Part shown: positions 1-64,000 of the stretch, one piece after another
Layout of the letters: each line of letters begins with the position of its first letter
Position numbering within the stretch: position 1 is the stretch's first letter
NCBI GenBank assembly: GCA_033964015.1
Contig: CM066922.1
Coordinates: 25,972,961 to 26,036,960, forward strand
From: Scolanthus callimorphus
Taxonomy: Eukaryota; Cnidaria; Anthozoa; Actiniaria; Edwardsiidae
DNA length: 64,000 bases
Direction of reading: 5' to 3'
Program-made: the position numbers and the translations under genes
The notes under the pieces: model-generated
Told to the model about the DNA's origin: nothing
What the model saw: the letters and a program-made list of their open reading frames with translations, nothing else
Databases searched by the model: none

Positions 1-905
1 TCGAAAGTGTGCAGTTTTAAATGTGTATGTAATCATCAAATTTGTTTGTAATCATCGCCAGGTTTCTTGTACTCACTTGATATTAGCCTAACAAGCAATG
101 TATGTAAGTTTTATCAGCAAAACTGCCGACATTCAAACAGCGGAATTCGATGTATCGCGATGCTCCAATTCCAAGAATCGTTTTTTTCCTTTGGGCAATT
201 CTGCCCTGTCACTCAAAAATGGGGGCGGGGCTATGCAAATTGGGCCTCAATCCAAAACGCTGTGCCCTGTGATGATAGCATTGGAGATGGACGCTCCACG
301 CAACACGCTCCTACAGCTATAATGTTCCTCATTTGGTGGCTGATCTTTTATTCACAATCCAGTAATAAATTTTTTTCAACCAACTTTGCATGAATGTTGT
401 TTCTTCAAATAATTGTCTCGAAAGAGACAGTTTTAAGCACTGTTGGCTTGTGCGATTATCTCTATGAAGTCTCAGTTACCATAGGCCAACATTGGACCAT
501 TTAAATGGTTTGTGTGACGTTTATTTAAATACATTCGAAAGTGTGCAGTTTTAAATGTGTATGTAATCATCAAATTTGTTTGTAATCATCGCCAGGTTTC
601 TTGTACTCACTTGATATTAGCCTAACAAGCAATGTATGTAAGTTTTATCAGCAAAACTGCCGACATTCAAACAGCGGAATTCGATGTATCGCGATGCTCC
701 AATTCCAAGAATCGTTTTTTTTCTTTGGGCAATTCTGCCCTGTCACTCAAAAATGGGGGCGGGGCTATGCAAATTAACATGCACTCGACGGGCCTCAACG
801 GAACCCACTTGTGATTTGCATAGCTCCGCCCCCATTTTTGAGCGCAGAATTGCCCAAACAAAAAAACGATTCTTGGAATTCGAGCATCGCGATACATCGA
901 ATTCG
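1..905. repeat. Duplicated repeat with a long hairpin
   Basis: Bases 1-241 and 535-775 are near-identical direct copies, offset by 534 bp. In the second copy the segment from about 683 to 775 is followed by its own inverted copy (about 813-905), so this part can fold into a hairpin of about 90 bp per arm with a short loop. The open frames here are by-products of the repeat. It is probably a MITE-like or foldback element; no coding gene is supported. Confidence 0.75.
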
Positions 906-1079
906 GCTGTAATGAGTCCATTAAGCCTACAACCATGATAGCTTTCTATCTAATAAACCTAAAACTATAGTATTTTGGCTATCCATCAGTTATTTGTATG
1001 TTTTTGCTATCACCAAAAGTGTGCTAGAATCGTGACATCGCTCCCTTTGAAATCAGCAACACTTGTGTTGACACGTGAA

Positions 1080-1245
1080 TATATTCCAGTAGGAGTAGGA
1101 GGGGCTAGAGCAACCTGGAACTCACTCAAGTGTATTAAGGAGGCTGCCTACAATTTTTTCTGCCATCAACACCCAATCTTTGTATGCCTGCTGTTCAGGC
1201 TCAAAAACCTGTACCAGTCTGCTTCCGATTTTGTTTGGCATGTGT
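1080..1245. repeat. Dispersed repeat also found, inverted, near 19.9-20.7 kb
   Basis: The segment reading from an 'acctggaactc' motif through 'cctgctgttcaggctc' recurs in inverted orientation at about 19,900-20,000 and 20,650-20,720, where it is split by a TTAA-flanked insertion. A shorter related piece lies near 31,100. This copy therefore serves as the empty site for that insertion. Confidence 0.6.
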
Positions 1246-1287
1246 TCAAGGAAACTGCAAAATTTGAGAAATTATATTATAAACTAG

Positions 1288-1946
1288 CTGATGCCCGTGA
1301 AAAATTCACGGAGTGTATGGGAAATTTACTAAAAGTGTTCTCTGTTTAAAAAAAAAACGTGGAAAAAAATCACAATGGCCATATGGATGTGGGGAGGGGT
1401 TCATGCTTTCCCCCTTCCATAAACTGCTGGATTTACATTACTAATAACCTCCCATCATGAGTACCCCGTCCCACCATGCCGCGAAATAAATGAAGTGAGC
1501 CCAAAAGGATTTTTTTTTGCACTGGTCTCCCTGCTTGGTTTGACAAAATCACGCGTGTGTCAGTCTCTCAAGTCGGTCAAAGAACCCGTGAAAATCGAAA
1601 GCGCAATTTGACTTCGGAATTGTTTGTATGTTTATCGTCTCAGCGAGGGGAGAGAAGAAACAGGTCAAGTAAAAATGGTCTAAGGACTAATAGAAGAAAC
1701 AGGTCGAGTAAAAATGGTCTAAGGACTAATAATTTTTTTAGTTTATATTATTTATATTTTTTCGGCTTTATCCCTCGCTTAAAAAATAGCTTGAATTAGA
1801 ACTTAGCCCAAAGTGAATCTTTTCCAACAAAAACATGCCCACTGGAGGGATTTCCTCCTTCTCTTCGGGACTGTGTCCTTCGTTTTGCGATAGAGCCGTC
1901 AGGATTTATACTTAGAGAATATTATTCATGACTTTCACGGACTTTG
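1288..1946 (+). repeat. Dispersed ~1.1 kb repeat, copy 1, left part
   Basis: It starts with a hairpin-forming motif (GTGAAAAATTCAC core). The same sequence is present uninterrupted at 28,107-29,155 and inverted at about 54,575-55,559. Copy 1 breaks at ACTTTG (1941-1946), where the Polinton begins, and resumes at 17,290. On the reverse strand it holds a protein-like frame related to the one at 17,512-17,712. The family is not recognised; it could be a non-autonomous transposon or a 3' fragment of a retroelement. Confidence 0.75.
1941..1946. repeat. Polinton target-site duplication, left copy (ACTTTG)
   Basis: ACTTTG directly precedes the left end of the element and recurs at 17,290-17,295 directly after the right end. 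Six-base target duplications are the known habit of Polintons. The uninterrupted repeat copies have a single ACTTTG at this point (28,713-28,718). Confidence 0.9.
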
Positions 1947-2456
1947 AGTAGTATAGTATGCACCGAATTAGCCTTTTTTTAGGCGGAATACTAATTTTGA
2001 GGCGGATTACATAATGAGCGTCGCGGTTGAATTAATGAGCGTCCCCACCCGGAATTAATGAGCTTGCGGTTTATTGTTGACACGGGTGTTCTTTTGTTTA
2101 AAAGTGAGGCGGAATACAAAATGAGCTTGCGGTTTATTGTTGACACAGGTGTCCTTTTGTTCTTTATTGCGGGGGAATTAATGAGCGTCCCCACGCGTAA
2201 TTAATGAGCTTGCGGTTCGATGTTGACACAGGTGTTCTTTTGTTGTTTACTGCGGAGGAATACGTAATGAGGTGTTCCTTTGTGTTCAACACGTGGCTGC
2301 GGTTTCTTTTGTCTCGGCCACGCGGTCGTCTATTTTAAGAATGATGTCATTGTTTATCGACCTATTGTTCTCAGAGTCTATATAAGCAGAGCTCCCGTGG
2401 CTCCAGTCATCCAACCCCAATAATCAAGACCGATCACAGCGCAAGAAAAGATGGAA
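1947..2456 (+). repeat. Polinton left terminal inverted repeat
   Basis: It matches the reverse complement of about 16,816-17,289 with few mismatches, apart from an extra ~35 bp on the left near 2331-2365. The outer part contains about three degenerate subrepeats of a unit that reads 'aattaatgagc', 'ttgcggtt', 'ttgacac' and 'ggtgttcttttgtt'. The similarity continues through a TATA box and up to the start codon of the first gene, so the TIR carries a promoter. Confidence 0.9.
2379..2386 (+). promoter_or_regulatory. TATA box of the left terminal gene, within the TIR
   Basis: TATATAAG lies about 65 bp upstream of the start codon at 2451. The mirrored position in the right TIR (16,883-16,890) has the variant AATATAAG before the gene starting at 16,822. 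Confidence 0.65.
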
Positions 2457-2861
2457 GCTCAATACAAGTTGGGTCAACGTGGTTATTGGGCCTGCGTTGC
2501 ACGTTTCCGCGGGAAGACTCAAATACATATTCGCCGCTTTATCGAGACTCCAGATAACAAAAAGTTTCCTACAAAAGATGGTCTTACTTTAACCACGGAA
2601 GAATTCTTCGATTTGGATAGAGCAACAAACGAGATGGAAGAGATGATTTACGAGTTCGAAGACATTGACGATGAAACACAACCCCCACCAAAGCGACCTA
2701 AGCTAGAGCGTCAAGACGCTATTGTCAAGACCTCTGCCCTCCCCGAGGAACCTGCTACAACACCATCTACGGATCCTATAGATAACATGTTTGTGAGAGA
2801 CCTATCTATTACGGAGTTCTATGTGAAGCCTGCTCCACCGTCTGTGCCAATGACACTATAG
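2451..2861 (+). CDS. PC4/SUB1-like single-stranded-DNA-binding protein (136 aa)
   Basis: Residues about 4-68 follow the PC4 (SUB1, p15) coactivator domain along its length: a 'YKLG' start, a 'RFRGKTQIHIRRF' strand pair, a loop with K and G residues ('KDGLTLT'), and an acidic amphipathic helix. PC4 proteins bind and unwind single-stranded DNA and act in transcription and replication. The rest is an acidic, Pro-rich, probably disordered tail with a basic 'PPKRPKLER' stretch that could be a nuclear signal. The frame is intact and starts at the first ATG after the TIR promoter. A role in protein-primed replication of the element or in its transcription is inferred from position and fold only. Confidence 0.75.
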   Translation: MEAQYKLGQRGYWACVARFRGKTQIHIRRFIETPDNKKFPTKDGLTLTTEEFFDLDRATNEMEEMIYEFEDIDDETQPPPKRPKLERQDAIVKTSALPEEPATTPSTDPIDNMFVRDLSITEFYVKPAPPSVPMTL

Positions 2862-3142
2862 ACGAGAATTGAAGGAAATAGATCCGGAATTGAACTGATA
2901 AAAAAACATTCTAGTAATGGGAGACACAAGTTGAGAGACACTTATCTTTATTGTAGTCGACTGTTGTATTTATCGTATATTAAAGCATTAACCGGGATAC
3001 CTTTGTTTTATTTGATCGAAACAGCCTGGTACTTAGTTATTACATAATATTAATATATGAATAAATTATATGAAAACCGTCTATAAATACGAGTGCTTGG
3101 TCCCCCTACGTTCATTTCAAGCTTGATCCTAGTGGAAGTTAC
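2862..3142 (+). other. Intergenic stretch with a TATA box
   Basis: No gene is seen between the PC4-like gene and the next small frame. An AT-rich part with AATAAA-like sequence follows the PC4-like stop. TATAAAT at 3082-3088 lies about 60 bp before the small frame at 3143, the same spacing as at other genes of this element. Confidence 0.5.
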
Positions 3143-3292
3143 ATGTTCATCCTCATGTTGGTTCTCATTGTCTTACCTCTGTTGTACTGTTTGGTCCAAG
3201 ATTACCGTGACCCCTTGAGAATGCTGAGCCCCCCGCGATGCACTAGAGACTGTCCACTTTGTGAGAAGAATATCGAACACGATTGCCACTAA
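3143..3292 (+). CDS. Small predicted membrane or secreted protein (49 aa)
   Basis: A short ATG frame follows a TATAAAT box. The first ~18 residues are strongly hydrophobic (Met, Ile, Leu, Val rich), then come a charged stretch and a Cys-rich tail with spacing C-x3-C-x2-C and a final C-x-H. It could be a small type II or signal-anchored protein. I do not recognise the family. It ends a few bases before the next TATA box, consistent with a compact viral-style layout. Conservation in related elements would decide whether it is real. Confidence 0.4.
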   Translation: MFILMLVLIVLPLLYCLVQDYRDPLRMLSPPRCTRDCPLCEKNIEHDCH

Positions 3293-3296
3293 ATGC

Positions 3297-3304
3297 TATA
3301 AAAG
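3297..3304 (+). promoter_or_regulatory. TATA box upstream of the integrase
   Basis: TATAAAAG overlaps the space just after the small frame ending at 3292 and precedes the integrase start at 3464 by about 160 bp. Confidence 0.45.
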
Positions 3305-3463
3305 GCATCTCCTTGATAAACGTTCTCAGTCTGATATTACCTGCCATGGGATGCGGGTCTCCTGCCTCTCTCCCAAAGCTTTCGTTTCAAGATATTTTTA
3401 GAAAAGTACGTTGTATGCTAGCTTGCTGTGGTGGAAAAATTTCCATTGAGCGCTCTGAGATTG

Positions 3464-4542
3464 ATGGAGGACAAGCTCGACGAGGAACTTCGGAAGATAT
3501 ACTACAGCCCCAAAAGCGGTTCCAGCTTTTCAGGCGTCGACGCAGTTTTTCGTGCTGCGAAAAAGAAAGGACTAAAAAATGTTACTCGTCAACAAGTTCG
3601 AGACTGGTTAAAACAACAAGAAGTGTACCAATTTCACAAGCCTGTGAGGCATCACTTTAAACGTAACCCTGTCATTACCAGTGGTCCAAGTGTCCAGTAC
3701 CAAGCGGATTTGGTCGACCTTTCTTCTCTTAGTAAATTTAACAAAGGCTACAAGTATTTACTGACTTGTATTGATGTCTTTAGCAAGTGGGATGGGCCAT
3801 TCCTCTGAAAACCAAGACGGGACCAGAAATCACAGCCGCGTTTAAAAAGATTTTCAAATCTCAGAAACCGAGGATCTTACAGACGGATAAGGGGTCTGAA
3901 TTTTTAAACAGGACGTTTCAAGCTTACCTGAAAAAATAACATGTCCGATTTTTCACTACGCATAGTGAGACCAAAAGTTCTGTGGTGGAACGTTTCAATC
4001 GTACCCTGAAATCTAAGATGTGGAAGTATTTCACCTACAAGAATACGCATCAGTATCTAGACGTGCTCCCTGAACTCTTGGAATCTTACAATCACGCCTA
4101 CCACCGCAGTATACGCATGCGTCCGGTTGATGTAAACAAGAAAAACGAAGATCGAGTCTGGTATACCCTTTATGGAAAGACTCTCAAAACCCCTGTGCGA
4201 TTCAAATTCCAAGTCGGCGACCGGGTCCGCGTGAGCATTGCCAAGAAGATCTTTGATAAAGGGTACAAAGCCAACTGGAGCACCGAAATCTTTACCATCG
4301 CAGAACGCATTCCTAGACGACCTCCTGTTTATCGATTAAAAGATGACTTGCAATAAATTTTGGGTGGGGTTTTTTATGGAGTAGAACTCCAGAAGATTGA
4401 GAAAACTGATGACGTATACAAAATAGAAAAAGTGTTGGGCAAACGAAAAAGAAAAGGAAAAGTAGAATACCTCGTGAAATGGCTAGGGTACCCAAGTAAA
4501 TTTAATTCTTACATCCCTGCTAGTGAAATAAAACGGTTGTGA
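3464..4542 (+). pseudogene. Polinton integrase (DDE, retroviral type) with C-terminal chromodomain, broken
   Basis: The catalytic core is recognisable by 'QADLVDL' (first Asp), 'LQTDKGSEF' (second Asp) and 'VERFNRTLK' (Glu) with D-D-35-E type spacing. A basic/aromatic C-terminal part and a chromodomain ('YLVKWLGYP') follow. The enzyme would join element ends to host DNA; the chromodomain may steer it to marked chromatin. Defects: a frameshift near 3790, an in-frame TAA at 3937-3939 between the second Asp and the Glu, and an in-frame TAA at 4354-4356 before the chromodomain. The ATG at 3464 is preferred because the family homology starts just after it. AATAAA at 4543-4548 directly follows the final stop. 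Confidence 0.88.
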
Positions 4543-4610
4543 AATAAAGCATATATTCAAGTAACTCGTAGATTGACTCGTTTTATCTCCACCTCCCCTC
4601 TGACAGTAGC

Positions 4611-5330
4611 ATGGAACTGTTTCCCGACAACACTTTAACAGAATATCGGGTCCAACTCCCTCAGCGAATTCAACTGGGAGAAGACTTTCAGGTCGCATTA
4701 ACGGAAATACAATATCCGCACACGTGGAATAATGTCCACTCAACTGATGAATTGAACCATTTCTATATCCGTGAAGGAGCGTTGCCCACAGTCTGCATTG
4801 TACCGCCAGGACATTACCCCTCTGTTGAAGCCTTGGTGCAAGCTATGAATAGCGAAATTCTATCAAACTCAAAGAGTGGTCTAAAGTTAACCTACAATAC
4901 ACTCTCACGAAAGGTTACACTTCATATTCCACAAAATACAAGTATGATATTCAAAGAAGGATTAGCGGAGCTGTTAGGGCTTGAGCCTGTTAAGATTTAC
5001 ACCAAAACCACCACTGCAGCCCGAGAAGTAGATTTAGAACACGGATTCCACAACCTTTACATTTACTGTGATATCATCAAGAGTCAATTTGTGGGTGATG
5101 TTCGAGTTCCCTTGCTACGAGTTATTCCTGTTGAAGGAAAAGATGGGGAACGCGTTACTCGAACATTTCTGAATCCGCAGTACCTACCGGTCAGCAGAAA
5201 CGAACTGGACACGATCGAGGTCAATATAAAGCGCTCCACTGGCCAGGCCGTGCCATTTGCCATTGGACGTCTGTTGATCACACTACATTGTTTAAGTAAT
5301 TGTTTAAGTAATCATCCATGCAAGAACTAG
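4611..5330 (+). CDS. Penton-like minor capsid protein (single jelly-roll) of Polintons
   Basis: The 239-residue frame has the pattern of the Polinton minor capsid protein, with motifs such as 'LTEIQYPHTWNNV', 'LLGLEPVKIY', 'LYIYCDIIKSQFVGD' and 'VPFAIGRLLITLH'. The length is near the usual ~250 residues. In virus-like Polintons this protein would form the vertex capsomers beside a double-jelly-roll major capsid protein, which is missing here. The frame is open throughout. Its last residues and stop lie inside a TTAA-flanked insertion starting at 5304, so the native C-terminus is slightly altered. Confidence 0.75.
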   Translation: MELFPDNTLTEYRVQLPQRIQLGEDFQVALTEIQYPHTWNNVHSTDELNHFYIREGALPTVCIVPPGHYPSVEALVQAMNSEILSNSKSGLKLTYNTLSRKVTLHIPQNTSMIFKEGLAELLGLEPVKIYTKTTTAAREVDLEHGFHNLYIYCDIIKSQFVGDVRVPLLRVIPVEGKDGERVTRTFLNPQYLPVSRNELDTIEVNIKRSTGQAVPFAIGRLLITLHCLSNCLSNHPCKN

Positions 5331-5760
5331 GCAAACCTCCATTGTTCTACGGCATTGAAGGTTCCCCACGTAGGATATGATCTATTTTTTTACCACAGAA
5401 AGTTATCATGACTAGTAACATAATAAAAGTGAAAAATTGATAGATTTCGACTTGCTTTGAGAACATATGCCAACAAAAGTCTCTAGACCAATCAGATTAA
5501 AGAAGAACAAAGGAGTGAGAATGAGCATTTTACGCTAGGTTCCCCACATACAAAGTCTTTACAAATTGCGTATCCTGTTTGTGAGTACCAAAAGTGCTTA
5601 TATATCCCTAAAAATCCTCAGACAAGTCTTTCTAGCATAGTGAATTTACTGATTTTCATGTCTAAGCCAATGAAATTGCCTATATTTTCAATAGAAATTA
5701 ATTGCATTCCAGCATGCTTTGCCGTTGGCTTGCCTAGTTCTTATACGGACCGTTACTTAA
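5304..5760. mobile_element. TTAA-flanked MITE nested in the Polinton
   Basis: The 457-bp segment is bounded by TTAA at both ends (5304-5307 and 5757-5760), followed by imperfect inverted repeats that both begin GTAA and share 'AAGAACTAGGCAA'. TTAA target sites are typical of piggyBac-like and Kolobok-like elements. It contains no gene. It lies at the end of the penton-like frame. Confidence 0.6.
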
Positions 5761-5861
5761 GAATAAAAATCATGTAACCCACCAAGTATCTAGAGCGAAA
5801 AAATAAACAACAAAAGCAATATTAATCTCTTTATTTGTATCTTAAAATCAGTGTTTTACAT

Positions 5862-6588
5862 TTAAGGGTTAAAGTTCAACCAGCGTCGACGGGATTGTTT
5901 TCTAGTCTTTCTGGTGTTGTCCCGCATTGGTCCTGAGGAGGGGGGTGTGTCGGGGAGGGTAAACGCCGGAGTCACTGGATTGGACTTGAAATCTCTGACC
6001 ACCATTCTTCGGGCTTGATTTCGCACCAAATCCTCTGGTGTGTTCATTTGGGCCAGACCTTGTGCAAACGTTTTCCATCCTACAGGGTCAAATCCTTTTC
6101 GCGGCTTCAAAAAGTCACTCACGAGGTCGACCACGTGAGAACCGGACAGCGGTTGGTCTTGGAAAATCAGTTGACCTTGATCATCCCATTTCATGATCCC
6201 TGGATTTTCTTTGATTTTATCAATCAAAAGTTTCCCTCGGTTCTTCAAATTTTGGGAAGGGAACGCAGGATCTCCTTTTCAATCTTATTGTCTTCTTCAC
6301 GTTCGGCGTTATCAACGGTGTGTTTTGGTGGTTCCGGTTTGGATTTCATGGTCACGGGGACAGGTTCGTCTTTTCGCTTATTGTAGTAAATCAGGTAGTT
6401 TTGAAGACTATTGACGTAATTTCGAACTTTTTCTTCATCTGTCATCTCCTCACTTTGCAAATCATGCTCCATCTTATGATCCCAGGAAGATAATCGCTGT
6501 GTCAAAGGAGCTGTATTGATTTTTGTTTCTGATGGAGACGCTCCAACGTCTCTTCTGGAACCAAGACCATTTTTCTAGCGTGGTTCAT
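5862..6588 (-). pseudogene. Conserved Polinton protein (possible minor virion protein), frameshifted
   Basis: The reading starts at an ATG at 6588, inside an ATGA overlap with the stop of the upstream gene. It opens with a 'ARKMVLVPEE' motif that I associate with Polinton proteins, continues through an acidic middle part, and ends with a 'GSHVVDLVSDFL..RKGFDPVGWKTFA' block and a basic tail. The frame changes near 6515 and near 6250. Function is unknown; it may correspond to one of the PX/PY-type proteins, but I cannot say which. Confidence 0.6.
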
Positions 6589-6909
6589 AGTAAGAACTGT
6601 TCTAGCACCTTAAGGACAGGGGTAACAAGATCTAAGAAAATTCCCTCCGTGTTGCACCAGAATCCTGCGCTTTCTATCCAAAGGGAGTTCGTTGTTGACC
6701 AGTTTTAATAAATGAGTATCGTGTTTCAGAATATTATCCTTCTCTTTTGCGTTCAAGGGTACAGTGGCTTGAAGTATGTTGAACACACACTCACAAATAC
6801 TCTTAATGAGTTGATCGTCAGCTTCTTTCAGTATGGCTTTAGTCAAGGCGGGGTGGCTTGAGGCGAGTACTTTGAGGAGATGGAAGTTGTTTTTCACTCG
6901 GCGACTCAT
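6585..6909 (-). pseudogene. Small basic conserved Polinton protein, frameshifted near its end
   Basis: The ATG at 6909 is about 35 bp downstream of TATAAATA (6942-6949). The protein is helical and basic with 'LLKVLASSHPALTKAILK' and 'RRILVQHGG' motifs, a pattern common in Polinton-associated small proteins that usually end in a hydrophobic segment. Here the frame shifts near 6625 just before that segment; the alternative frame runs to a stop overlapping the next gene as ATGA. A core or membrane-active virion role is possible but not shown. Confidence 0.55.
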
Positions 6910-6941
6910 GGTCAAATGACTGTAGGACGTTGGCGTTGGCC

Positions 6942-6949
6942 TATTTATA
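6942..6949 (-). promoter_or_regulatory. TATA box (TATAAATA)
   Basis: The same octamer stands before three consecutive minus-strand genes: here, at 7618-7625 and at 7874-7881. In each case it overlaps or abuts the 3' end or upstream part of the neighbouring gene. Confidence 0.6.
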
Positions 6950-7583
6950 CCCTTTTCGTATAGGCGTACTGAGTTTCTCCTGGGAGTATGTTGGTCCTAA
7001 GACGATACCTCTCTAGACAGTCGTTCTTGAGATCACATAAAAGATACCCATAAGGCTTAGAAGTCGCATCTTCGAACGCCTCTTGCATGTATTTCACGTG
7101 ACCCGGGAAGATTTGCCGTGCTAAGTGATTCATTTGGGAACCATCTCTTGGGTTTTTTAAACAGAACGATATAATGAGCATTCAGACTGGCATTTCGCAT
7201 TTCTTTTCCTTGGATAAAGACATTTTGCACCACAAAAAAGCAAGATAGGTTTTTATGGTGACAAGAACGATAGAAAATCTCACTGAGTCGACGATCAGAT
7301 GCCAAATGCATCATATCATCTATGACAACACAATTACGGATGTTAGGATCCAGCTGAGATTCCAAATCCGACGGAAATCCCTCTACAAAGTTTATGTTAG
7401 GAATGGTCTGTTGCATCTCGTCGTAGGTGGGTTGATATATTCCATAACACCATAGGATGTTTTCGGGAGCTCCATTAATCACGTGTTCTCCTTCTCCAAA
7501 ATGTTTCTCAATAGTTGGGTCTTGCCAGATCCAGAAGGGCCGGCAACGATCGCGCTAAAGGGATGTTTTAGTCTAGTGTCCAT
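6945..7583 (-). pseudogene. FtsK/A32-type genome-packaging ATPase, frameshifted
   Basis: Starting from the ATG at 7583, a Walker A motif 'GPSGSGKT' appears about 15 residues in. A Walker B-like 'CVVIDDM' and a polar 'VVQN' motif follow, then a C-terminal region with 'HLARQIFPGH'. This is the order of the packaging ATPase found in Polintons and many DNA viruses, which pumps DNA into capsids. Frame changes occur near 7485 and near 7155, the latter in an A/T run. TATAAATA at 7618-7625 is the likely promoter and overlaps the end of the upstream gene. Confidence 0.82.
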
Positions 7584-7616
7584 GGTAGGAAATGATCAGA
7601 TCAATGGTAAAGTGTC

Positions 7617-7820
7617 CTATTTATAGCTTGGGATCACCCAGCGAGGCTTAGGTTGATAATCATGAATAAGAACTACGGGCTGTAACTTGGCTTGTTGCAA
7701 ATATGGTTTGCGTTCCTTGCTTGGTAAATTATGAGTCTGAGCTAAATGATTGGAAAGTTTGACTAAAAATCTCGAACCACATCCCTCAATAGGACAGTCT
7801 CGACAGATTCTCCGAACCAT
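7617..7820 (-). CDS. Small C2H2 zinc-finger protein (67 aa)
   Basis: One finger with spacing C-x4-C-x10-H-x4-H ('CPIEGCGS...HLAQTH') is followed by a basic, Pro-rich tail. A longer frame opens at 7925, but TATAAATA at 7874-7881 lies inside it, so the ATG at 7820 (after 'GRGN') is the better start. The stop overlaps the TATA box of the ATPase gene. It may be a DNA-binding regulator of the element; the family is not identified further. Confidence 0.55.
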   Translation of the reverse strand: MVRRICRDCPIEGCGSRFLVKLSNHLAQTHNLPSKERKPYLQQAKLQPVVLIHDYQPKPRWVIPSYK

Positions 7821-10039
7821 GTTACCGCGACCAAAGTAAACTGGGACTGAATCAAAACCCAACCCTACACCGCTATTTATAGAAAAACGGGGACAAAAGG
7901 AGACAAAAGGCGACAAACGGGACATTTAGATCACTCGTGTATATCTTTATTTACACTTATATTGCACAAGAGTATAATATATGTAGAGTTACATTACTTA
8001 TAGTATAGGGTATATGTATATATATTTACATTACTTATAGTTACTAGTATATATATATTTACATAACTTAAACGTAGTTACTAATACACAAAATTAAATA
8101 TCTAAAGGTATGGTGCTTACGCCATCCTCGAGTACTTTCCGCTTAGGATAAAATAGGAAAATCCGTCACGTGTTTGCTGATACGTATACATCACGTGGTT
8201 GACGACTCTGAATCCTTTATTTATACCCGAACTAGACTGTTTGGTGAGAAGAACGTTCAGGTACTTGTCTTTGTCAATATCATTACATCTCTTGTTTACA
8301 CCTTTGCAACTAAATTTATCGTATGCCCCAAAACAATAGTAGGTCTTGCTACTTAAACTAATAATCCCCTTTCCAGACCATTCTTCTTTGAACAGACCTG
8401 GTTTGCGTTTGTCATAGGCTTTGTTCTCAGGAGTGTCGGTACGGGGGAACCAATTATGCTTATCTGCTTCAAATTCATCCTTTAACTCCGCATCAACTAA
8501 AGACTCAAAACTCTCTCCAGCGATGGCGACATACGCACTATCTGTATCTGTCTCACAATATTCAAAATTAGATCGTCTATGTACTTATCTATAAAGTCAT
8601 AGTCAAATTGAAGCATCCTGAGCTTCGCATACTGGTAGACAAAAAAGCCAATTTGTAAAGGAAGGTTCAATTTGATGTGTCGTTTACAAGACTGGACTTC
8701 ATACGTGTCATTATCTATTTTATCCAGTTGTCTAAAGTAAGGCGTGTTGATCATTCTGGTGGCTTTGGCGTCCTCACAGTAGGCTACTTCCCGATGCCGC
8801 TCCTGGTCAGTAATGGTTTTGCCGTAGCTACTGTTTCCCACCTGTCAATAAAAAAAAAATAGTTAAGTCTCTAGCGCTAAAGAGTGGGTCCTGTGGAGCG
8901 TTTTACTTACCAGCTTCATGGTTTCAGCAATGATGGCCTTGTTCGGGTCGGCATCACCGGCGCGTCGAGCATTAGACACGGCCTCCCCAAACGGCTTGAA
9001 ACAGGGGCGCGGGTCGTACTCCACCACCTGGTAGATCTTGGTCACTTCCAAACCATGGTCCAGGTACAATTTAAGGAGAGGGGTGGCGAGCAGGATCTTT
9101 TCACCAAAGTAACTGCCAATGAGACTACGACGGGGGCGAGGCATCATCTGGTGTTCCTCGGCAAACGTCTTCATGTACTCGCCGATGTCGTCACGGGAGA
9201 TTTCAGTATTCTTGAAGATGGGTGTCATTTCTGAGAAGTGGTCTTTTAAATCGTCGGGGACCCTGATGTCACACTCTACCACCCCGAACAGATTGTCTTG
9301 GCGGATGGCGTTCAGGAGTTGAGCCTCGGTCAGGGTTCTCTGCTTGTCCAGCTTCCGGTAGAGTTTGGACTCGAGAAACTGACGAATAGCGGGGTTCTGT
9401 CGCTTCTGTTGTCGCCATTCACACTCGTAGATTTCCACCACCGTATAACCCTGGTCGCGGAGGTACTGGGTATTGGCTTGGGTCTCTGCATACAATTCAG
9501 ACATGGGCTTTTGCCGTCGCTCATTCATCTCTTGGTCCTCGGTTAGATAACAGGGGTGCCCATGCCACCAGCATCCTGTTGGAACAATGAAAGCATTAAG
9601 TTATCGGGGTTGTGTGACAAGGGAACAATGGAATGTAAGAACTCACCATGAAACTGGAAGATGGTCTTGGAGTCTCCATGGTAACCATCGACGGGGAGCT
9701 TTCTGGGTCCAATACGTTTCTCGATGTTATTGGCTTGATGGCGGATCTTGATGTTGCGCTGTTGGGCTTCCCACTCGAGCCACTCGGTAGCCATTTTGAC
9801 ACCTCCCTCCTTCTTGAACCCAGTCTCCTCTCGTCGGCGGGTAAACTGACCGGTGGCCATAGGCTGCATAATAGCCCACAAGTAGAGGGCGTTGGCATCA
9901 TATCCCACGATCTTTTGACAGAGTTTGGGGTCTTTGCCTTGAGCTTCCATTGCTCTCTGTCTAATCTTGGTCACGCCAGCTTCGTGGTACCAGTGAAAGA
10001 TGATGGAAGGACCTCCCACCATGTTGCTCTTGTAAAGTC

Positions 10040-10048
10040 TATATAGGT
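10040..10048. repeat. 9-bp target-site duplication, left copy (TATATAGGT)
   Basis: Identical to 11,672-11,680 on the other side of the nested transposon, within polymerase coding sequence. Confidence 0.85.
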
Positions 10049-11671
10049 GGGTGTTACTAATCCACGGAACACCACGGAACCGGAACCGGAACCCCACGGA
10101 ACCCTACGGAACCCCACGGAACCCCCTGAAAATGTCAATATTTTTATTTTTTCCCGGTGGTTTCTTTATAGCATACTTCGAAATGTCTGTTTATTCCATA
10201 TTTAGCTTAAAAAAGGAAAAAATACGTACGGGAAAAAATATCTAAGCCCCAAAAGCCTTCAATCGGTTTCATCAGCGGTTCCTTTTGTTGAAGCATGTGA
10301 CCTCGTCGTGGTTTGACAAAACAATTTGGACACGTATTTCGGCCCTTAAAAATACCAATCTCCCTAAAATTTATTGAAGATCAAGATCACCCCTAAAAGA
10401 GACCAAACCCCGTGATTTTTACCCCTAAAAGATACTGACGATTATCCCCCGGGTTCAACTCTGATATTCCCGATTTTACGATGGAAATCCCGAAGCGTAA
10501 ACGTGTTTTCCGTAAAATTTGGTCAAAGAGTAATAGAACTACTTAGCAATCATACAAAGCTTTATTTAGCGTATCGTTTCCTGTCAACAACTTGTGTTAC
10601 TGAGGTCTTTCTATCCGTTTTGTTTTCCTGTGATTAGCCGTATTGCAGTAAATTGCTATATACGCGCGACTGTACACAGCGTAATAAAACCAGTCCTTGC
10701 TTGGAACCGAACTCCGATACAACGGGTACTCCCAAAACTTTTGTACGGGAATGCTCGGCCCAGATTCTGGACCCCTTACCCTTCTTTGTACCAATTTTAG
10801 ATCAGAAAAGGTACCCCTTTCTTATACCAAAGCCGAAAAAGGTACCCCTTTCTATACCAAGCCTGAAAAAATGACCCCTTAATAAATATTTGACTTTGAC
10901 TTTGAATCGGCTTTGTGTTCTGCTAAAAAAGAAACGGTTTTGCTCCCGCGTTGCGGTTGAAAAACCAGTGAAATACAGTCACTTTTTTATAGCAAAATTG
11001 CAATTTTCCCTCCCTTCTTATACCCAGTCCAGCTGCCTGAAAACCCTACCCCTTTCTTATACCTCCAGCCTGAAAACCCTACCCCTTTCTTATAACTCCA
11101 GCCGCCTGAAAACCCTACCCTTTCTTATACCTCCAGCCTGAAAACCCTACCCCTTTCGGGCTGATCACCCATTCGACGATATATTTTTTGCGGTCCCCGT
11201 GGCAAAATCGAAGTTCTACTGTACTAAACTCTCTTGCAAAAACACCATTTACATCTTTCATTTTATAGGCCATTTATAGGCATGAAAATAAAATGAAAAA
11301 ACATTTTTTTGCAACTCGGACTCGGTATCCAACTCTAACTCGGACTCGATTCCGAACTCGGGGACTCCGCTCGTTATTTTTCACGCAATGTAGGGTTTGC
11401 AAAGACACATGGGCTAGGTTACATGCTTCAACTAAAGGAACCGCTGACCAAAGCGATTGAAGGCTTTGGAGCATATATATAGTTAAGCTATCTTTCCCGG
11501 TAGGCAATTTTTTCCTTTTTAAGCTACATATGGTATAAACAGACATTTCGAAGTATCCAATTAAAGAAAACTCCGGAGAAAAATAAAAATATTGACGTTT
11601 TCAGGGGGTTCCGTGGGGTTCCGTAGGGTTCCGGTTCCGGTTCCGTGGTGTTCCGTGGATTAGTAACACCC
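10049..11671. mobile_element. Non-autonomous DNA transposon, Mutator-like candidate, nested in the polymerase gene
   Basis: The 1,623-bp element begins GGGTGTTACTAATCC and ends with its reverse complement, flanked by exact 9-bp duplications. The inverted repeats are about 255 bp long (10,049 to about 10,305 and about 11,420-11,671) and contain short tandem 'ccacggaaccc' units near the tips. Long TIRs with a 9-bp duplication fit Mutator-like elements; hAT or other 8-9 bp families are alternatives. No transposase frame is present. Confidence 0.8.
11020..11155 (+). repeat. Minisatellite inside the nested transposon
   Basis: About four units of ~32 bp built on 'gcctgaaaaccctacccc' and 'tttcttatacctcca'. 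Related degenerate 'ggtacccctttcttatacc' units occur at about 10,810-10,880. Confidence 0.65.
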
Positions 11672-11680
11672 TATATAGGT
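11672..11680. repeat. 9-bp target-site duplication, right copy (TATATAGGT)
   Basis: Matches 10,040-10,048 exactly. Confidence 0.85.
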
Positions 11681-12451
11681 CTTTGTTTTTTCATCAATCA
11701 AGGAGAAGTTGACGTCATCAGGGAGGGTCTTGAAGAGGTAGTTTAAGGTGACTCCAGGGATAGAAATGCCCTGTTTCAGCATGTCGATGTGTCGGTGTTT
11801 CCAGAAGGTACACATTTTCTTTACAGCTTTACAGAAAGGTTGCACGTCCAGATTATTATACCAAATTAGAAAATCTTTAAAGGTTTCCATTCTGTTCTCT
11901 ACCCATATTTTTTTACAGTACTGGTACTCGTCGACGGAAATGTTGGCGCCCTTGAGGGACGAGTAGAACGCTTCATGAGGAGGAAGACTGGTGCGAGTGA
12001 GTTTGTCGAGCGAGTCCATCCATTCATAGGGGAAGAATCCTTTGGTTTGTTCGCACTCGTAAGCTTTTAGGAACTTGTCATACGAGAAGCCTGGAGCGAG
12101 GAAATTGGTTATATCCAGGAACTTGAAGTGTTCCGTTTCAAAGCCATAAAGTTATTGTTCCGCTTGATGGTAAAGTCGACTGTTTCCTCCTTAACGAGGA
12201 CAGGGAAGAGAAATTCCTTGACCACATTCAGATCGTATTTGCCCGAGTTGAATCCGAGAACTGGAAGTTCCTTCAAATAGGCCTCTAGACTCTTCTTTAA
12301 TTTTTTATAAAATTGTCGGGTTCTTCCTCTTCTTCTTCCTTAGGTGGTAGTCGAACAGGGTCTCCGAGCTCTTGGTTGACGGCACGGTAGAAGGAAGGGT
12401 CTTGTTCTTCCACCTCGTTATCAATAAAAGCGCGATCTTCCTCAGTCTCTT

Positions 12452-12485
<34 letters not shown>

Positions 12486-14115
12486 ATCCGACTCCATGAG
12501 ATCTTCGACATCGCTCGACCCTTGGGAGTCCTGTTCTTGAATCAAATCATCGAGCATGTCCAGGATATCGTCAAATTTTTTCTTCATTTTCTTGTAACTC
12601 TCTTGGCTGATTTCTTTTAAGTACTCAATCATGGATTGGACCAGTTGAGTAGAGTCTCCATCGCTCACAAAGCATTTCGGGTCTTTGTTACCTGGCACGT
12701 TCGAGCAAACACTGACGCTGAGGGGGATGTGTCGGGCTTGCCATTGGAGTTTGTTTGTGTTCGAGGGATGATCGTCACGCTTGAAGTACGATTCGAAGTC
12801 GAATGTGGCACGGTATGGGAAGTAGCGTAGGTCTTCAGGAATACCAATGTCGGTATATTCTTCGATCAGCTCGAAAATGGTGCGCGGGGTTTTGTATTCA
12901 CCGCCCGGGAACTCGTAGCGGACCTTCCCATCACACTTGACTTCGTGACGATGCAACATACCTACATGCTTCCACAGTTTTCGGCAGCGGGAGCAAGCTA
13001 ACGATTTCGAATACTTGGCCATATTCTTGATGTAAGAGAAGTGGGCCTTGTATAGGTTGAGGTAGAGGGATGAGGCGTGTTGACGGTGGGAGCGTTGGAC
13101 CAATTGAGCTACAATTTCAGGGGTGTCGTCCTCCGTATCGAGGGGTTCTAAGGAGTAGACGAAGATGTTGACTTCAAACAGTTGTTCGAGTTCGTCGAGC
13201 TCCTCCAGTTTGATGCCAGCGAACTTTTTACGGGTTGGAGATAGGGTGGCGCGGTACCTAAAGAAAACAAATATATTACGCTAGCTATCTAGACCATACA
13301 CTAGATTTCCCGCCCCAGACCCAAACTTACTTACCTTTCATAATAATGCTGGGTATCCCGCTCCAGGTTCTTTAAGGTGCATCCGTTATGGAGGGCTAAG
13401 GCTCTGAAGAAGCAGAGGTTGTCGTCATACTGCTGGTGGTTGTTACCTTGGTCAAGGGGGACGAGCCCGCGATTCTCCACGATGTAATGGGGGAGGTTCT
13501 TGCCACGACCGATAGGGTGTCCACGCAGTTTACTCACGTAGAAGGAGACGTTGCACACCTTGTCGACCACCCATTTAGAGTTAGGACGTTGTTGGCGGAC
13601 CCATTCGAGGATGTCGATGTTGCGCAGAGCGTCACGCACTTGGTCGAGGTCAGCGGCGTTGGCGATAAGGAAGGGTTCTGGGAAGAGTTGATTATTATTT
13701 CTGGATGTGTAGTGGTACTGAAGCTCGCCTGTTTCGTTATTGCGTAGGAGGTACCCAAAGGAAAGGTTAAGTTGTAAACAGTGGTTTGGTCGTGGAAGAT
13801 CCGGTCCAGGTAGGTGAGGAGATCTTGGATATTTAAGGTAGGTAGCCGAAAATTGTACCAGTCTGACAAACGGTGGTTTCTGGAGAAGCGAGTCCGGATC
13901 TGGTTCCAGTGACGGTGGAATTCAGCACTGAGTCCATCGGGGATAGACACAGGATCTTCCTCCCAAGTCGTATCGGGTCGAGTATATGTTGTCGGTGGAG
14001 CATGGGGCAGAAAGGAGCGACATTTGCATGTCACGTGACACGGTCTGGCGCGCTTGATTCAAGTTCGCGCTCGATTACGCATTGTCAAATACAAAGAAAA
14101 TTGGCCAAACACTGA

Positions 14116-15649
14116 TATGCCTAAAACTAATCCTCAAACTACGGCTACGGAATAGTCATTGGGAATAAACGAAACCCTGCAAACTGTTTATAAAACATCG
14201 AACTATGATTTTCGCTTTTTGGTAACAAGATTGATTACTTATTTCAAGTAGGTTTTTTAGGTTAAAGTAGGAGGTATTTTGGCACAAAAACATATGGGCT
14301 TTGCTTTGATTAGCAATTCACGGCTTAATTTTGCGCGAATTCTTAGACATAGAATAAAACGAACACTTGCAAAATGTGCTTTCACTGTCAAATTGTAACC
14401 CTTCCAATTTTCCTGCAATATGGTTAAATCTTTCTGGTAGGAAATAGAAGATGAAATTTTCCAGCACAGAAGTCGATTAATTCCACTCCAAAACTAGAAT
14501 TTTAATTAGGAATCAAATCTACCACGGGAACTCACTTGGAAATTCGAAACAAAGGGCGCCAAGTTGATAAACAGAATACACAATACTGCTGTCTCTTGAG
14601 TTAAATAATGGAAAGCAAAACATGGCTCACAAACTAAGATCGCTAGATTCTGATATCGTAATGCTGCAGCATGCTGCTACAAACTCGGATCTCTATCACA
14701 TCCAACCAAATGTTCAAAAAGAATGCTTGCCGGATTACGCAGTGAAATAATGTCTATGTGATAGTTATGTGCAATGAGGAAAGAAGGAACACCGGAGCGG
14801 AGTGAAGCGAGTATGGCGGCTTTCGGTAAGCAAAACCGTTCTCACTGGTTAATATGTTATCGTTTATTTCTTGCTCCAACTATTTCAGCAATTTGGATCT
14901 TGAGTTTTAAACCTGCTAGCAGTGTCAAGCAGTGATTTTTTCTGTCAGTATTTTATTAGCTAGCAAACTTCACGTGTCTGGTATGCCGCGATCAAAACAA
15001 CCACGCGAACAACTTTGCTAGCTAAATAAATGACTAGGGTACTTGAGTTTTAATAGCGGAGTTTGAGTCCGGTTCATCGAAATGCGCTGTACGCATCGCG
15101 TGTCGCTTCTCTCTTGAGTTGATCAACATACTCACATATTTCTTTCGGGATGTGTAAAGATCGCGTCATAAAAGTTCTTAAATCAAAAAGGGTCTTTCGG
15201 TTTTCCTTCTAACAGAATGACTCGCTCTAAAAGATTTGTGCAAGATAATAGCATATTTCATATGATTCCCGTGAGTATTCTGCTCGACTTAAAGCTTATT
15301 CCCGCGAGTATTCTGGTAGCCAAACCAACAGCCAATCGCACGTCTTTGTCTCGCAATGCTCTAGTGAGTTCATCGAAGGATTAGCGAATGTTTTGATCGC
15401 ATCTCATTATCTGATCAAGCGGAAAAAGTCACTAGAACAATAGGGCTTTCTACGCGATGGGAATGGGCTTGACCCTCTTGGGTCTGGGTTCTGAAATAGG
15501 AGAAGAAACCGCAGTAAAATTATGCGAAACTAGCTGTCACTTTGCTTTAACAGATAGTAATAGAGTTATTTACAGACTCGTGTTTGAAACCACAATCATA
15601 ATTATGCGTAAAAACGTTGTCAAAGTCACTTTGTTATTACCACGAACTT
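14116..15649. other. Gene-free stretch inside the Polinton
   Basis: Only one short open frame (15,457-15,651) occurs on either strand; no motif of a capsid, protease or other Polinton gene was recognised. A 'atggcggctttcggtaagc' sequence near 14,813 resembles a first exon with a donor site but has no supported continuation. This is where a major capsid gene might have been deleted, or where foreign sequence was inserted; the sequence alone does not tell. Confidence 0.5.
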
Positions 15650-15870
15650 GAAAACAAAGAAACCACGAACACGTGTTGAAAACAAAGAAACCACGACCAC
15701 GTGTTGAAAACAAAAGAAACCACGACCACGTGTTGAAAACAATAGAAACGGCGACCACGTGTAGAAAACAAAAGAAACCACGAACACGTGTTGAAAACAA
15801 AAGAAACCGCGACCACGTGTCCAAAACAAAAGAAACCACGAACACGTGTCGAAAACAAAAGAAACCATAC
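15650..15870. repeat. Tandem array of ~28-bp units with CACGTG cores
   Basis: Seven full units and a partial one of the form 'aaaacaaaagaaacc', 'acgaccacgtgt', 28-29 bp each. Nearly every unit centres on the palindrome CACGTG. The same building block occurs once or twice in each TIR ('acaaaagaaaccac', 'cacgtgttg' at about 16,920-16,955). The array lies just past the 3' end of the C2H2 gene. It could be a protein-binding or replication iteron array. Confidence 0.8.
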
Positions 15871-15895
15871 TTACAATTATGCGCATGAAAATAAG

Positions 15896-16822
15896 TTAGA
15901 GACAATTAGCATAACATGTACTATAATATTTACCTTCATGTGGTTGGTCTTGTGCAGGCCGTTTCTTTTTGTGGTTCTTGGTGTGTTCGTTGTATGGGGC
16001 TTTGTTGCGAAACTTGGCCCCGCAGGTATCGCATTTGTAGACTCGTTCCTTCGCTCGCTTGTCGTGTTTGTTACTGATATGACGATTTAAATTCTCTTTT
16101 CGCTTGAACGCCTTGTCGCAGATAGGGCAGGGGAACTCTTTCTCCTTGTTGTGCGTCTTTCGATGGCGCTTCAAGTCGTCGGGTCTTGTAAATACTTTTC
16201 CACACGTCTCACACTCGAACTTGGTTTTCTTGGGTTCGGGTGAAATCTCTTCAGGAGCTTTCCGCTTTCCTCCCCCCGTCTGTTCTTCATTCTCACGGGC
16301 AGAGAGATGTACTGGACTCGGAGACTGGACCTCGCCTGTATTACCAGCATCCACACGCGTACCGAGAGAAATAACTTCTTTCTCCAACTCCATCCAAGCT
16401 TCTGGATTTTCTTGACATTGCTGGGTAATTCTTTCCATAGCTTCTGCTAGTTCTTGCTCAAAGTCGGGTTTGCGAGCGTCTACCTCGGCAGCTTCCCCAA
16501 ACACTGATAAACAATCGATATCTATTTCTGGGGCTTGAATGTTTTCCAAATCTGTGAATGGCGTGAAATCGGTAGATGGCTACCCCAAGGTAAAGGATGG
16601 TTCAGACACATCTCCAAAAGTAAGTTGCATAAGTCTATCTACTGCATCCGGAATATGTTCACTCGGGATGTCTTCCGAATTAATATACCGCTCAAAGTCT
16701 TCCAAGGCGGTAAAGTGTGTGAAATCCCACCGATTATTAACTTCTTCTGATTGCATCTCTGCGGTAACGTTGAGAAGGTTAGCTACGGCTTCATCAACTT
16801 CAGTTTGCAATTTGTCTTCCAT
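15896..16822 (-). pseudogene. Three-finger C2H2 zinc-finger protein with an internal TAG
   Basis: The ATG at 16,822 sits about 60 bp after a TATA-like box in the right TIR. The N-terminal ~150 residues are acidic. The C-terminus has three fingers: 'CETCGKVFTRPDDLKRHRKTH', one with 'CPICDKAFKR', and one with 'CDTCGAKFRN'. A single TAG at 16,580-16,582 interrupts an otherwise continuous frame; upstream and downstream parts are in the same frame. A GTAAAT donor-like site near 15,932 means the 3' end could be spliced onward. A role as element-specific transcription or replication factor, perhaps binding the nearby CACGTG array, is inference. Confidence 0.75.
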
Positions 16823-17289
16823 CTTCAGCTTTGATCGGTCTGGATGGTTGGGCTTGAATGAGTGGGGGCCACAGGAGCTCTGCTTATATTGACTCTGAGA
16901 ACAATAGAAACCGCGTGGCCGAGACAAAAGAAACCACAGCCACGTGTTGAACACAAAGGAACACCTCATTACGTATTCCTCCGCAGTAAAGAACAAAAGA
17001 ACACCTGTGGCAACATCGAACCGCAAGCTCATTAATTCCGCGTGGGGACGCTCATTAATTCCCCCGCAATAAAGAACAAAAGGACACCTGTGTCAACAAT
17101 AAACCGCAAGCTCATTTTGTATTCCGCCTCACTTTTAAACAAAAGAACACAGTTGTCAACAATAAACCGCAAGCTCATTAATTCCGCGTGGGGACGCTCA
17201 TTAAATCAACAGCGACGCTCATTATGTATTCCGCCTCAAAATTAGTATTCCGCCTAAAAAAGGGCTAATTCGGTGCATACTATACTACT
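16816..17289 (-). repeat. Polinton right terminal inverted repeat
   Basis: Reverse complement of 1947-2456, minus an internal ~35 bp present only on the left. It includes the promoter and runs up to the start codon of the C2H2 gene. It ends CTATACTACT followed by the duplicated ACTTTG. Confidence 0.9.
16883..16890 (-). promoter_or_regulatory. TATA-like box of the right terminal gene, within the TIR
   Basis: Read on the minus strand it is AATATAAG, in the same sequence context as TATATAAG in the left TIR, 60 bp before the start codon at 16,822. Confidence 0.55.
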
Positions 17290-17740
17290 ACTTTGTTTTC
17301 TAAATGTGTCATTTCGACTTAGCATGACTTAGCGCGTGCTCCGAGGGAAGCAAAGTAGTGTGTACGTTTGTTGAAACTTGAATGAAAATTTTTCTCAGCT
17401 CAAATATTTCAAGTTAGAATTATCACTGCACATTCCTGTATGTAATCTGTAAGAGAACCATTTGGGTTTCAAGGTCAGTGGTGCTTTCGGCTACGCGAAC
17501 CGAGTTCTTTTTTAGTTTCTGTGGGAGAATACAACATGGCGGCGATGGCGGCTTTGTCCCTCGCTTAAGACATCGCTTGAATTAGAACTTAGTCCGAGGT
17601 GAATCTTTTCCAACAAAAACACGCCTATGGTCCAGATTTCCACCTTCCCTTCGGGTTTTCGAACTTCTTTTGGCGGCACAGCTTCAGGGCTGAGCGGAGC
17701 GAGTGTCGACACGATTTTCCTTACGGTATTAATATATAGA
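17290..17740 (+). repeat. Dispersed ~1.1 kb repeat, copy 1, right part (starts with ACTTTG duplication)
   Basis: Continues the repeat broken at 1946. On the minus strand, 17,512-17,712 is an open frame that starts 'MSTLAPLSPEAVPPKEVR' and contains 'GVFLLEKIHLGLSS'. The same frame is open in the other two good copies. It ends at 'attaatatatagat', as do copies 2 and 3. Confidence 0.75.
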
Positions 17741-17761
17741 TCTTCCGTTTGTTATAAAACT

Positions 17762-18565
17762 TACACTTCTCGCCTCTGACACAAATCTCATATGTAAAAG
17801 TTTTTGATACTTCCGTAAATTATTCTTGAATATACACCAAAGATAACCTCCAAGTCTTGAGTTCATTGAAGTATTTTAAGGCACCGAGAAAAAATGCTAA
17901 ACTTCACTACTCTTTCGGTTTGCTCGAGCCGGTTTTTGTCATTGTACTTTGTTTTCACCTGTCGTAGCTTTGACGTCGGTTTCCCAGCCAACTACATTCC
18001 AGCATGGGAATCAAACATTGCGTCTATGGCTCAATGATTTCTCCGCGCACTTTGCCGTCACGCTTGCTAGGGAAGCGGCAAAGCGTATTAGAGATATTCT
18101 ATCATGTTTTTTTCCGAGAGAATCGAATAAGAGGAAGGCAGAAGAACTGATATATTGGAGAGCGAGTGGTTGCCAGCCAGGCAGTGGCGGGAGGTTAAAG
18201 ACAAAGAGTTAGAAAGCTCAGCATTATCAAGTTAACGTTCATAATAAATGTTGCTGGATTGTTATTCGCTACGCTTTGAGAGTATGAATGTTTAGCTATG
18301 AAAACTACAACACGCTGGAATGTAGTTCGCTTCACTGATTACAGGGAAAACCTTGTGAAAGCTACAACTAGTAAAAACAAAGTACAATGACAAAAACCGG
18401 CTCGAGCAAACCGAAAGAGTAGTGAAGTTTAGCATTTTTTTCTCGGTGCCTTAAAATACTTCAATGAACTCAAGACTTGGAGGTTATCTTTGGTATATAT
18501 TCAAGAATAATTTACGGAAGTAATCAAAAACTTTTACATATGAGATTTGTGTCAGAGGCGAAAAG
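17762..18565. mobile_element. Foldback/MITE element with ~200-bp inverted repeats
   Basis: About 17,762-17,970 is the reverse complement of about 18,362-18,565, with tips reading 'cttctcgcctctgacac'. The central ~390 bp holds no gene. A clear target duplication could not be read because the right tip abuts a poly-G run (about 18,570-18,590). Confidence 0.75.
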
Positions 18566-18607
18566 TCCCGGGGGGGGGGGGGGGGGGGGTTCTTCACATG
18601 TCGACCT

Positions 18608-18956
18608 GATAGGGGTGCTCGTCGTATTTTTAGGGGTAAAAATCGACTCTCAGGTATTTTTTAGGGGGTATCGGAGAAACATTGTGGCTTTCACTAATAA
18701 ATGGTATTTTTTAGGGGTACGCTAATGAATGAAAGGGCCACAAACCAAGCAAAACGTTTTCTTTCTTTCTTTGTTCATTTATAGCTCTAAAATAAGCCTG
18801 TTTTGAGATGAGAAACAATAAACAAAACAAAAAGGTTTATTGTTGGTATTTTTTAGGGGTCATTTTGTTTTATAAGGTATTTTTTAGGGTGTGGATTTTT
18901 CATGCCCTGGTATTTTTTAGGGTATATTTTCCGACGTCCCGACGAGCACCCCTATC
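18608..18956. mobile_element. MITE with GATAGGGGTGCTCGTCG termini
   Basis: The terminal inverted repeats are GATAGGGGTGCTCGTCG and its exact complement. The interior repeats 'ggtattttttagggg' five or six times. There is no coding capacity. Confidence 0.75.
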
Positions 18957-19327
18957 ACTCTTACATGGGAGAACCCCCATGTATAATTATATATAATTTC
19001 TCAAATTTTGCAGTTTCCTTGAACACATGCCAAACAAAATCAAAAGCATTCTAAGAAGTGAAATTTGGCTGGTACATTGCCTTGGGCTTGTAGATTATTC
19101 GGGCGGCAAGGATTTCTTAATTCCGCAGATATTAGCCATTCTTTTTCAAGGAAATATTTGCGGCATAAATACCTTTGCCATTTTGGAGCCTGAAAAAGTC
19201 CGTTCGAATAACATAAAACCGGCCCAATGAATTCTCTCCTAACTTGCTGTGATTAATGCTAGCTACTCAGGGATTAGTCTGAGGGGTGTCATTTTAAAAG
19301 TTTAGGTCGCGCAACGCGTCTGATGGC

Positions 19328-19778
19328 CGGTGTAGTGTGGACGGGGTCTAAGGTAACGGTAAATGTAGTGAACTCAATCTCTCTAAATCTCACAGAATTT
19401 GGATCACTCATTTGGTTTAACTGGTTTAAGTGATATGAAGTTATAGAGCCGCGAACTAATGGTGTTATATTGTTTTACTGTTAAAAGTTCCGTAGTTAAA
19501 TAAACACAACAAACAAATATATGATATTGTCAGCCAATTGGACACGGTCTTTAAATCAATAACTACGTGTCGAACTCAGCAGACAAAGCGTGGATCATGT
19601 CTTCTACAATGCTGCGCTATTTTATACTAAGTAATCTAGCTCTAACATTCTCTACAAACTGCACTAAATGTTACTAATTTATCGTCCAAACAAGCATGTC
19701 TACTTAATTGTTGTCGACTTATGGAATTTTTTCTTGCCGCGCTTTGGAGTAGCCGTCTCACCCTGCCGATAATGCAAT
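19328..19778 (+). repeat. 451-bp segment flanked by a 15-bp direct repeat, copy A
   Basis: This segment is nearly identical to 22,141-22,591. It is bordered by AACGCGTCTGATGGC at 19,313-19,327 and again at 19,779-19,793. Its first bases are the right tip of the MITE that ends at 22,161, followed by that MITE's flank, so copy A was apparently taken from a locus like copy B and inserted with a target duplication. Confidence 0.8.
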
Positions 19779-19980
19779 AACGCGTCTGATGGCTGCGTAT
19801 TATAAACAAGGGTGTGGTTATAACTTTGCTATAGCAATTCCAATCACAACAAAATGCACACTACAACAAAGTTCAAACCCTCTGGGTAACCATGTGAAAG
19901 TTCAGACCGGTACAGGTTTTTGAGCCTGAACAGCAGGCAAACAAAGTTTGGTGGTGAAGAGCAGAAAAAAATTGTAGGCC

Positions 19981-20652
19981 TTAAAAGGCCTGGGTCAGCC
20001 TAGAAAATCGAGAAAATTACAAAATTTCAAATATCTTTTCTAATCATTAATGATGGAGCATGAAATTTTCAGGATAGTTAACATTCATCGAGTGAAATGT
20101 TTTTTTTTGTGGAATTTCGGCTGATACACTTGTCACGTGGCCAGTCACGTGACATTTTCACTTTTCAAAGTTTAAAAATTTCTCCGGTGGTTAGTTTCAC
20201 TCCTTTTTGAAAAATTAATAGCGAATAATATTTCTCTTATTGATTTCTACATAGTGACGTTTTTACATGTGGAAAAAGTTTGCTCCTTTAAAGTGCTTTA
20301 AGGGGCTGATAAATTAATTAGGTCACGCGACCTGATTCCGACCCTTATATCTCTTTAACAGTAAATAATACTTCAGCAGCCAAAACGGTACGATGTTTCT
20401 ATTGCTGAGGTATATCCATTTTCACCAAAGCTGTATTGTTAGATGTTTCCTCCATCACCGGCAAAGCAATTTACTGTTTTGTCACGTGACATACCTTGTG
20501 ACGTCACTCCACACTATAAAGCAACAAAATATTAAGTTCGTCCCGCTTTTTCACTGTGCCAAAAATTAACCTGCCTTAAATAGATTAAAGCAATTTAACA
20601 TTTTGCGTTTTTGGGGGCTAGCCCCAAGCCCATTTCGAATCCCAGGCCTTAA
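19981..20652. mobile_element. TTAA-flanked element interrupting an older repeat
   Basis: Both ends are TTAA followed by an inverted 'AGGCCTGGG'-type tip. Flanking sequence matches the repeat at 1080-1245 (inverted), which has a single TTAA at the same point. Related right ends occur near 24,970-25,022 and 61,090-61,147. No gene inside. Confidence 0.65.
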
Positions 20653-21357
20653 TGTGCTTGAGCATACTAGCTAGCGGAAAAAACCTGGAACTCATGCTAC
20701 CTAGTGGGTGGTGCTAGGAGCAACCTGGAATTCTAGGGCATGCTCCCTTTGTCGCATAATTAATTTTGTTAGCCAAACTTCACATTTTCTATAGAACCAG
20801 ACATAAGTCGAGTGAGTTCCTCCTCACAATTCACTAACTCCCTCTATGAAACGCAACTGATTTCTCGCACTTTTGAGACATCTTTCAAATGAAAGATTGC
20901 TTCTTGCCTGGGCTCCTGTTGTTGCATGTATTTTTTTTTTATTTCTCAACGTTTTTTTGTGCATTGAATTTGTTACTTTCTTTCTCCGCCCTCCACCTCC
21001 CCGATCACTTTTCTAATTGTTCCGTCCATAAGAAGTGCTATCGCTTTAATTATGTGTCAGGAAATCAGAACGCACAAAAAAGGGAAGGGAAGAGAAATAC
21101 AGCACACAATTGAATGCTTCGTGCTTTAATAAAACCTTGGCGGATACAAGTGATTATAAACGACCGTTGTGTTGATTAATAATATGCATGATTATTACGT
21201 TGATTAATATGTATCAGTATAATTACTCAAGGTGATTTTAATAATTTTCGCACGCTCAAGTTTTCATATGATTACGAAAAATGCAACAGAACAAAGTTTG
21301 TTGTCTAAAAACTTTATAGATCACTTGAGCAATTATGCTAAACAATTGGTCTCCTCA
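20653..21357. other. No gene recognised
   Basis: AT-rich sequence with the remainder of the interrupted repeat at its left edge (to about 20,720). The short plus-strand frame at 20,889-21,113 has a hydrophobic start but no recognisable domain and is not supported. Confidence 0.4.
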
Positions 21358-21427
21358 GGCTCTGTGATTATCGGCGAATAGTCACCTCGATTTTTTTAGG
21401 TGACTATTCACCAATATTCACGGAGCC
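21358..21427. repeat. Short hairpin element
   Basis: GGCTCTGTGATTATCGGCGAATAGTCACC-type left arm, of which the right arm ending 'ggagcc' is an imperfect inverted copy, with a short central T run. It is a likely minimal MITE. Confidence 0.6.
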
Positions 21428-21722
21428 ATCAAATGCCAACCCATTATATAATGTATTGCAAACTTTGATCGGCTATGGTAAACTAAGTTCGGCACGCATT
21501 AAAAGGTAATAGAAGGAAATATGCTAAAATATAATCAGACGTTCGATATTTTTAATAAGGATATGTTTGTATAAAAAATGGTCTTCCGTTTCTTAATTTG
21601 AGGGGAAAAATGCACCAAAATCTAACGAGACAATAATGCAGTACTGAGTCTATTCAAGGTGAGGTGTGTCCGATGGGCTTGACATAGTTTTGTAGCCAAT
21701 ATAAAAAAATCTATGCTAATAA

Positions 21723-22161
21723 GACTCCGTCCACACTACAAACGAAAACGGATACTTTTTGCTCCGTTTTCAAAAAGATTTGCGCCACTTTTATCGTTTT
21801 CGTATCGTTTTCGCCCGTCCACGCTACAACGCGTATATGTACGAAAACGCTGTTATGCATTCAGTGGGCATGCTCAAACAAGGTCAACGCATGCTTATTT
21901 CGATCTGTCGGCCCGCGAAATTGATCGGGTTTGCTGTGGTGACGCCATCGTTTTCAGATAGCATCGTTTTCACCCGTCCACACTAGAAAACAGCGTTTTC
22001 AAACAGCTCCGTTTTCAGATCGCTCCACTCTGGAGAGCGTTTTTCGGATTGATCCGTTTTCGGTGATCGTTTTCGGCGTTGTAGTGTGGACGATAGCCGT
22101 ATCCGGAGCAAAAAATTTCCGTTTTTTGCTTGAAAACGGCCGGTGTAGTGTGGACGGGGTC
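21723..22161. mobile_element. MITE with GACTCCGTCCACACTAC termini and TAA target duplication
   Basis: The ends are GACTCCGTCCACACTAC and the complement of GACCCCGTCCACACTAC, both bordered by TAA, which fits the 3-bp TWA duplications of PIF/Harbinger-like elements. The interior is rich in 'gaaaacg' and 'cgttttc' repeats. It has no gene. Confidence 0.7.
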
Positions 22162-22591
22162 TAAGGTAACGGTAAATGTAGTGAACTCAATCTCTCTAAA
22201 TCTCACAGAATTTGGATCACTCATTTGGTTTAACTGGTTTAAGTGATATGAAGTTATAGAGCCGCGAACTAATGGTGTTATATTGTTTTACTGTTAAAAG
22301 TTCCGTAGTTAAATAAACACAACAAACAAATATATGATATTGTCAGCCAATCGGACACGGTCTTTAAATCAACAACTACGTGTCGAACTCAGCAGACAAA
22401 GCGTGGATCATGTCTTCTACAATGCTGCGCTATTTTATACTAAGTAATCTAGCTCTAACATTCTCTACAAACTGCACTAAATGTTACTAATTTATCGTCC
22501 AAACAAGCATGTCTACTTAATTGTTGTCGACTTATGGAATTTTTTCTTGCCGCGCTTTGGAGTAGCCGTCTCACCCTGCCGATAATGCAAT
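22141..22591 (+). repeat. 451-bp segment, copy B (likely source locus)
   Basis: Nearly identical to 19,328-19,778. It begins within the right tip of the preceding MITE and continues into its flank, with no flanking direct repeat, so it looks like the donor state. Confidence 0.75.
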
Positions 22592-22609
22592 CAGTCGCCA
22601 CAATTTTGA

Positions 22610-23151
22610 TACCATGACAGAGCGGAAATGACCAAAAATGAAATGTCTAACTTCGCCATATTTTAATATATAAGCTCAAGATTCCGTATACAAAGGAGTT
22701 TCTATGACCAAAAGCTTAATTCCAAATTTTCAAGAAATTTGAAGAATTCTTGATTTGCAATCATTCCTTTGGGAATAAAATAACAAAAGCACGGCGGCCA
22801 TGTTGGTGACCTGAATAAAAGGAGCAAATGAACTTTCTTTTGTTCTGCACCACCAACATTGCCGCCAGTGACGTCACATGCAAACCAAGAATATGAATTT
22901 TAGATATGATTGAACAAAATTTGCAGAATTCCTGATCAAAGTACTAATTCTCCATAAAATGGTTCAAAAACCAAAGTTAAACGCGTAATATCTCAAAGAC
23001 GGATTCATTAGAAAAAAATCATTTTTAATATTTTGTTTTTAATCAGACAAGGAGTCTGTATGCAAAAAATCAAGCTTATCTGAGCTAACCTGACCTTATT
23101 ATTTGAAATTTAGTGATCTTAGCAGGTCATATTTCCGCTCTGTCTGATACC
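22610..23151. mobile_element. MITE with GACAGAGCGGAAAT termini
   Basis: The left tip 'catgacagagcggaaatgacc' is mirrored by the complement of the right tip around 23,125-23,151. About 540 bp, no coding capacity. Confidence 0.6.
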
Positions 23152-24357
23152 ATCTGTATTGAAAGACTTGACAAGAAAGCTTTACTTTTTGTCAGTTTAG
23201 CGCATTTTACCAATATACAAACTCGAGAAAAACTCCGAATAGCAGACCTTCTTCTCATATAAGAGCTTGGTTTCAATGAATACGAAAAAAGCTATGCATT
23301 GTGAGCAGGGCGAGTCGGTTATGACATATGGAGAGTGCTGTAGTGTAGTATCCAAGGTTACAATATCGAGTATGTGTGTCCGTTGCCATTTTTCCGAAAG
23401 ATTGCAATGTTCGTCATCGTGTATTGTCTGTAATGAGAAATACATAAAGATTCATAAAAAAGTGACACAAACATGAAACAAATTAGGGACATTGTATCCG
23501 TCTTTGGCTGCGATAATCATGAACATGTCAATATTTCTGCCACATTTTAATGTGCTTTTGTGATTAATTGTATTATTATACATTATACTCACTATCTCTA
23601 TTCTGATTGGCTAAAAGCGCGCACTTTATTTAGGGAATCACGCACTTTGAGGGTCTCAAAGAATCAGCATGCTGCACTGATTCTTGAGCCTACGTGTCTA
23701 CGCGCGCAATGCATCATGGGACTAGATCACTTGTGTAAAAGAAATAGGCGCTTGTGTAAAAGAAATTAGCTGTATTCATACTAGAGACGGAAAAGTCGTC
23801 TGAGACGAGTTTCTCGCTTTAAATATGGTTCCCTGTTTTTCTGTGGTCACAAGAAAACATTGTTTTTTTTAAAGAAGAAAGTTTAGACAGATAACAAACA
23901 ATTCACCGATCCCGCATTCATGGTTATACCCCTAGTTACTGTTGCTACGTCGGACAAGCCAAATTTTATCTTTGGCATAGAGCGCGGAAAAGATACCGAT
24001 TGCAGGGAGGTGTTAGAAGTTGTTGCATGCAATTTGGATTTTATATTTTTATCTTGAAAAGCTGATTAATGATTATTGAAAAATCTTCAATATTCAAGTT
24101 TGTTGCTCGGACATTTTGAATTCCGTAGGGAAAACGTTCTATTGTTTGCTACTAGTGGGCGGAGCTATTACATGTTTTTTTTCGGTCTCCATTCACCAGC
24201 TAAAGCTTCCCTGTACTGGGCAGCTTCTCTTTGAGGCTTGAAGAACTGTGTTTATCGAAATCAGGCCTGCCTTAACATTCCCGAGTCAGCTAACGGCTTA
24301 TAGACATGTTAAATTCGTTTTAAAAGTTTCGATAAATTGAGAGTACCAAGAGATTTC
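23152..24357. other. No gene recognised
   Basis: Low-complexity AT-rich sequence; the open frames at 23,197-23,476 and 23,560-23,769 overlap each other on opposite strands or lack domains. Nothing supported. Confidence 0.4.
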
Positions 24358-24471
24358 GTTTCCAGATAGTCTTATCTGTCGCATAAGTCGACCGTGAAAC
24401 AATGGAAATTGGAATGATTATTTTTTTGTTTCGCGGTTGACTGATACGACAGGTAAGACTATATGGAAACT
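24358..24471. repeat. Hairpin MITE (~114 bp)
   Basis: The left arm around 'tagtcttatctgtcgcataagtc' and its imperfect inverted copy at about 24,431-24,471 give arms of ~41 bp. Confidence 0.6.
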
Positions 24472-25022
24472 AGGTTTAAAAGCAGAAATCTCAATTTCAA
24501 CATCGCAGTTTTCGCGCGTCGGGATCGATTTTAACTATTGATCCTACCGGGACCGGGATTTTACCTACTGGGAACGGGATTTTGCCCAAAAAACGGCCGG
24601 GAAACGGGATTGGGACCCCCTTCAGGACCCTGGATAGAGTATTACAAAACCAATTTCCTTGTTTCTAGCATTTTATTAGGTTTTGATAAAATAAAGAATT
24701 GGTGATAACACCGAGAAGAAATTCCGAAGGAAACCTGAGAAATATTTTTTCAAAGTTGTGAAGATATGGTGTTGGCTATGGATGTTCTTTCAAAGTGCTG
24801 TCAACAAATTGTATGGATTTGGACAACTTTCAGGATTCATTTTCAATATTCGGTGTTATAAGAAATGATTTTTTTAGATCAGATATCAAAAGCAGTAAGA
24901 CAGAAATATTGTTCCAATAATGTTTTTCCAATCGCTACTCGATTTTCAAATGGATTACGTCTTAAAGCGATTTAAGGCACATTTTGCGTTTTACCATGCC
25001 TATTTAGAATCCCAGGCCTTAA

Positions 25023-26202
25023 CAATTAAGTTATGAAATAAAACGGACAAAAAAAAGCACAATGGCGAAGTTTTAGCTTGAATTCAGAAATCGGAAAATC
25101 GGGTGTAATCTGCAAGGCGTTTCTATTTCTCGCTTGACCCTTTCCATTATCCCTTGCGCTAACGCTAATCCTTCCCATGATGCATTGCTCGCTTATCGAT
25201 AGCGCCTTTCTCGTCGATAGCGTCTTTTTCCGCAAAGTAGAGACGCCTGGGTACGAGGAAGATCAGGCCCTCTTCTCGACTTCCCGGTATTTATTTTTCA
25301 AGGGAAACGAGGGAGGGCCTGATCCTCAGGTTAATATTGCCCTATTTCAGTTATTTTATCCCTGCAAAACGCGCGACGTGAGTGATTTCTAATTTAAGCG
25401 AAGAAACGGAAGAAGAGTGATGGGGGTAGGAGCAAATGGTATGTGCACAGTGTTTTTGGGGAGATGTTTTTTTTTGCAATTTATTGGCGAAAATGCCATT
25501 ATTACCAATTTGTTATTATTCTTATTTTTTTCTTCTTCAAGCAACAACAATTTCGGCTGCTGTGAAAAACGAGCACTTTTGGAAAGCATTTCGCGTGTTT
25601 CGGGCATAACTAAGTCAATCGGACGGAATAGTCGATGTTTTTCATGTGATGCTTAATCACTGGACTATAAGCGTAAGTATCTTTTAATGCTGCCGAAGGA
25701 GACATGATTACTTTTCTAGATTTCAAATCTTCCCACAAACTAGATTGCAATATTCTCGGTAGCAACGTGCTCCAAATGGACTAATCAGGAGAAATATGTT
25801 CAAATGGATGCACAACAGATCAGGAAAATAATGATGGACAGGACAAAGGTTCCTGTGTCTATTGGATACAATAGACATGCCCTAGTGGAGATAAATCTCC
25901 AGAAAAGGGAACACAAAGAAGAAGAACAACCTGGGGGACTACAGCCTGATATAAGAAATAGAGCAAAATAATTGTTGTCACAAATTTCGCGGTAATTATT
26001 TTTTTGTGATTCACGACATGAAGAAGAACTACGATTTACATTGTTGATGATTATATCATGGCGCAGAATGGCTTTGTCTTTTTGGACATCATTAACTTTG
26101 GCGCATTCATTAAAATTTCTGCATGAATATTTAATGTTCAAATTCTACACTGCCGTGATTGGATAAGCTTTCAAAGACCTTTGTGAGTAGCCGAGGGAGT
26201 TT
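25023..26202. other. No gene recognised
   Basis: Short frames occur on both strands (for example 25,800-26,141 on the minus strand), but none shows a domain or a consistent codon pattern. A related TTAA-element end lies just before it. Confidence 0.4.
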
Positions 26203-26392
26203 TAAGCGTGAAAAGCGATTTAGCAAATTGCAAATTAGCTGAACCCTAAGACGGACTTCAAAACGACGGCTTCCCAAAGGTACTTAAATGTAAATGACAT
26301 TTACATTTAAGTACCTCTGGGAATCGGCCTTTTTGAACTCCGTCTTAGGGCTCAGCTAATTTGTAATTTGCTGAATCGTTTTTCACGTCGAG
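26203..26392. repeat. Near-perfect ~190-bp palindrome
   Basis: Arms of about 90 bp (26,203-26,297 and 26,303-26,392) meet at 'aaatgtaaatgacatttacattt'. It is a foldback element or MITE able to form a long hairpin. Confidence 0.8.
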
Positions 26393-26857
26393 TTATCAAA
26401 ACAAAATATTGAAGGACTCGCAGGAAATTCTACTACAAGAACTGTCACTTCGCTTTGAAATAAAGAGGTAATCTAAGCCGATCTATGCGATCAGCAGAAA
26501 CTTAAAATGTGTTATTCATGTTTTTTAAATAATGAAGCTTACTGATTTCCTATGTCTTTTATTTATCATTTAGCGAGCTGTGTTCGCGTGCCTAGTATTT
26601 TGCTTAGGTTTTATCTGTAAGCGCTACTAACAGCATCCAGAAAAACGGAACACGCACAGCTGGCACGCGCACAGCAAGACATATATTCATCGCGGTACAA
26701 GCGAATTTTTTCAAAACTTGCTTTGATTCCGCACACATCGAACGTTCTTTTCTTGCCTTTAGAAAGACGTTCAAGTCGACGCTTTCGGGCACTGTATATT
26801 AAAGTTATACTTGAAATGAACAAACTGGTCTAATTTGCCGAAAAGAAAAGCAGCTAA
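26393..26857. other. No gene recognised
   Basis: Short overlapping minus-strand frames only; no motif found. Confidence 0.4.
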
Positions 26858-26860
26858 TAA

Positions 26861-27307
26861 GGGACCGGTCATTATTTATGTGCGGGGGTGGGGGGGATTT
26901 TTTTTGTTTTAGCGTTAAATAAAACACGTGACCCACCCCTTTAAGTTCATTAGTTCAATCTTAACCCACCCCCATATAACTTTATATTTGCAGTGACCCA
27001 CCCCCAGCCTCCTTAAATGAGAAGTTGTCATGCTTAAAACTATTACTGTAGGTGGTATTGCTATTGTACACTGACATACAGTTGTGTTATATTATTGTTG
27101 TGTTTAATATTGTATTTTCAGCAGTGCATAAACTTATGAACTGTCAAATGCATTGTAGTGAGTGTGATTCTTTTGAAACACGCATTGACCCACCCCCAAC
27201 CATCGTGAAATTCTCTTTTGACCCACCCCCTTTCTTTCAAAAAAATCGACCTGACCCACCCCATGATTTCTCCCCCCCACCCCCGCACATAAATAATGAC
27301 CGGTCCC
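26861..27307. mobile_element. Harbinger-like MITE, TAA target duplication
   Basis: GGGACCGGTCATTATTTATG at the left end is matched by its complement at the right end, with about 33-bp inverted repeats. TAA flanks both sides (26,858-26,860 and 27,308-27,310). The interior is rich in 'gacccaccccc'. The open frames crossing it are artefacts. Confidence 0.75.
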
Positions 27308-27940
27308 TAACACGCGTGAACATACTTGCACTTCAAGAGTGTAAACGGGAGGAGATTCTTTGACAGGAATCCAAGATCGAAGATCAATACATTTCCCATC
27401 GTAAGGCTTTTCGATGTTGTTATCAGGCTGTTTTCTAATCAACAACATACGGCTGATTAAAATTGAAAATTTAGCGCTTTCAGCTGGCTTTCCGGCGGCA
27501 GAATAAGTCATAGGGGAAGAACGTGTGACATGGCATCGAGCTCTTTTTGTCAAAATGTCGTGCATATAAATATCCTCCAAATTACTTGTAAGGCCGTATC
27601 CTAGTGTTTTTTGGCTCATGTAATATGCTATTTTCAACCTATTTTCATGCAGCTAGTATCATTTTGAACATCGTATTTTGGAAAATAAAGAGCCGCTGGA
27701 ATCCATATTCCTGCTTTAAGCATTATCGAGCAACCAGGTTTTTAAGTTTGTGCTCAACAATTTTCCATACAAATGTGCTTGGAAACATGTCCATGAATAT
27801 TAGTCCAATGTAATATGTTTTTTAAGGGTGCGTTTACGTATCTTTTTGAGCCGTTGCTAGGGAAAATGGAAAGTCCTGTGAAAAATGTGCCTTTCAATGA
27901 AAATATTTGAAATTCGGATCGAGCGAGATGTCAATCTCAA

Positions 27941-27961
27941 TGACGTCATCACGTGACGTCA
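27941..27961. promoter_or_regulatory. Paired CRE sites flanking CACGTG
   Basis: Two perfect TGACGTCA octamers (27,941-27,948 and 27,954-27,961) border and overlap a CACGTG core at 27,950-27,955. No gene nearby is supported, so any regulatory role is unknown; the motif may belong to a repeat. Confidence 0.4.
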
Positions 27962-28106
27962 TCGTGACTTCATTGCTAGAGAAAAAATGCTTCTCGTTCT
28001 TCATACTTGAAAAAATGCTCATTTTTGTGATATTGACATTTCAACGAACTCTATAACCACAGACTCACGTATGCTTTTCCGATCAGATAAATAATAAGGA
28101 AACTAG

Positions 28107-29155
28107 CTTATGCCCGTGAAAAATTCACGGAGTGTAAGGGGGAAATTTACTAAAAGTGTTCTCTGTTTAAAAAAAACGGGGAAAAAAATCACAATGGCCA
28201 TAAGGATGTAGGGAGGGGTTCATGATTTCCCCTTCCATAAACTGCTGGATTTACATTACTAATAACCTCTCATCAGCATGAGTACCCCGTCCCACCATGC
28301 CGAAATAAATGAAGTGAGCCCAAAAGGATTCTTTTTTTGCACTGGTCTCCCTGCTTGGTTTGACAAAATCACGCGTGTGTCAATCTCTCAAATCGGTCAA
28401 AGAACCCGTGAAAATCGAAAGCGCAATTTGACTTCGGAATTGTTTGTATGTTTATCATATCTCAGCGAGGGGAGAGAAGAAACAGGTCAAGTAAAAATGG
28501 TCTATGCTTTTTAGTTTACATTATTTATATTTTTTCGGCTTTATCCCTCGCTTAAAAAATGCTTGAATTAGAACTTAGCCCAAATTGATTCTTTTCCAAC
28601 AAAAACACGCACACTGGAGGGATTTCCTCTTTCTCTTCGGGATTGTGTCCTTCGTTTTGCGATAGAGCCGTCAGGATTTATACTTAGAGAATGTTATTCA
28701 TGACTTTCACGGACTTTGTTTTCTAAATGTGTCATTTCGACTTAGCATGACTTAGCGCGTGCTCCGAGGGAAGCAATGTAGTATGTACGTTTGTTGAAAC
28801 TTGAATGAAAATTTTTCTCAGCTCAAATCTTTCAAGTTAGAATTATCCCTGCACATTCCTGTATGTAATCTGTAAGAGAATCATTTAGGTTTGAATGTCA
28901 ATGGTGCTTTCGGCTGCGCGAACCGAGTTCTTTTTTAGTTTCTGTGGGAGAATTCAACATGGCGGCTTTGTCCCTCGCTTAAGAAATCGCTTGAATTAGA
29001 ACTTAGCCCGAGGTGAATCGTTTCCAACAAAAACACGCTCATGGTCCAAATTTCCACCTTCCCTTCGGGTTTGCGAACTTCTTTTGGCGGCACAGCTTCA
29101 GGGCTGAGCGGAGCGAGTGTCGACACGATTTTCCTTACGATATTAATATATAGAT
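28107..29155 (+). repeat. Dispersed ~1.1 kb repeat, copy 2 (uninterrupted, empty Polinton site)
   Basis: Collinear with copy 1 but continuous across ACTTTG (28,713-28,718), where copy 1 carries the Polinton. The minus-strand frame (28,935-29,126) with 'GKVEIWTMSVFLLETIH' is open here too. An internal, diverged tandem duplication encodes a parallel peptide in the left half. Confidence 0.8.
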
Positions 29156-30052
29156 AGCGACAAAAAGGTGTTACTCGAACGCTGTTGTTGGCAGTAGCAT
29201 TTTTATTTTTCGTTTGTTTGCGAAATCCATACGTGACGTTTCGGAAAATATCCGTATGTTGGATATTGATATTGAAAAAATTGAAAAACTCCTTAATTTG
29301 TGGAGGAAGATGTCTTCTAGTTCAAAAAAATTGTAATCAGAAGGCTCGGTTACCAATGCGGATAACGCAATACAATATCATTTTATTTTTCACATATTTT
29401 CGCTAAATCGCTTGTAGGATTAGTTAAGGGGGAAAAAAGTTAACGGCATTAGTTTTGAATGGAATCAAAACTTTCAGTAAATTGTTTTCTTACGACAGCA
29501 TCTCGCTAAACAAATTCGCCATCAGGAACTTTCTCTGGAGCCTTAGCTGTGTTCGAAATAATATTTTGCGAATTTGCTCAACATTTGAAGTTTGAGTCGA
29601 TGTTCATTATGGAAAATCAAACCCATCAAATTTGGCAAACAAGTTGTTGTATACCTTGGGATGAATGTTGCTGTAAGAGATGTCGCTAGCCTATTTCAAA
29701 AGTCATTAAATTCATAATAATTAGAAAGCAAGTGAAACATTTTGAAACATTTTGAATTTTCAAAGGCAAAAAAAGTCGCCTGGAATATATTGAAATCGGC
29801 TTGGTGAATTTTCTCTAAACTGCGTATACGTATAGACCTAAGGATTAGCGCTTGGTGAGTGTCATTTTAAAAGTTTAGATCGAATTTCAAGTGGAACTTT
29901 TGCTAATTAAAAACAGTGACCCCTGTTTCGTTGGTATGGAAACTCTGTTGACAATAAATCGTGCATAATCTTGAACTTTGATCTTTCCACAGCAAATGAT
30001 CAAAATTTCAAATCCGTAAGTAAGTATATTTCAGAATTGTGGTCGTCCATAT
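29156..30052. other. No gene recognised
   Basis: AT-rich sequence without conserved frames or clear terminal repeats. Confidence 0.4.
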
Positions 30053-31082
30053 TTAAGAGCGTCCGTCTGTAAATATCACCTATAGGCTTCAGAATGCAAA
30101 AATTCAAAATCGCTCAAATTTGGTCAGAAGTTAGGTCATTATGATCTATTCATGCTGTCCAACTTTCAGATCGATCTGATAAATACAGAGCGGGGGCGAA
30201 GAAGAAAGCCATTATCGATTTTTTCGCATTTTTCACCTACTTCGAAATATGGCCAAAAACTCTTCTAAATTGATCAGCACGCCAAACAATCGGTTCATAT
30301 CCTTGTAGATAAGATAACAAGCTTCCGATTGAGTGGTTTTAAAACTCTTTCTGATGAAAGATAAATATTTTAGCGATTTTTAAACATTTTTTCGTTTTTT
30401 CCTAAGGCCCAAACCCGGGGCTTATATCTCCGATGATATCTGGAATTGTCGAACTTTGAAATATTGGCGAGGAAAGCAATGTTTCTGCTTTCAATTTATT
30501 AAATAAAATTTTGTGGCAATCAAAATCGCGAAGTTCTATGACCCGGAATTCAACCCCTGCTAAGCGCTAAATAGCGCTACGATTTCCAGGAACTGGAGGT
30601 CACGAACTACAAAAACATGCACATACCTGGTCGCAAATCGCCAAAACCACGGTGTATAAACCCTCTCAGATGGCAAAACACTGGTATTGTTTCATTCCGA
30701 GACGAGGCAGGACGTCCAGGCATAATTATTCAGCTTCTTCGAGCTTCCCCAAGACACAAAGTAAACAGATTATATCACCGATCGAACTCCTGGCTATTCG
30801 GCATATTTTATGGAAATTGAGCCACTTCTAAACCCTCCCTAAGAAGAAAGAATACTTTCCTTCCTTAGAGTTAAAATCCGAAGCTGACTTTCTACGGAAA
30901 ATCAGGCAAAGCAGCGCGATTCCCACGAGTGAAGAGTTCAGACACATGTTTTGGCTCAAGTGTCATGTCATGTGATATTGCGTTATAGTTCATTATGACC
31001 TAACTTCTGACCAAATTTGAGCGATTTTGAATTTTTGCATTCTGAAGCCAATAGGTGATATTTACAGACGGACGCTCTTAAG
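30053..31082. mobile_element. TTAA-flanked element with ~100-bp inverted repeats
   Basis: Both ends read TTAAGAGCGTCCGTCTGTAA on opposite strands, and the match extends to about 100 bp with minor gaps. At 1,030 bp it has no transposase; only short unsupported frames are inside. It is a piggyBac- or Kolobok-like non-autonomous element. Confidence 0.7.
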
Positions 31083-31431
31083 TGACCAAGTTCAAGAAAA
31101 ACTGTAGGCAGCCTCCTTAACTATGACTTGAGCGACCCGCCAATGAGATAATGAGAGAACGCGGCAGTGGTTTCAGAGTTTTAATGTTGCGCATACTGAA
31201 ATGACCAGCCATTCTCCCTCCCCATGCAGTCATTATTGATAGTGAAAGTCCTGTCCGTTTGTAATCGTCCAATTTCCTTCTCCTTTTCCTACTCCTCCGT
31301 ATTTTTACAGCTCTTTCGGCAATTTATTGTCATATATCCAACAAACCTCCGCGTTTATGAAAATCAAAATATGAAATCAAACCTAAACCCTTTTATGAGC
31401 GTGAAACGCGCAACAGCTTTGGACTCATGGC

Positions 31432-31549
31432 TTAAAGGCCCATCACCAACCGACAGCCTTTGCGGACTCGTAGCCAACCAGAGCATCCGAAAATTTGAAA
31501 GCAAAAGAAAACGAGGCGCAAAAGCTCCCGGTCGGTGATGGGCCTTTAA
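31432..31549. mobile_element. 118-bp TTAA-flanked MITE
   Basis: TTAAAGGCCCATCACC at the left and its exact complement at the right. The related right end recurs at about 32,875-32,900 in the second duplicate. Confidence 0.65.
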
Positions 31550-32400
31550 ATGATAAACATCCATTTGGTAAATGAGAATAAGATTCGAGGTATTATCGGT
31601 TGCGAAAGTCCTGTCCGGTTGTAACTGTTCACTTACCTGCTCCTGCTCCTGCTCCTCCTCCTGCTCCTGCTCCTCCTCCTCCTCCTCCTCCTCCTCCTGC
31701 TCCTCCTCCTCCTCCTGCTCCTGCTCCTCCTCCTCCTCCTCCTCCTCCTCCTCCTCCTCCTCCTGTTGTTCCCAATCCTTCCACTCCTGTTCCTTTCTTC
31801 ACATGCTCGCTTACCCATGCTCCTGCTCCGGCTCCTTCTCTTACTGACGAAAACAAAATGAGCGCGTTATAATTGGAAAACACCTTTTCTTCAAACTTCA
31901 TGTAATGCTTATAGTCTTCATCGTGAAAACGGTTTTGCCGAAATATCTCATTATCGGGGCGAGTTCTGCAAATAAATATTTTTGGAAGGTCGGGGTTGGT
32001 TGCAATTATGGAAGTGTCAATACAAATAAACATGTCGACACCAAGAACAACCCATAGCATGTTAGTTTGTAAATTGGCTTTCCGTTCTGTGCTTCTCCGC
32101 ATGAGATAAAGATCATAAGCACAGGGGATGAGGACATGAAAAAATGAACCTAATTGGAGCGTGTCATTATTTAGCAATTGGGGGGGGGGGGGGGGGGAAC
32201 TATTTTTTAAGCAACACCAAAATATATGAACCCTCCCCTTGAACCTAACAAAAATATAGACCCTTGTAATAAGTCCAGCCGTGCGTATTTTCCGCGAATG
32301 ACGTCAAATTTATTATTTTCAATTTCTTGTCTCTTGAACACATTTCAAAAGAATAAATTTGACGTCATTCGCGGAAAACATGCATCTGTGTAGTCGTAGG
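31550..32400. repeat. Segmental duplicate 1 with CTC/CTG microsatellite
   Basis: This block and 32,880-33,870 are direct copies: a shared lead ('cggttgcgaaagtcctgtccgg'), a CTCCTC/CTCCTG run (31,638-31,765), then matching sequence through a poly-G run and the inverted pair 'gacgtca' near 32,300-32,370. A minus-strand frame with 'ATNPDLPKIFICRT' and 'HDEDYKHYMKF' is shared by both copies. A third partial copy of the lead lies at 31,224-31,300. Confidence 0.75.
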
Positions 32401-32879
32401 TAAAAAAATGTGACTCTCCCCACTTTTTATATTCTCTAAAAAATACGGTTGCTCTAGATAAAATGCTTTTCCTGACTGATAGACTCTTGTCCGCTAATGG
32501 CCAAATGATTATTTAACTAGACGCAGAAACTGCGTGACCTGGGGCTTCTCTGGCGTAAGTTCTTTTAATAATGAGTTTGTGCCCGCGTTAACTTAGATGA
32601 TCGGATTTGTTTAAAAGAATTAATATATATTTGCACCTTTTTGTCAAATTGCATTGAAGCAATAAGCATAGAAGAATCACTGGTGTCATCAGAACAAAAC
32701 AATATATCTTTACCCTTTCAGGATTTATGATATAACAACCCTTTCCTTTTTGTTTGTTCGGTTTTAATTGATGGCTTGGTAAAAACTAACAAAGGAAAGG
32801 CATAATCTATATGTGTAATAGTGGCAGGAAGGTCTGATGAAAAATACCGGAAAAGAGCCTTTATATTGTCAAAAGCTCC

Positions 32880-33870
32880 CGTCGGTGATGGGCCTTTAAA
32901 TGATAAACATCCATGAGGTAAATGACAATAAGATTCAAGGTATTATCGGTTGCGAAAGTCTTGTCCGGTTGTAACTGTTCACTTACCTCCTCCTGCTCCT
33001 TCCCATCCATGTCCTCCTGTTTCTGCTCCTGCTTCTGCACCTCCAAGTCCTCCTGGTCCTCCAAGTCCTCCTCCTCCTCCCCATCCTCCTCCTATTGTTC
33101 CTCTTACTCCTCCCGCGTGTCCCCATCCTTCTCCATATCCTCCTTTTTTTCCTCCTGATCCTCCCCATCCTCCTTCTCCTGTTCTTTCCTCCCCATGGAC
33201 GCCTCCCCATGCTCCTGTTCCTGCTCCTCCCCATCCTCCTTCTCCTGTTCTTGCCTCCCCATGGACGCCTCCCCATGCTCTTGTTCCTGCTACTCCCCAT
33301 ATTCCTGCTCCTCCTCTTACTGACGAAAACAAAATGAGCGCGTTATAATTGGAAAACGCGAGAACACTTTGTCTTTAAACTTCATGTAATGCTTATAGTC
33401 TTCATCGTGAAAATGGTTTTGCCGAATTATCTCTTTATCGGGGCAAGTTCTGCAAATAAATATTTTTGGAAGGTCGGGGTTGGTTGCAATGGAAGTGTCA
33501 ATGTAAATAAAACATGTCGACACCAAGAACAACCCATAGCATGTTAATTTGTAAATTGGCTTTCCGTTCTGTTTATCTCCGCATGAGATAAAGATTGAAG
33601 TACAAGGGATGAGGACATGAAAAAATGAACCTCCTTGGAGCGGGTCATTATTTGCAATGGGGGAGGGGGGGGGCTATTTTTAAGCAACACCAAAATATAT
33701 GGACCCGCCCCTTGAACCTAACCAAAAATATAGACCCTTTTAATAAGTCCAGCCGTGCGTGTTTTCCGTGAATGACGTCAAATTTATTATTTTCAATTTC
33801 TGGTTTCTTGAACACATTTCAAAGGAATAAAATTTGACGTCATTCGCGGAAAACATGCGTGACTGGACTT
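32880..33870. repeat. Segmental duplicate 2
   Basis: Second copy of the block at 31,550-32,400, with a longer and more degenerate CTC-rich stretch (about 32,985-33,315) that includes an internal direct repeat around 'ccccatggacgcctccccatgctc'. The shared minus-strand frame is shorter here. Confidence 0.75.
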
Positions 33871-34812
33871 ACTAAAAGGTTCTATGTGACCCCCATTGCA
33901 GTCGAGGGTAAAAATGTGACTCTTCCTACAGTTGGCATAAATGCACCTCACATCGCCAGCATAAGGCAAGCATGACAGTCATAGCTGGCCAGCGGTCGCA
34001 CGCATCGAAACACCCAGCTAATCCAAAATGGCGGAAACGGAGAAGAAGGTGAAATGTTTTTCACAAGATTTACGTTTCTGATATAGGAATCTTCCGGTCT
34101 TGCCAAAGGAAGTGTAGCAACGAAACACTGACTCCTTTTGGATAATGTTTCTCAACATAGTATTGGAAAGACGAGCCCAAACTTGGCAAGTCTTCTCAGT
34201 TAGTTGTACTCTACCTCTCACGAAAGAAACTTATGAAACAATTCCAGCAATTTAGTTATTTCGAGCTCGAATTGAATATTATAGCAACAGCACATTCTGG
34301 ACAAGAAGCTGCTCTCATTCGTTTATTAAATACCGCTTTCTGTAGATACTCGATTCTATTTTCTCTTTTATATAATTAAAAGTAAACATTAGCCGATATA
34401 ATCCTGAAGAGCTCCCCTACTTTTCTGATATCCGCGCTCGGCGCACTAAACAGAAGCGGAATAAGACATTTTTAGAGGTAAAATTATTACATCGTTTACA
34501 ACTTAAATCGCATGGGAAAAGCTGACCTGGGCATTTCTCTGAGTAAACCCTTATTACTATAGATGCGATATTAGCTGGTAATAACGTCATTCACGGTCGA
34601 ATTTTCAAGTTATACCAATTATTCTAAAAACACCTCCTTTGGAAAATTTAAAATATCCCAAACAGACGAGCTTAATATATCAAATGAACTACACCATTTG
34701 GTAGTGCAGAGGTTGCTTAAGCTCTGAGAAAACAATTATGGAAATCGGAAGATTTTTTCAGGGTCAAACATACGATAGAAGTTGAGGTCTATTTCTGCAA
34801 TAAATACTCGGG
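33871..34812. other. No gene recognised
   Basis: A minus-strand frame at 34,018-34,221 lacks any domain. Nothing else seen. Confidence 0.4.
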
Positions 34813-36480
34813 AGCCACCTTAAGGTGCTATCGGAACCGTTTTGGCAATTGAGGAACAAAAATAGCATTGTTCGGACCTGTGTTCCTATATGATGACAAC
34901 TAATTGGGAACAATTGGTCCTATATGATGACAACTAATTGGGAACAATTGGTCCGAATTTTTAGATAGGAACAGTTCACACAGGAACTATTGTTCCTATT
35001 AAGTAAAAAGGAACGCAGTCGAAAGGAACAATTGGTTCCTTTTAACTTTAACAGGTCCTTTTGTTCCGTTTATTAGTCAATTGGTTCCTTTCACATCTTA
35101 AGGAAAGGAACAACAGGGCCTTTCTATGCAATAATAGGTCTTTTCGCTGTTAAAAGGAAAGAAATAAAAAACGCGCGGAACACTAGCGCTTTGAAAAACT
35201 TGTCAGTTTTCATGTCGCGTCAGTTTAAAAGTAAATATCGAATTATTGACTACTTACTAACCGAAAGTGAGGGCATTACGTGAAATATCAAACTGAGGTT
35301 TTGGCGTATCGACCGAGCGATAGCGAGGTTGATACGCCAAAACCGAGGTTTGATATTTTACGTAATGCCCGAACGGTCGAGGTTAGTAAGTTGTTTATTA
35401 TATGGCACTTTTCTACAAACTTTTTACGAACCGGAAGTCGCCTCGTTCATTTTCCCGCCGAAATAACTCAGACACGCGCCCGCGTCGCTCGAGTTCATTC
35501 AGAGTATTTCATTCTCTGAGTCAAACTGATAGAACACCCGTGTGTGCAAACCACGCCAGACTTGATCTATGTAATCAATCTCTTATGGATGTCAAATACT
35601 TCGGAATCCTTTCTTTTACATTTTATAATGCTGTTTAGTCATTTGTGAGAAACTTTTGAGTAGTTACAGAAGTTTCAAACGGCAAGCAACCGGGAAGCAA
35701 GTCTTCGACGTCAGCTCAAATTATTTTAGCACCATTGGGGAAAGCATTGCTCATTACAAAAGGCCTTTAATAAGTACGGAAGAAGAGTTAACCTGAAGAA
35801 GATACTTCACAAGCTATCCTCCAAATTGCATGGTTATTTTAGCCGGCTTTTGTGCAAAAGCAAACGTCAAGTAAGAATGAATTTAACTCGAGTAGATGAA
35901 GAGAGAAAAGAAATGAGCGACTTGACTATCGGTAAGCACAAACTTTGAACTCGCTTTCTGTTATTATTTTTAGCTCTCGAGTATCTTGAATTCCCATTAA
36001 ATTTTGACTTTACAGTAGCTTTTATCTTTTGTTGCTATTTTGACTCCCTTCATTTTCTCGCTCGAATTTCTTACAGTAACTTTTTTGGCTCTGTTTGCTT
36101 TTGTAAACAGGTCATTTCTGATATTCAGGCCATTATTTTCGTCTTGTCACAAGTTAGATCTGGTGTTATACTGTGTCATGTATTCCTTGTGAATTTCGCT
36201 GAAAATCTTTTTGAATTTGTGTTATTTAAAGGAGATGAATGCTTGTCAGTCCGTGAACTGGGAGCGGGCATTAAGAATTTCCATAATGCCCGTGGGCATT
36301 ACGGAGAGTTACGCCCGCTCGTTAGCCAATCAGAGCGCGCGTACTATCGTTGCCATATAATAAGGTAGTCATAATCAGGTCCAAATTCAAAGTTGGAAAT
36401 TTTTATGGCGATAAAGAGAGTAATTTAGGTCCACTTATAAGCTATCATCACTTATGGGGAATAACAATAACAATAACAAT
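34813..36480. repeat. Repeat rich in 'ggaacaattggttcc', split by a 1.1 kb insertion
   Basis: 34,813-35,246 plus 36,364-36,480 together match 53,783-54,290, which is continuous. The intervening 35,247-36,363 is therefore an insertion. It contains a ~120-bp palindrome (35,266-35,385) and inverted 'ttattatatggca' motifs at 35,391-35,403 and 36,351-36,363. No target duplication could be fixed. Confidence 0.65.
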
Positions 36481-38208
36481 AACAATAATAATTGGCGTGT
36501 TGACTTGGACTTTTCCTGAAATATAAGCCTTTTCCGAATTCTAAAGATGCAGGGATATGTGCCTAAGCCCAATTAGTACCAATACGTCTCAAAAAGTCAA
36601 ACAATACAATATTGAGAAGTGTTATGTCGCCAAAAGGACCTAAAAATGCCAATTTTTAAATCGGCATAAGTGCCCCCCTGACATCGGAACGCAAAACTAA
36701 AAGCATTGCTAGACACTACTGATCAAGGCCTATCAGCTGTCCAAGTTTCGTTGAGATCGGATGAAGTAAACATTGTTATCTCATGGTTAGGGTTTAGACC
36801 CTCATAAAGGTGTATACCCTACTAAGACTTGAGATTTTTCTGAAATAAAGGATTTTCAGAATTTTGATTGAATATTTCAAAGCCTTCCCTTTGTCGTAGT
36901 GCGATGAAACTTTCAGGTGATGATCGCTTCGTGAAGGGCTACAAGATGACATGTCGTTTGTTGCGAAATATGCGCATGCGCAAGAGTGCCATGACACCCG
37001 CTTGGGTCTGTTTGGCAACTTTTTTTCAATGTCAAATTTCAAAGTCAAAAAGTCATAAAACTTTCAGTTTATTACTTGAAATATATACATATTTGGGCGC
37101 TCTATCAAATGACGTTTTATTTGTTTGAATTCATTTATTCGTTAGTTAGTTACAATTGGGCCGATATTTCAAATGTTGCCAGATGGACGTAAAATTGGCA
37201 ACTTTGTGGTCTCTTAAAAATTTGCTTTTCAATATTTTTTAGAACTTAGTACATCGTTGCATTGACCGTTAAAAGTTGTGTTTTGAAAGTTACAAGGACC
37301 ATGATATACTCAGAAGTTTGGTCGGAAATGGCTCATGGAGATTTTTTCTTAAAGTGGCTATAACCAATCATATTTTGAAGATAAAGCAGAGGAACTTGGT
37401 ACACCTTTAGAAAGTCTCAAATGCTTTGATCATGCAAAATACCGCGTCGTTTGTAAAAGTATTCCACCAGATATGATTTTTTGAATTTCCGATGTTCGGA
37501 CGTTGTTGCCGCGGCAACAATGAATAATCAGCGGTCAATTTTTATTTTGATGAGTTCAATATGATAAGTTGAATATCGCTATGTAATTCAAATACGTCTC
37601 ATGTATTTTCCCAAATGTATAGATAATTTTAAGTTGGTTGCCATGGGAACTTCGATGACGTCACAAAATAAATTTCATTTTTGAAATGCTTACATCGAAA
37701 GCTTTTATTCTGTTTTATATTATGCGGCCTTAAAACGATGTCTTCATTGAGAAATTTGAGGTTAAATATTTTTCTGGACGATGTTCAGAGGCCTAAAACT
37801 TCGCGAATATTTTATCAATTTTTTTACTCCTTGGCATGATAGTAGACTGGAAGGTAAGGTTTGTTTTTGTTATAGAATGTATTATCATATCTTTCTTTCT
37901 ATTTGATGTAGAGCTCTTCGAAATCCGGGTTTCAGGTCAGGTTACCATGGCAACCACTGTTGCTATAGAAACGATCCTTTTAAGAAGACAAATAGCTGCC
38001 ATTGATTCAAACTAGACAAGCTTGAACGGTTCCTGGAGATTTTTGGTGCAGTTATGTCAGGCTTAGCCTAACCCTAACTAACCATATAATTACTGTATGC
38101 TGCCCACCTACATCAGCCAATCCTATTTTCTGGCAGATATAGATTGTACTGGCAGATATAGACTTCACTGAGCGCCTCTGTGAAATCGTGGATACCCTTT
38201 GGTCGTAT
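36481..38208. other. No gene recognised
   Basis: AT-rich sequence; opposing short frames at 36,794-37,128 overlap one another and have no recognisable domain. Confidence 0.4.
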
Positions 38209-38590
38209 GACGATGTTCCTTTCCCGAGATATCATTTTTTCTAGTTTTGATGACGTCATCGATGACATCATACCACGTGACCTTATTGTTTGACCCCTTT
38301 GACAAGAAGTCAACTTTATCCAATTTTGGTCACCTAGCGATGTTCTCTTCTCGAGATATTGTTTTTCTGGGTTTGATGACGTCATGTCATGTGACTGCTG
38401 CTCACCCGCTTGCCTCGGTGATGGCTTTTTCTAAGCTTGCTCGTCTAGCAATGCTCGCTTCTTTAGATATCAATTGTTCCAGTTTTGTTGACGTCGTTGT
38501 TGCACTTCTCATGCCTCTAATATAACTTCACCCAAGTTTTGTCTCTGAGCGATGTTCCGTTCTCGATATATTATTTTTTTCTACTGTGAT
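38209..38590 (+). repeat. Degenerate tandem repeat with TGACGTCA motifs
   Basis: Four loose units of about 110-130 bp share 'gcgatgttc', 'ctcgagatat', a T run and 'gtttgatgacgtca'. At least two units keep a full TGACGTCA. Confidence 0.55.
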
Positions 38591-38825
38591 AACACTTGAG
38601 CTATGAGCTAGCGAGTGACCTTTGGCCCCCCACAATAATTCGTGTTTACGCTACGCGTATCCGCGATTTAGAAATGACCAGACTTGATTTGGTTGGGTAA
38701 CAGGTTTGGCATGAATTATGATGACTCAGCATTTGGAGCTGTGCGCAGAGACACAGGTAGATCATTCCAGAGCGACCAAAGTACTTCTGTTAGGCGGTTA
38801 TGAACTCAAGGAAGGGAAGTATGAT

Positions 38826-39830
38826 CTGTTTGCGTGTATAGTGTGTAGCGTGTAGTGCGTAACGCGCAGTGTAATGTAGTGTGTACTGCATAGCGTGCAG
38901 TGTAGTGTATAGTGTGCAGTGCGTAACGTGCAGTGAAATGTAGCGTGAAGTGCATGCGTGCAATGTAGTGTATAGTGTGCAGTGCGTGTGCAGTGAAATG
39001 TATCGCGAAGTGCATGCGTGCAATGTAGTGTATAGTGTGTAGCGTGTAGTAGTGTCATGAAGTGTGTACTGCAAAACGTGCAGTGGTGTATAGCGTGTAG
39101 TGCGTAACGTGCAGTGTAGTGTAGCGTAGCGCGTAGTTAATAGCGAGCAGTGTAGTGTATAGTGTGAAGCGTGTAGTGCGTAGCGTGCAGTATAGTGTAG
39201 TGTAGCGTGTAGTGCGTAACGTGCAGTGTTATAGTGTATATTGTGAAGCGTGTAGTGCGTAACGTGCAGTTTAATGTGGTGTGTAGCATGTAGTGCATAG
39301 CGAGCAGTGTAGTGTATAGGGTGAAGCGTGTAGTGCGTAGCGTGCAGTATAGTGTAGTGTGTAGCGTGTAGTGCGTAACGTGCAGTGTAATGTAGTATGT
39401 AGCATGTAGTGCATAGCGAGCAATGTAATGTAGTGTAGCGTGTAGTGTATATCGAGCAGTGTAGTGTATAGTGTGTAGCGTACAGTGCATAGCGTTCAGT
39501 GTAATGTATATAGTGTAGCGTATAGTTCATAGCGTGCAGTTTAGTGTGTAGCGTGTACTGTGTAACGTGCAGTGTGGCGTGTAGTGCGTAGCATACAGTA
39601 TTTAGCATGCAATGTGAAGCGTGAGGTGCGAAGCGTGCAGTGTGTAGTGTGTAGTGGGAAACGTGTAATGTTTAGCGTGCAGTGTGTATTTTGTGTGTAG
39701 CGTTAAGTGCGTGAAATCCAGTGTATGGCGTGATGCGTGTACTGTAGTCTAGCATAGTGTGCAATGGGAAGCGTGTAGCGTTTAACGTCTAGTGTTGTGT
39801 GTATCGAACAAAGTGTACTACAGTAAAAAC
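38826..39830. repeat. Minisatellite, ~1 kb, 'gtgtagcgtgtagtgcgtaa' type
   Basis: Irregular tandem repetition of short 'gtgtag', 'gcgta' and 'gtgcagt' blocks. The long minus-strand frames (up to 272 codons of His, Tyr, Thr and Leu) arise because the repeat lacks stop codons in those frames, not because there is a gene. Confidence 0.85.
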
Positions 39831-40247
39831 CAGCGTATAAGTACCTGGGTTTTAAGAACCTGTTAGGCTAAGATGTTCATTTTAATTCCCCTCCACATTA
39901 GAACCTATTAAGGCTGAAATTTTTAGTTTAGGTTCTTATCAGTGGAGTTGCTGTAAGTGTATAGGTAGAAACTGCTGAATTAAGATCATCAAGCCTAAAG
40001 TACTATCTTGAATGTCTATGTGTTTACCATTCATATTTAAATGCAATTCCGCGGAAAATTTAAGAACCTATTTTAAGAACCTTGGTAGCCTAAATTTACT
40101 TTAAGTACCATTTATATAAGAACCTGTTTAGGCTTAATTGAAAAATCCTGGTTCTTATACGCGGGTTTTTACTGTATGTAACATACATTGTGTAGTTTGC
40201 AGTATAGCAGTGTGAAGTGGGTTGAGGTGTCCGGTGTTTGCAAAGAG

Positions 40248-40700
40248 TTAAAGAGGCACTGTCACGGTTGTTTCAGCAAAAATATTATAAAATAAGACCA
40301 GTTATCTACAGAAACAACTAGATTCTACAAGAATCATATGTATACTGTTATTATGCTCTAGAAAGAAAAAGGAACTGAAACTTGCATTATATAGGCATTC
40401 TTACGTAAGATCAGAAACATATAACTCATTTTGTTTCTGGTAAAATTTAATAGCTTTCTCTATCAAATCATCAAAGTTTTAAAACTGTTCAGCCTGATAC
40501 GAAATTAAAAGTGTCATTTCACCATCCAATTCCATCCGCTCGATAGCACATTGAAATACTCCAAATTTGTACTCATCTTGTAGCAGTTAAAGGTTATTTA
40601 ATAAATCTAGATTATTTGTTCAATTCTTGTTAGTCTGACTTCGTTTAAGCTTCCTAAATTAACCCTAAAATCGTCTTAAATGGTGACAGTGCCCCTTTAA
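40248..40700. mobile_element. TTAA-flanked MITE, 453 bp
   Basis: Ends are TTAAAGAGGCACTGTCAC and the complement of TTAAAGGGGCACTGTCAC, each beginning with the TTAA target. No gene. Confidence 0.75.
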
Positions 40701-40889
40701 GGGCCATGGACCTTAACAAAAAAGAAAAGGATTGGCTTAAACAGGCCGTGAGGGACAGCATAGAAAGGCCCAAATCGAAGAATGAGAATGAGAATTGTCC
40801 AGTAATGTATACCGCTACACCTTGCACGTGAAAGGCGAGAAGCGTTTTAAACAGTGAAGTCAATTTTTGAAGAGTCCTTACCTGCTTGC

Positions 40890-43800
40890 CAAAGCTTTTC
40901 AGACTGATAATAGTCCAGGCATTCTACGACAAAAATGGGCCTGACCTGGAACTAATTCCCACAAAAGAAATTTCAACTGCTTTTGGTTCTTTGATCACCT
41001 CTTAATAACATATGAAAAGTCCCAGAAAATCCCACCACGGCAACATTCCGAAAAACAGGATTTATTTGAGGCAGTCGAGAAAGCGATTTGTAGTCGCATG
41101 GAAACGAGGCTGGTATAATAAATCAACATCGCGGCTCGAAAAGACGATAGTAAAGTGCACAAAACTACTTATCGACATTGAAAATATTTTAATTCTTTTT
41201 CAGTGCAAAAATCCCACAAAACAGAGAAGAAAACATCTGTTTGTTTTTTTCGAAAAAAGCAAATCGCGGTTCTAATATGCAAAGATTTCATAAAGAAACA
41301 AGCAGAAAACTGAAAAATTTAAGAAATAGAAATTGCTCGTTGTTTGGACTACTTAAACTAGAACCAACGGGAAATATAAATGTTTTACTTGTTAATGTTT
41401 AATTGTAAGAAAGAGGAATTGCCGAATTTGTTTGTTTACTCTAAAAGTAGTGCCTCCTGAAAGCCGTCTGAAATGATGTTTCTAGCGCGCGGGCATCGTA
41501 TAATTACTTAGTTATCATTACTTAGTCAAGCGCTCGGAGTATTTCACCTGTTGCAGAAGGAAAAAAGCAATACTGTAAAGATGTTAACAATTCTGCATTT
41601 ATTATTGTATAATGCAAGTAAAATGTCTTGATCGATGTCTTGATCGATTTCTTGAATAAGGTATTTTAGCAATGGGCAATTGACTTGTCTATTTGCACTA
41701 GAAAATTGATTCAGGCCGTCACAACATTGCTTGGAATAAAGTTATTCTTTCACGGTGCACGATAAAATGTCATGACTAGGGCTAGAGAAATTCCGAATTC
41801 GTACAAATCTGCAACAGTTTTGCTATTAGAGACGTTTTGGAATACATATTCAAGAACTTATTGGATTTTGATTCATCACGCGCATTTCCAAGCCATCTAG
41901 TTTTAATTGAATAATTCATTAGCGCTGCGCACAGATTCTAAGATTCAGACAAACAATCCATCTGAAATCATCCCATTCAGAAGGACCGCGCTTGAATACG
42001 AGCCAGGGTAGGAGTGCATACAAGCTCTCTGCTATAACGAGTGCAACTACCAGTTTACCAATTCATTTTGTATCGTTCTTTTGAGAGAAAACTGAGAAAA
42101 TGGGAGATGTGTATTTGTTTGTCTGAGATGTTAATTAGTGTGACGTCATCTGTGTGCAGCGCTATTGACCGTTGAGAACAACACCCCTGAGCCGTCCCGA
42201 CGCGTTCTGGCGAAGACGGCTTTCATTATTTAAAACAGACAAGCAGTGTTCTCATCTCTTTGATGTTGCGTGCGGAGCATCGTGATGGCTGTCAAATGGA
42301 AATGGACAGCGTAAATGTCGATGTGGATGCCCCCACATTTCCACACTGGGGGTAGTGGTTCTTTAACGTTCCCCTTAAACTGGTTACAGCTTTATAGTAA
42401 AGGCGAGACGGAACCCCGGTTGATTGTTTCATCCGAAAGACGAATGGTAAAGATGAATGGTAGCGAGTAAATGATTATCGCAGTTAAGAAGCAATCTAAA
42501 GGCCCGTTCACACGGCGCGATCTTAGCTGTGATTTTTCCATCTATTTGGCTTTGCGATATTTGTCCGTTTGTTGGTGATTTGAAGAAATCGCACCCGCAT
42601 CGCAATGGAATTTGAACGTTCAAATCTTCTGCGACGTCGCGGCGACATCGCAAGTGAAATCGCCATAAGATCGCCGGCCGTTCACACCGCGCGATATGAG
42701 ATCGCCGTGGAATCGCCACAGAAATCACAACTAATATCGCGCCGTGGGTGAATGCGCCATAAGCGATCGCTATAAATAGCGATAACTGATAGGAAAGAAG
42801 TCCGTCATGAAAACATTTTTACCTTCCATCGCGCGGTCAGATTTTCCCTTTAAAACGCCATTATTAGGCGGGAAAATTGGCGAGCTTATTGGGCACATGG
42901 TTCCGAACGGTTAAACGACGGAGAGTCTCACTAGCATACGCAAAACACGCAAGGAAGTACGGATGGCACATGAAAAAATAGTAAATCGTCAAGTCACCGG
43001 TTCACGCACATCCGAATCCCACACGTGTCCATTGAGACGAAATGGCTGAATGCGATTTTCAACGGGCGTGGGGGGAGAGATGTGAATTTTTTGTACCTGC
43101 CATGGCCAGGTTAAGTACGTTGTTGATGGTCAACACGCCGAGCTACCAATAAGATGACCCACTACGGACGATCAGCGCGGGCAAAGGTGCAACATTTTCC
43201 TTTGTGGACGGGATGAAGAGATGCTTTCCTGGCGAACTCACAGAATAAATAACGGCTAATAACAGCACAACGGCGTTATTATGAACTGATTCCGCACTCT
43301 TTAAGCCGATGGCGACGCATGATGTTCTTATCGTGAAGACATCCATTCTCCATCGCCGCCGAAAGCCCAGTACGTAGTGGAACTGTTTTTTTATTTGCCC
43401 AGAGCCCAAGTCCACCTCGACACAAATCAAAGTATGGAACATGCGAAGAGTCCAAGCAGAGCTACGTGACGCCCCCATGCATCGAAATATGTTAAATATT
43501 GCTAAATGACCATCTCCTACTGTCCTACAAGTTTGATATCCGCCATCCCACGATTATAGAAGTTGATCGAATTTATATTTATAGAAAATGCGCTTTAACT
43601 TTTCGTGACATTTACACAATTACGAGCTACGGTCACAATGCCGTGGACTGTATATCACACAAGGAAAATTTTGACTGTCGATTACGGCGATGATGCTATT
43701 TTACGAAAATTCACATTCCGCCGCTTTACTTGCGACAATTGAGCAAGTTACAAATAAAGAATATTCGCCAGTGTGCGTTTTATCGATATTAAACGTTTTT

Positions 43801-44045
43801 ATGCGAAACTGTCGAAGTTTTGATAAAATTTAAGCAAATTAAAGGGCACTTCCGGTTTCAGCCTCGTTTTCATGTAGCACGCATAGAGCCTCTCCGCCAA
43901 AAGCTGCAAAACGGAGTGTTGCCGTGCTGGGATTTTTTGGGACTTTTAGTATGTTCTTTTAGACGTTAATTCTAGCAGGTTTCTGAAGAGAAAGCTTTTG
44001 TGGGAATTAGTTCCAGGTCCAACCATAAAATGCCTGGACTATAAG
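40890..44045. repeat. Diverged inverted repeat pair enclosing ~2.9 kb
   Basis: About 40,900-41,050 and 43,900-44,045 are imperfect inverted copies sharing 'cctggaactaattcccacaaaag' and 'gtccca.aaaatccca.cacggcaac'. This may be two independent insertions or the ends of an old element. The interior shows no recognisable gene, only short frames (for example 43,143-43,478 minus) and a GC-richer patch at about 42,500-42,760 with 'gttcaca' and 'gcgcgat' motifs. Confidence 0.45.
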
Positions 44046-44585
44046 TTGTTGATGATTGAAGAACGACGAGGGTCATACAGAAATCACTAAAATATCGCGT
44101 CGACACGTCAAGTTATAAGTTCCTCCATTCTAATGGACTCCGTTGTTGAGGTTTTTGCTATTCATTTTCCTAATTTGAAATTGAGGTCTGCTTGGCAGCA
44201 ACGACAGAGTCTGGTTGGCAACAAGTGAATCAGGACCAGATGAAAAACAGGACTATATTCTAAAGCTGCGTAGATCTCTCCAATTTGACTTTACAAAATT
44301 TCTAGCACCTCCTTAGGCATGACCATAGATATAATGATTCGTTGGTGAAACAGCTTTTAGGGGTGCAAATTTTTTTTTTCTCTTAAATTATGTCCCTTTG
44401 TCAACTTTTGGATCCATATAGAAAGGCTCATATCACCCAAAATTCAAGTGCTACTTCAGCGAAAAGCCACATGTGGTTACTCCATACGGTCCTCTACAAC
44501 ATTGCCATATGTCACTTTTTAATCTGTGCAACAGTTTGAAAGTTATCCAGAGTTAAAAGTCTGACTTCACTTCACATTAAGTTCG

Positions 44586-44736
44586 CTTGGCAACTTTTAG
44601 GGCCCTTTGGCAACGCGTGGCGTCCACTTGGCAACCACTGGGTCCGTTTGGCAATTTTCAGGTCCGATTGGCAATTTTCAGGTCCGATTGTCAACAATTT
44701 GCGTCCGAGTGGCAACAAATTGCGTCCAAATGTCAA
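44586..44736. repeat. Short-unit array with TTGGCAAC core
   Basis: About eight units of ~20 bp with 'tggcaac' or 'tggcaatttt' and 'ggtccg'. TTGGC is the NF-I half-site, but function is unknown. It abuts the hexanucleotide microsatellite. Confidence 0.55.
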
Positions 44737-44740
44737 CACG

Positions 44741-44964
44741 ACAATAACAATAACAATAACAATAACAATAACAATAACAATAACAATAACAATAACAATA
44801 ACAATAACAATAACAATAACAATAACAATAACAATAACAATAACAATAACAATAACAATAACAATAACAATAACAATAACAATAACAATAACAATAACAA
44901 TAACAATAACAATAACAATAACAATAACAATAACAATAACAATAACAATAACAATAACAATAAC
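44741..44964. repeat. (AATAAC)n microsatellite, 224 bp
   Basis: About 37 near-perfect copies of a hexanucleotide. The long poly-Asn, Ile-Thr or Ile-Val frames are artefacts. Shorter runs of the same hexamer end related repeats at 36,465-36,490 and 54,273-54,310. Confidence 0.95.
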
Positions 44965-45334
44965 CATTCCCCAAAAATGATGGACCTTTTTCTTTATTTG
45001 GTCGGTGATGACGCTCGACTAGCGTTCTTTGTAAAATGACTGCGACTTTATCTTGAACACACCTTCATGCATGTTTTGATCGAATATAGCATCAGTGGTA
45101 AATTTACTTTGGATGCTATAAGTGTTTTTAGTAGCACAGATGCCTGCAAATGTGGAACTGCGTAGAAAGGAACAAATGTTCCCATGTGTTCAGTTCCGAT
45201 AATAGCATGAGCTCCGTCTAACGCTTGGCTTTCAATGATTCAAAGTCGAACAGTTTCTGAAATACGTACTTAACAAATTTGTCACGACATGGCGGACATC
45301 AGGAAGCCAACAGCCCCCTTCAGTATTTCAGTTA

Positions 45335-46180
45335 ACTTACAGTTAATATAATTGTGAAGTAATTGTCTATAACTGCTATAACCGTTAAAACTGTCATATC
45401 GTCATGGAAGCAATAGAACTTCTCTTGGGATAAAACGGTTATAGCGGTTATAGCAGTTATGAGGGTACCACCCCTCCCCTTCAATATTTCAATGAACTTG
45501 CAGTTAATATGATTGGGAAGTAATTGTCTATAACTGCTATAACTGTTAAAACAGTCATATCGTCATGGAAGCAATAGAACTTCTCTTGGGATAAAACGGT
45601 TATAGCGGTTATAGCGGTTATAGCAGTTATGGCAGTTCTGAGGGTACCCCCTCCCCCCAATATTTCAATATTCAATAACAAACTTACAGTTATTATAATT
45701 ATTTATATTAAATAGATAAGTTTATAAATTAAATATTAATAATGTATTTAATAACTATTAAAATTAATTATATATTAAATAGTTATTAACATTAATAAGT
45801 AATGAGTTCCCCCCCCCCCCCCCCCCCTCCTATTACAATCAATGAACTTACAATACAAATTATTGGTAAGTAATTTCCCATAACCGCTATAACCGTAATA
45901 GCCGTTATATCCGTATTCTGCCCGAAAGGAAGTGAAGTTCTCTCGGGGTAAAACGGTTATAGTGGCTATTGCGGCTATGAGGGTACCACCCCACCCCTCC
46001 AATATTTCAATGAACTTACAGTTAAATTAATTGGTAAGTAATTTTACATAACCGCTATAACCGCCAAAACTGTCATATCCGTATACCTTGGAAAACATTA
46101 AAGTTTTCTTGAGGTAGAACGGTAATAGCGGTTATGGCGGATATAATGACTACCACCCCTCCCCTTCAATATTCCAATGA
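45335..46180. repeat. Tandem repeat of ~130-160-bp units, each with a hairpin
   Basis: Four to five units carry 'taactgctataaccgtt' followed by its inverted partner 'acggttatagcggttat', then 'gagggtacca' and a C-rich stretch with 'caatatttcaatgaactt'. Unit 3 is separated by AT-rich sequence and a poly-C run near 45,810. Confidence 0.75.
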
Positions 46181-46319
46181 ACTTATGTCTGTGCAGCAAT
46201 AGAGCTATAAGGGTCATTCCTTTAGTATAACTAACTATTATATTGCAATTGAACATTCAACGCATTTCTTTCACACACAAAAATGAGCAGCCAGACGTGT
46301 TTTACAGTGTTATAATTCT

Positions 46320-46745
46320 ATGAAAATACCGACAGAGCCAGCCACTTTGGTTTACCTGTAAGAGTGTGTTCAATGAACGAGTCGACAAATTTGTAGACAA
46401 GTTCACCAGACTTTTTCGTGTTTCATTCAAGCAAAACTTCGATGGCAATGCCGTTTCACAAAACAACAATGTATTGTTTTGGGATGCATGTACACTTCTA
46501 TGAAGAAATACCAGGATTTTGTTACATTTCTATGAAAGATTCCAACGATTTGTTTACCTGTAAGGGATGTTTGGACAAAATTCATTTCAATGAACGAGTC
46601 GACCATAAATTCCTTCTTTATGTGATTGCGTAAGCACGGTCACCAGGGATTTTATGAATGCTTTAGTCCATCAAAGTTCGATGGCAATGCCGGTGTTAAA
46701 AACCAACAAAGTGTTGTTTTGAGGCGTACATTCCTTTGCCGACGC
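46320..46745 (+). repeat. Diverged tandem duplication upstream of the helicase gene
   Basis: Two units of about 215 bp share 'gtttacctgtaag', 'ttcaatgaacgagtcgac' and 'tcgatggcaatgcc'. They sit immediately before the proposed promoter and first exon of the helicase gene and may be upstream regulatory sequence. Confidence 0.5.
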
Positions 46746-46748
46746 TAA

Positions 46749-46757
46749 CATAAAAGT
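46749..46757 (+). promoter_or_regulatory. Weak TATA-like box of the helicase gene
   Basis: CATAAAAG lies about 55 bp before the donor site that ends the proposed 5' non-coding exon at 46,812. Confidence 0.3.
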
Positions 46758-47134
46758 TCCGCAACCGCTAGCGTTAACTGTCAGTCCAAGCAAGAAGTCG
46801 ACAGAGTGGCAGGTAAGAAGTTTAGCTACGTTTGCTCGTTTAAGTTCGGCTGTTTATCTCATTTCCCTTGATTTACGTCAAATTCAGAATTCTAACTCTA
46901 TACAACTACTTAAACAGACTCTCGTTTATCACAAAATCGTCGGTGAATAAAGCCATCAGTAGATTCAGAGAGGAAGTTTGTGTAATAATTTTGATCAACC
47001 GAGCATCGCCTAGTCTAGTGAAGAACCAAACGTTTTCAAGAGCTTTCATCAGATAATCTGGTTCTGAAATTGAAGTGCGAATAACTACAAAATCCGATCC
47101 ACTAAAATCAAATTTACCATTTATGTTTTTCAGA

Positions 47135-50100
47135 ATGCCAGCAACGACTCCTTCACGACTGTTAACGAAAACAGCGATACGAGACAAACTTTTGGCAGAT
47201 GTCATACCAGTAGTGGAACGCACTTGCTCTATTATTGGAGTAAAATGTAATTGGAGGGTCCAAGGTGGTTTGCAAGGAATCCGCTCGGCGTGGAGAGAAA
47301 TAGTTAAGAAGCGTAATGAGTGTGATGTGGTTATACAGAAGACACCAGGCGTGGCTTTTTTCTTTTCGGCCATTTCTACATTCACCACGACAAAGGATAG
47401 CAAGGATGACAAGGAAGGCCACACCGAGGAGGACGAGGAAGGCGGTGAAGATAATGATCAAGCTTCAATTGATGCTCCGACCCAATTATCTCAGGTACAT
47501 TGCGTGAAACTTGATTCATTGTAAGTAAGTATGTGACCAAACAGAGGGCACGCGTTGCCGAATTAGCCGATTGGGCACTTTTAATACACCATTTTTACGA
47601 TTGAGTGCATCGCCATTGTTCTCATCCGTTGTTACAAGCCTCAAGCGACAACATTTTAGATGGCACAATAAAAGTAGTAGTATTTTTCCAGACAAAGGCT
47701 CTACCAATCATTAATGTAACAATTGGTTTACCATAAGCGAAACTCCATTTTTGCACCTTGGTGACCCAGAAATGGTACACTCAATCGTTAAATTATCAAA
47801 GAGCATGCGCATTTTTGACGTTCTGTTTTTCGTGTAACCCCTTCTTTTGTTTTCTACTATAGTCCTCGGGAATCGCTCAAGCGGCTCAACAAAAATTACA
47901 CCCCTCTATAACTTACTGGGTTGCAATACAATCACAGAACGGCATGCCCGTTTCTGCACTAGTTCTTCATAGAAGACTCGTTAAATGCGAAGTAGAAGTG
48001 AATTCCACTAGAGCGTCCAAGAAGAAAGGGGACGAACGACTTCAGAAGCTATGTCAGGAGGTAAAGGATCATAAGAACGCGCTGATGTCTTCACTTGTGA
48101 AAGAGTCTTTCAGTAACTATTGGGAAGAATTAACAGAATATTTAGAACTTGGAACTCTTCCCGTCACTCAATGCGACAACGTCGTGCGACTCGTTGTGCT
48201 ATCTAAAGAATTCGCTACCAAGTTGCGTCCAGCATTACGATCCCTGCGAGAAGTTGGACTGGTGTTTGATGTTTTCAGCCCTCACCAATTAGACGAGGAG
48301 ACAAGTGACAGCCCTCCAGCAAAGGAGCTTGCACAGCCATTGAAAGTTTTGTGCAATGACGTTGAACGTATATTGACCAAGTTACACTATGCATACAGAG
48401 GTGGTCAGGTGTACAAGAAGTCCACAGGAGCGCAATTCACCTACCAAAGAATGTGTACAGTTGGATCATTTTTGCATTCATTGCTAGGCAACCCAGACTT
48501 CAAGGACCGACTGATGAATCACATGCCACGTTTGAAAGCCCTTCTAGAAAACGAGGACTGCCAAGCCATCACCCAGCTTCAAATCGACAAAGATCTAGTT
48601 GAAGTAAATGATGGATGGTTTTGGTCATTCCAAAAAAGGGATTTCGTTCATGGTACGCTGAAGGAATCTGACGTTGGACAAATATCACCACGAGCATTCG
48701 TCAAGTATGACCATGGCCAAGATGACGTAGATGCGGGATACTTTGCTGGTATTCTGCGAAACAGTTTGTCCCCAGACCAAATCGAAATGTTCTGCCAGGA
48801 CTTCCTTCTGTTGTTCGAGAAGAGAAGACATCACAAGCAAAAGGTCCCCTGTCTTGTGGGCCCTTCAAACAGTGGGAAGACATCACTCTTCCTGGCAACG
48901 TGCCAAATAATAGAACAAAGCAAGGTTGCAAGGATCACAAAACAGAAGGCCTTCAACAAGGCTATGATCAAGAAAGACACCGAATTGATAAACGTTGATG
49001 AGGCAACCGAAACCTTGATGAGCATTGATGACTGGAAAGTGATAACACAAGGCGGTTGGACGGCCCACGACCGAAAATGGAAGACCGCAGAAGGATTTCA
49101 GAACGATGCGCCGATGTTCATCACATGCCAAAAAGAGCTCGACTTCAAGAGTCCAGAAGACAACGAGGCAATGAAAAACCGTCTGAACATCTACATGTTC
49201 CAATCACTACCAGAAGTAAATACTCGAGCTGCCAAGTGGATCAAGACGCATCCTATGGAGATAATTGTCTGGTGTGCAAGACAAAGCAGACGTCCACTTG
49301 ATAGCGACGTAAGTTGACTCAAAACACTGTTATAATCGGTTCTTTGTTAAGACCCCGTCCACAATGATTAATGTTTCAGCAAGTTCAGAGTTTTTTAATT
49401 TTCAAAGCACTCAAAACAGACTCTTACTTCTCTCCGTTTCTTTGTTAAACACTGACTATTCCTCTTTTATAGGATGAGGAAGTAGCACAACATGACAACG
49501 AAGGCGCAGTGCCGAAAGACGACCTTGAAAACATTCTGGCGGTGCGACTAGACGATGAAGAGGCGTCGCCGGGCGAGTCTGATAATGAAGACCAGTCAGT
49601 GAATGAACAGACAAGCAGTGAAGACGAGGGTTTGGACTGTTCATACGATGATCAGATCACTGATCTCAACAGGTATCCCAGTAGTGAGATAGTAAAGATA
49701 CCTTATGTGGAAACATGCTAATATTTTCTGTTCTTCTCTGTCGACAGGGCTAAAGACGAGTGTGAAGATAACGCAAAAGTAAGAATGATAGAATGGATGG
49801 TGGAGGAGGTGAAGAAGAAACGACGAGTCCTACGACTTGATGCCAGAGAAGGGCGAATAGCGTTGCGGGAGCGAGAGATAGATAACCTGAGGAGACATGG
49901 TGTTGGGGAAGAGTTGCTGCTTCTTCTTCCAAGTCAACCAGGGGACCCAGTACCGACGCCTCTTCAACAGGAGATCGAGGAGGCGCAAGCTGAACATCGC
50001 CGGAAAAAGAAAGACGAAGAAAAAAGGCTGCTCCAAGCACAGGCAGAGCGCTTCTACGAAGACGAGTGGGTAATCGCAAAGGAGAAGGAAATGCTGAATT

Positions 50101-50540
50101 TGCGTAAACAAGAAGTGAATGCCAAAGATGAAGATACCAAGCGTGCTTTGTCCTATATGGCGAGCGTTGCACGAGACGCGCTAAGATTGCGCGTTCTCGG
50201 ATTGGAGGTACCTGCAACTGCAAAAAATTGTTTCAACGAGAAGATGCTTGCGGAGAGACGAAAGGCCGTAGTGAAGCTTGGTCTTATCAAGGCTAGTCAA
50301 GTAGCGGTTATATCCCATCCCTGGGAACCACTTCCCTTCACAATCGGCGAAGAATGCGAAGGCAATGAGATCATCCTGACGACTCCTATGTCTCAATCAA
50401 GGCCAAGCACTAGTGGTACTTCATCTCAGAGGTTTCTCATTCATCGCACGCCAAAACGACGAGCAAGTCAGAAAAGCGCCACTCCTTCCGTGCCAAAAAG
50501 AGGGCGTATTACTCATTTCTTCCCTCCAAGTCAGCAGTGA
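47135..50540 (+). CDS. Superfamily 3 helicase (E1/NS1/Rep-like), 932 aa, five exons
   Basis: A non-coding first exon ending at 46,812 (AG|GTAAGA) joins coding exons 47,135-47,494, 47,863-49,308, 49,473-49,672 and 49,748-50,540; all junctions are GT-AG and keep frame. Exon 3 has the SF3 set: Walker A 'GPSNSGKTS' (about 48,859), Walker B 'ELINVDEAT', B'-like 'KVITQGGWTAHDRKWK', sensor 'PMFITCQKELDF' and an Arg-finger-like 'NRL'. SF3 helicases are the replicative initiators of papilloma-, polyoma- and parvoviruses and some mobile elements. No HUH nuclease motif is seen N-terminally. The C-terminal part is acidic, then coiled-coil-like and charged, ending 'RGRITHFFPP', which resembles a PCNA-binding box without the Gln. 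No disruption was found, unlike the Polinton. It could be part of a mobile element, a virus relic or a domesticated gene. Confidence 0.85.
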
Positions 50541-51089
50541 TTGAACACATTTTGCCCGAACAACCCGATACAGTGTGTAGATTTTCGTTAAATTTCTCGT
50601 AATAAGTCGCACGTGTGTTTATTTATTATTATTTATTATTTACTATTAATTTCTTAGGATGAACCAGAAACGAAAGGGCCTAACGTAAGAGCGCATTACA
50701 AATTTCTTTTCGAAAACTTGCTAGGTGGTCAGTCTGTAATAATGAGTTAAATCGATATTGATGTATTTCAAAAACGAGTTAAACAATGTAGATCGTCTTT
50801 CATTAAAATTATAAGGAATGAGAAATATGATCGGGTTTGCAATTAATAAAGTTTATTGATGTAAGTAGTAGCTTGCAAGGGCCTCCAGTTAATGCATTGC
50901 TATATGTTTATTTGAATTACCAGGCGAAAGAAATCTACAATGACAATAAAATCACGAGCATTTAAAAAACATCACCGTCTGTTGTTATGATCTTGGAATG
51001 CCGTTTATGTTATTGCTATCATTACTAAATCATCTGAACTATCCATTGCTTCGTGATCTCGTTGTAATTCATGCTACAACACACAAATC
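50541..51089. other. Convergent 3' region with poly(A) signals on both strands
   Basis: AATAAA at about 50,843 on the plus strand could end the helicase transcript; several TTTATT (AATAAA on the minus strand) around 50,605-50,640 and 50,907 could end the leftward transcripts. Near 50,880 a 15-base block ('aactggaggcccttg' on the minus strand) repeats the end of the cyclin-like frame. Confidence 0.5.
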
Positions 51090-51473
51090 TCATTGTTCCA
51101 AAATATGGCGGTGCTCCAAGGGCCTCCAGTTCAGCGACTGCAAAACATTTAGTTCTTCCTCGATAATGTCTTCCCTTTTGACTGGCGGCGAGATGATATC
51201 CATAAATATGCTGTTTCCTTTCGTGTCGCTGTCTTCTAACTTAATTGCTATAAACAGGCAAGCGAGAATGAGCTTCCTTAGGCTGGACTTTTTTCTGTGC
51301 GACGTTCTATTGAGATGGCGCCATAACAGACTTTCCGCCAATATGGCCGTTGACTTGGGATAGTTACACGTACACATATCTTCAAAAAACATCCAGGCAA
51401 ATTCGATATCCTTCTGAGATAGTTCAGGGTGTTTTTCTGTGAGTCTGTCCATCCTAGCTCGAAGGCGCTGCAT
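51090..51473 (-). CDS. Short cyclin-box protein (127 aa)
   Basis: The frame starts with ATG at 51,473 and reads through helices typical of a cyclin N-terminal box: 'AESLLWRHLN', 'LRKLILACLFIAIKLED', an acidic/charged segment, then 'EELNVLQSLNWRPLEH' (the conserved E..VL..L.W signature). At 127 residues it has one box only. Cyclins activate CDKs; a box next to a viral-type helicase suggests pushing host cells into a replication-competent state, but that is inference. It may have an upstream exon, since a 'cag' acceptor-like site lies at its start. It is in the same orientation as, and just downstream of, the recombinase gene. Confidence 0.65.
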   Translation of the reverse strand: MQRLRARMDRLTEKHPELSQKDIEFAWMFFEDMCTCNYPKSTAILAESLLWRHLNRTSHRKKSSLRKLILACLFIAIKLEDSDTKGNSIFMDIISPPVKREDIIEEELNVLQSLNWRPLEHRHILEQ

Positions 51474-51617
51474 CAGGTAAAGAGGTTGGACCGGACTGCG
51501 TCACCTCATTTTGTAGTACAGCAATATACCCAGCGATCTTTGAGGGCTTGCGAACGTTTTCAATTGGTTCCCAATACCGTCCCCATGACAACAAATTGGT
51601 TCCTAACATACCTAAAA

Positions 51618-53381
51618 TTACTTTGTGGAGAATGACGGAAATCTTCGCGCTGCACGACTTAGCAAGGAGTTGGCTGTCCTCCCTTTTTGGAAATGAAGTT
51701 CGGGGTCCTTGAGGATAGCTTTCCATTGACCAAACCCATACCTCTTAAGTCCAGCCTTAAGATATTTGTCCTCTTCGGGGGTAAACATGACATTCTTCCG
51801 TCTCGTGGAGCTTAACAAGGCTTTCCCTTTTAATGCATTTTCGCGCTTGAGATTTGGCGTACAAGCGGGGAGTTCAGGGGGCAGAACTTCCTTGATTGTT
51901 TCGACCTCGTCAGTAGAAGAGCTGTCTGCTTTCTCGTCTTGCTCTTGGGAGGATGCACTAGACTTGTCAGAGAGCCGTGCGCGCACGTCGTTTTCAAGCT
52001 CTGAACCCTTGTCACCTTGCAATTCTTTGATAAACATGTGCGCCCTTGTCGCAACGTCGCGCGATCTTTGTTTTTGGTAGTGTACCCTGGCCACAACAGA
52101 AGTGTGTTTTTGGTCTTCCGATATGGTGCTTTGGGCACTGCTGTCCAGAGTTCTCGAGCTTGCGGTCTCGACGATCTGTCGATAGCGGGTGGGATGAACG
52201 TATTTGCCGGTCGCGTCAAACACCAACTTGCTCATTAATTCTCCAAGTTTGCTGTGCTGGCCTCCATTTCTTGTCACGAGGACGTAATCACATGTTGGCT
52301 TTAATTGCGGCCGAATATGGGTGATGAATCCTTCAAGCACTTGCATGTTTGTGTCGGTTAAATAAATAGAGTCAAACCCATATTTTCCTGCAGTCTTAAA
52401 CATTTTCTGGTCAATAAATCCACCGTTTGTCTTGGCTTTTGTGACCATGTCAACAGTCAAATACTGATACGTCATTGGGCGAGAACCTTTAACTTTGATA
52501 AACAAATACAGCGCGAGGAATTTCGTGGCAAATGATAAATCTAGCGGCGATGCTGCGTGTGGACGTTCCTTACAGGTTTTAAGCACATTCTCGTAGCGCG
52601 ACAAATAATGACCAACTGCTTCCAAGAGCTCCTCTAATGTTGCCCAATGTCCCTTAGCTTCTAGTGCGTCTATATCGAGGTCGCTAGTGCACTGAATGCG
52701 CATCATTTTAGAAACTGTTCTGCGTACCTTTTTCAAGTAGACTTCCGTGGTAGAAAAATTACTTAGCACCTTTGCCGACGCTCCGTTTACCTTTCTAAAA
52801 TCTATAAGTTCTGCAATTGCGTCGATGTACCCCACCCGCCCAGCATGCCCAAGCTTCCATTCATCCTGAAGCACGTCAATAAACTTAAAAAGCAGATTAG
52901 GAGAGCACAAACTGAAGTCTATTATCTCAAATGTTAGGTCTTCTTCGTCTTCGCAGCAAAATTTCAAGAACTTCAAGCACCTGCTAACTATTTGCCGAGC
53001 TTGGCGATCACTTTTACAGCCACCTCCAGTGCCAGTTAGCCACGAAAAAACTTGCTGAGCAATTTCACTTGAAATGTCAAACGTAGGCATTGATCTCAAA
53101 TTACGCGCAGAGTTTCCAGCAGCTTCACGTTTTACAGAGGTACTCACATTCTCTTTAGCAAGGTTGATATCAGGCTTTTCGTCAAAGTAATAAAACCAAA
53201 GATGCTTTTTCTTTACGTGTTTTCTGCATCCTCGCTGTGTGGCGAATCCATCGTGTTTGCATTCTTGAACTGGACAGTGAAAAAGGCCATCCACTTCGTC
53301 TTCCTCTAGGTGAAGTCTTTTAGGCTTGAGCGAAGCATTCGGTAATTTCGACCAGTTAATTACCTCTCCTCGTTTGCTCAT
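51618..53381 (-). CDS. Tyrosine-recombinase-like protein with C2H2 finger and Myb/SANT domain (587 aa)
   Basis: Single open frame from ATG at 53,381. Residues 36-60 form a C2H2 finger (C-x4-C-x13-H-x4-H). Residues about 110-450 resemble a tyrosine recombinase: helical core-binding part, then candidate catalytic residues R301 ('GSRPMTYQYLT'), a Lys near 329-333, H396-x-x-R399 ('HPTRYR'), H426 and Y435 ('QKHTSVVARVHYQ'), the R-K-H-R-H-Y order of phage integrases and Cryptons. A Ser/Glu-rich linker leads to a Myb/SANT domain at about 532-583 ('FTPEEDKYLKAGLKRYGFGQW'), like telobox-type DNA-binding modules. It would cut and rejoin DNA through a Tyr-linked intermediate. It could instead be a domesticated transcription factor. 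Confidence 0.7.
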   Translation of the reverse strand: MSKRGEVINWSKLPNASLKPKRLHLEEDEVDGLFHCPVQECKHDGFATQRGCRKHVKKKHLWFYYFDEKPDINLAKENVSTSVKREAAGNSARNLRSMPTFDISSEIAQQVFSWLTGTGGGCKSDRQARQIVSRCLKFLKFCCEDEEDLTFEIIDFSLCSPNLLFKFIDVLQDEWKLGHAGRVGYIDAIAELIDFRKVNGASAKVLSNFSTTEVYLKKVRRTVSKMMRIQCTSDLDIDALEAKGHWATLEELLEAVGHYLSRYENVLKTCKERPHAASPLDLSFATKFLALYLFIKVKGSRPMTYQYLTVDMVTKAKTNGGFIDQKMFKTAGKYGFDSIYLTDTNMQVLEGFITHIRPQLKPTCDYVLVTRNGGQHSKLGELMSKLVFDATGKYVHPTRYRQIVETASSRTLDSSAQSTISEDQKHTSVVARVHYQKQRSRDVATRAHMFIKELQGDKGSELENDVRARLSDKSSASSQEQDEKADSSSTDEVETIKEVLPPELPACTPNLKRENALKGKALLSSTRRKNVMFTPEEDKYLKAGLKRYGFGQWKAILKDPELHFQKGRTANSLLSRAARRFPSFSTK

Positions 53382-53431
53382 CTCACTCAGAAGTCAAGAC
53401 TAAAACGATTGAATCTCCAAACGACGCTATC

Positions 53432-53439
53432 GTTTTATA
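53432..53439 (-). promoter_or_regulatory. TATA box of the recombinase gene
   Basis: Read on the minus strand it is TATAAAAC, about 50 bp upstream of the ATG at 53,381, leaving a very short 5' leader. Confidence 0.6.
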
Positions 53440-53782
53440 CCACTTTTTGTTCCCAGGAGACGTATTTTTGAGCTAGCGAATCATAGCTCTTTGTGGTCAT
53501 ATCTGCCCAAACATGCCCTTTTGACAATACCCAAGAGAGTTAAACAAGCCCAGACACGAAATGTCGTTGAAAAGAAGACGTGACACTTTGCTTGGGCGTG
53601 TCAGAAAATGACAATTAAACATGCCCAGACTTATTCTTACTTGTTAACACAAGCTAGTTAATATGCAAGTTTATAGACGTGCCTTCAATATTAGACAAAA
53701 CTCGCATTGTTTTTTTTAGAAGACTTACCCTGTTAAAAAGGAACAATGCGTTCCCTTTTATAGTTAAACGAATCGTTCCTTT

Positions 53783-54310
53783 AAGGTGCTAATCGGAACC
53801 GTTTGGGCAATTGAGGAACGAAAATAGCATTGTTCGGACCTGGTGTTCCTATATGACAACTAATTGGGAACAATTGGTCCGAATTTTTGGATCGGGCCAG
53901 TTCACACAGGAACTATTGTTCCTATTAAGTAAAAAGGAACGCAGTCGAAAGGAACGATTGGTTCCTTTTAACTTTAAAAGGTCCTTTTGTTCCGTTTATT
54001 AGTCAATTGGTTCCTTTCACATCTTAAGGAAAAGAACAACAGGGCCTTTCTATGCAATTTTAAATAGGTCTTTTCGCTGTTAAAAGGAATGAAATCAAAA
54101 ACGCGCGGAACACTAGCGCTTTGAAAAACTTGTCAGTTTTCATGTCGCGTCAGTTTAAAAGCAAATATCGAATTATGGTAGTCATAATCAGGTCCAAATT
54201 CAAAGACAGAAATTTTTATGGCGATAAAGAGAATTTAGGTCCACTTATAAGCTGTCATCACTTTTGGGGAATGGCAATAACAATAACAATAACAATAACA
54301 ATAACAATAA
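53783..54310. repeat. 'ggaacaattggttcc' repeat, uninterrupted copy, ending in (CAATAA)n
   Basis: Matches 34,813-35,246 joined to 36,364-36,480 and shows the empty site of the 35.2-36.4 kb insertion. It ends with a run of CAATAA hexamers, which suggests a retroposon tail. Confidence 0.65.
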
Positions 54311-54400
54311 TGAAATAATGTTGGAATATCCACATAGTGGCTCTTCATCAAACATTAGTTGGCCTGCTAGCCGGCGTTTGTCATTGTTTTAACGGCGAAA

Positions 54401-54511
54401 ATACCTGGAGTTTGTTGTTCTCCGGCTGGCCTCGTTTTAAAACTCGTGCCAGGTAGACCGCGCGTACAGAAATCCAAGATGGCGCCTCGAACAACAAACT
54501 CCAGGTATATT
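54401..54511. repeat. Hairpin with 'ataCCTGGAGTTTGTTGTTC' arms
   Basis: The left arm (about 54,401-54,421) is matched by its complement at about 54,491-54,511. Short MITE-like element. Confidence 0.5.
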
Positions 54512-54574
54512 AAATATGCTAGCCATATAACGATTGAAAGGTTAAAACTAAGTTGATACTTAATCAATTTTATT

Positions 54575-55559
54575 TATCTATATATTAATACCGTAAGGAA
54601 AATCGTGTCGACACTCGCTCCACTCAGCCCTGAAGCTGTGCCGCCAAAAGAAGTTCGCAAACCCGAAGGGAAGGTGGAAATCTGGACCATGGGCGTGTTT
54701 TTGTTGGAAAAGATTCATCTCGGGCTAAGTTTTAATACAAGCGATTTCTTAAGCGAGGGACAAAGCCGCCATCACAGCCATGTTGAATTCTCCCACAGAA
54801 ACTAAAAAAGAACTCGGTTCGCGCAGCCGAAAGCACATTGACATTCAAACCTAAATGGTTCTCTTACAGATTACATACAGGAATGTGCAGGGATAACTCT
54901 AACTGGAAAGATTTGAGCTGAGAAAAATTTTCATTCAAGTTTCAACAAACGTACTACCTTTCTTCCCTCGGAGCACGCGCTAAGTCATGCAAGTCGAAAT
55001 GACACATTTACAAAACAAAGTCCGTGAAAGTCATGAATAATATTCTCTAAGTATAAATCCTGACGGCTCTCTCGCAAAACGAAGGACACAATCCCGAAGA
55101 GAAGAAATCCCTCAGTGGGCATGTTTTTGTCGGAAAAAATTCACTTTGGGCGAAGTTCTAATTCAAAAACATATAAATAAGATAAACTAAAAACAAAATA
55201 TTATTCCATAAAACATTTTTACTTGACCTGTTTCTTCTCTCCCCTCGCTGAGATATTATAAACATACAAGCAATTCCGAAGTCAAATTGCGCTTTCGATT
55301 TTCACGGGTTCTTTGACCGATTTGAGAGACGGACACATGCGTGATTTTTTCGCACCAATCAGGGAGACCAGTGCAAAAAAAAAAATCCTTTTGGGCTCAC
55401 TTCATTTATTTCGGCATGGTGGGACGGGGTACTCATGCTGATGGGAGGTTATTAGTAATGTAAATCCAGCAGTTTAGGAAGGGGGAAATAATGAACCCCT
55501 TCCCACATCCATATGGCCATTTTCCCCCTTACACTCCGTGAATTTTTCACGGGCATCAG
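54575..55559 (-). repeat. Dispersed ~1.1 kb repeat, copy 3, inverted
   Basis: Reverse-orientation copy of 28,107-29,155, also continuous across the Polinton target (55,016-55,021). The protein-like frame is open on the plus strand here (54,605-54,805). Confidence 0.8.
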
Positions 55560-56700
55560 GTAGTAGATATAAAAATTATAAATAAAAATGTAAAACTATA
55601 AATTCTTTCTCAGATAGGCAGTGACTTCACGGGAGACAGGGTTGAAGTTAAATTGCGAATATTAGCTGGTAGGCCTTTTAAAAAGTTTAGCTACACTATC
55701 TTGAAAAGTGTCTTGAAGTTAAATTGCGAATATTAGCTGGTAGGCTTTTAAAACGTTTAGCTTGGACGGTGCGGACGTGTTTTCTTCAGTTCCTACAAGA
55801 ATCTCTAGGGCTCTTAAAATATTGGCGTAAACCTTTCAAGGATTACTTCAGGACAACGCTTAAAGACCAGTGGCCAGAGGTTTGATATTTATTGAGCTTG
55901 AATGCGCTTTCGAATTAACTGTCTCAAGTTTGTAAATTCGTTCGATCTTGAGAACCGAAGCGCCTCTTGAACTAAAACACTTTTTATCACCTTATCTCTG
56001 CACTTTTATTTGCTGTTGTATTAACTCAATCATCTGATCTCCTTGTGGGCTTTCCTTAGATTAAACTCAGCCGAATTTAACCTATTTTAGTAAACCATAA
56101 TTAAAAGCTGTTTTAAATTTTCCGCCATTCTGATCCGTTCTTTATTTCCTACTTGTCGTCACAAGAAGTGAACCGATTTCTGAAGGTGTCTCTACTAGTT
56201 TCGTTTTTCCTGTTAGTTAAACTTGCGCGCTTAATTATTTCCTCTCTTTTTGTCTGGTCTCCTATGCCTTGATATCTATTCGTATCATAGACTTTCTGTT
56301 CTTTTCGTCGGGTAAAATAAATAAATTTCTTTTGCCAGCTAATTACTTATTCAGTTTTGAGCTGGTCATTCAACCCTAAACTTTACTGAAGCGTATTTGC
56401 ATAAGTTTGATCACGCTCTCGCTGTCACACTTTATTGATCCTTATTTGCATAAGTCACGCTCTCGCTGTCACACAATCCTGTCTCTTGGTCTGAAGACCA
56501 GTGAACTTTTTTCTTTTTTCTTTTATAGAAAACATTTTTTTCATTGAATAACACAAAATTCACTTTCGATTAAACAACATGTAACCTATAACATCACTTT
56601 TAACTATCAATTCAATATTTATACAACACTGAAAGGTTAAGGGGAAGTTAAAGGGAATAAAAGAAGGGAGTAAAGAGAGAACAGGGGAAACGTTAAAAGG
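55560..56700. other. No gene; small local duplications
   Basis: A ~70-bp tandem duplication ('gttaaattgcgaatattagctgg' at about 55,645 and 55,715) and a second pair ('cacgctctcgctgtcacac' near 56,411 and 56,456). Part of this may be the 5' region of the LINE that follows. Confidence 0.4.
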
Positions 56701-56809
56701 GAATAAAGGGTAATAAAGGGAGTAAAGGGTAATCTTTTATTATTATTATTATTATTATTATTTTAACACATTTTTTTTTTCTTTAATTATAGAAGAATAT
56801 AAGGAAATA

Positions 56810-57397
56810 ATGCGATGCTCCAATGTTTTTGTTCTCCTCGGGGTTCTCTTTTCTTTCCTAGTGGCCAGCATTTCTTTTTCAATTTCAAACAATGTTTACT
56901 CTGGTGGGGTAATTTTTCAAATGAATTCATCGCTTGACCCTTTCACTTTCGATGAAAATGCACTACACTCCCTGTATGATTTAGACTTGAACCCAAGTCT
57001 GAAAGATACTCCCTGTTTTCTGATATTTCGCAATCCCCATTACCATCACCGGAAACCTAAAAGATCGAGGCTTTCTATACTCTACTACCCTAACTTATTT
57101 TCAGCACGCCAAGTCCTCCTTCAGGGCGGGGATATATCCCTTAACCCTGGTCCTGTTGGAAAGAAGGTTTCTACCAAATGTGGTCAATGTGAAAATACCA
57201 TCAGAAGTAATCAAACGAAAATAACATGTGAGATATGTTACGGCCAGACTCATACTAAATGCACGCACATCAAATCCAGGACACAAATCTACTGGACCTG
57301 CGCTGGTTGTCTTTTGTCGGAGCTGCCTTTTCATACTGTGCGGACACTTGACTTTTTTGAGGATTTTCCTGATCCTAATAATAGTCCCTATCTTTAG
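56810..57397 (+). CDS. LINE A N-terminal region: signal-like start, 2A-like motif, PHD-like finger
   Basis: The ATG at 56,810 is followed by a hydrophobic ~25-residue segment, then an 'LLQGGDISLNPGP' motif of the 2A ribosome-skipping type (G-D-x-x-x-N-P-G-P), then Cys/His pairs 'CGQCENTI', 'CEICYGQTHTKCTH' and 'WTCAGC' that form a PHD/RING-like zinc finger. In CR1-type LINEs, 2A-like motifs near the N-terminus follow signal-like sequences. The frame changes near 57,390 and stops at 57,397, while the alternative frame stays open to the LINE B insertion. Confidence 0.7.
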   Translation: MRCSNVFVLLGVLFSFLVASISFSISNNVYSGGVIFQMNSSLDPFTFDENALHSLYDLDLNPSLKDTPCFLIFRNPHYHHRKPKRSRLSILYYPNLFSARQVLLQGGDISLNPGPVGKKVSTKCGQCENTIRSNQTKITCEICYGQTHTKCTHIKSRTQIYWTCAGCLLSELPFHTVRTLDFFEDFPDPNNSPYL

Positions 57398-57490
57398 CAG
57401 ACACTGCTCAGGAATGTATTCATCGCGCTGCTTTAGCCGCAAACCCCTCTCATCTATCCCTTATGCACCTGAACACTCAGTCGATGTCTT

Positions 57491-58793
57491 ATAATAATAA
57501 TAATAATAATAATTGTTTAATAAAGCCATATCGCAGCAATTGCTGAATTACGAGGCCGGTCAGAAAACTAATTACAATATCGATATTACATAAGTATAAA
57601 TATTATGGTACTGAAATGCTATTTACAGTTGGCTCTGATATTTGATCGTACATAGATTTCCGAATCTGTTTGTTTTAGCCGTCACAGGTACAGTGGCGGA
57701 CGAACCTGATCTCAGAGTATATGGCCTTTCGTGTGACACTTGTTGAACTAAGCTGCCCAGCAGAGGGGAGGAGGAGCGGGATCGCCTAAGAAATTTAATA
57801 CATGCATCCTCTCTCCTCTGCTGTAGCGTCTTTAGGTCTGCTTGTGCGAGCGCATCCTCATACCGCAAATGAGGAGAAATGATCTTCAGCGCCCTTTTTT
57901 GCACCGATTCTATATGGTCACTCAGATACTGAGTGAGGCCAGCCCAGGCGGGGCACGCATATTCTAAGACAGACCTAATGACGCTGCAGAAAACAAGAAT
58001 TAACTGGTTATTCGATAACCCACACTTCTTAAGTGCACGTAGTGCATACAAGCGTTTGCTGCCTTTCTTAACAATATGTATGACATGCTCGTTCCATGTA
58101 AGATTATCCGACAAATAAACGCCTAGCACTTTGTAGCAAGAGACCTTTTCAATCAGGGAATTACCAACCAGAAGAGGGGCTGGTGGAAAAGGGGAGTACT
58201 GTAGAAAACTAATACACATTTCTTTGCATTTTTTACTGTTAAGCACCATGCCCCTAGAGGAGGCAAAGGTGTAGATATCCGAAACAGTAAAATTCAGGTA
58301 CGAAGGAGAAAGCCTGGGGACAAACTCCATGACAGTTGCGTCATCTACATATTTGATTCTATTAACACAGTTCGACGCCATTTTGTTCACAAGGATGCAA
58401 AATAGTAGAGGAGCCAATTTTGTCCCCTGGGGAGTTCCCCCATTCAGAGTTATAGGCTGGGAAAGGACTGCGCCTACCCTCACTCTCTGGTTTCTGCCGG
58501 TAAGAAAGGCAGCAATCCATCTGACCAAATGTGGTTCCACATCTAGGTCCTCAAGCTCACGCAGCAAGACGTTATGATCCACAAGATCGAAACCCTTGGT
58601 GAAGTCTGAGAAAAATATTCTGGCATACATCTCACCAGAATCAATAGTCTCCAAAATAGTGTGCAGCAAGTATACCAGAGCTTGCGTCGTGGATCTTCCT
58701 GGAAGAGCAAATTGCTTGATGTCGAGCTTGTCCCATACTCCTCTGAGAAGAGATTCAGCAGAAAAACCCTCAAGTACTTTAGCCAAAGGCGAA
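57491..58793 (-). mobile_element. LINE B, 5'-truncated, inserted in LINE A
   Basis: Flanked by GTCTT on both sides (57,486-57,490 and 58,794-58,798). On its own strand it ends with an (ATT)n tail, visible as 'ataataataat' from 57,491, typical of CR1/L2-type 3' ends. The 5' end is cut in the reverse transcriptase region. Confidence 0.8.
57623..58786 (-). CDS. Reverse transcriptase fragment of LINE B (~387 aa)
   Basis: The frame shows non-LTR reverse transcriptase blocks: 'FSDFTKGFDLVDH', 'GGTPQGTKLAPLLF', the catalytic 'YVDDATV', then 'LNSKKCKEM' and 'LEYACPAWAGLTQYL'. It is open to a stop at 57,623 but has no true start because the element is 5' truncated (the first codon is TTG). The YVDD variant and C-terminal part fit the CR1/L2 group. 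Confidence 0.88.
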   Translation of the reverse strand: MAKVLEGFSAESLLRGVWDKLDIKQFALPGRSTTQALVYLLHTILETIDSGEMYARIFFSDFTKGFDLVDHNVLLRELEDLDVEPHLVRWIAAFLTGRNQRVRVGAVLSQPITLNGGTPQGTKLAPLLFCILVNKMASNCVNRIKYVDDATVMEFVPRLSPSYLNFTVSDIYTFASSRGMVLNSKKCKEMCISFLQYSPFPPAPLLVGNSLIEKVSCYKVLGVYLSDNLTWNEHVIHIVKKGSKRLYALRALKKCGLSNNQLILVFCSVIRSVLEYACPAWAGLTQYLSDHIESVQKRALKIISPHLRYEDALAQADLKTLQQRREDACIKFLRRSRSSSPLLGSLVQQVSHERPYTLRSGSSATVPVTAKTNRFGNLCTIKYQSQL

Positions 58794-58818
58794 GTCTTCC
58801 ACCTTTGACGAACTCCTG

Positions 58819-59881
58819 ATGCTACTTAATGACTATCCTTTTGACGTTGTCACCTTATCGAAGACATGGCTACGAGACAATCCTCTGTTGCTACAGCACG
58901 TCTCCATTCCTGGTTTCACTGCCACCTACCGAAACCGTTTGCAACACAAAGGAGGTGGAGTGGGTGCATACATCCGAGACAGTCTTCAGTTTAAGAGACG
59001 CACTGATATCGAGCGGCTCCAGCCCGATTTCGAACATTTGTGGCTTGAGTTTCCTGGTCGAAACAAAAACAGCAAACTACTTGTTGGTGTAGTTTACAGA
59101 TCAGGGTTGATCATGGGAAAACAGGACTGGCTTGGTAAATTTGATGATCTCCTATCAAATGTTGTATCACCTTGGGATGGCTTACTTGTTCTAACTGGTG
59201 ATGTCAATATAAACTTGCTCGATTCAAGTGATAGTACTGTCAATCAGTACAGAGACATCTTGGATGGACTAAATCTAACCAACCATGTAACAAAGCCCAC
59301 TAGGGTAACTAGAACATCTAAATCTTTAATTGACCACTTGATTTCAAACTCCCCATCCAGGATTTCTCAAACGGATGTTATTCCGTGTCCATCCATTGGT
59401 GACCATGACGCGCCGTATGCTACTATCAATGTACGTGTCACCAGATTTCTCCCGCGTTACAAATTTATACGTAATGAGAAAACTTTGGACATTGACTCTT
59501 ATAAAGAGGATTTTTCAACCCTTCCTTTTCAAGTTATCTATGGTGTCGAAACTCCTGATGATATGGTTGACCTAACGAACTCACTCATAACAGAGTGTAT
59601 TGATAGGCACGCCCCACTTAGGAGAGTCAAAGTCACTCGCCCCCCTGCCCCTTGGCTAGCAGACCCGGATATTCGTGAGCTTCAGTCCCAGCGAAACGAT
59701 CTACGCAAAGAAGTGCACGACACTAAAGATCCTCTTGTTTGGGAGTCTTTTCGAAACGCACGGAACAAGCTTAAAATATCGATCCGGAGGGTTAAAAAGG
59801 CATTCTTTGAGAAAGCTTTCTCTTCGAAGCGGCCAAAAGAGATCTGGCGAACAATCCATCGTGTTCTACACCCATTATTTA
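58819..59881 (+). pseudogene. LINE A apurinic/apyrimidinic-type endonuclease domain, truncated
   Basis: After the LINE B insertion the frame continues with endonuclease motifs: 'VVTLSKTWL', 'GGGVGAYIR', 'LTGDVNINLL', 'LIDHLIS' and 'GDHDAPYATI' (the SDH-like catalytic end). A basic linker up to 'EIWRTIHRVLHP' leads toward a reverse transcriptase that is missing. The frame runs on to 60,024 only because it enters the foldback element. Confidence 0.82.
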
Positions 59882-60560
59882 CCGAGGAAAGAAATCGTGA
59901 AAGCGCAATGAATTTATTACAAGAATGTCGCGTTAAAATTTGTTGTTATTACGTAGTATTTCTTGCTAAGATATATATAGACGTTAACCTTGTGGCAATG
60001 GTAAACCTTTGTAACCAAGTTTGACCATTATGTGTGCTTATTTGGTATAGAAGAAAATTACAAAGTTACGACATTCACCCTCTACTCTTGCACGCAGTTT
60101 TGAAGCTCTCTTTTTTATGAATGATAATGAAATCTGACGTTTTTCCAGGGGGAGCTCATTAGGCCAAATCTAATCAATAGCAGTCACGGTCCGAAAATAG
60201 CAATTGTCTGATTAAGTCCCTATGGAACATAAAGACTTGCTATGGTAAAAGCTTTCTTTGTTCGCTGATTAGAGTAGGCCTAAATGTGCTCCCCCTGGCG
60301 AAACGTCAGATTTCATTACCATTCACAAACAAGAGAGCTTCAAATCTGCGTGCAAGACTAGAGGGTGAATGTCGTAACTTTGTAATTTTCTTCTACACCA
60401 AACAAGCACATATAATGGTCAAATTTGGTTACTAAGTTTTACCAATGACACAAGCTTTTCGTCTATATAAATCTTAGCAAGAAATTATACGTAATAACGA
60501 CACATTTTAACGCGACATTCTTGTAATAAATTCATTGCGCTTTCACGATTTCTTTCCTCG
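59882..60560. mobile_element. Foldback element with ~280-bp inverted repeats, TTA target duplication
   Basis: About 59,882-60,160 is the reverse complement of about 60,280-60,560 with roughly 90% identity, leaving a ~120-bp centre. TTA borders both sides (59,879-59,881 and 60,561-60,563). It has no transposase and interrupts LINE A. Confidence 0.8.
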
Positions 60561-60563
60561 TTA

Positions 60564-61780
60564 GATAATTTTCCAACATTTTAGTAGTTCATGGTGTTTA
60601 CAATCTGACCTTCGGTAAAGTTTAATACGTTACTATACAATATAGTGCCGAAGGAAGAGCCCCAAATAATGAGTTTTCGGAGCACTATTAAAATTCAATT
60701 CAAGCCTAGCTGAATGAGCCTTCTAATTTGTCAAAGTTGACGGCATTTTTATTACCGCGTTTCTGTTCCGACGAATTTTCTGTAACTTAGCTCGATTTGA
60801 AATTACTTCAACTGGAATCGATTCCTGGAGTTTGAGCCCAAAAAACCGGCAATTTTTTCTTCTAGTACGACCTGAATATAAAATTAGGGCCTCACAAAAA
60901 TTTTGATTGTGACTTCTAAAAATGTTTCCAAGAAGATCGGTTATTAATAACTGATTTATACATCATTAAAGTAGGATTTGAAGAAAGAATTATAACAATA
61001 GGGGAAAAGACACAAAAGTTAGAGCCTTGAGTTTGGCAACGCAGATTTGCGCTCTAGACGCAGTTGGGTGCATTTTGAATTTCGAATGAGTCACCTTAAG
61101 GCACATTTTGCGTTTTCCCATGGCCATTTAGAAACCAAGGCCTTAAGGTAGCCCGCAGGTAATTATTTAAAAAAAATACCTTTTGAAATAATGTTTTAAG
61201 CTCTTCAAAACATTCGACTGATCTAATGTGAAACGCATATAATAAGCAATGCTTCTAGTTAATGAATATTAAAACAAATATTAGATATTTATAATTAGGC
61301 AGGTGCGATGCACGTGCAAACAAAACCTCGTTTTCGTGTCTTCCGTACGATATCTAAAAAACTAGAGTTGCAAACCACTACATTTTGCGTGTATGTGATC
61401 ATTGTTAATTGAACTCTCATCTGCGACAACCGTATTGCCGAATTAAGACTTGCATCTATGTAAAAAATTTAGGGAAAATTTAAAACCCAAAAATGTTGAG
61501 CTTATGAATATGTAACAGTAGCTCAAATTAAAAATTATTGAGGTAAAAATCAATACTCACCATACGATAGTCCAATCCTTCCCCATTCATCCTGGACGTA
61601 TTCAAATGGACCAGGCGAACGGGATGCGACAGGAACATGCTTTGTAGAGATACGCATTTATCGCCAAATTATTCAAGTTCTTAAGTTCAAACAAATTTTA
61701 CTCATTGGAGCCAATACGTCATTCTAAACTCTTACGCTTTATTGCAACGGAAAACAACAGGTTTGGATGTCTTATGCTTT
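60564..61780. other. No gene; remnant of a TTAA-element end
   Basis: About 61,090-61,147 resembles the right end of the TTAA family at 19,981-20,652. The rest shows no frame or repeat that I can support. Confidence 0.4.
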
Positions 61781-61784
61781 TGGC

Positions 61785-62380
61785 TGTGCGAACTGAGTTT
61801 TTTTTTTAGTTTTTGTGGGAGATTTCAACATGGCCGCGATTGCGTCTTTATCACTCGCTGAAAAAAACTCTCGAATTAGAACTTAGCCAAAGGATAATCT
61901 TTTCCAACACAAACACGGCGACTGGAAATATTTCCTCCTCCTCTTCGGGTTTTTGTCCCTCGTTTTGCGATACAGCGTCAGTATTTATACTTATAGAGAA
62001 TGCATGGGTTTGCTTTGTGTAAATGCGTCTTTCGCCTTGGCGCGCGCCAGGAAAGAAAGACAGTGGTGTACTTCTTTAGGCTGAATTAACAATTTTTTCA
62101 GCTAAAAGCTTATAAGAATTATCCCTGTGCATTCCTGTGACAGAACCATTTAGATTTGGATGACTTAGTGCTTTCGGCTGTGAGAACTGAATTATTTTTT
62201 AGTTTCTATGGGAGATTTCAACATGGCGGAGATGGGAGCTTTGTCTCTCGCTTAAAAAAATCGCTTGAATTAGAACGTAGCCCAGGGTAAATATTTTCCA
62301 ACCAAAACACGCCTACTGTCCCAATTTCCACCTTCAGGTTTGGCGGAGGGCTAAGCTTCGGGGCTAAGCGGACAACCCGA
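61785..62380 (+). repeat. Dispersed ~1.1 kb repeat, diverged copy 4
   Basis: Contains both halves of the internal duplication ('gaattagaacttagccaaagg' and 'gaattagaacgtagcccaggg' blocks followed by 'ttttccaac') and the 'caacatggc' segment, in a more diverged state than copies 1-3. The protein-like frames are broken here. Confidence 0.6.
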
Positions 62381-63044
62381 TTATAATAGTGTAGATTATG
62401 GTCGACATAAATTTAGCAGAATCGTCCGCGATGCAGATGTTGATCGTCTGCCGATCTATAAGAAAATTAATTATATACGCAGTCGATCGGCAACGTACCA
62501 CAATATACATATTTAGTCGTTTCGAGCGACACAAACGGTCGTTCTTATCTTGGCGTCGCTCTAAATTTAGTGGCTGTTTCATACGTCGATCTTCTCATGC
62601 GTTTAGAGCGGTTTTAACATATTGACCGTCAAGACTTGTTATGTAATTGCGATTGCTTTAAGTTCTCATTCGCTACTCATTTTTCTCAGGCAAATTCTGT
62701 AGTGAATACAATTGTGTACTTACTTAGTAATTGGTACGGCCTGCTATTAGCTGAGAAAAACGCCATGTAGGAGCAAGTAGTGATTGTTTTCGATTCTGAT
62801 TGGCTAGTGATTGCTAAATTGCAATTGTTGTCACGACAGTCATGTGAAAACTGCTCTATTATAACTAGTATACCAACATGGCAGTGAGTGCTGCCGTTGT
62901 AATTCACAATGAATAGTCCAGTTTTAAAATTTTCGATTTGACCCATTTGATGATTTTCATGATGGGTAATCAGGCCAAGATGGTGGAAATAACACTGATT
63001 CACACGGGAAGCTGAATGGATGAAATGGAAGCTGAAAATCATTA
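62381..63044. other. No gene recognised
   Basis: Overlapping short frames on opposite strands (62,364-62,625; 62,686-63,042 minus) without domains. Confidence 0.4.
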
Positions 63045-63113
63045 CCCTGCTGGCAGAGGCCTTTTTTCTCTGTATTTCGCTCAGCGAAAGAAAAGAGGCC
63101 TCTGCCAGCAGGG
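63045..63113. repeat. 69-bp perfect-tip hairpin, TA flanked
   Basis: CCCTGCTGGCAGAGGCC and its exact complement enclose a ~35-bp centre, with TA on both sides. A minimal MITE is likely. Confidence 0.65.
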
Positions 63114-63444
63114 TAGAAAATCATAACTGACGTCTTAATTTTAGACTTCCATCCTATATGGTCATTCTCCACTGATTGCTTACCGCCAGAGCCTCCTACC
63201 ACTCGTCAAAACATAAGGAGGCTTTGGAAAGGAGAATGATACTGTCTGGATCAAGCTGGGACAATTTAAGGCTATTGAATAAGCGACAAAATTATGTACA
63301 AAACAACAGTAATTTGCCAGAAATTTAGACCATTGTCAATGGGGATGAAACAAATTGTAAGAATGCAGAAAAAAATTGATAAACAAAATTTACTAAATTT
63401 CAAAGTAGCTTTCAATTAAACTTTTTCATGCGTCAGGCGAATGT

Positions 63445-63700
63445 GCAATTCCAGAAAATATCTGTACCCCCCTCCCCCCCCCCCCCCCCCCACATGCATC
63501 CAGAATTTCCAAAATGGCTTATCCCCCCATGCATATAGCATTCCTGAGAGGTTAACCTACAATAGCTCATAGCTTCAACCTCCCCCCCCCCCCCCCCCCC
63601 CCCCCCCCATGCAGGCAGAATTTCGAGCTTGAAAACCTCCCTCCCATTCAGAATTTCCAAATGCCACCCGTCCTGGGGTACATATATTTTCTGGAATTGC
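63445..63700. mobile_element. MITE with GCAATTCCAGAAAATAT termini and poly-C tracts
   Basis: Inverted tips 'gcaattccagaaaatat' at both ends enclose a C-rich interior with two long C runs (about 63,472-63,491 and 63,583-63,608) and three 'cagaatttc' repeats. The Gly-rich minus-strand frame is an artefact. Confidence 0.7.
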
Positions 63701-64000
63701 CCCATACAGATCCGAATCAGTAATAGTATTATTCAGCCATGCCACTATCCAGATTCTGATTGGCTAAGAGTACCCTGCGAAATCTTGTTGGTGTGCAGTT
63801 TGTGACGTCAAACTCCAGACATTAGGATTGATGCACTCTAATGACGTCATAATGCAAGCCAATAGGCTTGGCCGCCATCTTGGTTTTCATTTCGAAGGTG
63901 AAAGCCAACTTTGCCAATATTCTCGTTGAATCTGCTATGCTTTTTGCAGAGAGATCATTGCTCAGGATATCTCAATATCAAAAATGGTTATTTGAATTGA

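Follow-up and report, generated by a model that had tools for sequence, protein, structure and literature searches.

A Crypton-like mobile element carrying an SF3 helicase, a cyclin-box protein and a predicted tyrosine recombinase in microsatellites of Scolanthus callimorphus

Results

Three open genes at one locus

The window, meaning the whole stretch of 64,000 nucleotides of Scolanthus callimorphus DNA that was analysed, was reported in a preliminary description to hold three intact genes, and all three proved to be present and open (Table 1). The leftmost, described as a spliced helicase gene of 932 residues, does consist of four exons separated by introns that are all GT-AG, with a coding sequence of 2799 nucleotides corresponding to 932 amino acids and a stop, as judged by a check of coordinates rather than by joining the exons. 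Its product (47135–50540) is clearly an SF3 helicase, with the fold assigned by structure comparison, and the Walker A motif GPSNSGKT and the Walker B motif are conserved in 19–20 of 22 aligned rows, with K339, T340, D379 and E380 kept in 20 of 22. The helicase exon of the window had no significant Pfam match, such matches coming only from its relatives, and a sequence profile search against solved structures returned no SF3 match. Motif C of SF3 helicases carries a sensor Asn; the likely position of this motif, placed without a structural alignment, is occupied by Gln in 17 of 19 letters. The more specific label of an E1/NS1-type helicase had to be dropped, as this type could not be separated from other SF3 helicases: Rep, NS1, E1, D5 and the SaPI5 primase-helicase all matched, with D5-type and SaPI5 primase-helicases ranking top in Foldseek, and with Rep, SaPI5 and NS1 tied slightly ahead of E1 and D5 in VIA-align.

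Table 1. Features of the locus, with positions in the window
Feature	Position	Strand	Basis or remark
Left target repeat, (CAATAA)37 microsatellite	44741..44964		bare (CAATAA)34 at duplicate locus
Whole element, arm to arm	44965..54273		~9.31 kb; homology with other family A copies ends here; empty site
Left 12-bp arm CATTCCCCAAAA	44965..44976	+	
Inverted 9-bp iterons CGGTTATAG and variants, candidate replication origin	45369..46137		
SF3 helicase exon 1	47135..47494	+	splice sites, frame; similar exon 1 with same splice position in second family (L064)
SF3 helicase exon 2 (helicase core)	47863..49308	+	
SF3 helicase exon 3	49473..49672	+	
SF3 helicase exon 4	49748..50540	+	ends in PIP-box-like RGRITHFF
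Cyclin-box protein	51090..51473	-	first ATG 51473, true start uncertain; ORF 51090–51500
C2H2-tyrosine recombinase-Myb protein (predicted)	51618..53381	-	587 aa from first ATG; ORF 51618–53393
Right 12-bp arm TTTTGGGGAATG	54262..54273	+	
Right rest of target repeat, (CAATAA)6 microsatellite	54275..54310		

The identification of a cyclin-box protein was upheld by a match to Pfam Cyclin_N (PF00134, E=3.6e-10; the score of 40.1 bits exceeds the cut-off, 23). Only the N-terminal box was seen, with no C-terminal cyclin box, and the closest solved structure was that of cyclin E1 (E=0.003). At least 150 cyclin matches occur in this genome, and purifying selection was seen on the genes of the element, that for the cyclin among them.

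The third protein, previously described as a C2H2-tyrosine recombinase-Myb fusion, is a predicted tyrosine recombinase that bears out each part of this architecture to some degree. Its Myb domain was matched in Pfam (E=8.6e-7), the C2H2-like residues C40, C45, H59 and H64 are nearly invariant, and the R...K...HxxR...H/W...Y set is present, with K333, H400, R403 and Y439 found in 34/34 sequences and R305 and H430 in 33/34, each residue being presumed to play the role of its counterpart in Cre. A structure model of moderate quality has a moderate resemblance to the tyrosine recombinases Xer and Cre. A profile search of the recombinase against solved structures returned Myb/TRF chains only, and when 34 members of the recombinase family were compared with Pfam, 19 families were hit at E<=1, DUF3504 not among them. 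Searches of NCBIfam and PHROGs gave nothing above cut-off.

A mobile element bounded by inverted arms

The three genes are parts of one mobile element. This had been placed at 46749–53439, and the ends of homology between its copies extend it on both sides to 44965–54273, where inverted 12-bp arms, CATTCCCCAAAA and TTTTGGGGAATG, bound it within a (CAATAA)n microsatellite. The left end was recovered at 8/9 other family A loci, the exception being the 5'-truncated copy at C10, and the right end at 9/9. Counting only BLAST blocks of >300 bases and >95% identity, 10 other copies at nine loci are 97.8–99.35% identical to the element over their aligned parts, which are restricted to 48039–54274 in the C10 copy and 45845–54274 in the C58 copy, and are interrupted by internal gaps in the C2 copy and in one C1 copy. 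The microsatellites hosting the copies are of the TAA or TGA type. An empty site, which the preliminary description had proposed to look for, accompanies the common ends: elsewhere on this chromosome, a duplicate of the locus carries a bare (CAATAA)34 where the element would sit. A second empty site was looked for at C110 and not found.

Where copies lie head to tail in tandem, the junction reads TTTTGGGGAATG-8 bp-CATTCCCCAAAA. This 12-8-12 lox-like site occurs at 35 places, against 0 in the control, and matches the inverted-arm site expected of tyrosine recombinases, described in the relevant section of PMC3212892 as two inverted arms of 11–13 bp around 6–8 bp.

The proposed recurrence of helicase and recombinase as neighbours was also borne out in this genome, where 35 full helicase-cyclin-recombinase triples in fixed order lie on 16 contigs. 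A cyclin was found on the opposite strand within 7 kb of the helicase at 61/86 helicase loci, a recombinase on the opposite strand within 8 kb at 41/86, and a cyclin on the same strand within 3 kb of the recombinase at 68/74 recombinase loci, where chance would give 0.1–0.3 per pairing. These counts rest on best-candidate match lists within one genome, with the pieces of a single copy merged beforehand (107 helicase rows into 86 loci, 75 recombinase rows into 74). The contrary outcome envisaged earlier, of genes that never co-occur or are single-copy in fixed synteny, was not what this genome holds: the genes are multicopy and recur together, which rules out single-copy host genes in fixed synteny.

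Outside this genome there are hints of co-occurrence only, in that helicase P0015 and recombinase P0131 lie on one Oculina record at a distance not given. In other cnidarians, helicase P0020 and recombinase P0133 come from contigs of equal length (4,856), possibly by coincidence, and P0158 and P0065 likewise (717,496), again with no distance; none of these pairs was taken as proof.

Iterons near the left end

The surroundings of the genes had been taken for gene-free repeat DNA, yet what lies left of the helicase belongs to the element and forms an iteron region. Within the left 2.1 kb, CGGTTATAG has 9 exact copies, whereas none occurs elsewhere in the element or in the remainder of the window, and the top 9-mer reached at most 4 copies in 200 shuffles. 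In each of the two divergent families that were read, 9-bp-spaced inverted iterons lie close to the left end, in differing sequences; as no motif was common to the two, only the shared architecture was retained. On this sequence evidence, the iterons are candidate replication origins.

No capsid-size unspliced ORF is left over in 44965–54273. The largest leftover is of 183 aa, antisense to helicase exon 1 and without a Pfam match. Reverse transcriptase gave no match in the gene ORFs scanned, and the element holds no further unspliced ORF of >183 aa.

Discussion

We consider it probable that this 9.3-kb element moves as a circle through its own predicted recombinase and replicates by its own SF3 helicase, with the cyclin predicted to favour host DNA synthesis. 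The ends, the near-identical copies, the microsatellite location, the empty site, the three-gene order, the 12-8-12 junctions and the purifying selection were all observed; we infer the circles, the replication and the role of the cyclin. The most likely route is circular excision and replication, followed by recombination into a TAA/TGA-type microsatellite or an existing copy. Firstly, the recombinase would excise or resolve the element at the 12-bp arms, giving a circle with an arm-8 bp-arm junction. Secondly, the helicase would bind the left-end iterons, melt the DNA and recruit host polymerase, partly via its PIP-box-like tail on PCNA. Thirdly, the single cyclin-box protein would bind a host CDK, pushing the cell toward DNA synthesis. 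Fourthly, the recombinase would swap strands within the 8-bp spacer, the partner being either a microsatellite that matches it or the spacer of a copy already in place; exchange with such a copy would give rise to tandem arrays.

To our knowledge, it is not known how animal YR transposons gain copies, because their number is not raised by excision and integration alone. The presence beside the recombinase of a replicative helicase, candidate origin iterons and a cyclin offers a direct and testable answer, and circle-copying before insertion, if true, would explain the multiplication of one group of animal jumping genes. Integration also becomes testable in the tube, given the exact 12-8-12 site, the targeting of microsatellites and the near identity of the copies, with a recombinase targeting TAA-type repeats as a possible yield. 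The genetic elements known to carry a cyclin are mostly viruses, and this element would add a transposon to them. We lean, by a narrow margin, towards a broader view of such elements as capsid-free chromosomal plasmids of anthozoans: circular replicons with a family-specific iteron origin, a PCNA-tied SF3 initiator, a captured cyclin governing the cell cycle and a lox-type recombinase by which they lodge in microsatellites, the families swapping the recombinase half while keeping the initiator-origin pair.

The preliminary description matched the gene set to no named family, whereas our preferred reading of the element is that of a Crypton-like transposon equipped with replication genes of its own. 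It is not filed as a wholly new kind because microsatellite-targeting YR transposons of cnidarians, CryptonV, have already been named, at least in the passages of PMC8869645 that mention them. These passages name microsatellites as the specific insertion sites of some CryptonV families, with reference to a report on cnidarian Cryptons that are specific for their target sites (Kapitonov & Jurka 2012, Repbase Rep. 12:2034). Host and target agree with the element, and the chance that it simply is CryptonV, with helicase and cyclin already recorded in Repbase, falls a little short of even; this bears on novelty, as the mechanism could be the same. However, the accessible text of the open PMC papers naming CryptonV makes no mention of helicase or cyclin, and no Crypton with both was found among open PMC papers by title and start of abstract. 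Nor was any such helicase-cyclin-recombinase element found described in open PMC papers, Repbase Reports and most subscription journals lying outside the search.

Of the earlier suggestion of a self-replicating, integrating element or endogenous virus, the multicopy mobile element stands and the virus is the less favoured reading. The Crypton-like reading is preferred because no capsid-size unspliced ORF is left over in 9.3 kb, and an endogenous DNA virus, or an episome of viral origin, its capsid genes lost or never carried here and its copies spread by re-infection, is improbable. The helicase fold is admittedly that of small DNA viruses and D5-type viruses, Polinton-like viruses pair S3H with a tyrosine recombinase (as summarised in PMC4642659), and a preprint (PMC11071296) reports sea anemones with many integrated copies of cressviruses that have an E1-like Rep. 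Yet the small antisense ORF is the largest unspliced one left over, IMG/VR yielded no relative by helicase or by recombinase, and the named relatives among the matches listed are all cnidarian (for the recombinase, the best 120 of 978), most hits carrying no name. A virus with a capsid was rejected on the first two of these grounds.

That the arrays and copies arose from host genes without transposition, through segmental duplication and through unequal crossing-over between microsatellites, is scarcely credible. Copies do sit in arrays, and also in microsatellites, where unequal exchange is promoted, and the empty site itself lies within a duplicated locus. Against this, the ends of copies on many contigs are exactly the same while their flanks differ, the arms at 35 junctions are separated by exactly 8 bp rather than by a long microsatellite, an element-free site exists, and the ends of two different families adjoin in one microsatellite at C6.

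The Crypton-like element can be set beside several known systems. It resembles CryptonV, as far as the description in PMC8869645 allows comparison, in its cnidarian host, tyrosine recombinase and microsatellite insertion. The portions of PMC3212892 on Cryptons (CryptonA/I/F/S, Kojima & Jurka 2011) describe transposons likewise moved by a tyrosine recombinase, with a proposed circular intermediate and no terminal repeats found, the animal Cryptons encoding a YR only; relative to CryptonA and CryptonI as described there, the element adds 12-bp inverted arms, an SF3 helicase, a cyclin and iterons, and its recombinases differ from those of CryptonA in having no DUF3504 match. Polinton-like viruses and virophages also combine an SF3 helicase and a tyrosine recombinase in one integrating element (in the summary given by PMC4642659), whereas this element has no capsid-sized unspliced ORF, a length of 9.3 kb, and 12-bp arms with an 8-bp spacer. 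DIRS and Ngaro retrotransposons differ in that no reverse transcriptase lies beside the recombinase here, among unspliced ORFs. AAV Rep, parvovirus NS1 and papillomavirus E1 initiators share the SF3 helicase fold with this element, which also resembles them in having iteron-like sites near one end; in contrast, no nuclease or origin-binding domain was identified in this helicase, for which the SF3 subclasses were not told apart. Cre-lox and Flp-FRT replicons, of which the yeast 2-micron plasmid is an example, are circular, encode a tyrosine recombinase of their own and have inverted arms on either side of an 8-bp spacer. The element would work alike with different proteins in a different host, adding to this arrangement microsatellite integration, its own helicase and a cyclin.

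A young, multicopy recombinase element with its own replication genes

The cluster is a genuine tyrosine recombinase (YR) element, young and multicopy, that carries its own replication genes. The helicase, cyclin and recombinase genes claimed in the preliminary description are all present, as judged from exon coordinates, Pfam matches and domain layout, and a coordinate check of the four helicase exons gives a coding sequence of 2799 bases, or 932 residues and a stop. The assignment as a tyrosine recombinase is carried by the catalytic residues together with the recombination site. Among the relatives listed, the named ones are Porites, Nematostella, Oculina, Actinostola and Desmophyllum, which makes an anthozoan the most likely host.

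Coordinates of the element's genes and of other features in the window
Feature	Position	Strand	Remarks
SF3 helicase exons	47135-47494, 47863-49308, 49473-49672, 49748-50540	+	GT-AG introns
Cyclin-box ORF	51090-51500	-	Pfam Cyclin_N, 3.6e-10
Recombinase ORF	51618-53393	-	C2H2-like N-terminus, central recombinase part, C-terminal Myb domain
Open frame, 183 aa	46906-47457	-	Runs against the first helicase exon (antisense); no Pfam match; probably a chance frame
Decayed right end of related element	34820-35246, 36361-36462		87% and 91% identity to 53781-54272; interrupted by ~1.1 kb of other DNA; terminates in (AATAAC)n at 36460-36492
Region preliminarily described as decayed Polinton	3940-13280		Five ORFs scanned: a weak match to an integrase (rve_3, E 0.0097) in one, chance-like matches only in another, no match in three
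Non-LTR retrotransposon pieces	57623-60024		ORFs matching reverse transcriptase (PF00078, 7.1e-19) or resembling an endonuclease

Across the 597 Mb genome (302 contigs), in which the window occupies C12:25972961-26036960, there were at least 107 matches to helicase exon 2 (best 88 of 700 candidates scored) and, among the matches scored, at least 75 to the recombinase and 150 to the cyclin. The top six exon 2 matches, on six contigs, were 99-100% identical across the full exon, one containing a stop, with others falling into groups at ~65%, 58%, 51% and lower. Merging pieces of single copies left 86 helicase, 74 recombinase and 150 cyclin loci among the matches listed. The suggestion that helicase and recombinase might recur as neighbours elsewhere was borne out: on the opposite strand, 41 of the 86 helicase loci listed had a recombinase no more than 8 kb away and 61 had a cyclin no more than 7 kb away, and 68 of the 74 recombinase loci had a same-strand cyclin no more than 3 kb away, against a chance expectation for gene pairs at those distances of 0.1-0.3. 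The window-like order and orientation, helicase-cyclin-recombinase, occurred at 35 loci on 16 contigs among these matches, while no cyclin was listed within 7 kb of 25 of the helicase loci or within 3 kb of 6 of the recombinase loci.

Common ends and insertion within microsatellites

The ends were found by comparing the window with the other copies of its own family, family A (nine loci holding ten copies, two being in tandem on contig C1), which are 97.8-99.35% identical to it over aligned blocks. Homology spans ~44965 to 54273, then breaks off at inverted ends, beginning CATTCCCCAAAA on the left and finishing TTTTGGGGAATG on the right. The left end is kept at eight of the nine loci, the C10 copy beginning only at 48039, and the right end at all nine, with the C6 version one T shorter. 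Microsatellites of varying kind, (CAATAA)n, (TAA)n, (GAATAA)n or (TGATAA)n, lie on at least one side at eight loci; the truncated C10 copy has scattered AATAAT units only.

The same right end was present in 18 of 20 short stretches adjoining other recombinase copies (20 of 75 places), eight passing directly into the next copy's left end and ten into repeats of TAA, TGA or TATGAT type, of which two span only about three units. In the other two stretches (L053 and L059) the right end is replaced by a tandem GGTCTGATAGACCTGCCC-type repeat. Genome-wide, the right-end 19-mer occurs 138 times, and never in a reversed control.

The proposed search for empty sites, made with the two window-copy flanks joined, also succeeded, finding a second locus one megabase distant on the same chromosome. 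Its two sides align with window 44037-44945 (97.0% identity) and 54275-55977 (99.3%) around an uninterrupted (CAATAA)34, whereas the window has 37 CAATAA units, the element and 6 units. The full right 260-base flank is found at these two loci only, whereas the left 260 bases belong to a repeat present at more than 20 places. The bare locus may either never have been occupied or have been vacated, and under both histories the element inserted within the repeat. A second search of this kind, for C110, matched the two flanks only at separate places. Comparison shows both the element's mobility and its target.

Junctions between tandem copies

In tandem copies, an 8-bp spacer separates the arm of one copy from that of the next. 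A junction of the form TTTTGGGGAATG-N8-CATTCCCCAAAA is present at 35 places in the genome, with a listed recombinase within 3 kb of 20, and at none in the control. Read from the right end, the spacers are GTAATAAC, GTAATAAT, GCAATAAC, GTAACAAC, TATATGAT, TATATGAC, TATATCAC and TGTATGAC, of which the GNAANAA group matches TAA-type repeats and the TNTAT group those of TGA or TATGAT type. This layout fits that published for YRs, which typically bind two 11-13 bp inverted repeats, 6-8 bp apart (Kojima and Jurka, PMC3212892).

Strand exchange of a circle with a copy already in place, or a replicated multimer, would leave an exact 8-bp spacer; unequal crossing-over instead predicts long microsatellites between copies. 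We infer a circular form, a replication step and a role for the cyclin.

At C6:20904.8 kb (L023/L024), the ends of two families face across one TGATAA-type microsatellite with differing spacers, and the neighbouring family's recombinase is frameshifted. Right ends only ~2.04 kb apart in tandem arrays (C4:25766183 and 25768224; C4:25849570 and 25851618) suggest short, probably non-autonomous derivatives.

Exchange of modules and a candidate origin

The two halves of the element appear to have different histories. Between family A and family B (the C1:4.17 Mb array, L014), the recombinases are nearly identical (dS 0.07, dN 0.016), whereas the cyclins are near synonymous saturation (pS 0.77, pN 0.20), which argues for recent exchange of the right half. 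Similarly deep values separate family A's cyclin from that of a family at C6 (pS 0.96, pN 0.19), and its helicase from those of family D (pS 0.92, pN 0.23) and the 58% family (pS 0.86, pN 0.27), while the family D recombinase retains 97% protein identity to that of A. Purifying selection acts on the genes compared, and the recombinase half was swapped between old families far more recently than the divergence of the half with helicase and cyclin.

The window copy also carries inverted clusters of a 9-bp iteron, CGGTTATAG, and variants, ~0.4-1.2 kb from the left end. There are nine exact copies in this region and none elsewhere in the element or window; in 200 shuffles the most frequent 9-mer never exceeded four. 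In family D (L064 at C4:25.75 Mb; helicase identity 65%), inverted iterons lie at 0.3-1.15 kb and again follow a 9-bp step, but differ in sequence (AGACGGAT; top 9-mer six, against at most three in shuffles). These clusters, read in two families, are a candidate origin; co-evolution of helicase and origin would give such divergent iterons alongside a divergent initiator.

Relation to known elements

IMG/VR scans with the helicase and recombinase found no relative. Integrated cressviruses with an E1-like Rep are described in sea anemones in a preprint on animal-virus gene exchange (PMC11071296), the consulted portions of which do not contain the word Crypton. Polinton-like viruses share with the element an S3H and a tyrosine recombinase, and are described as adding a common capsid and packaging module (PMC4642659); the ORF listing left no capsid- or packaging-sized unspliced frame in the element beyond its known genes. 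Animal Cryptons, as outlined in PMC3212892, encode a YR and are without terminal repeats, with CryptonA recombinases matching DUF3504; the YR is common to these and the element, but the other features listed there differ. Some CryptonV families are reported to insert specifically into microsatellites (PMC8869645, with reference to cnidarian Cryptons described in Repbase in 2012). The element, which agrees with them in host and target, very likely belongs to the same lineage.
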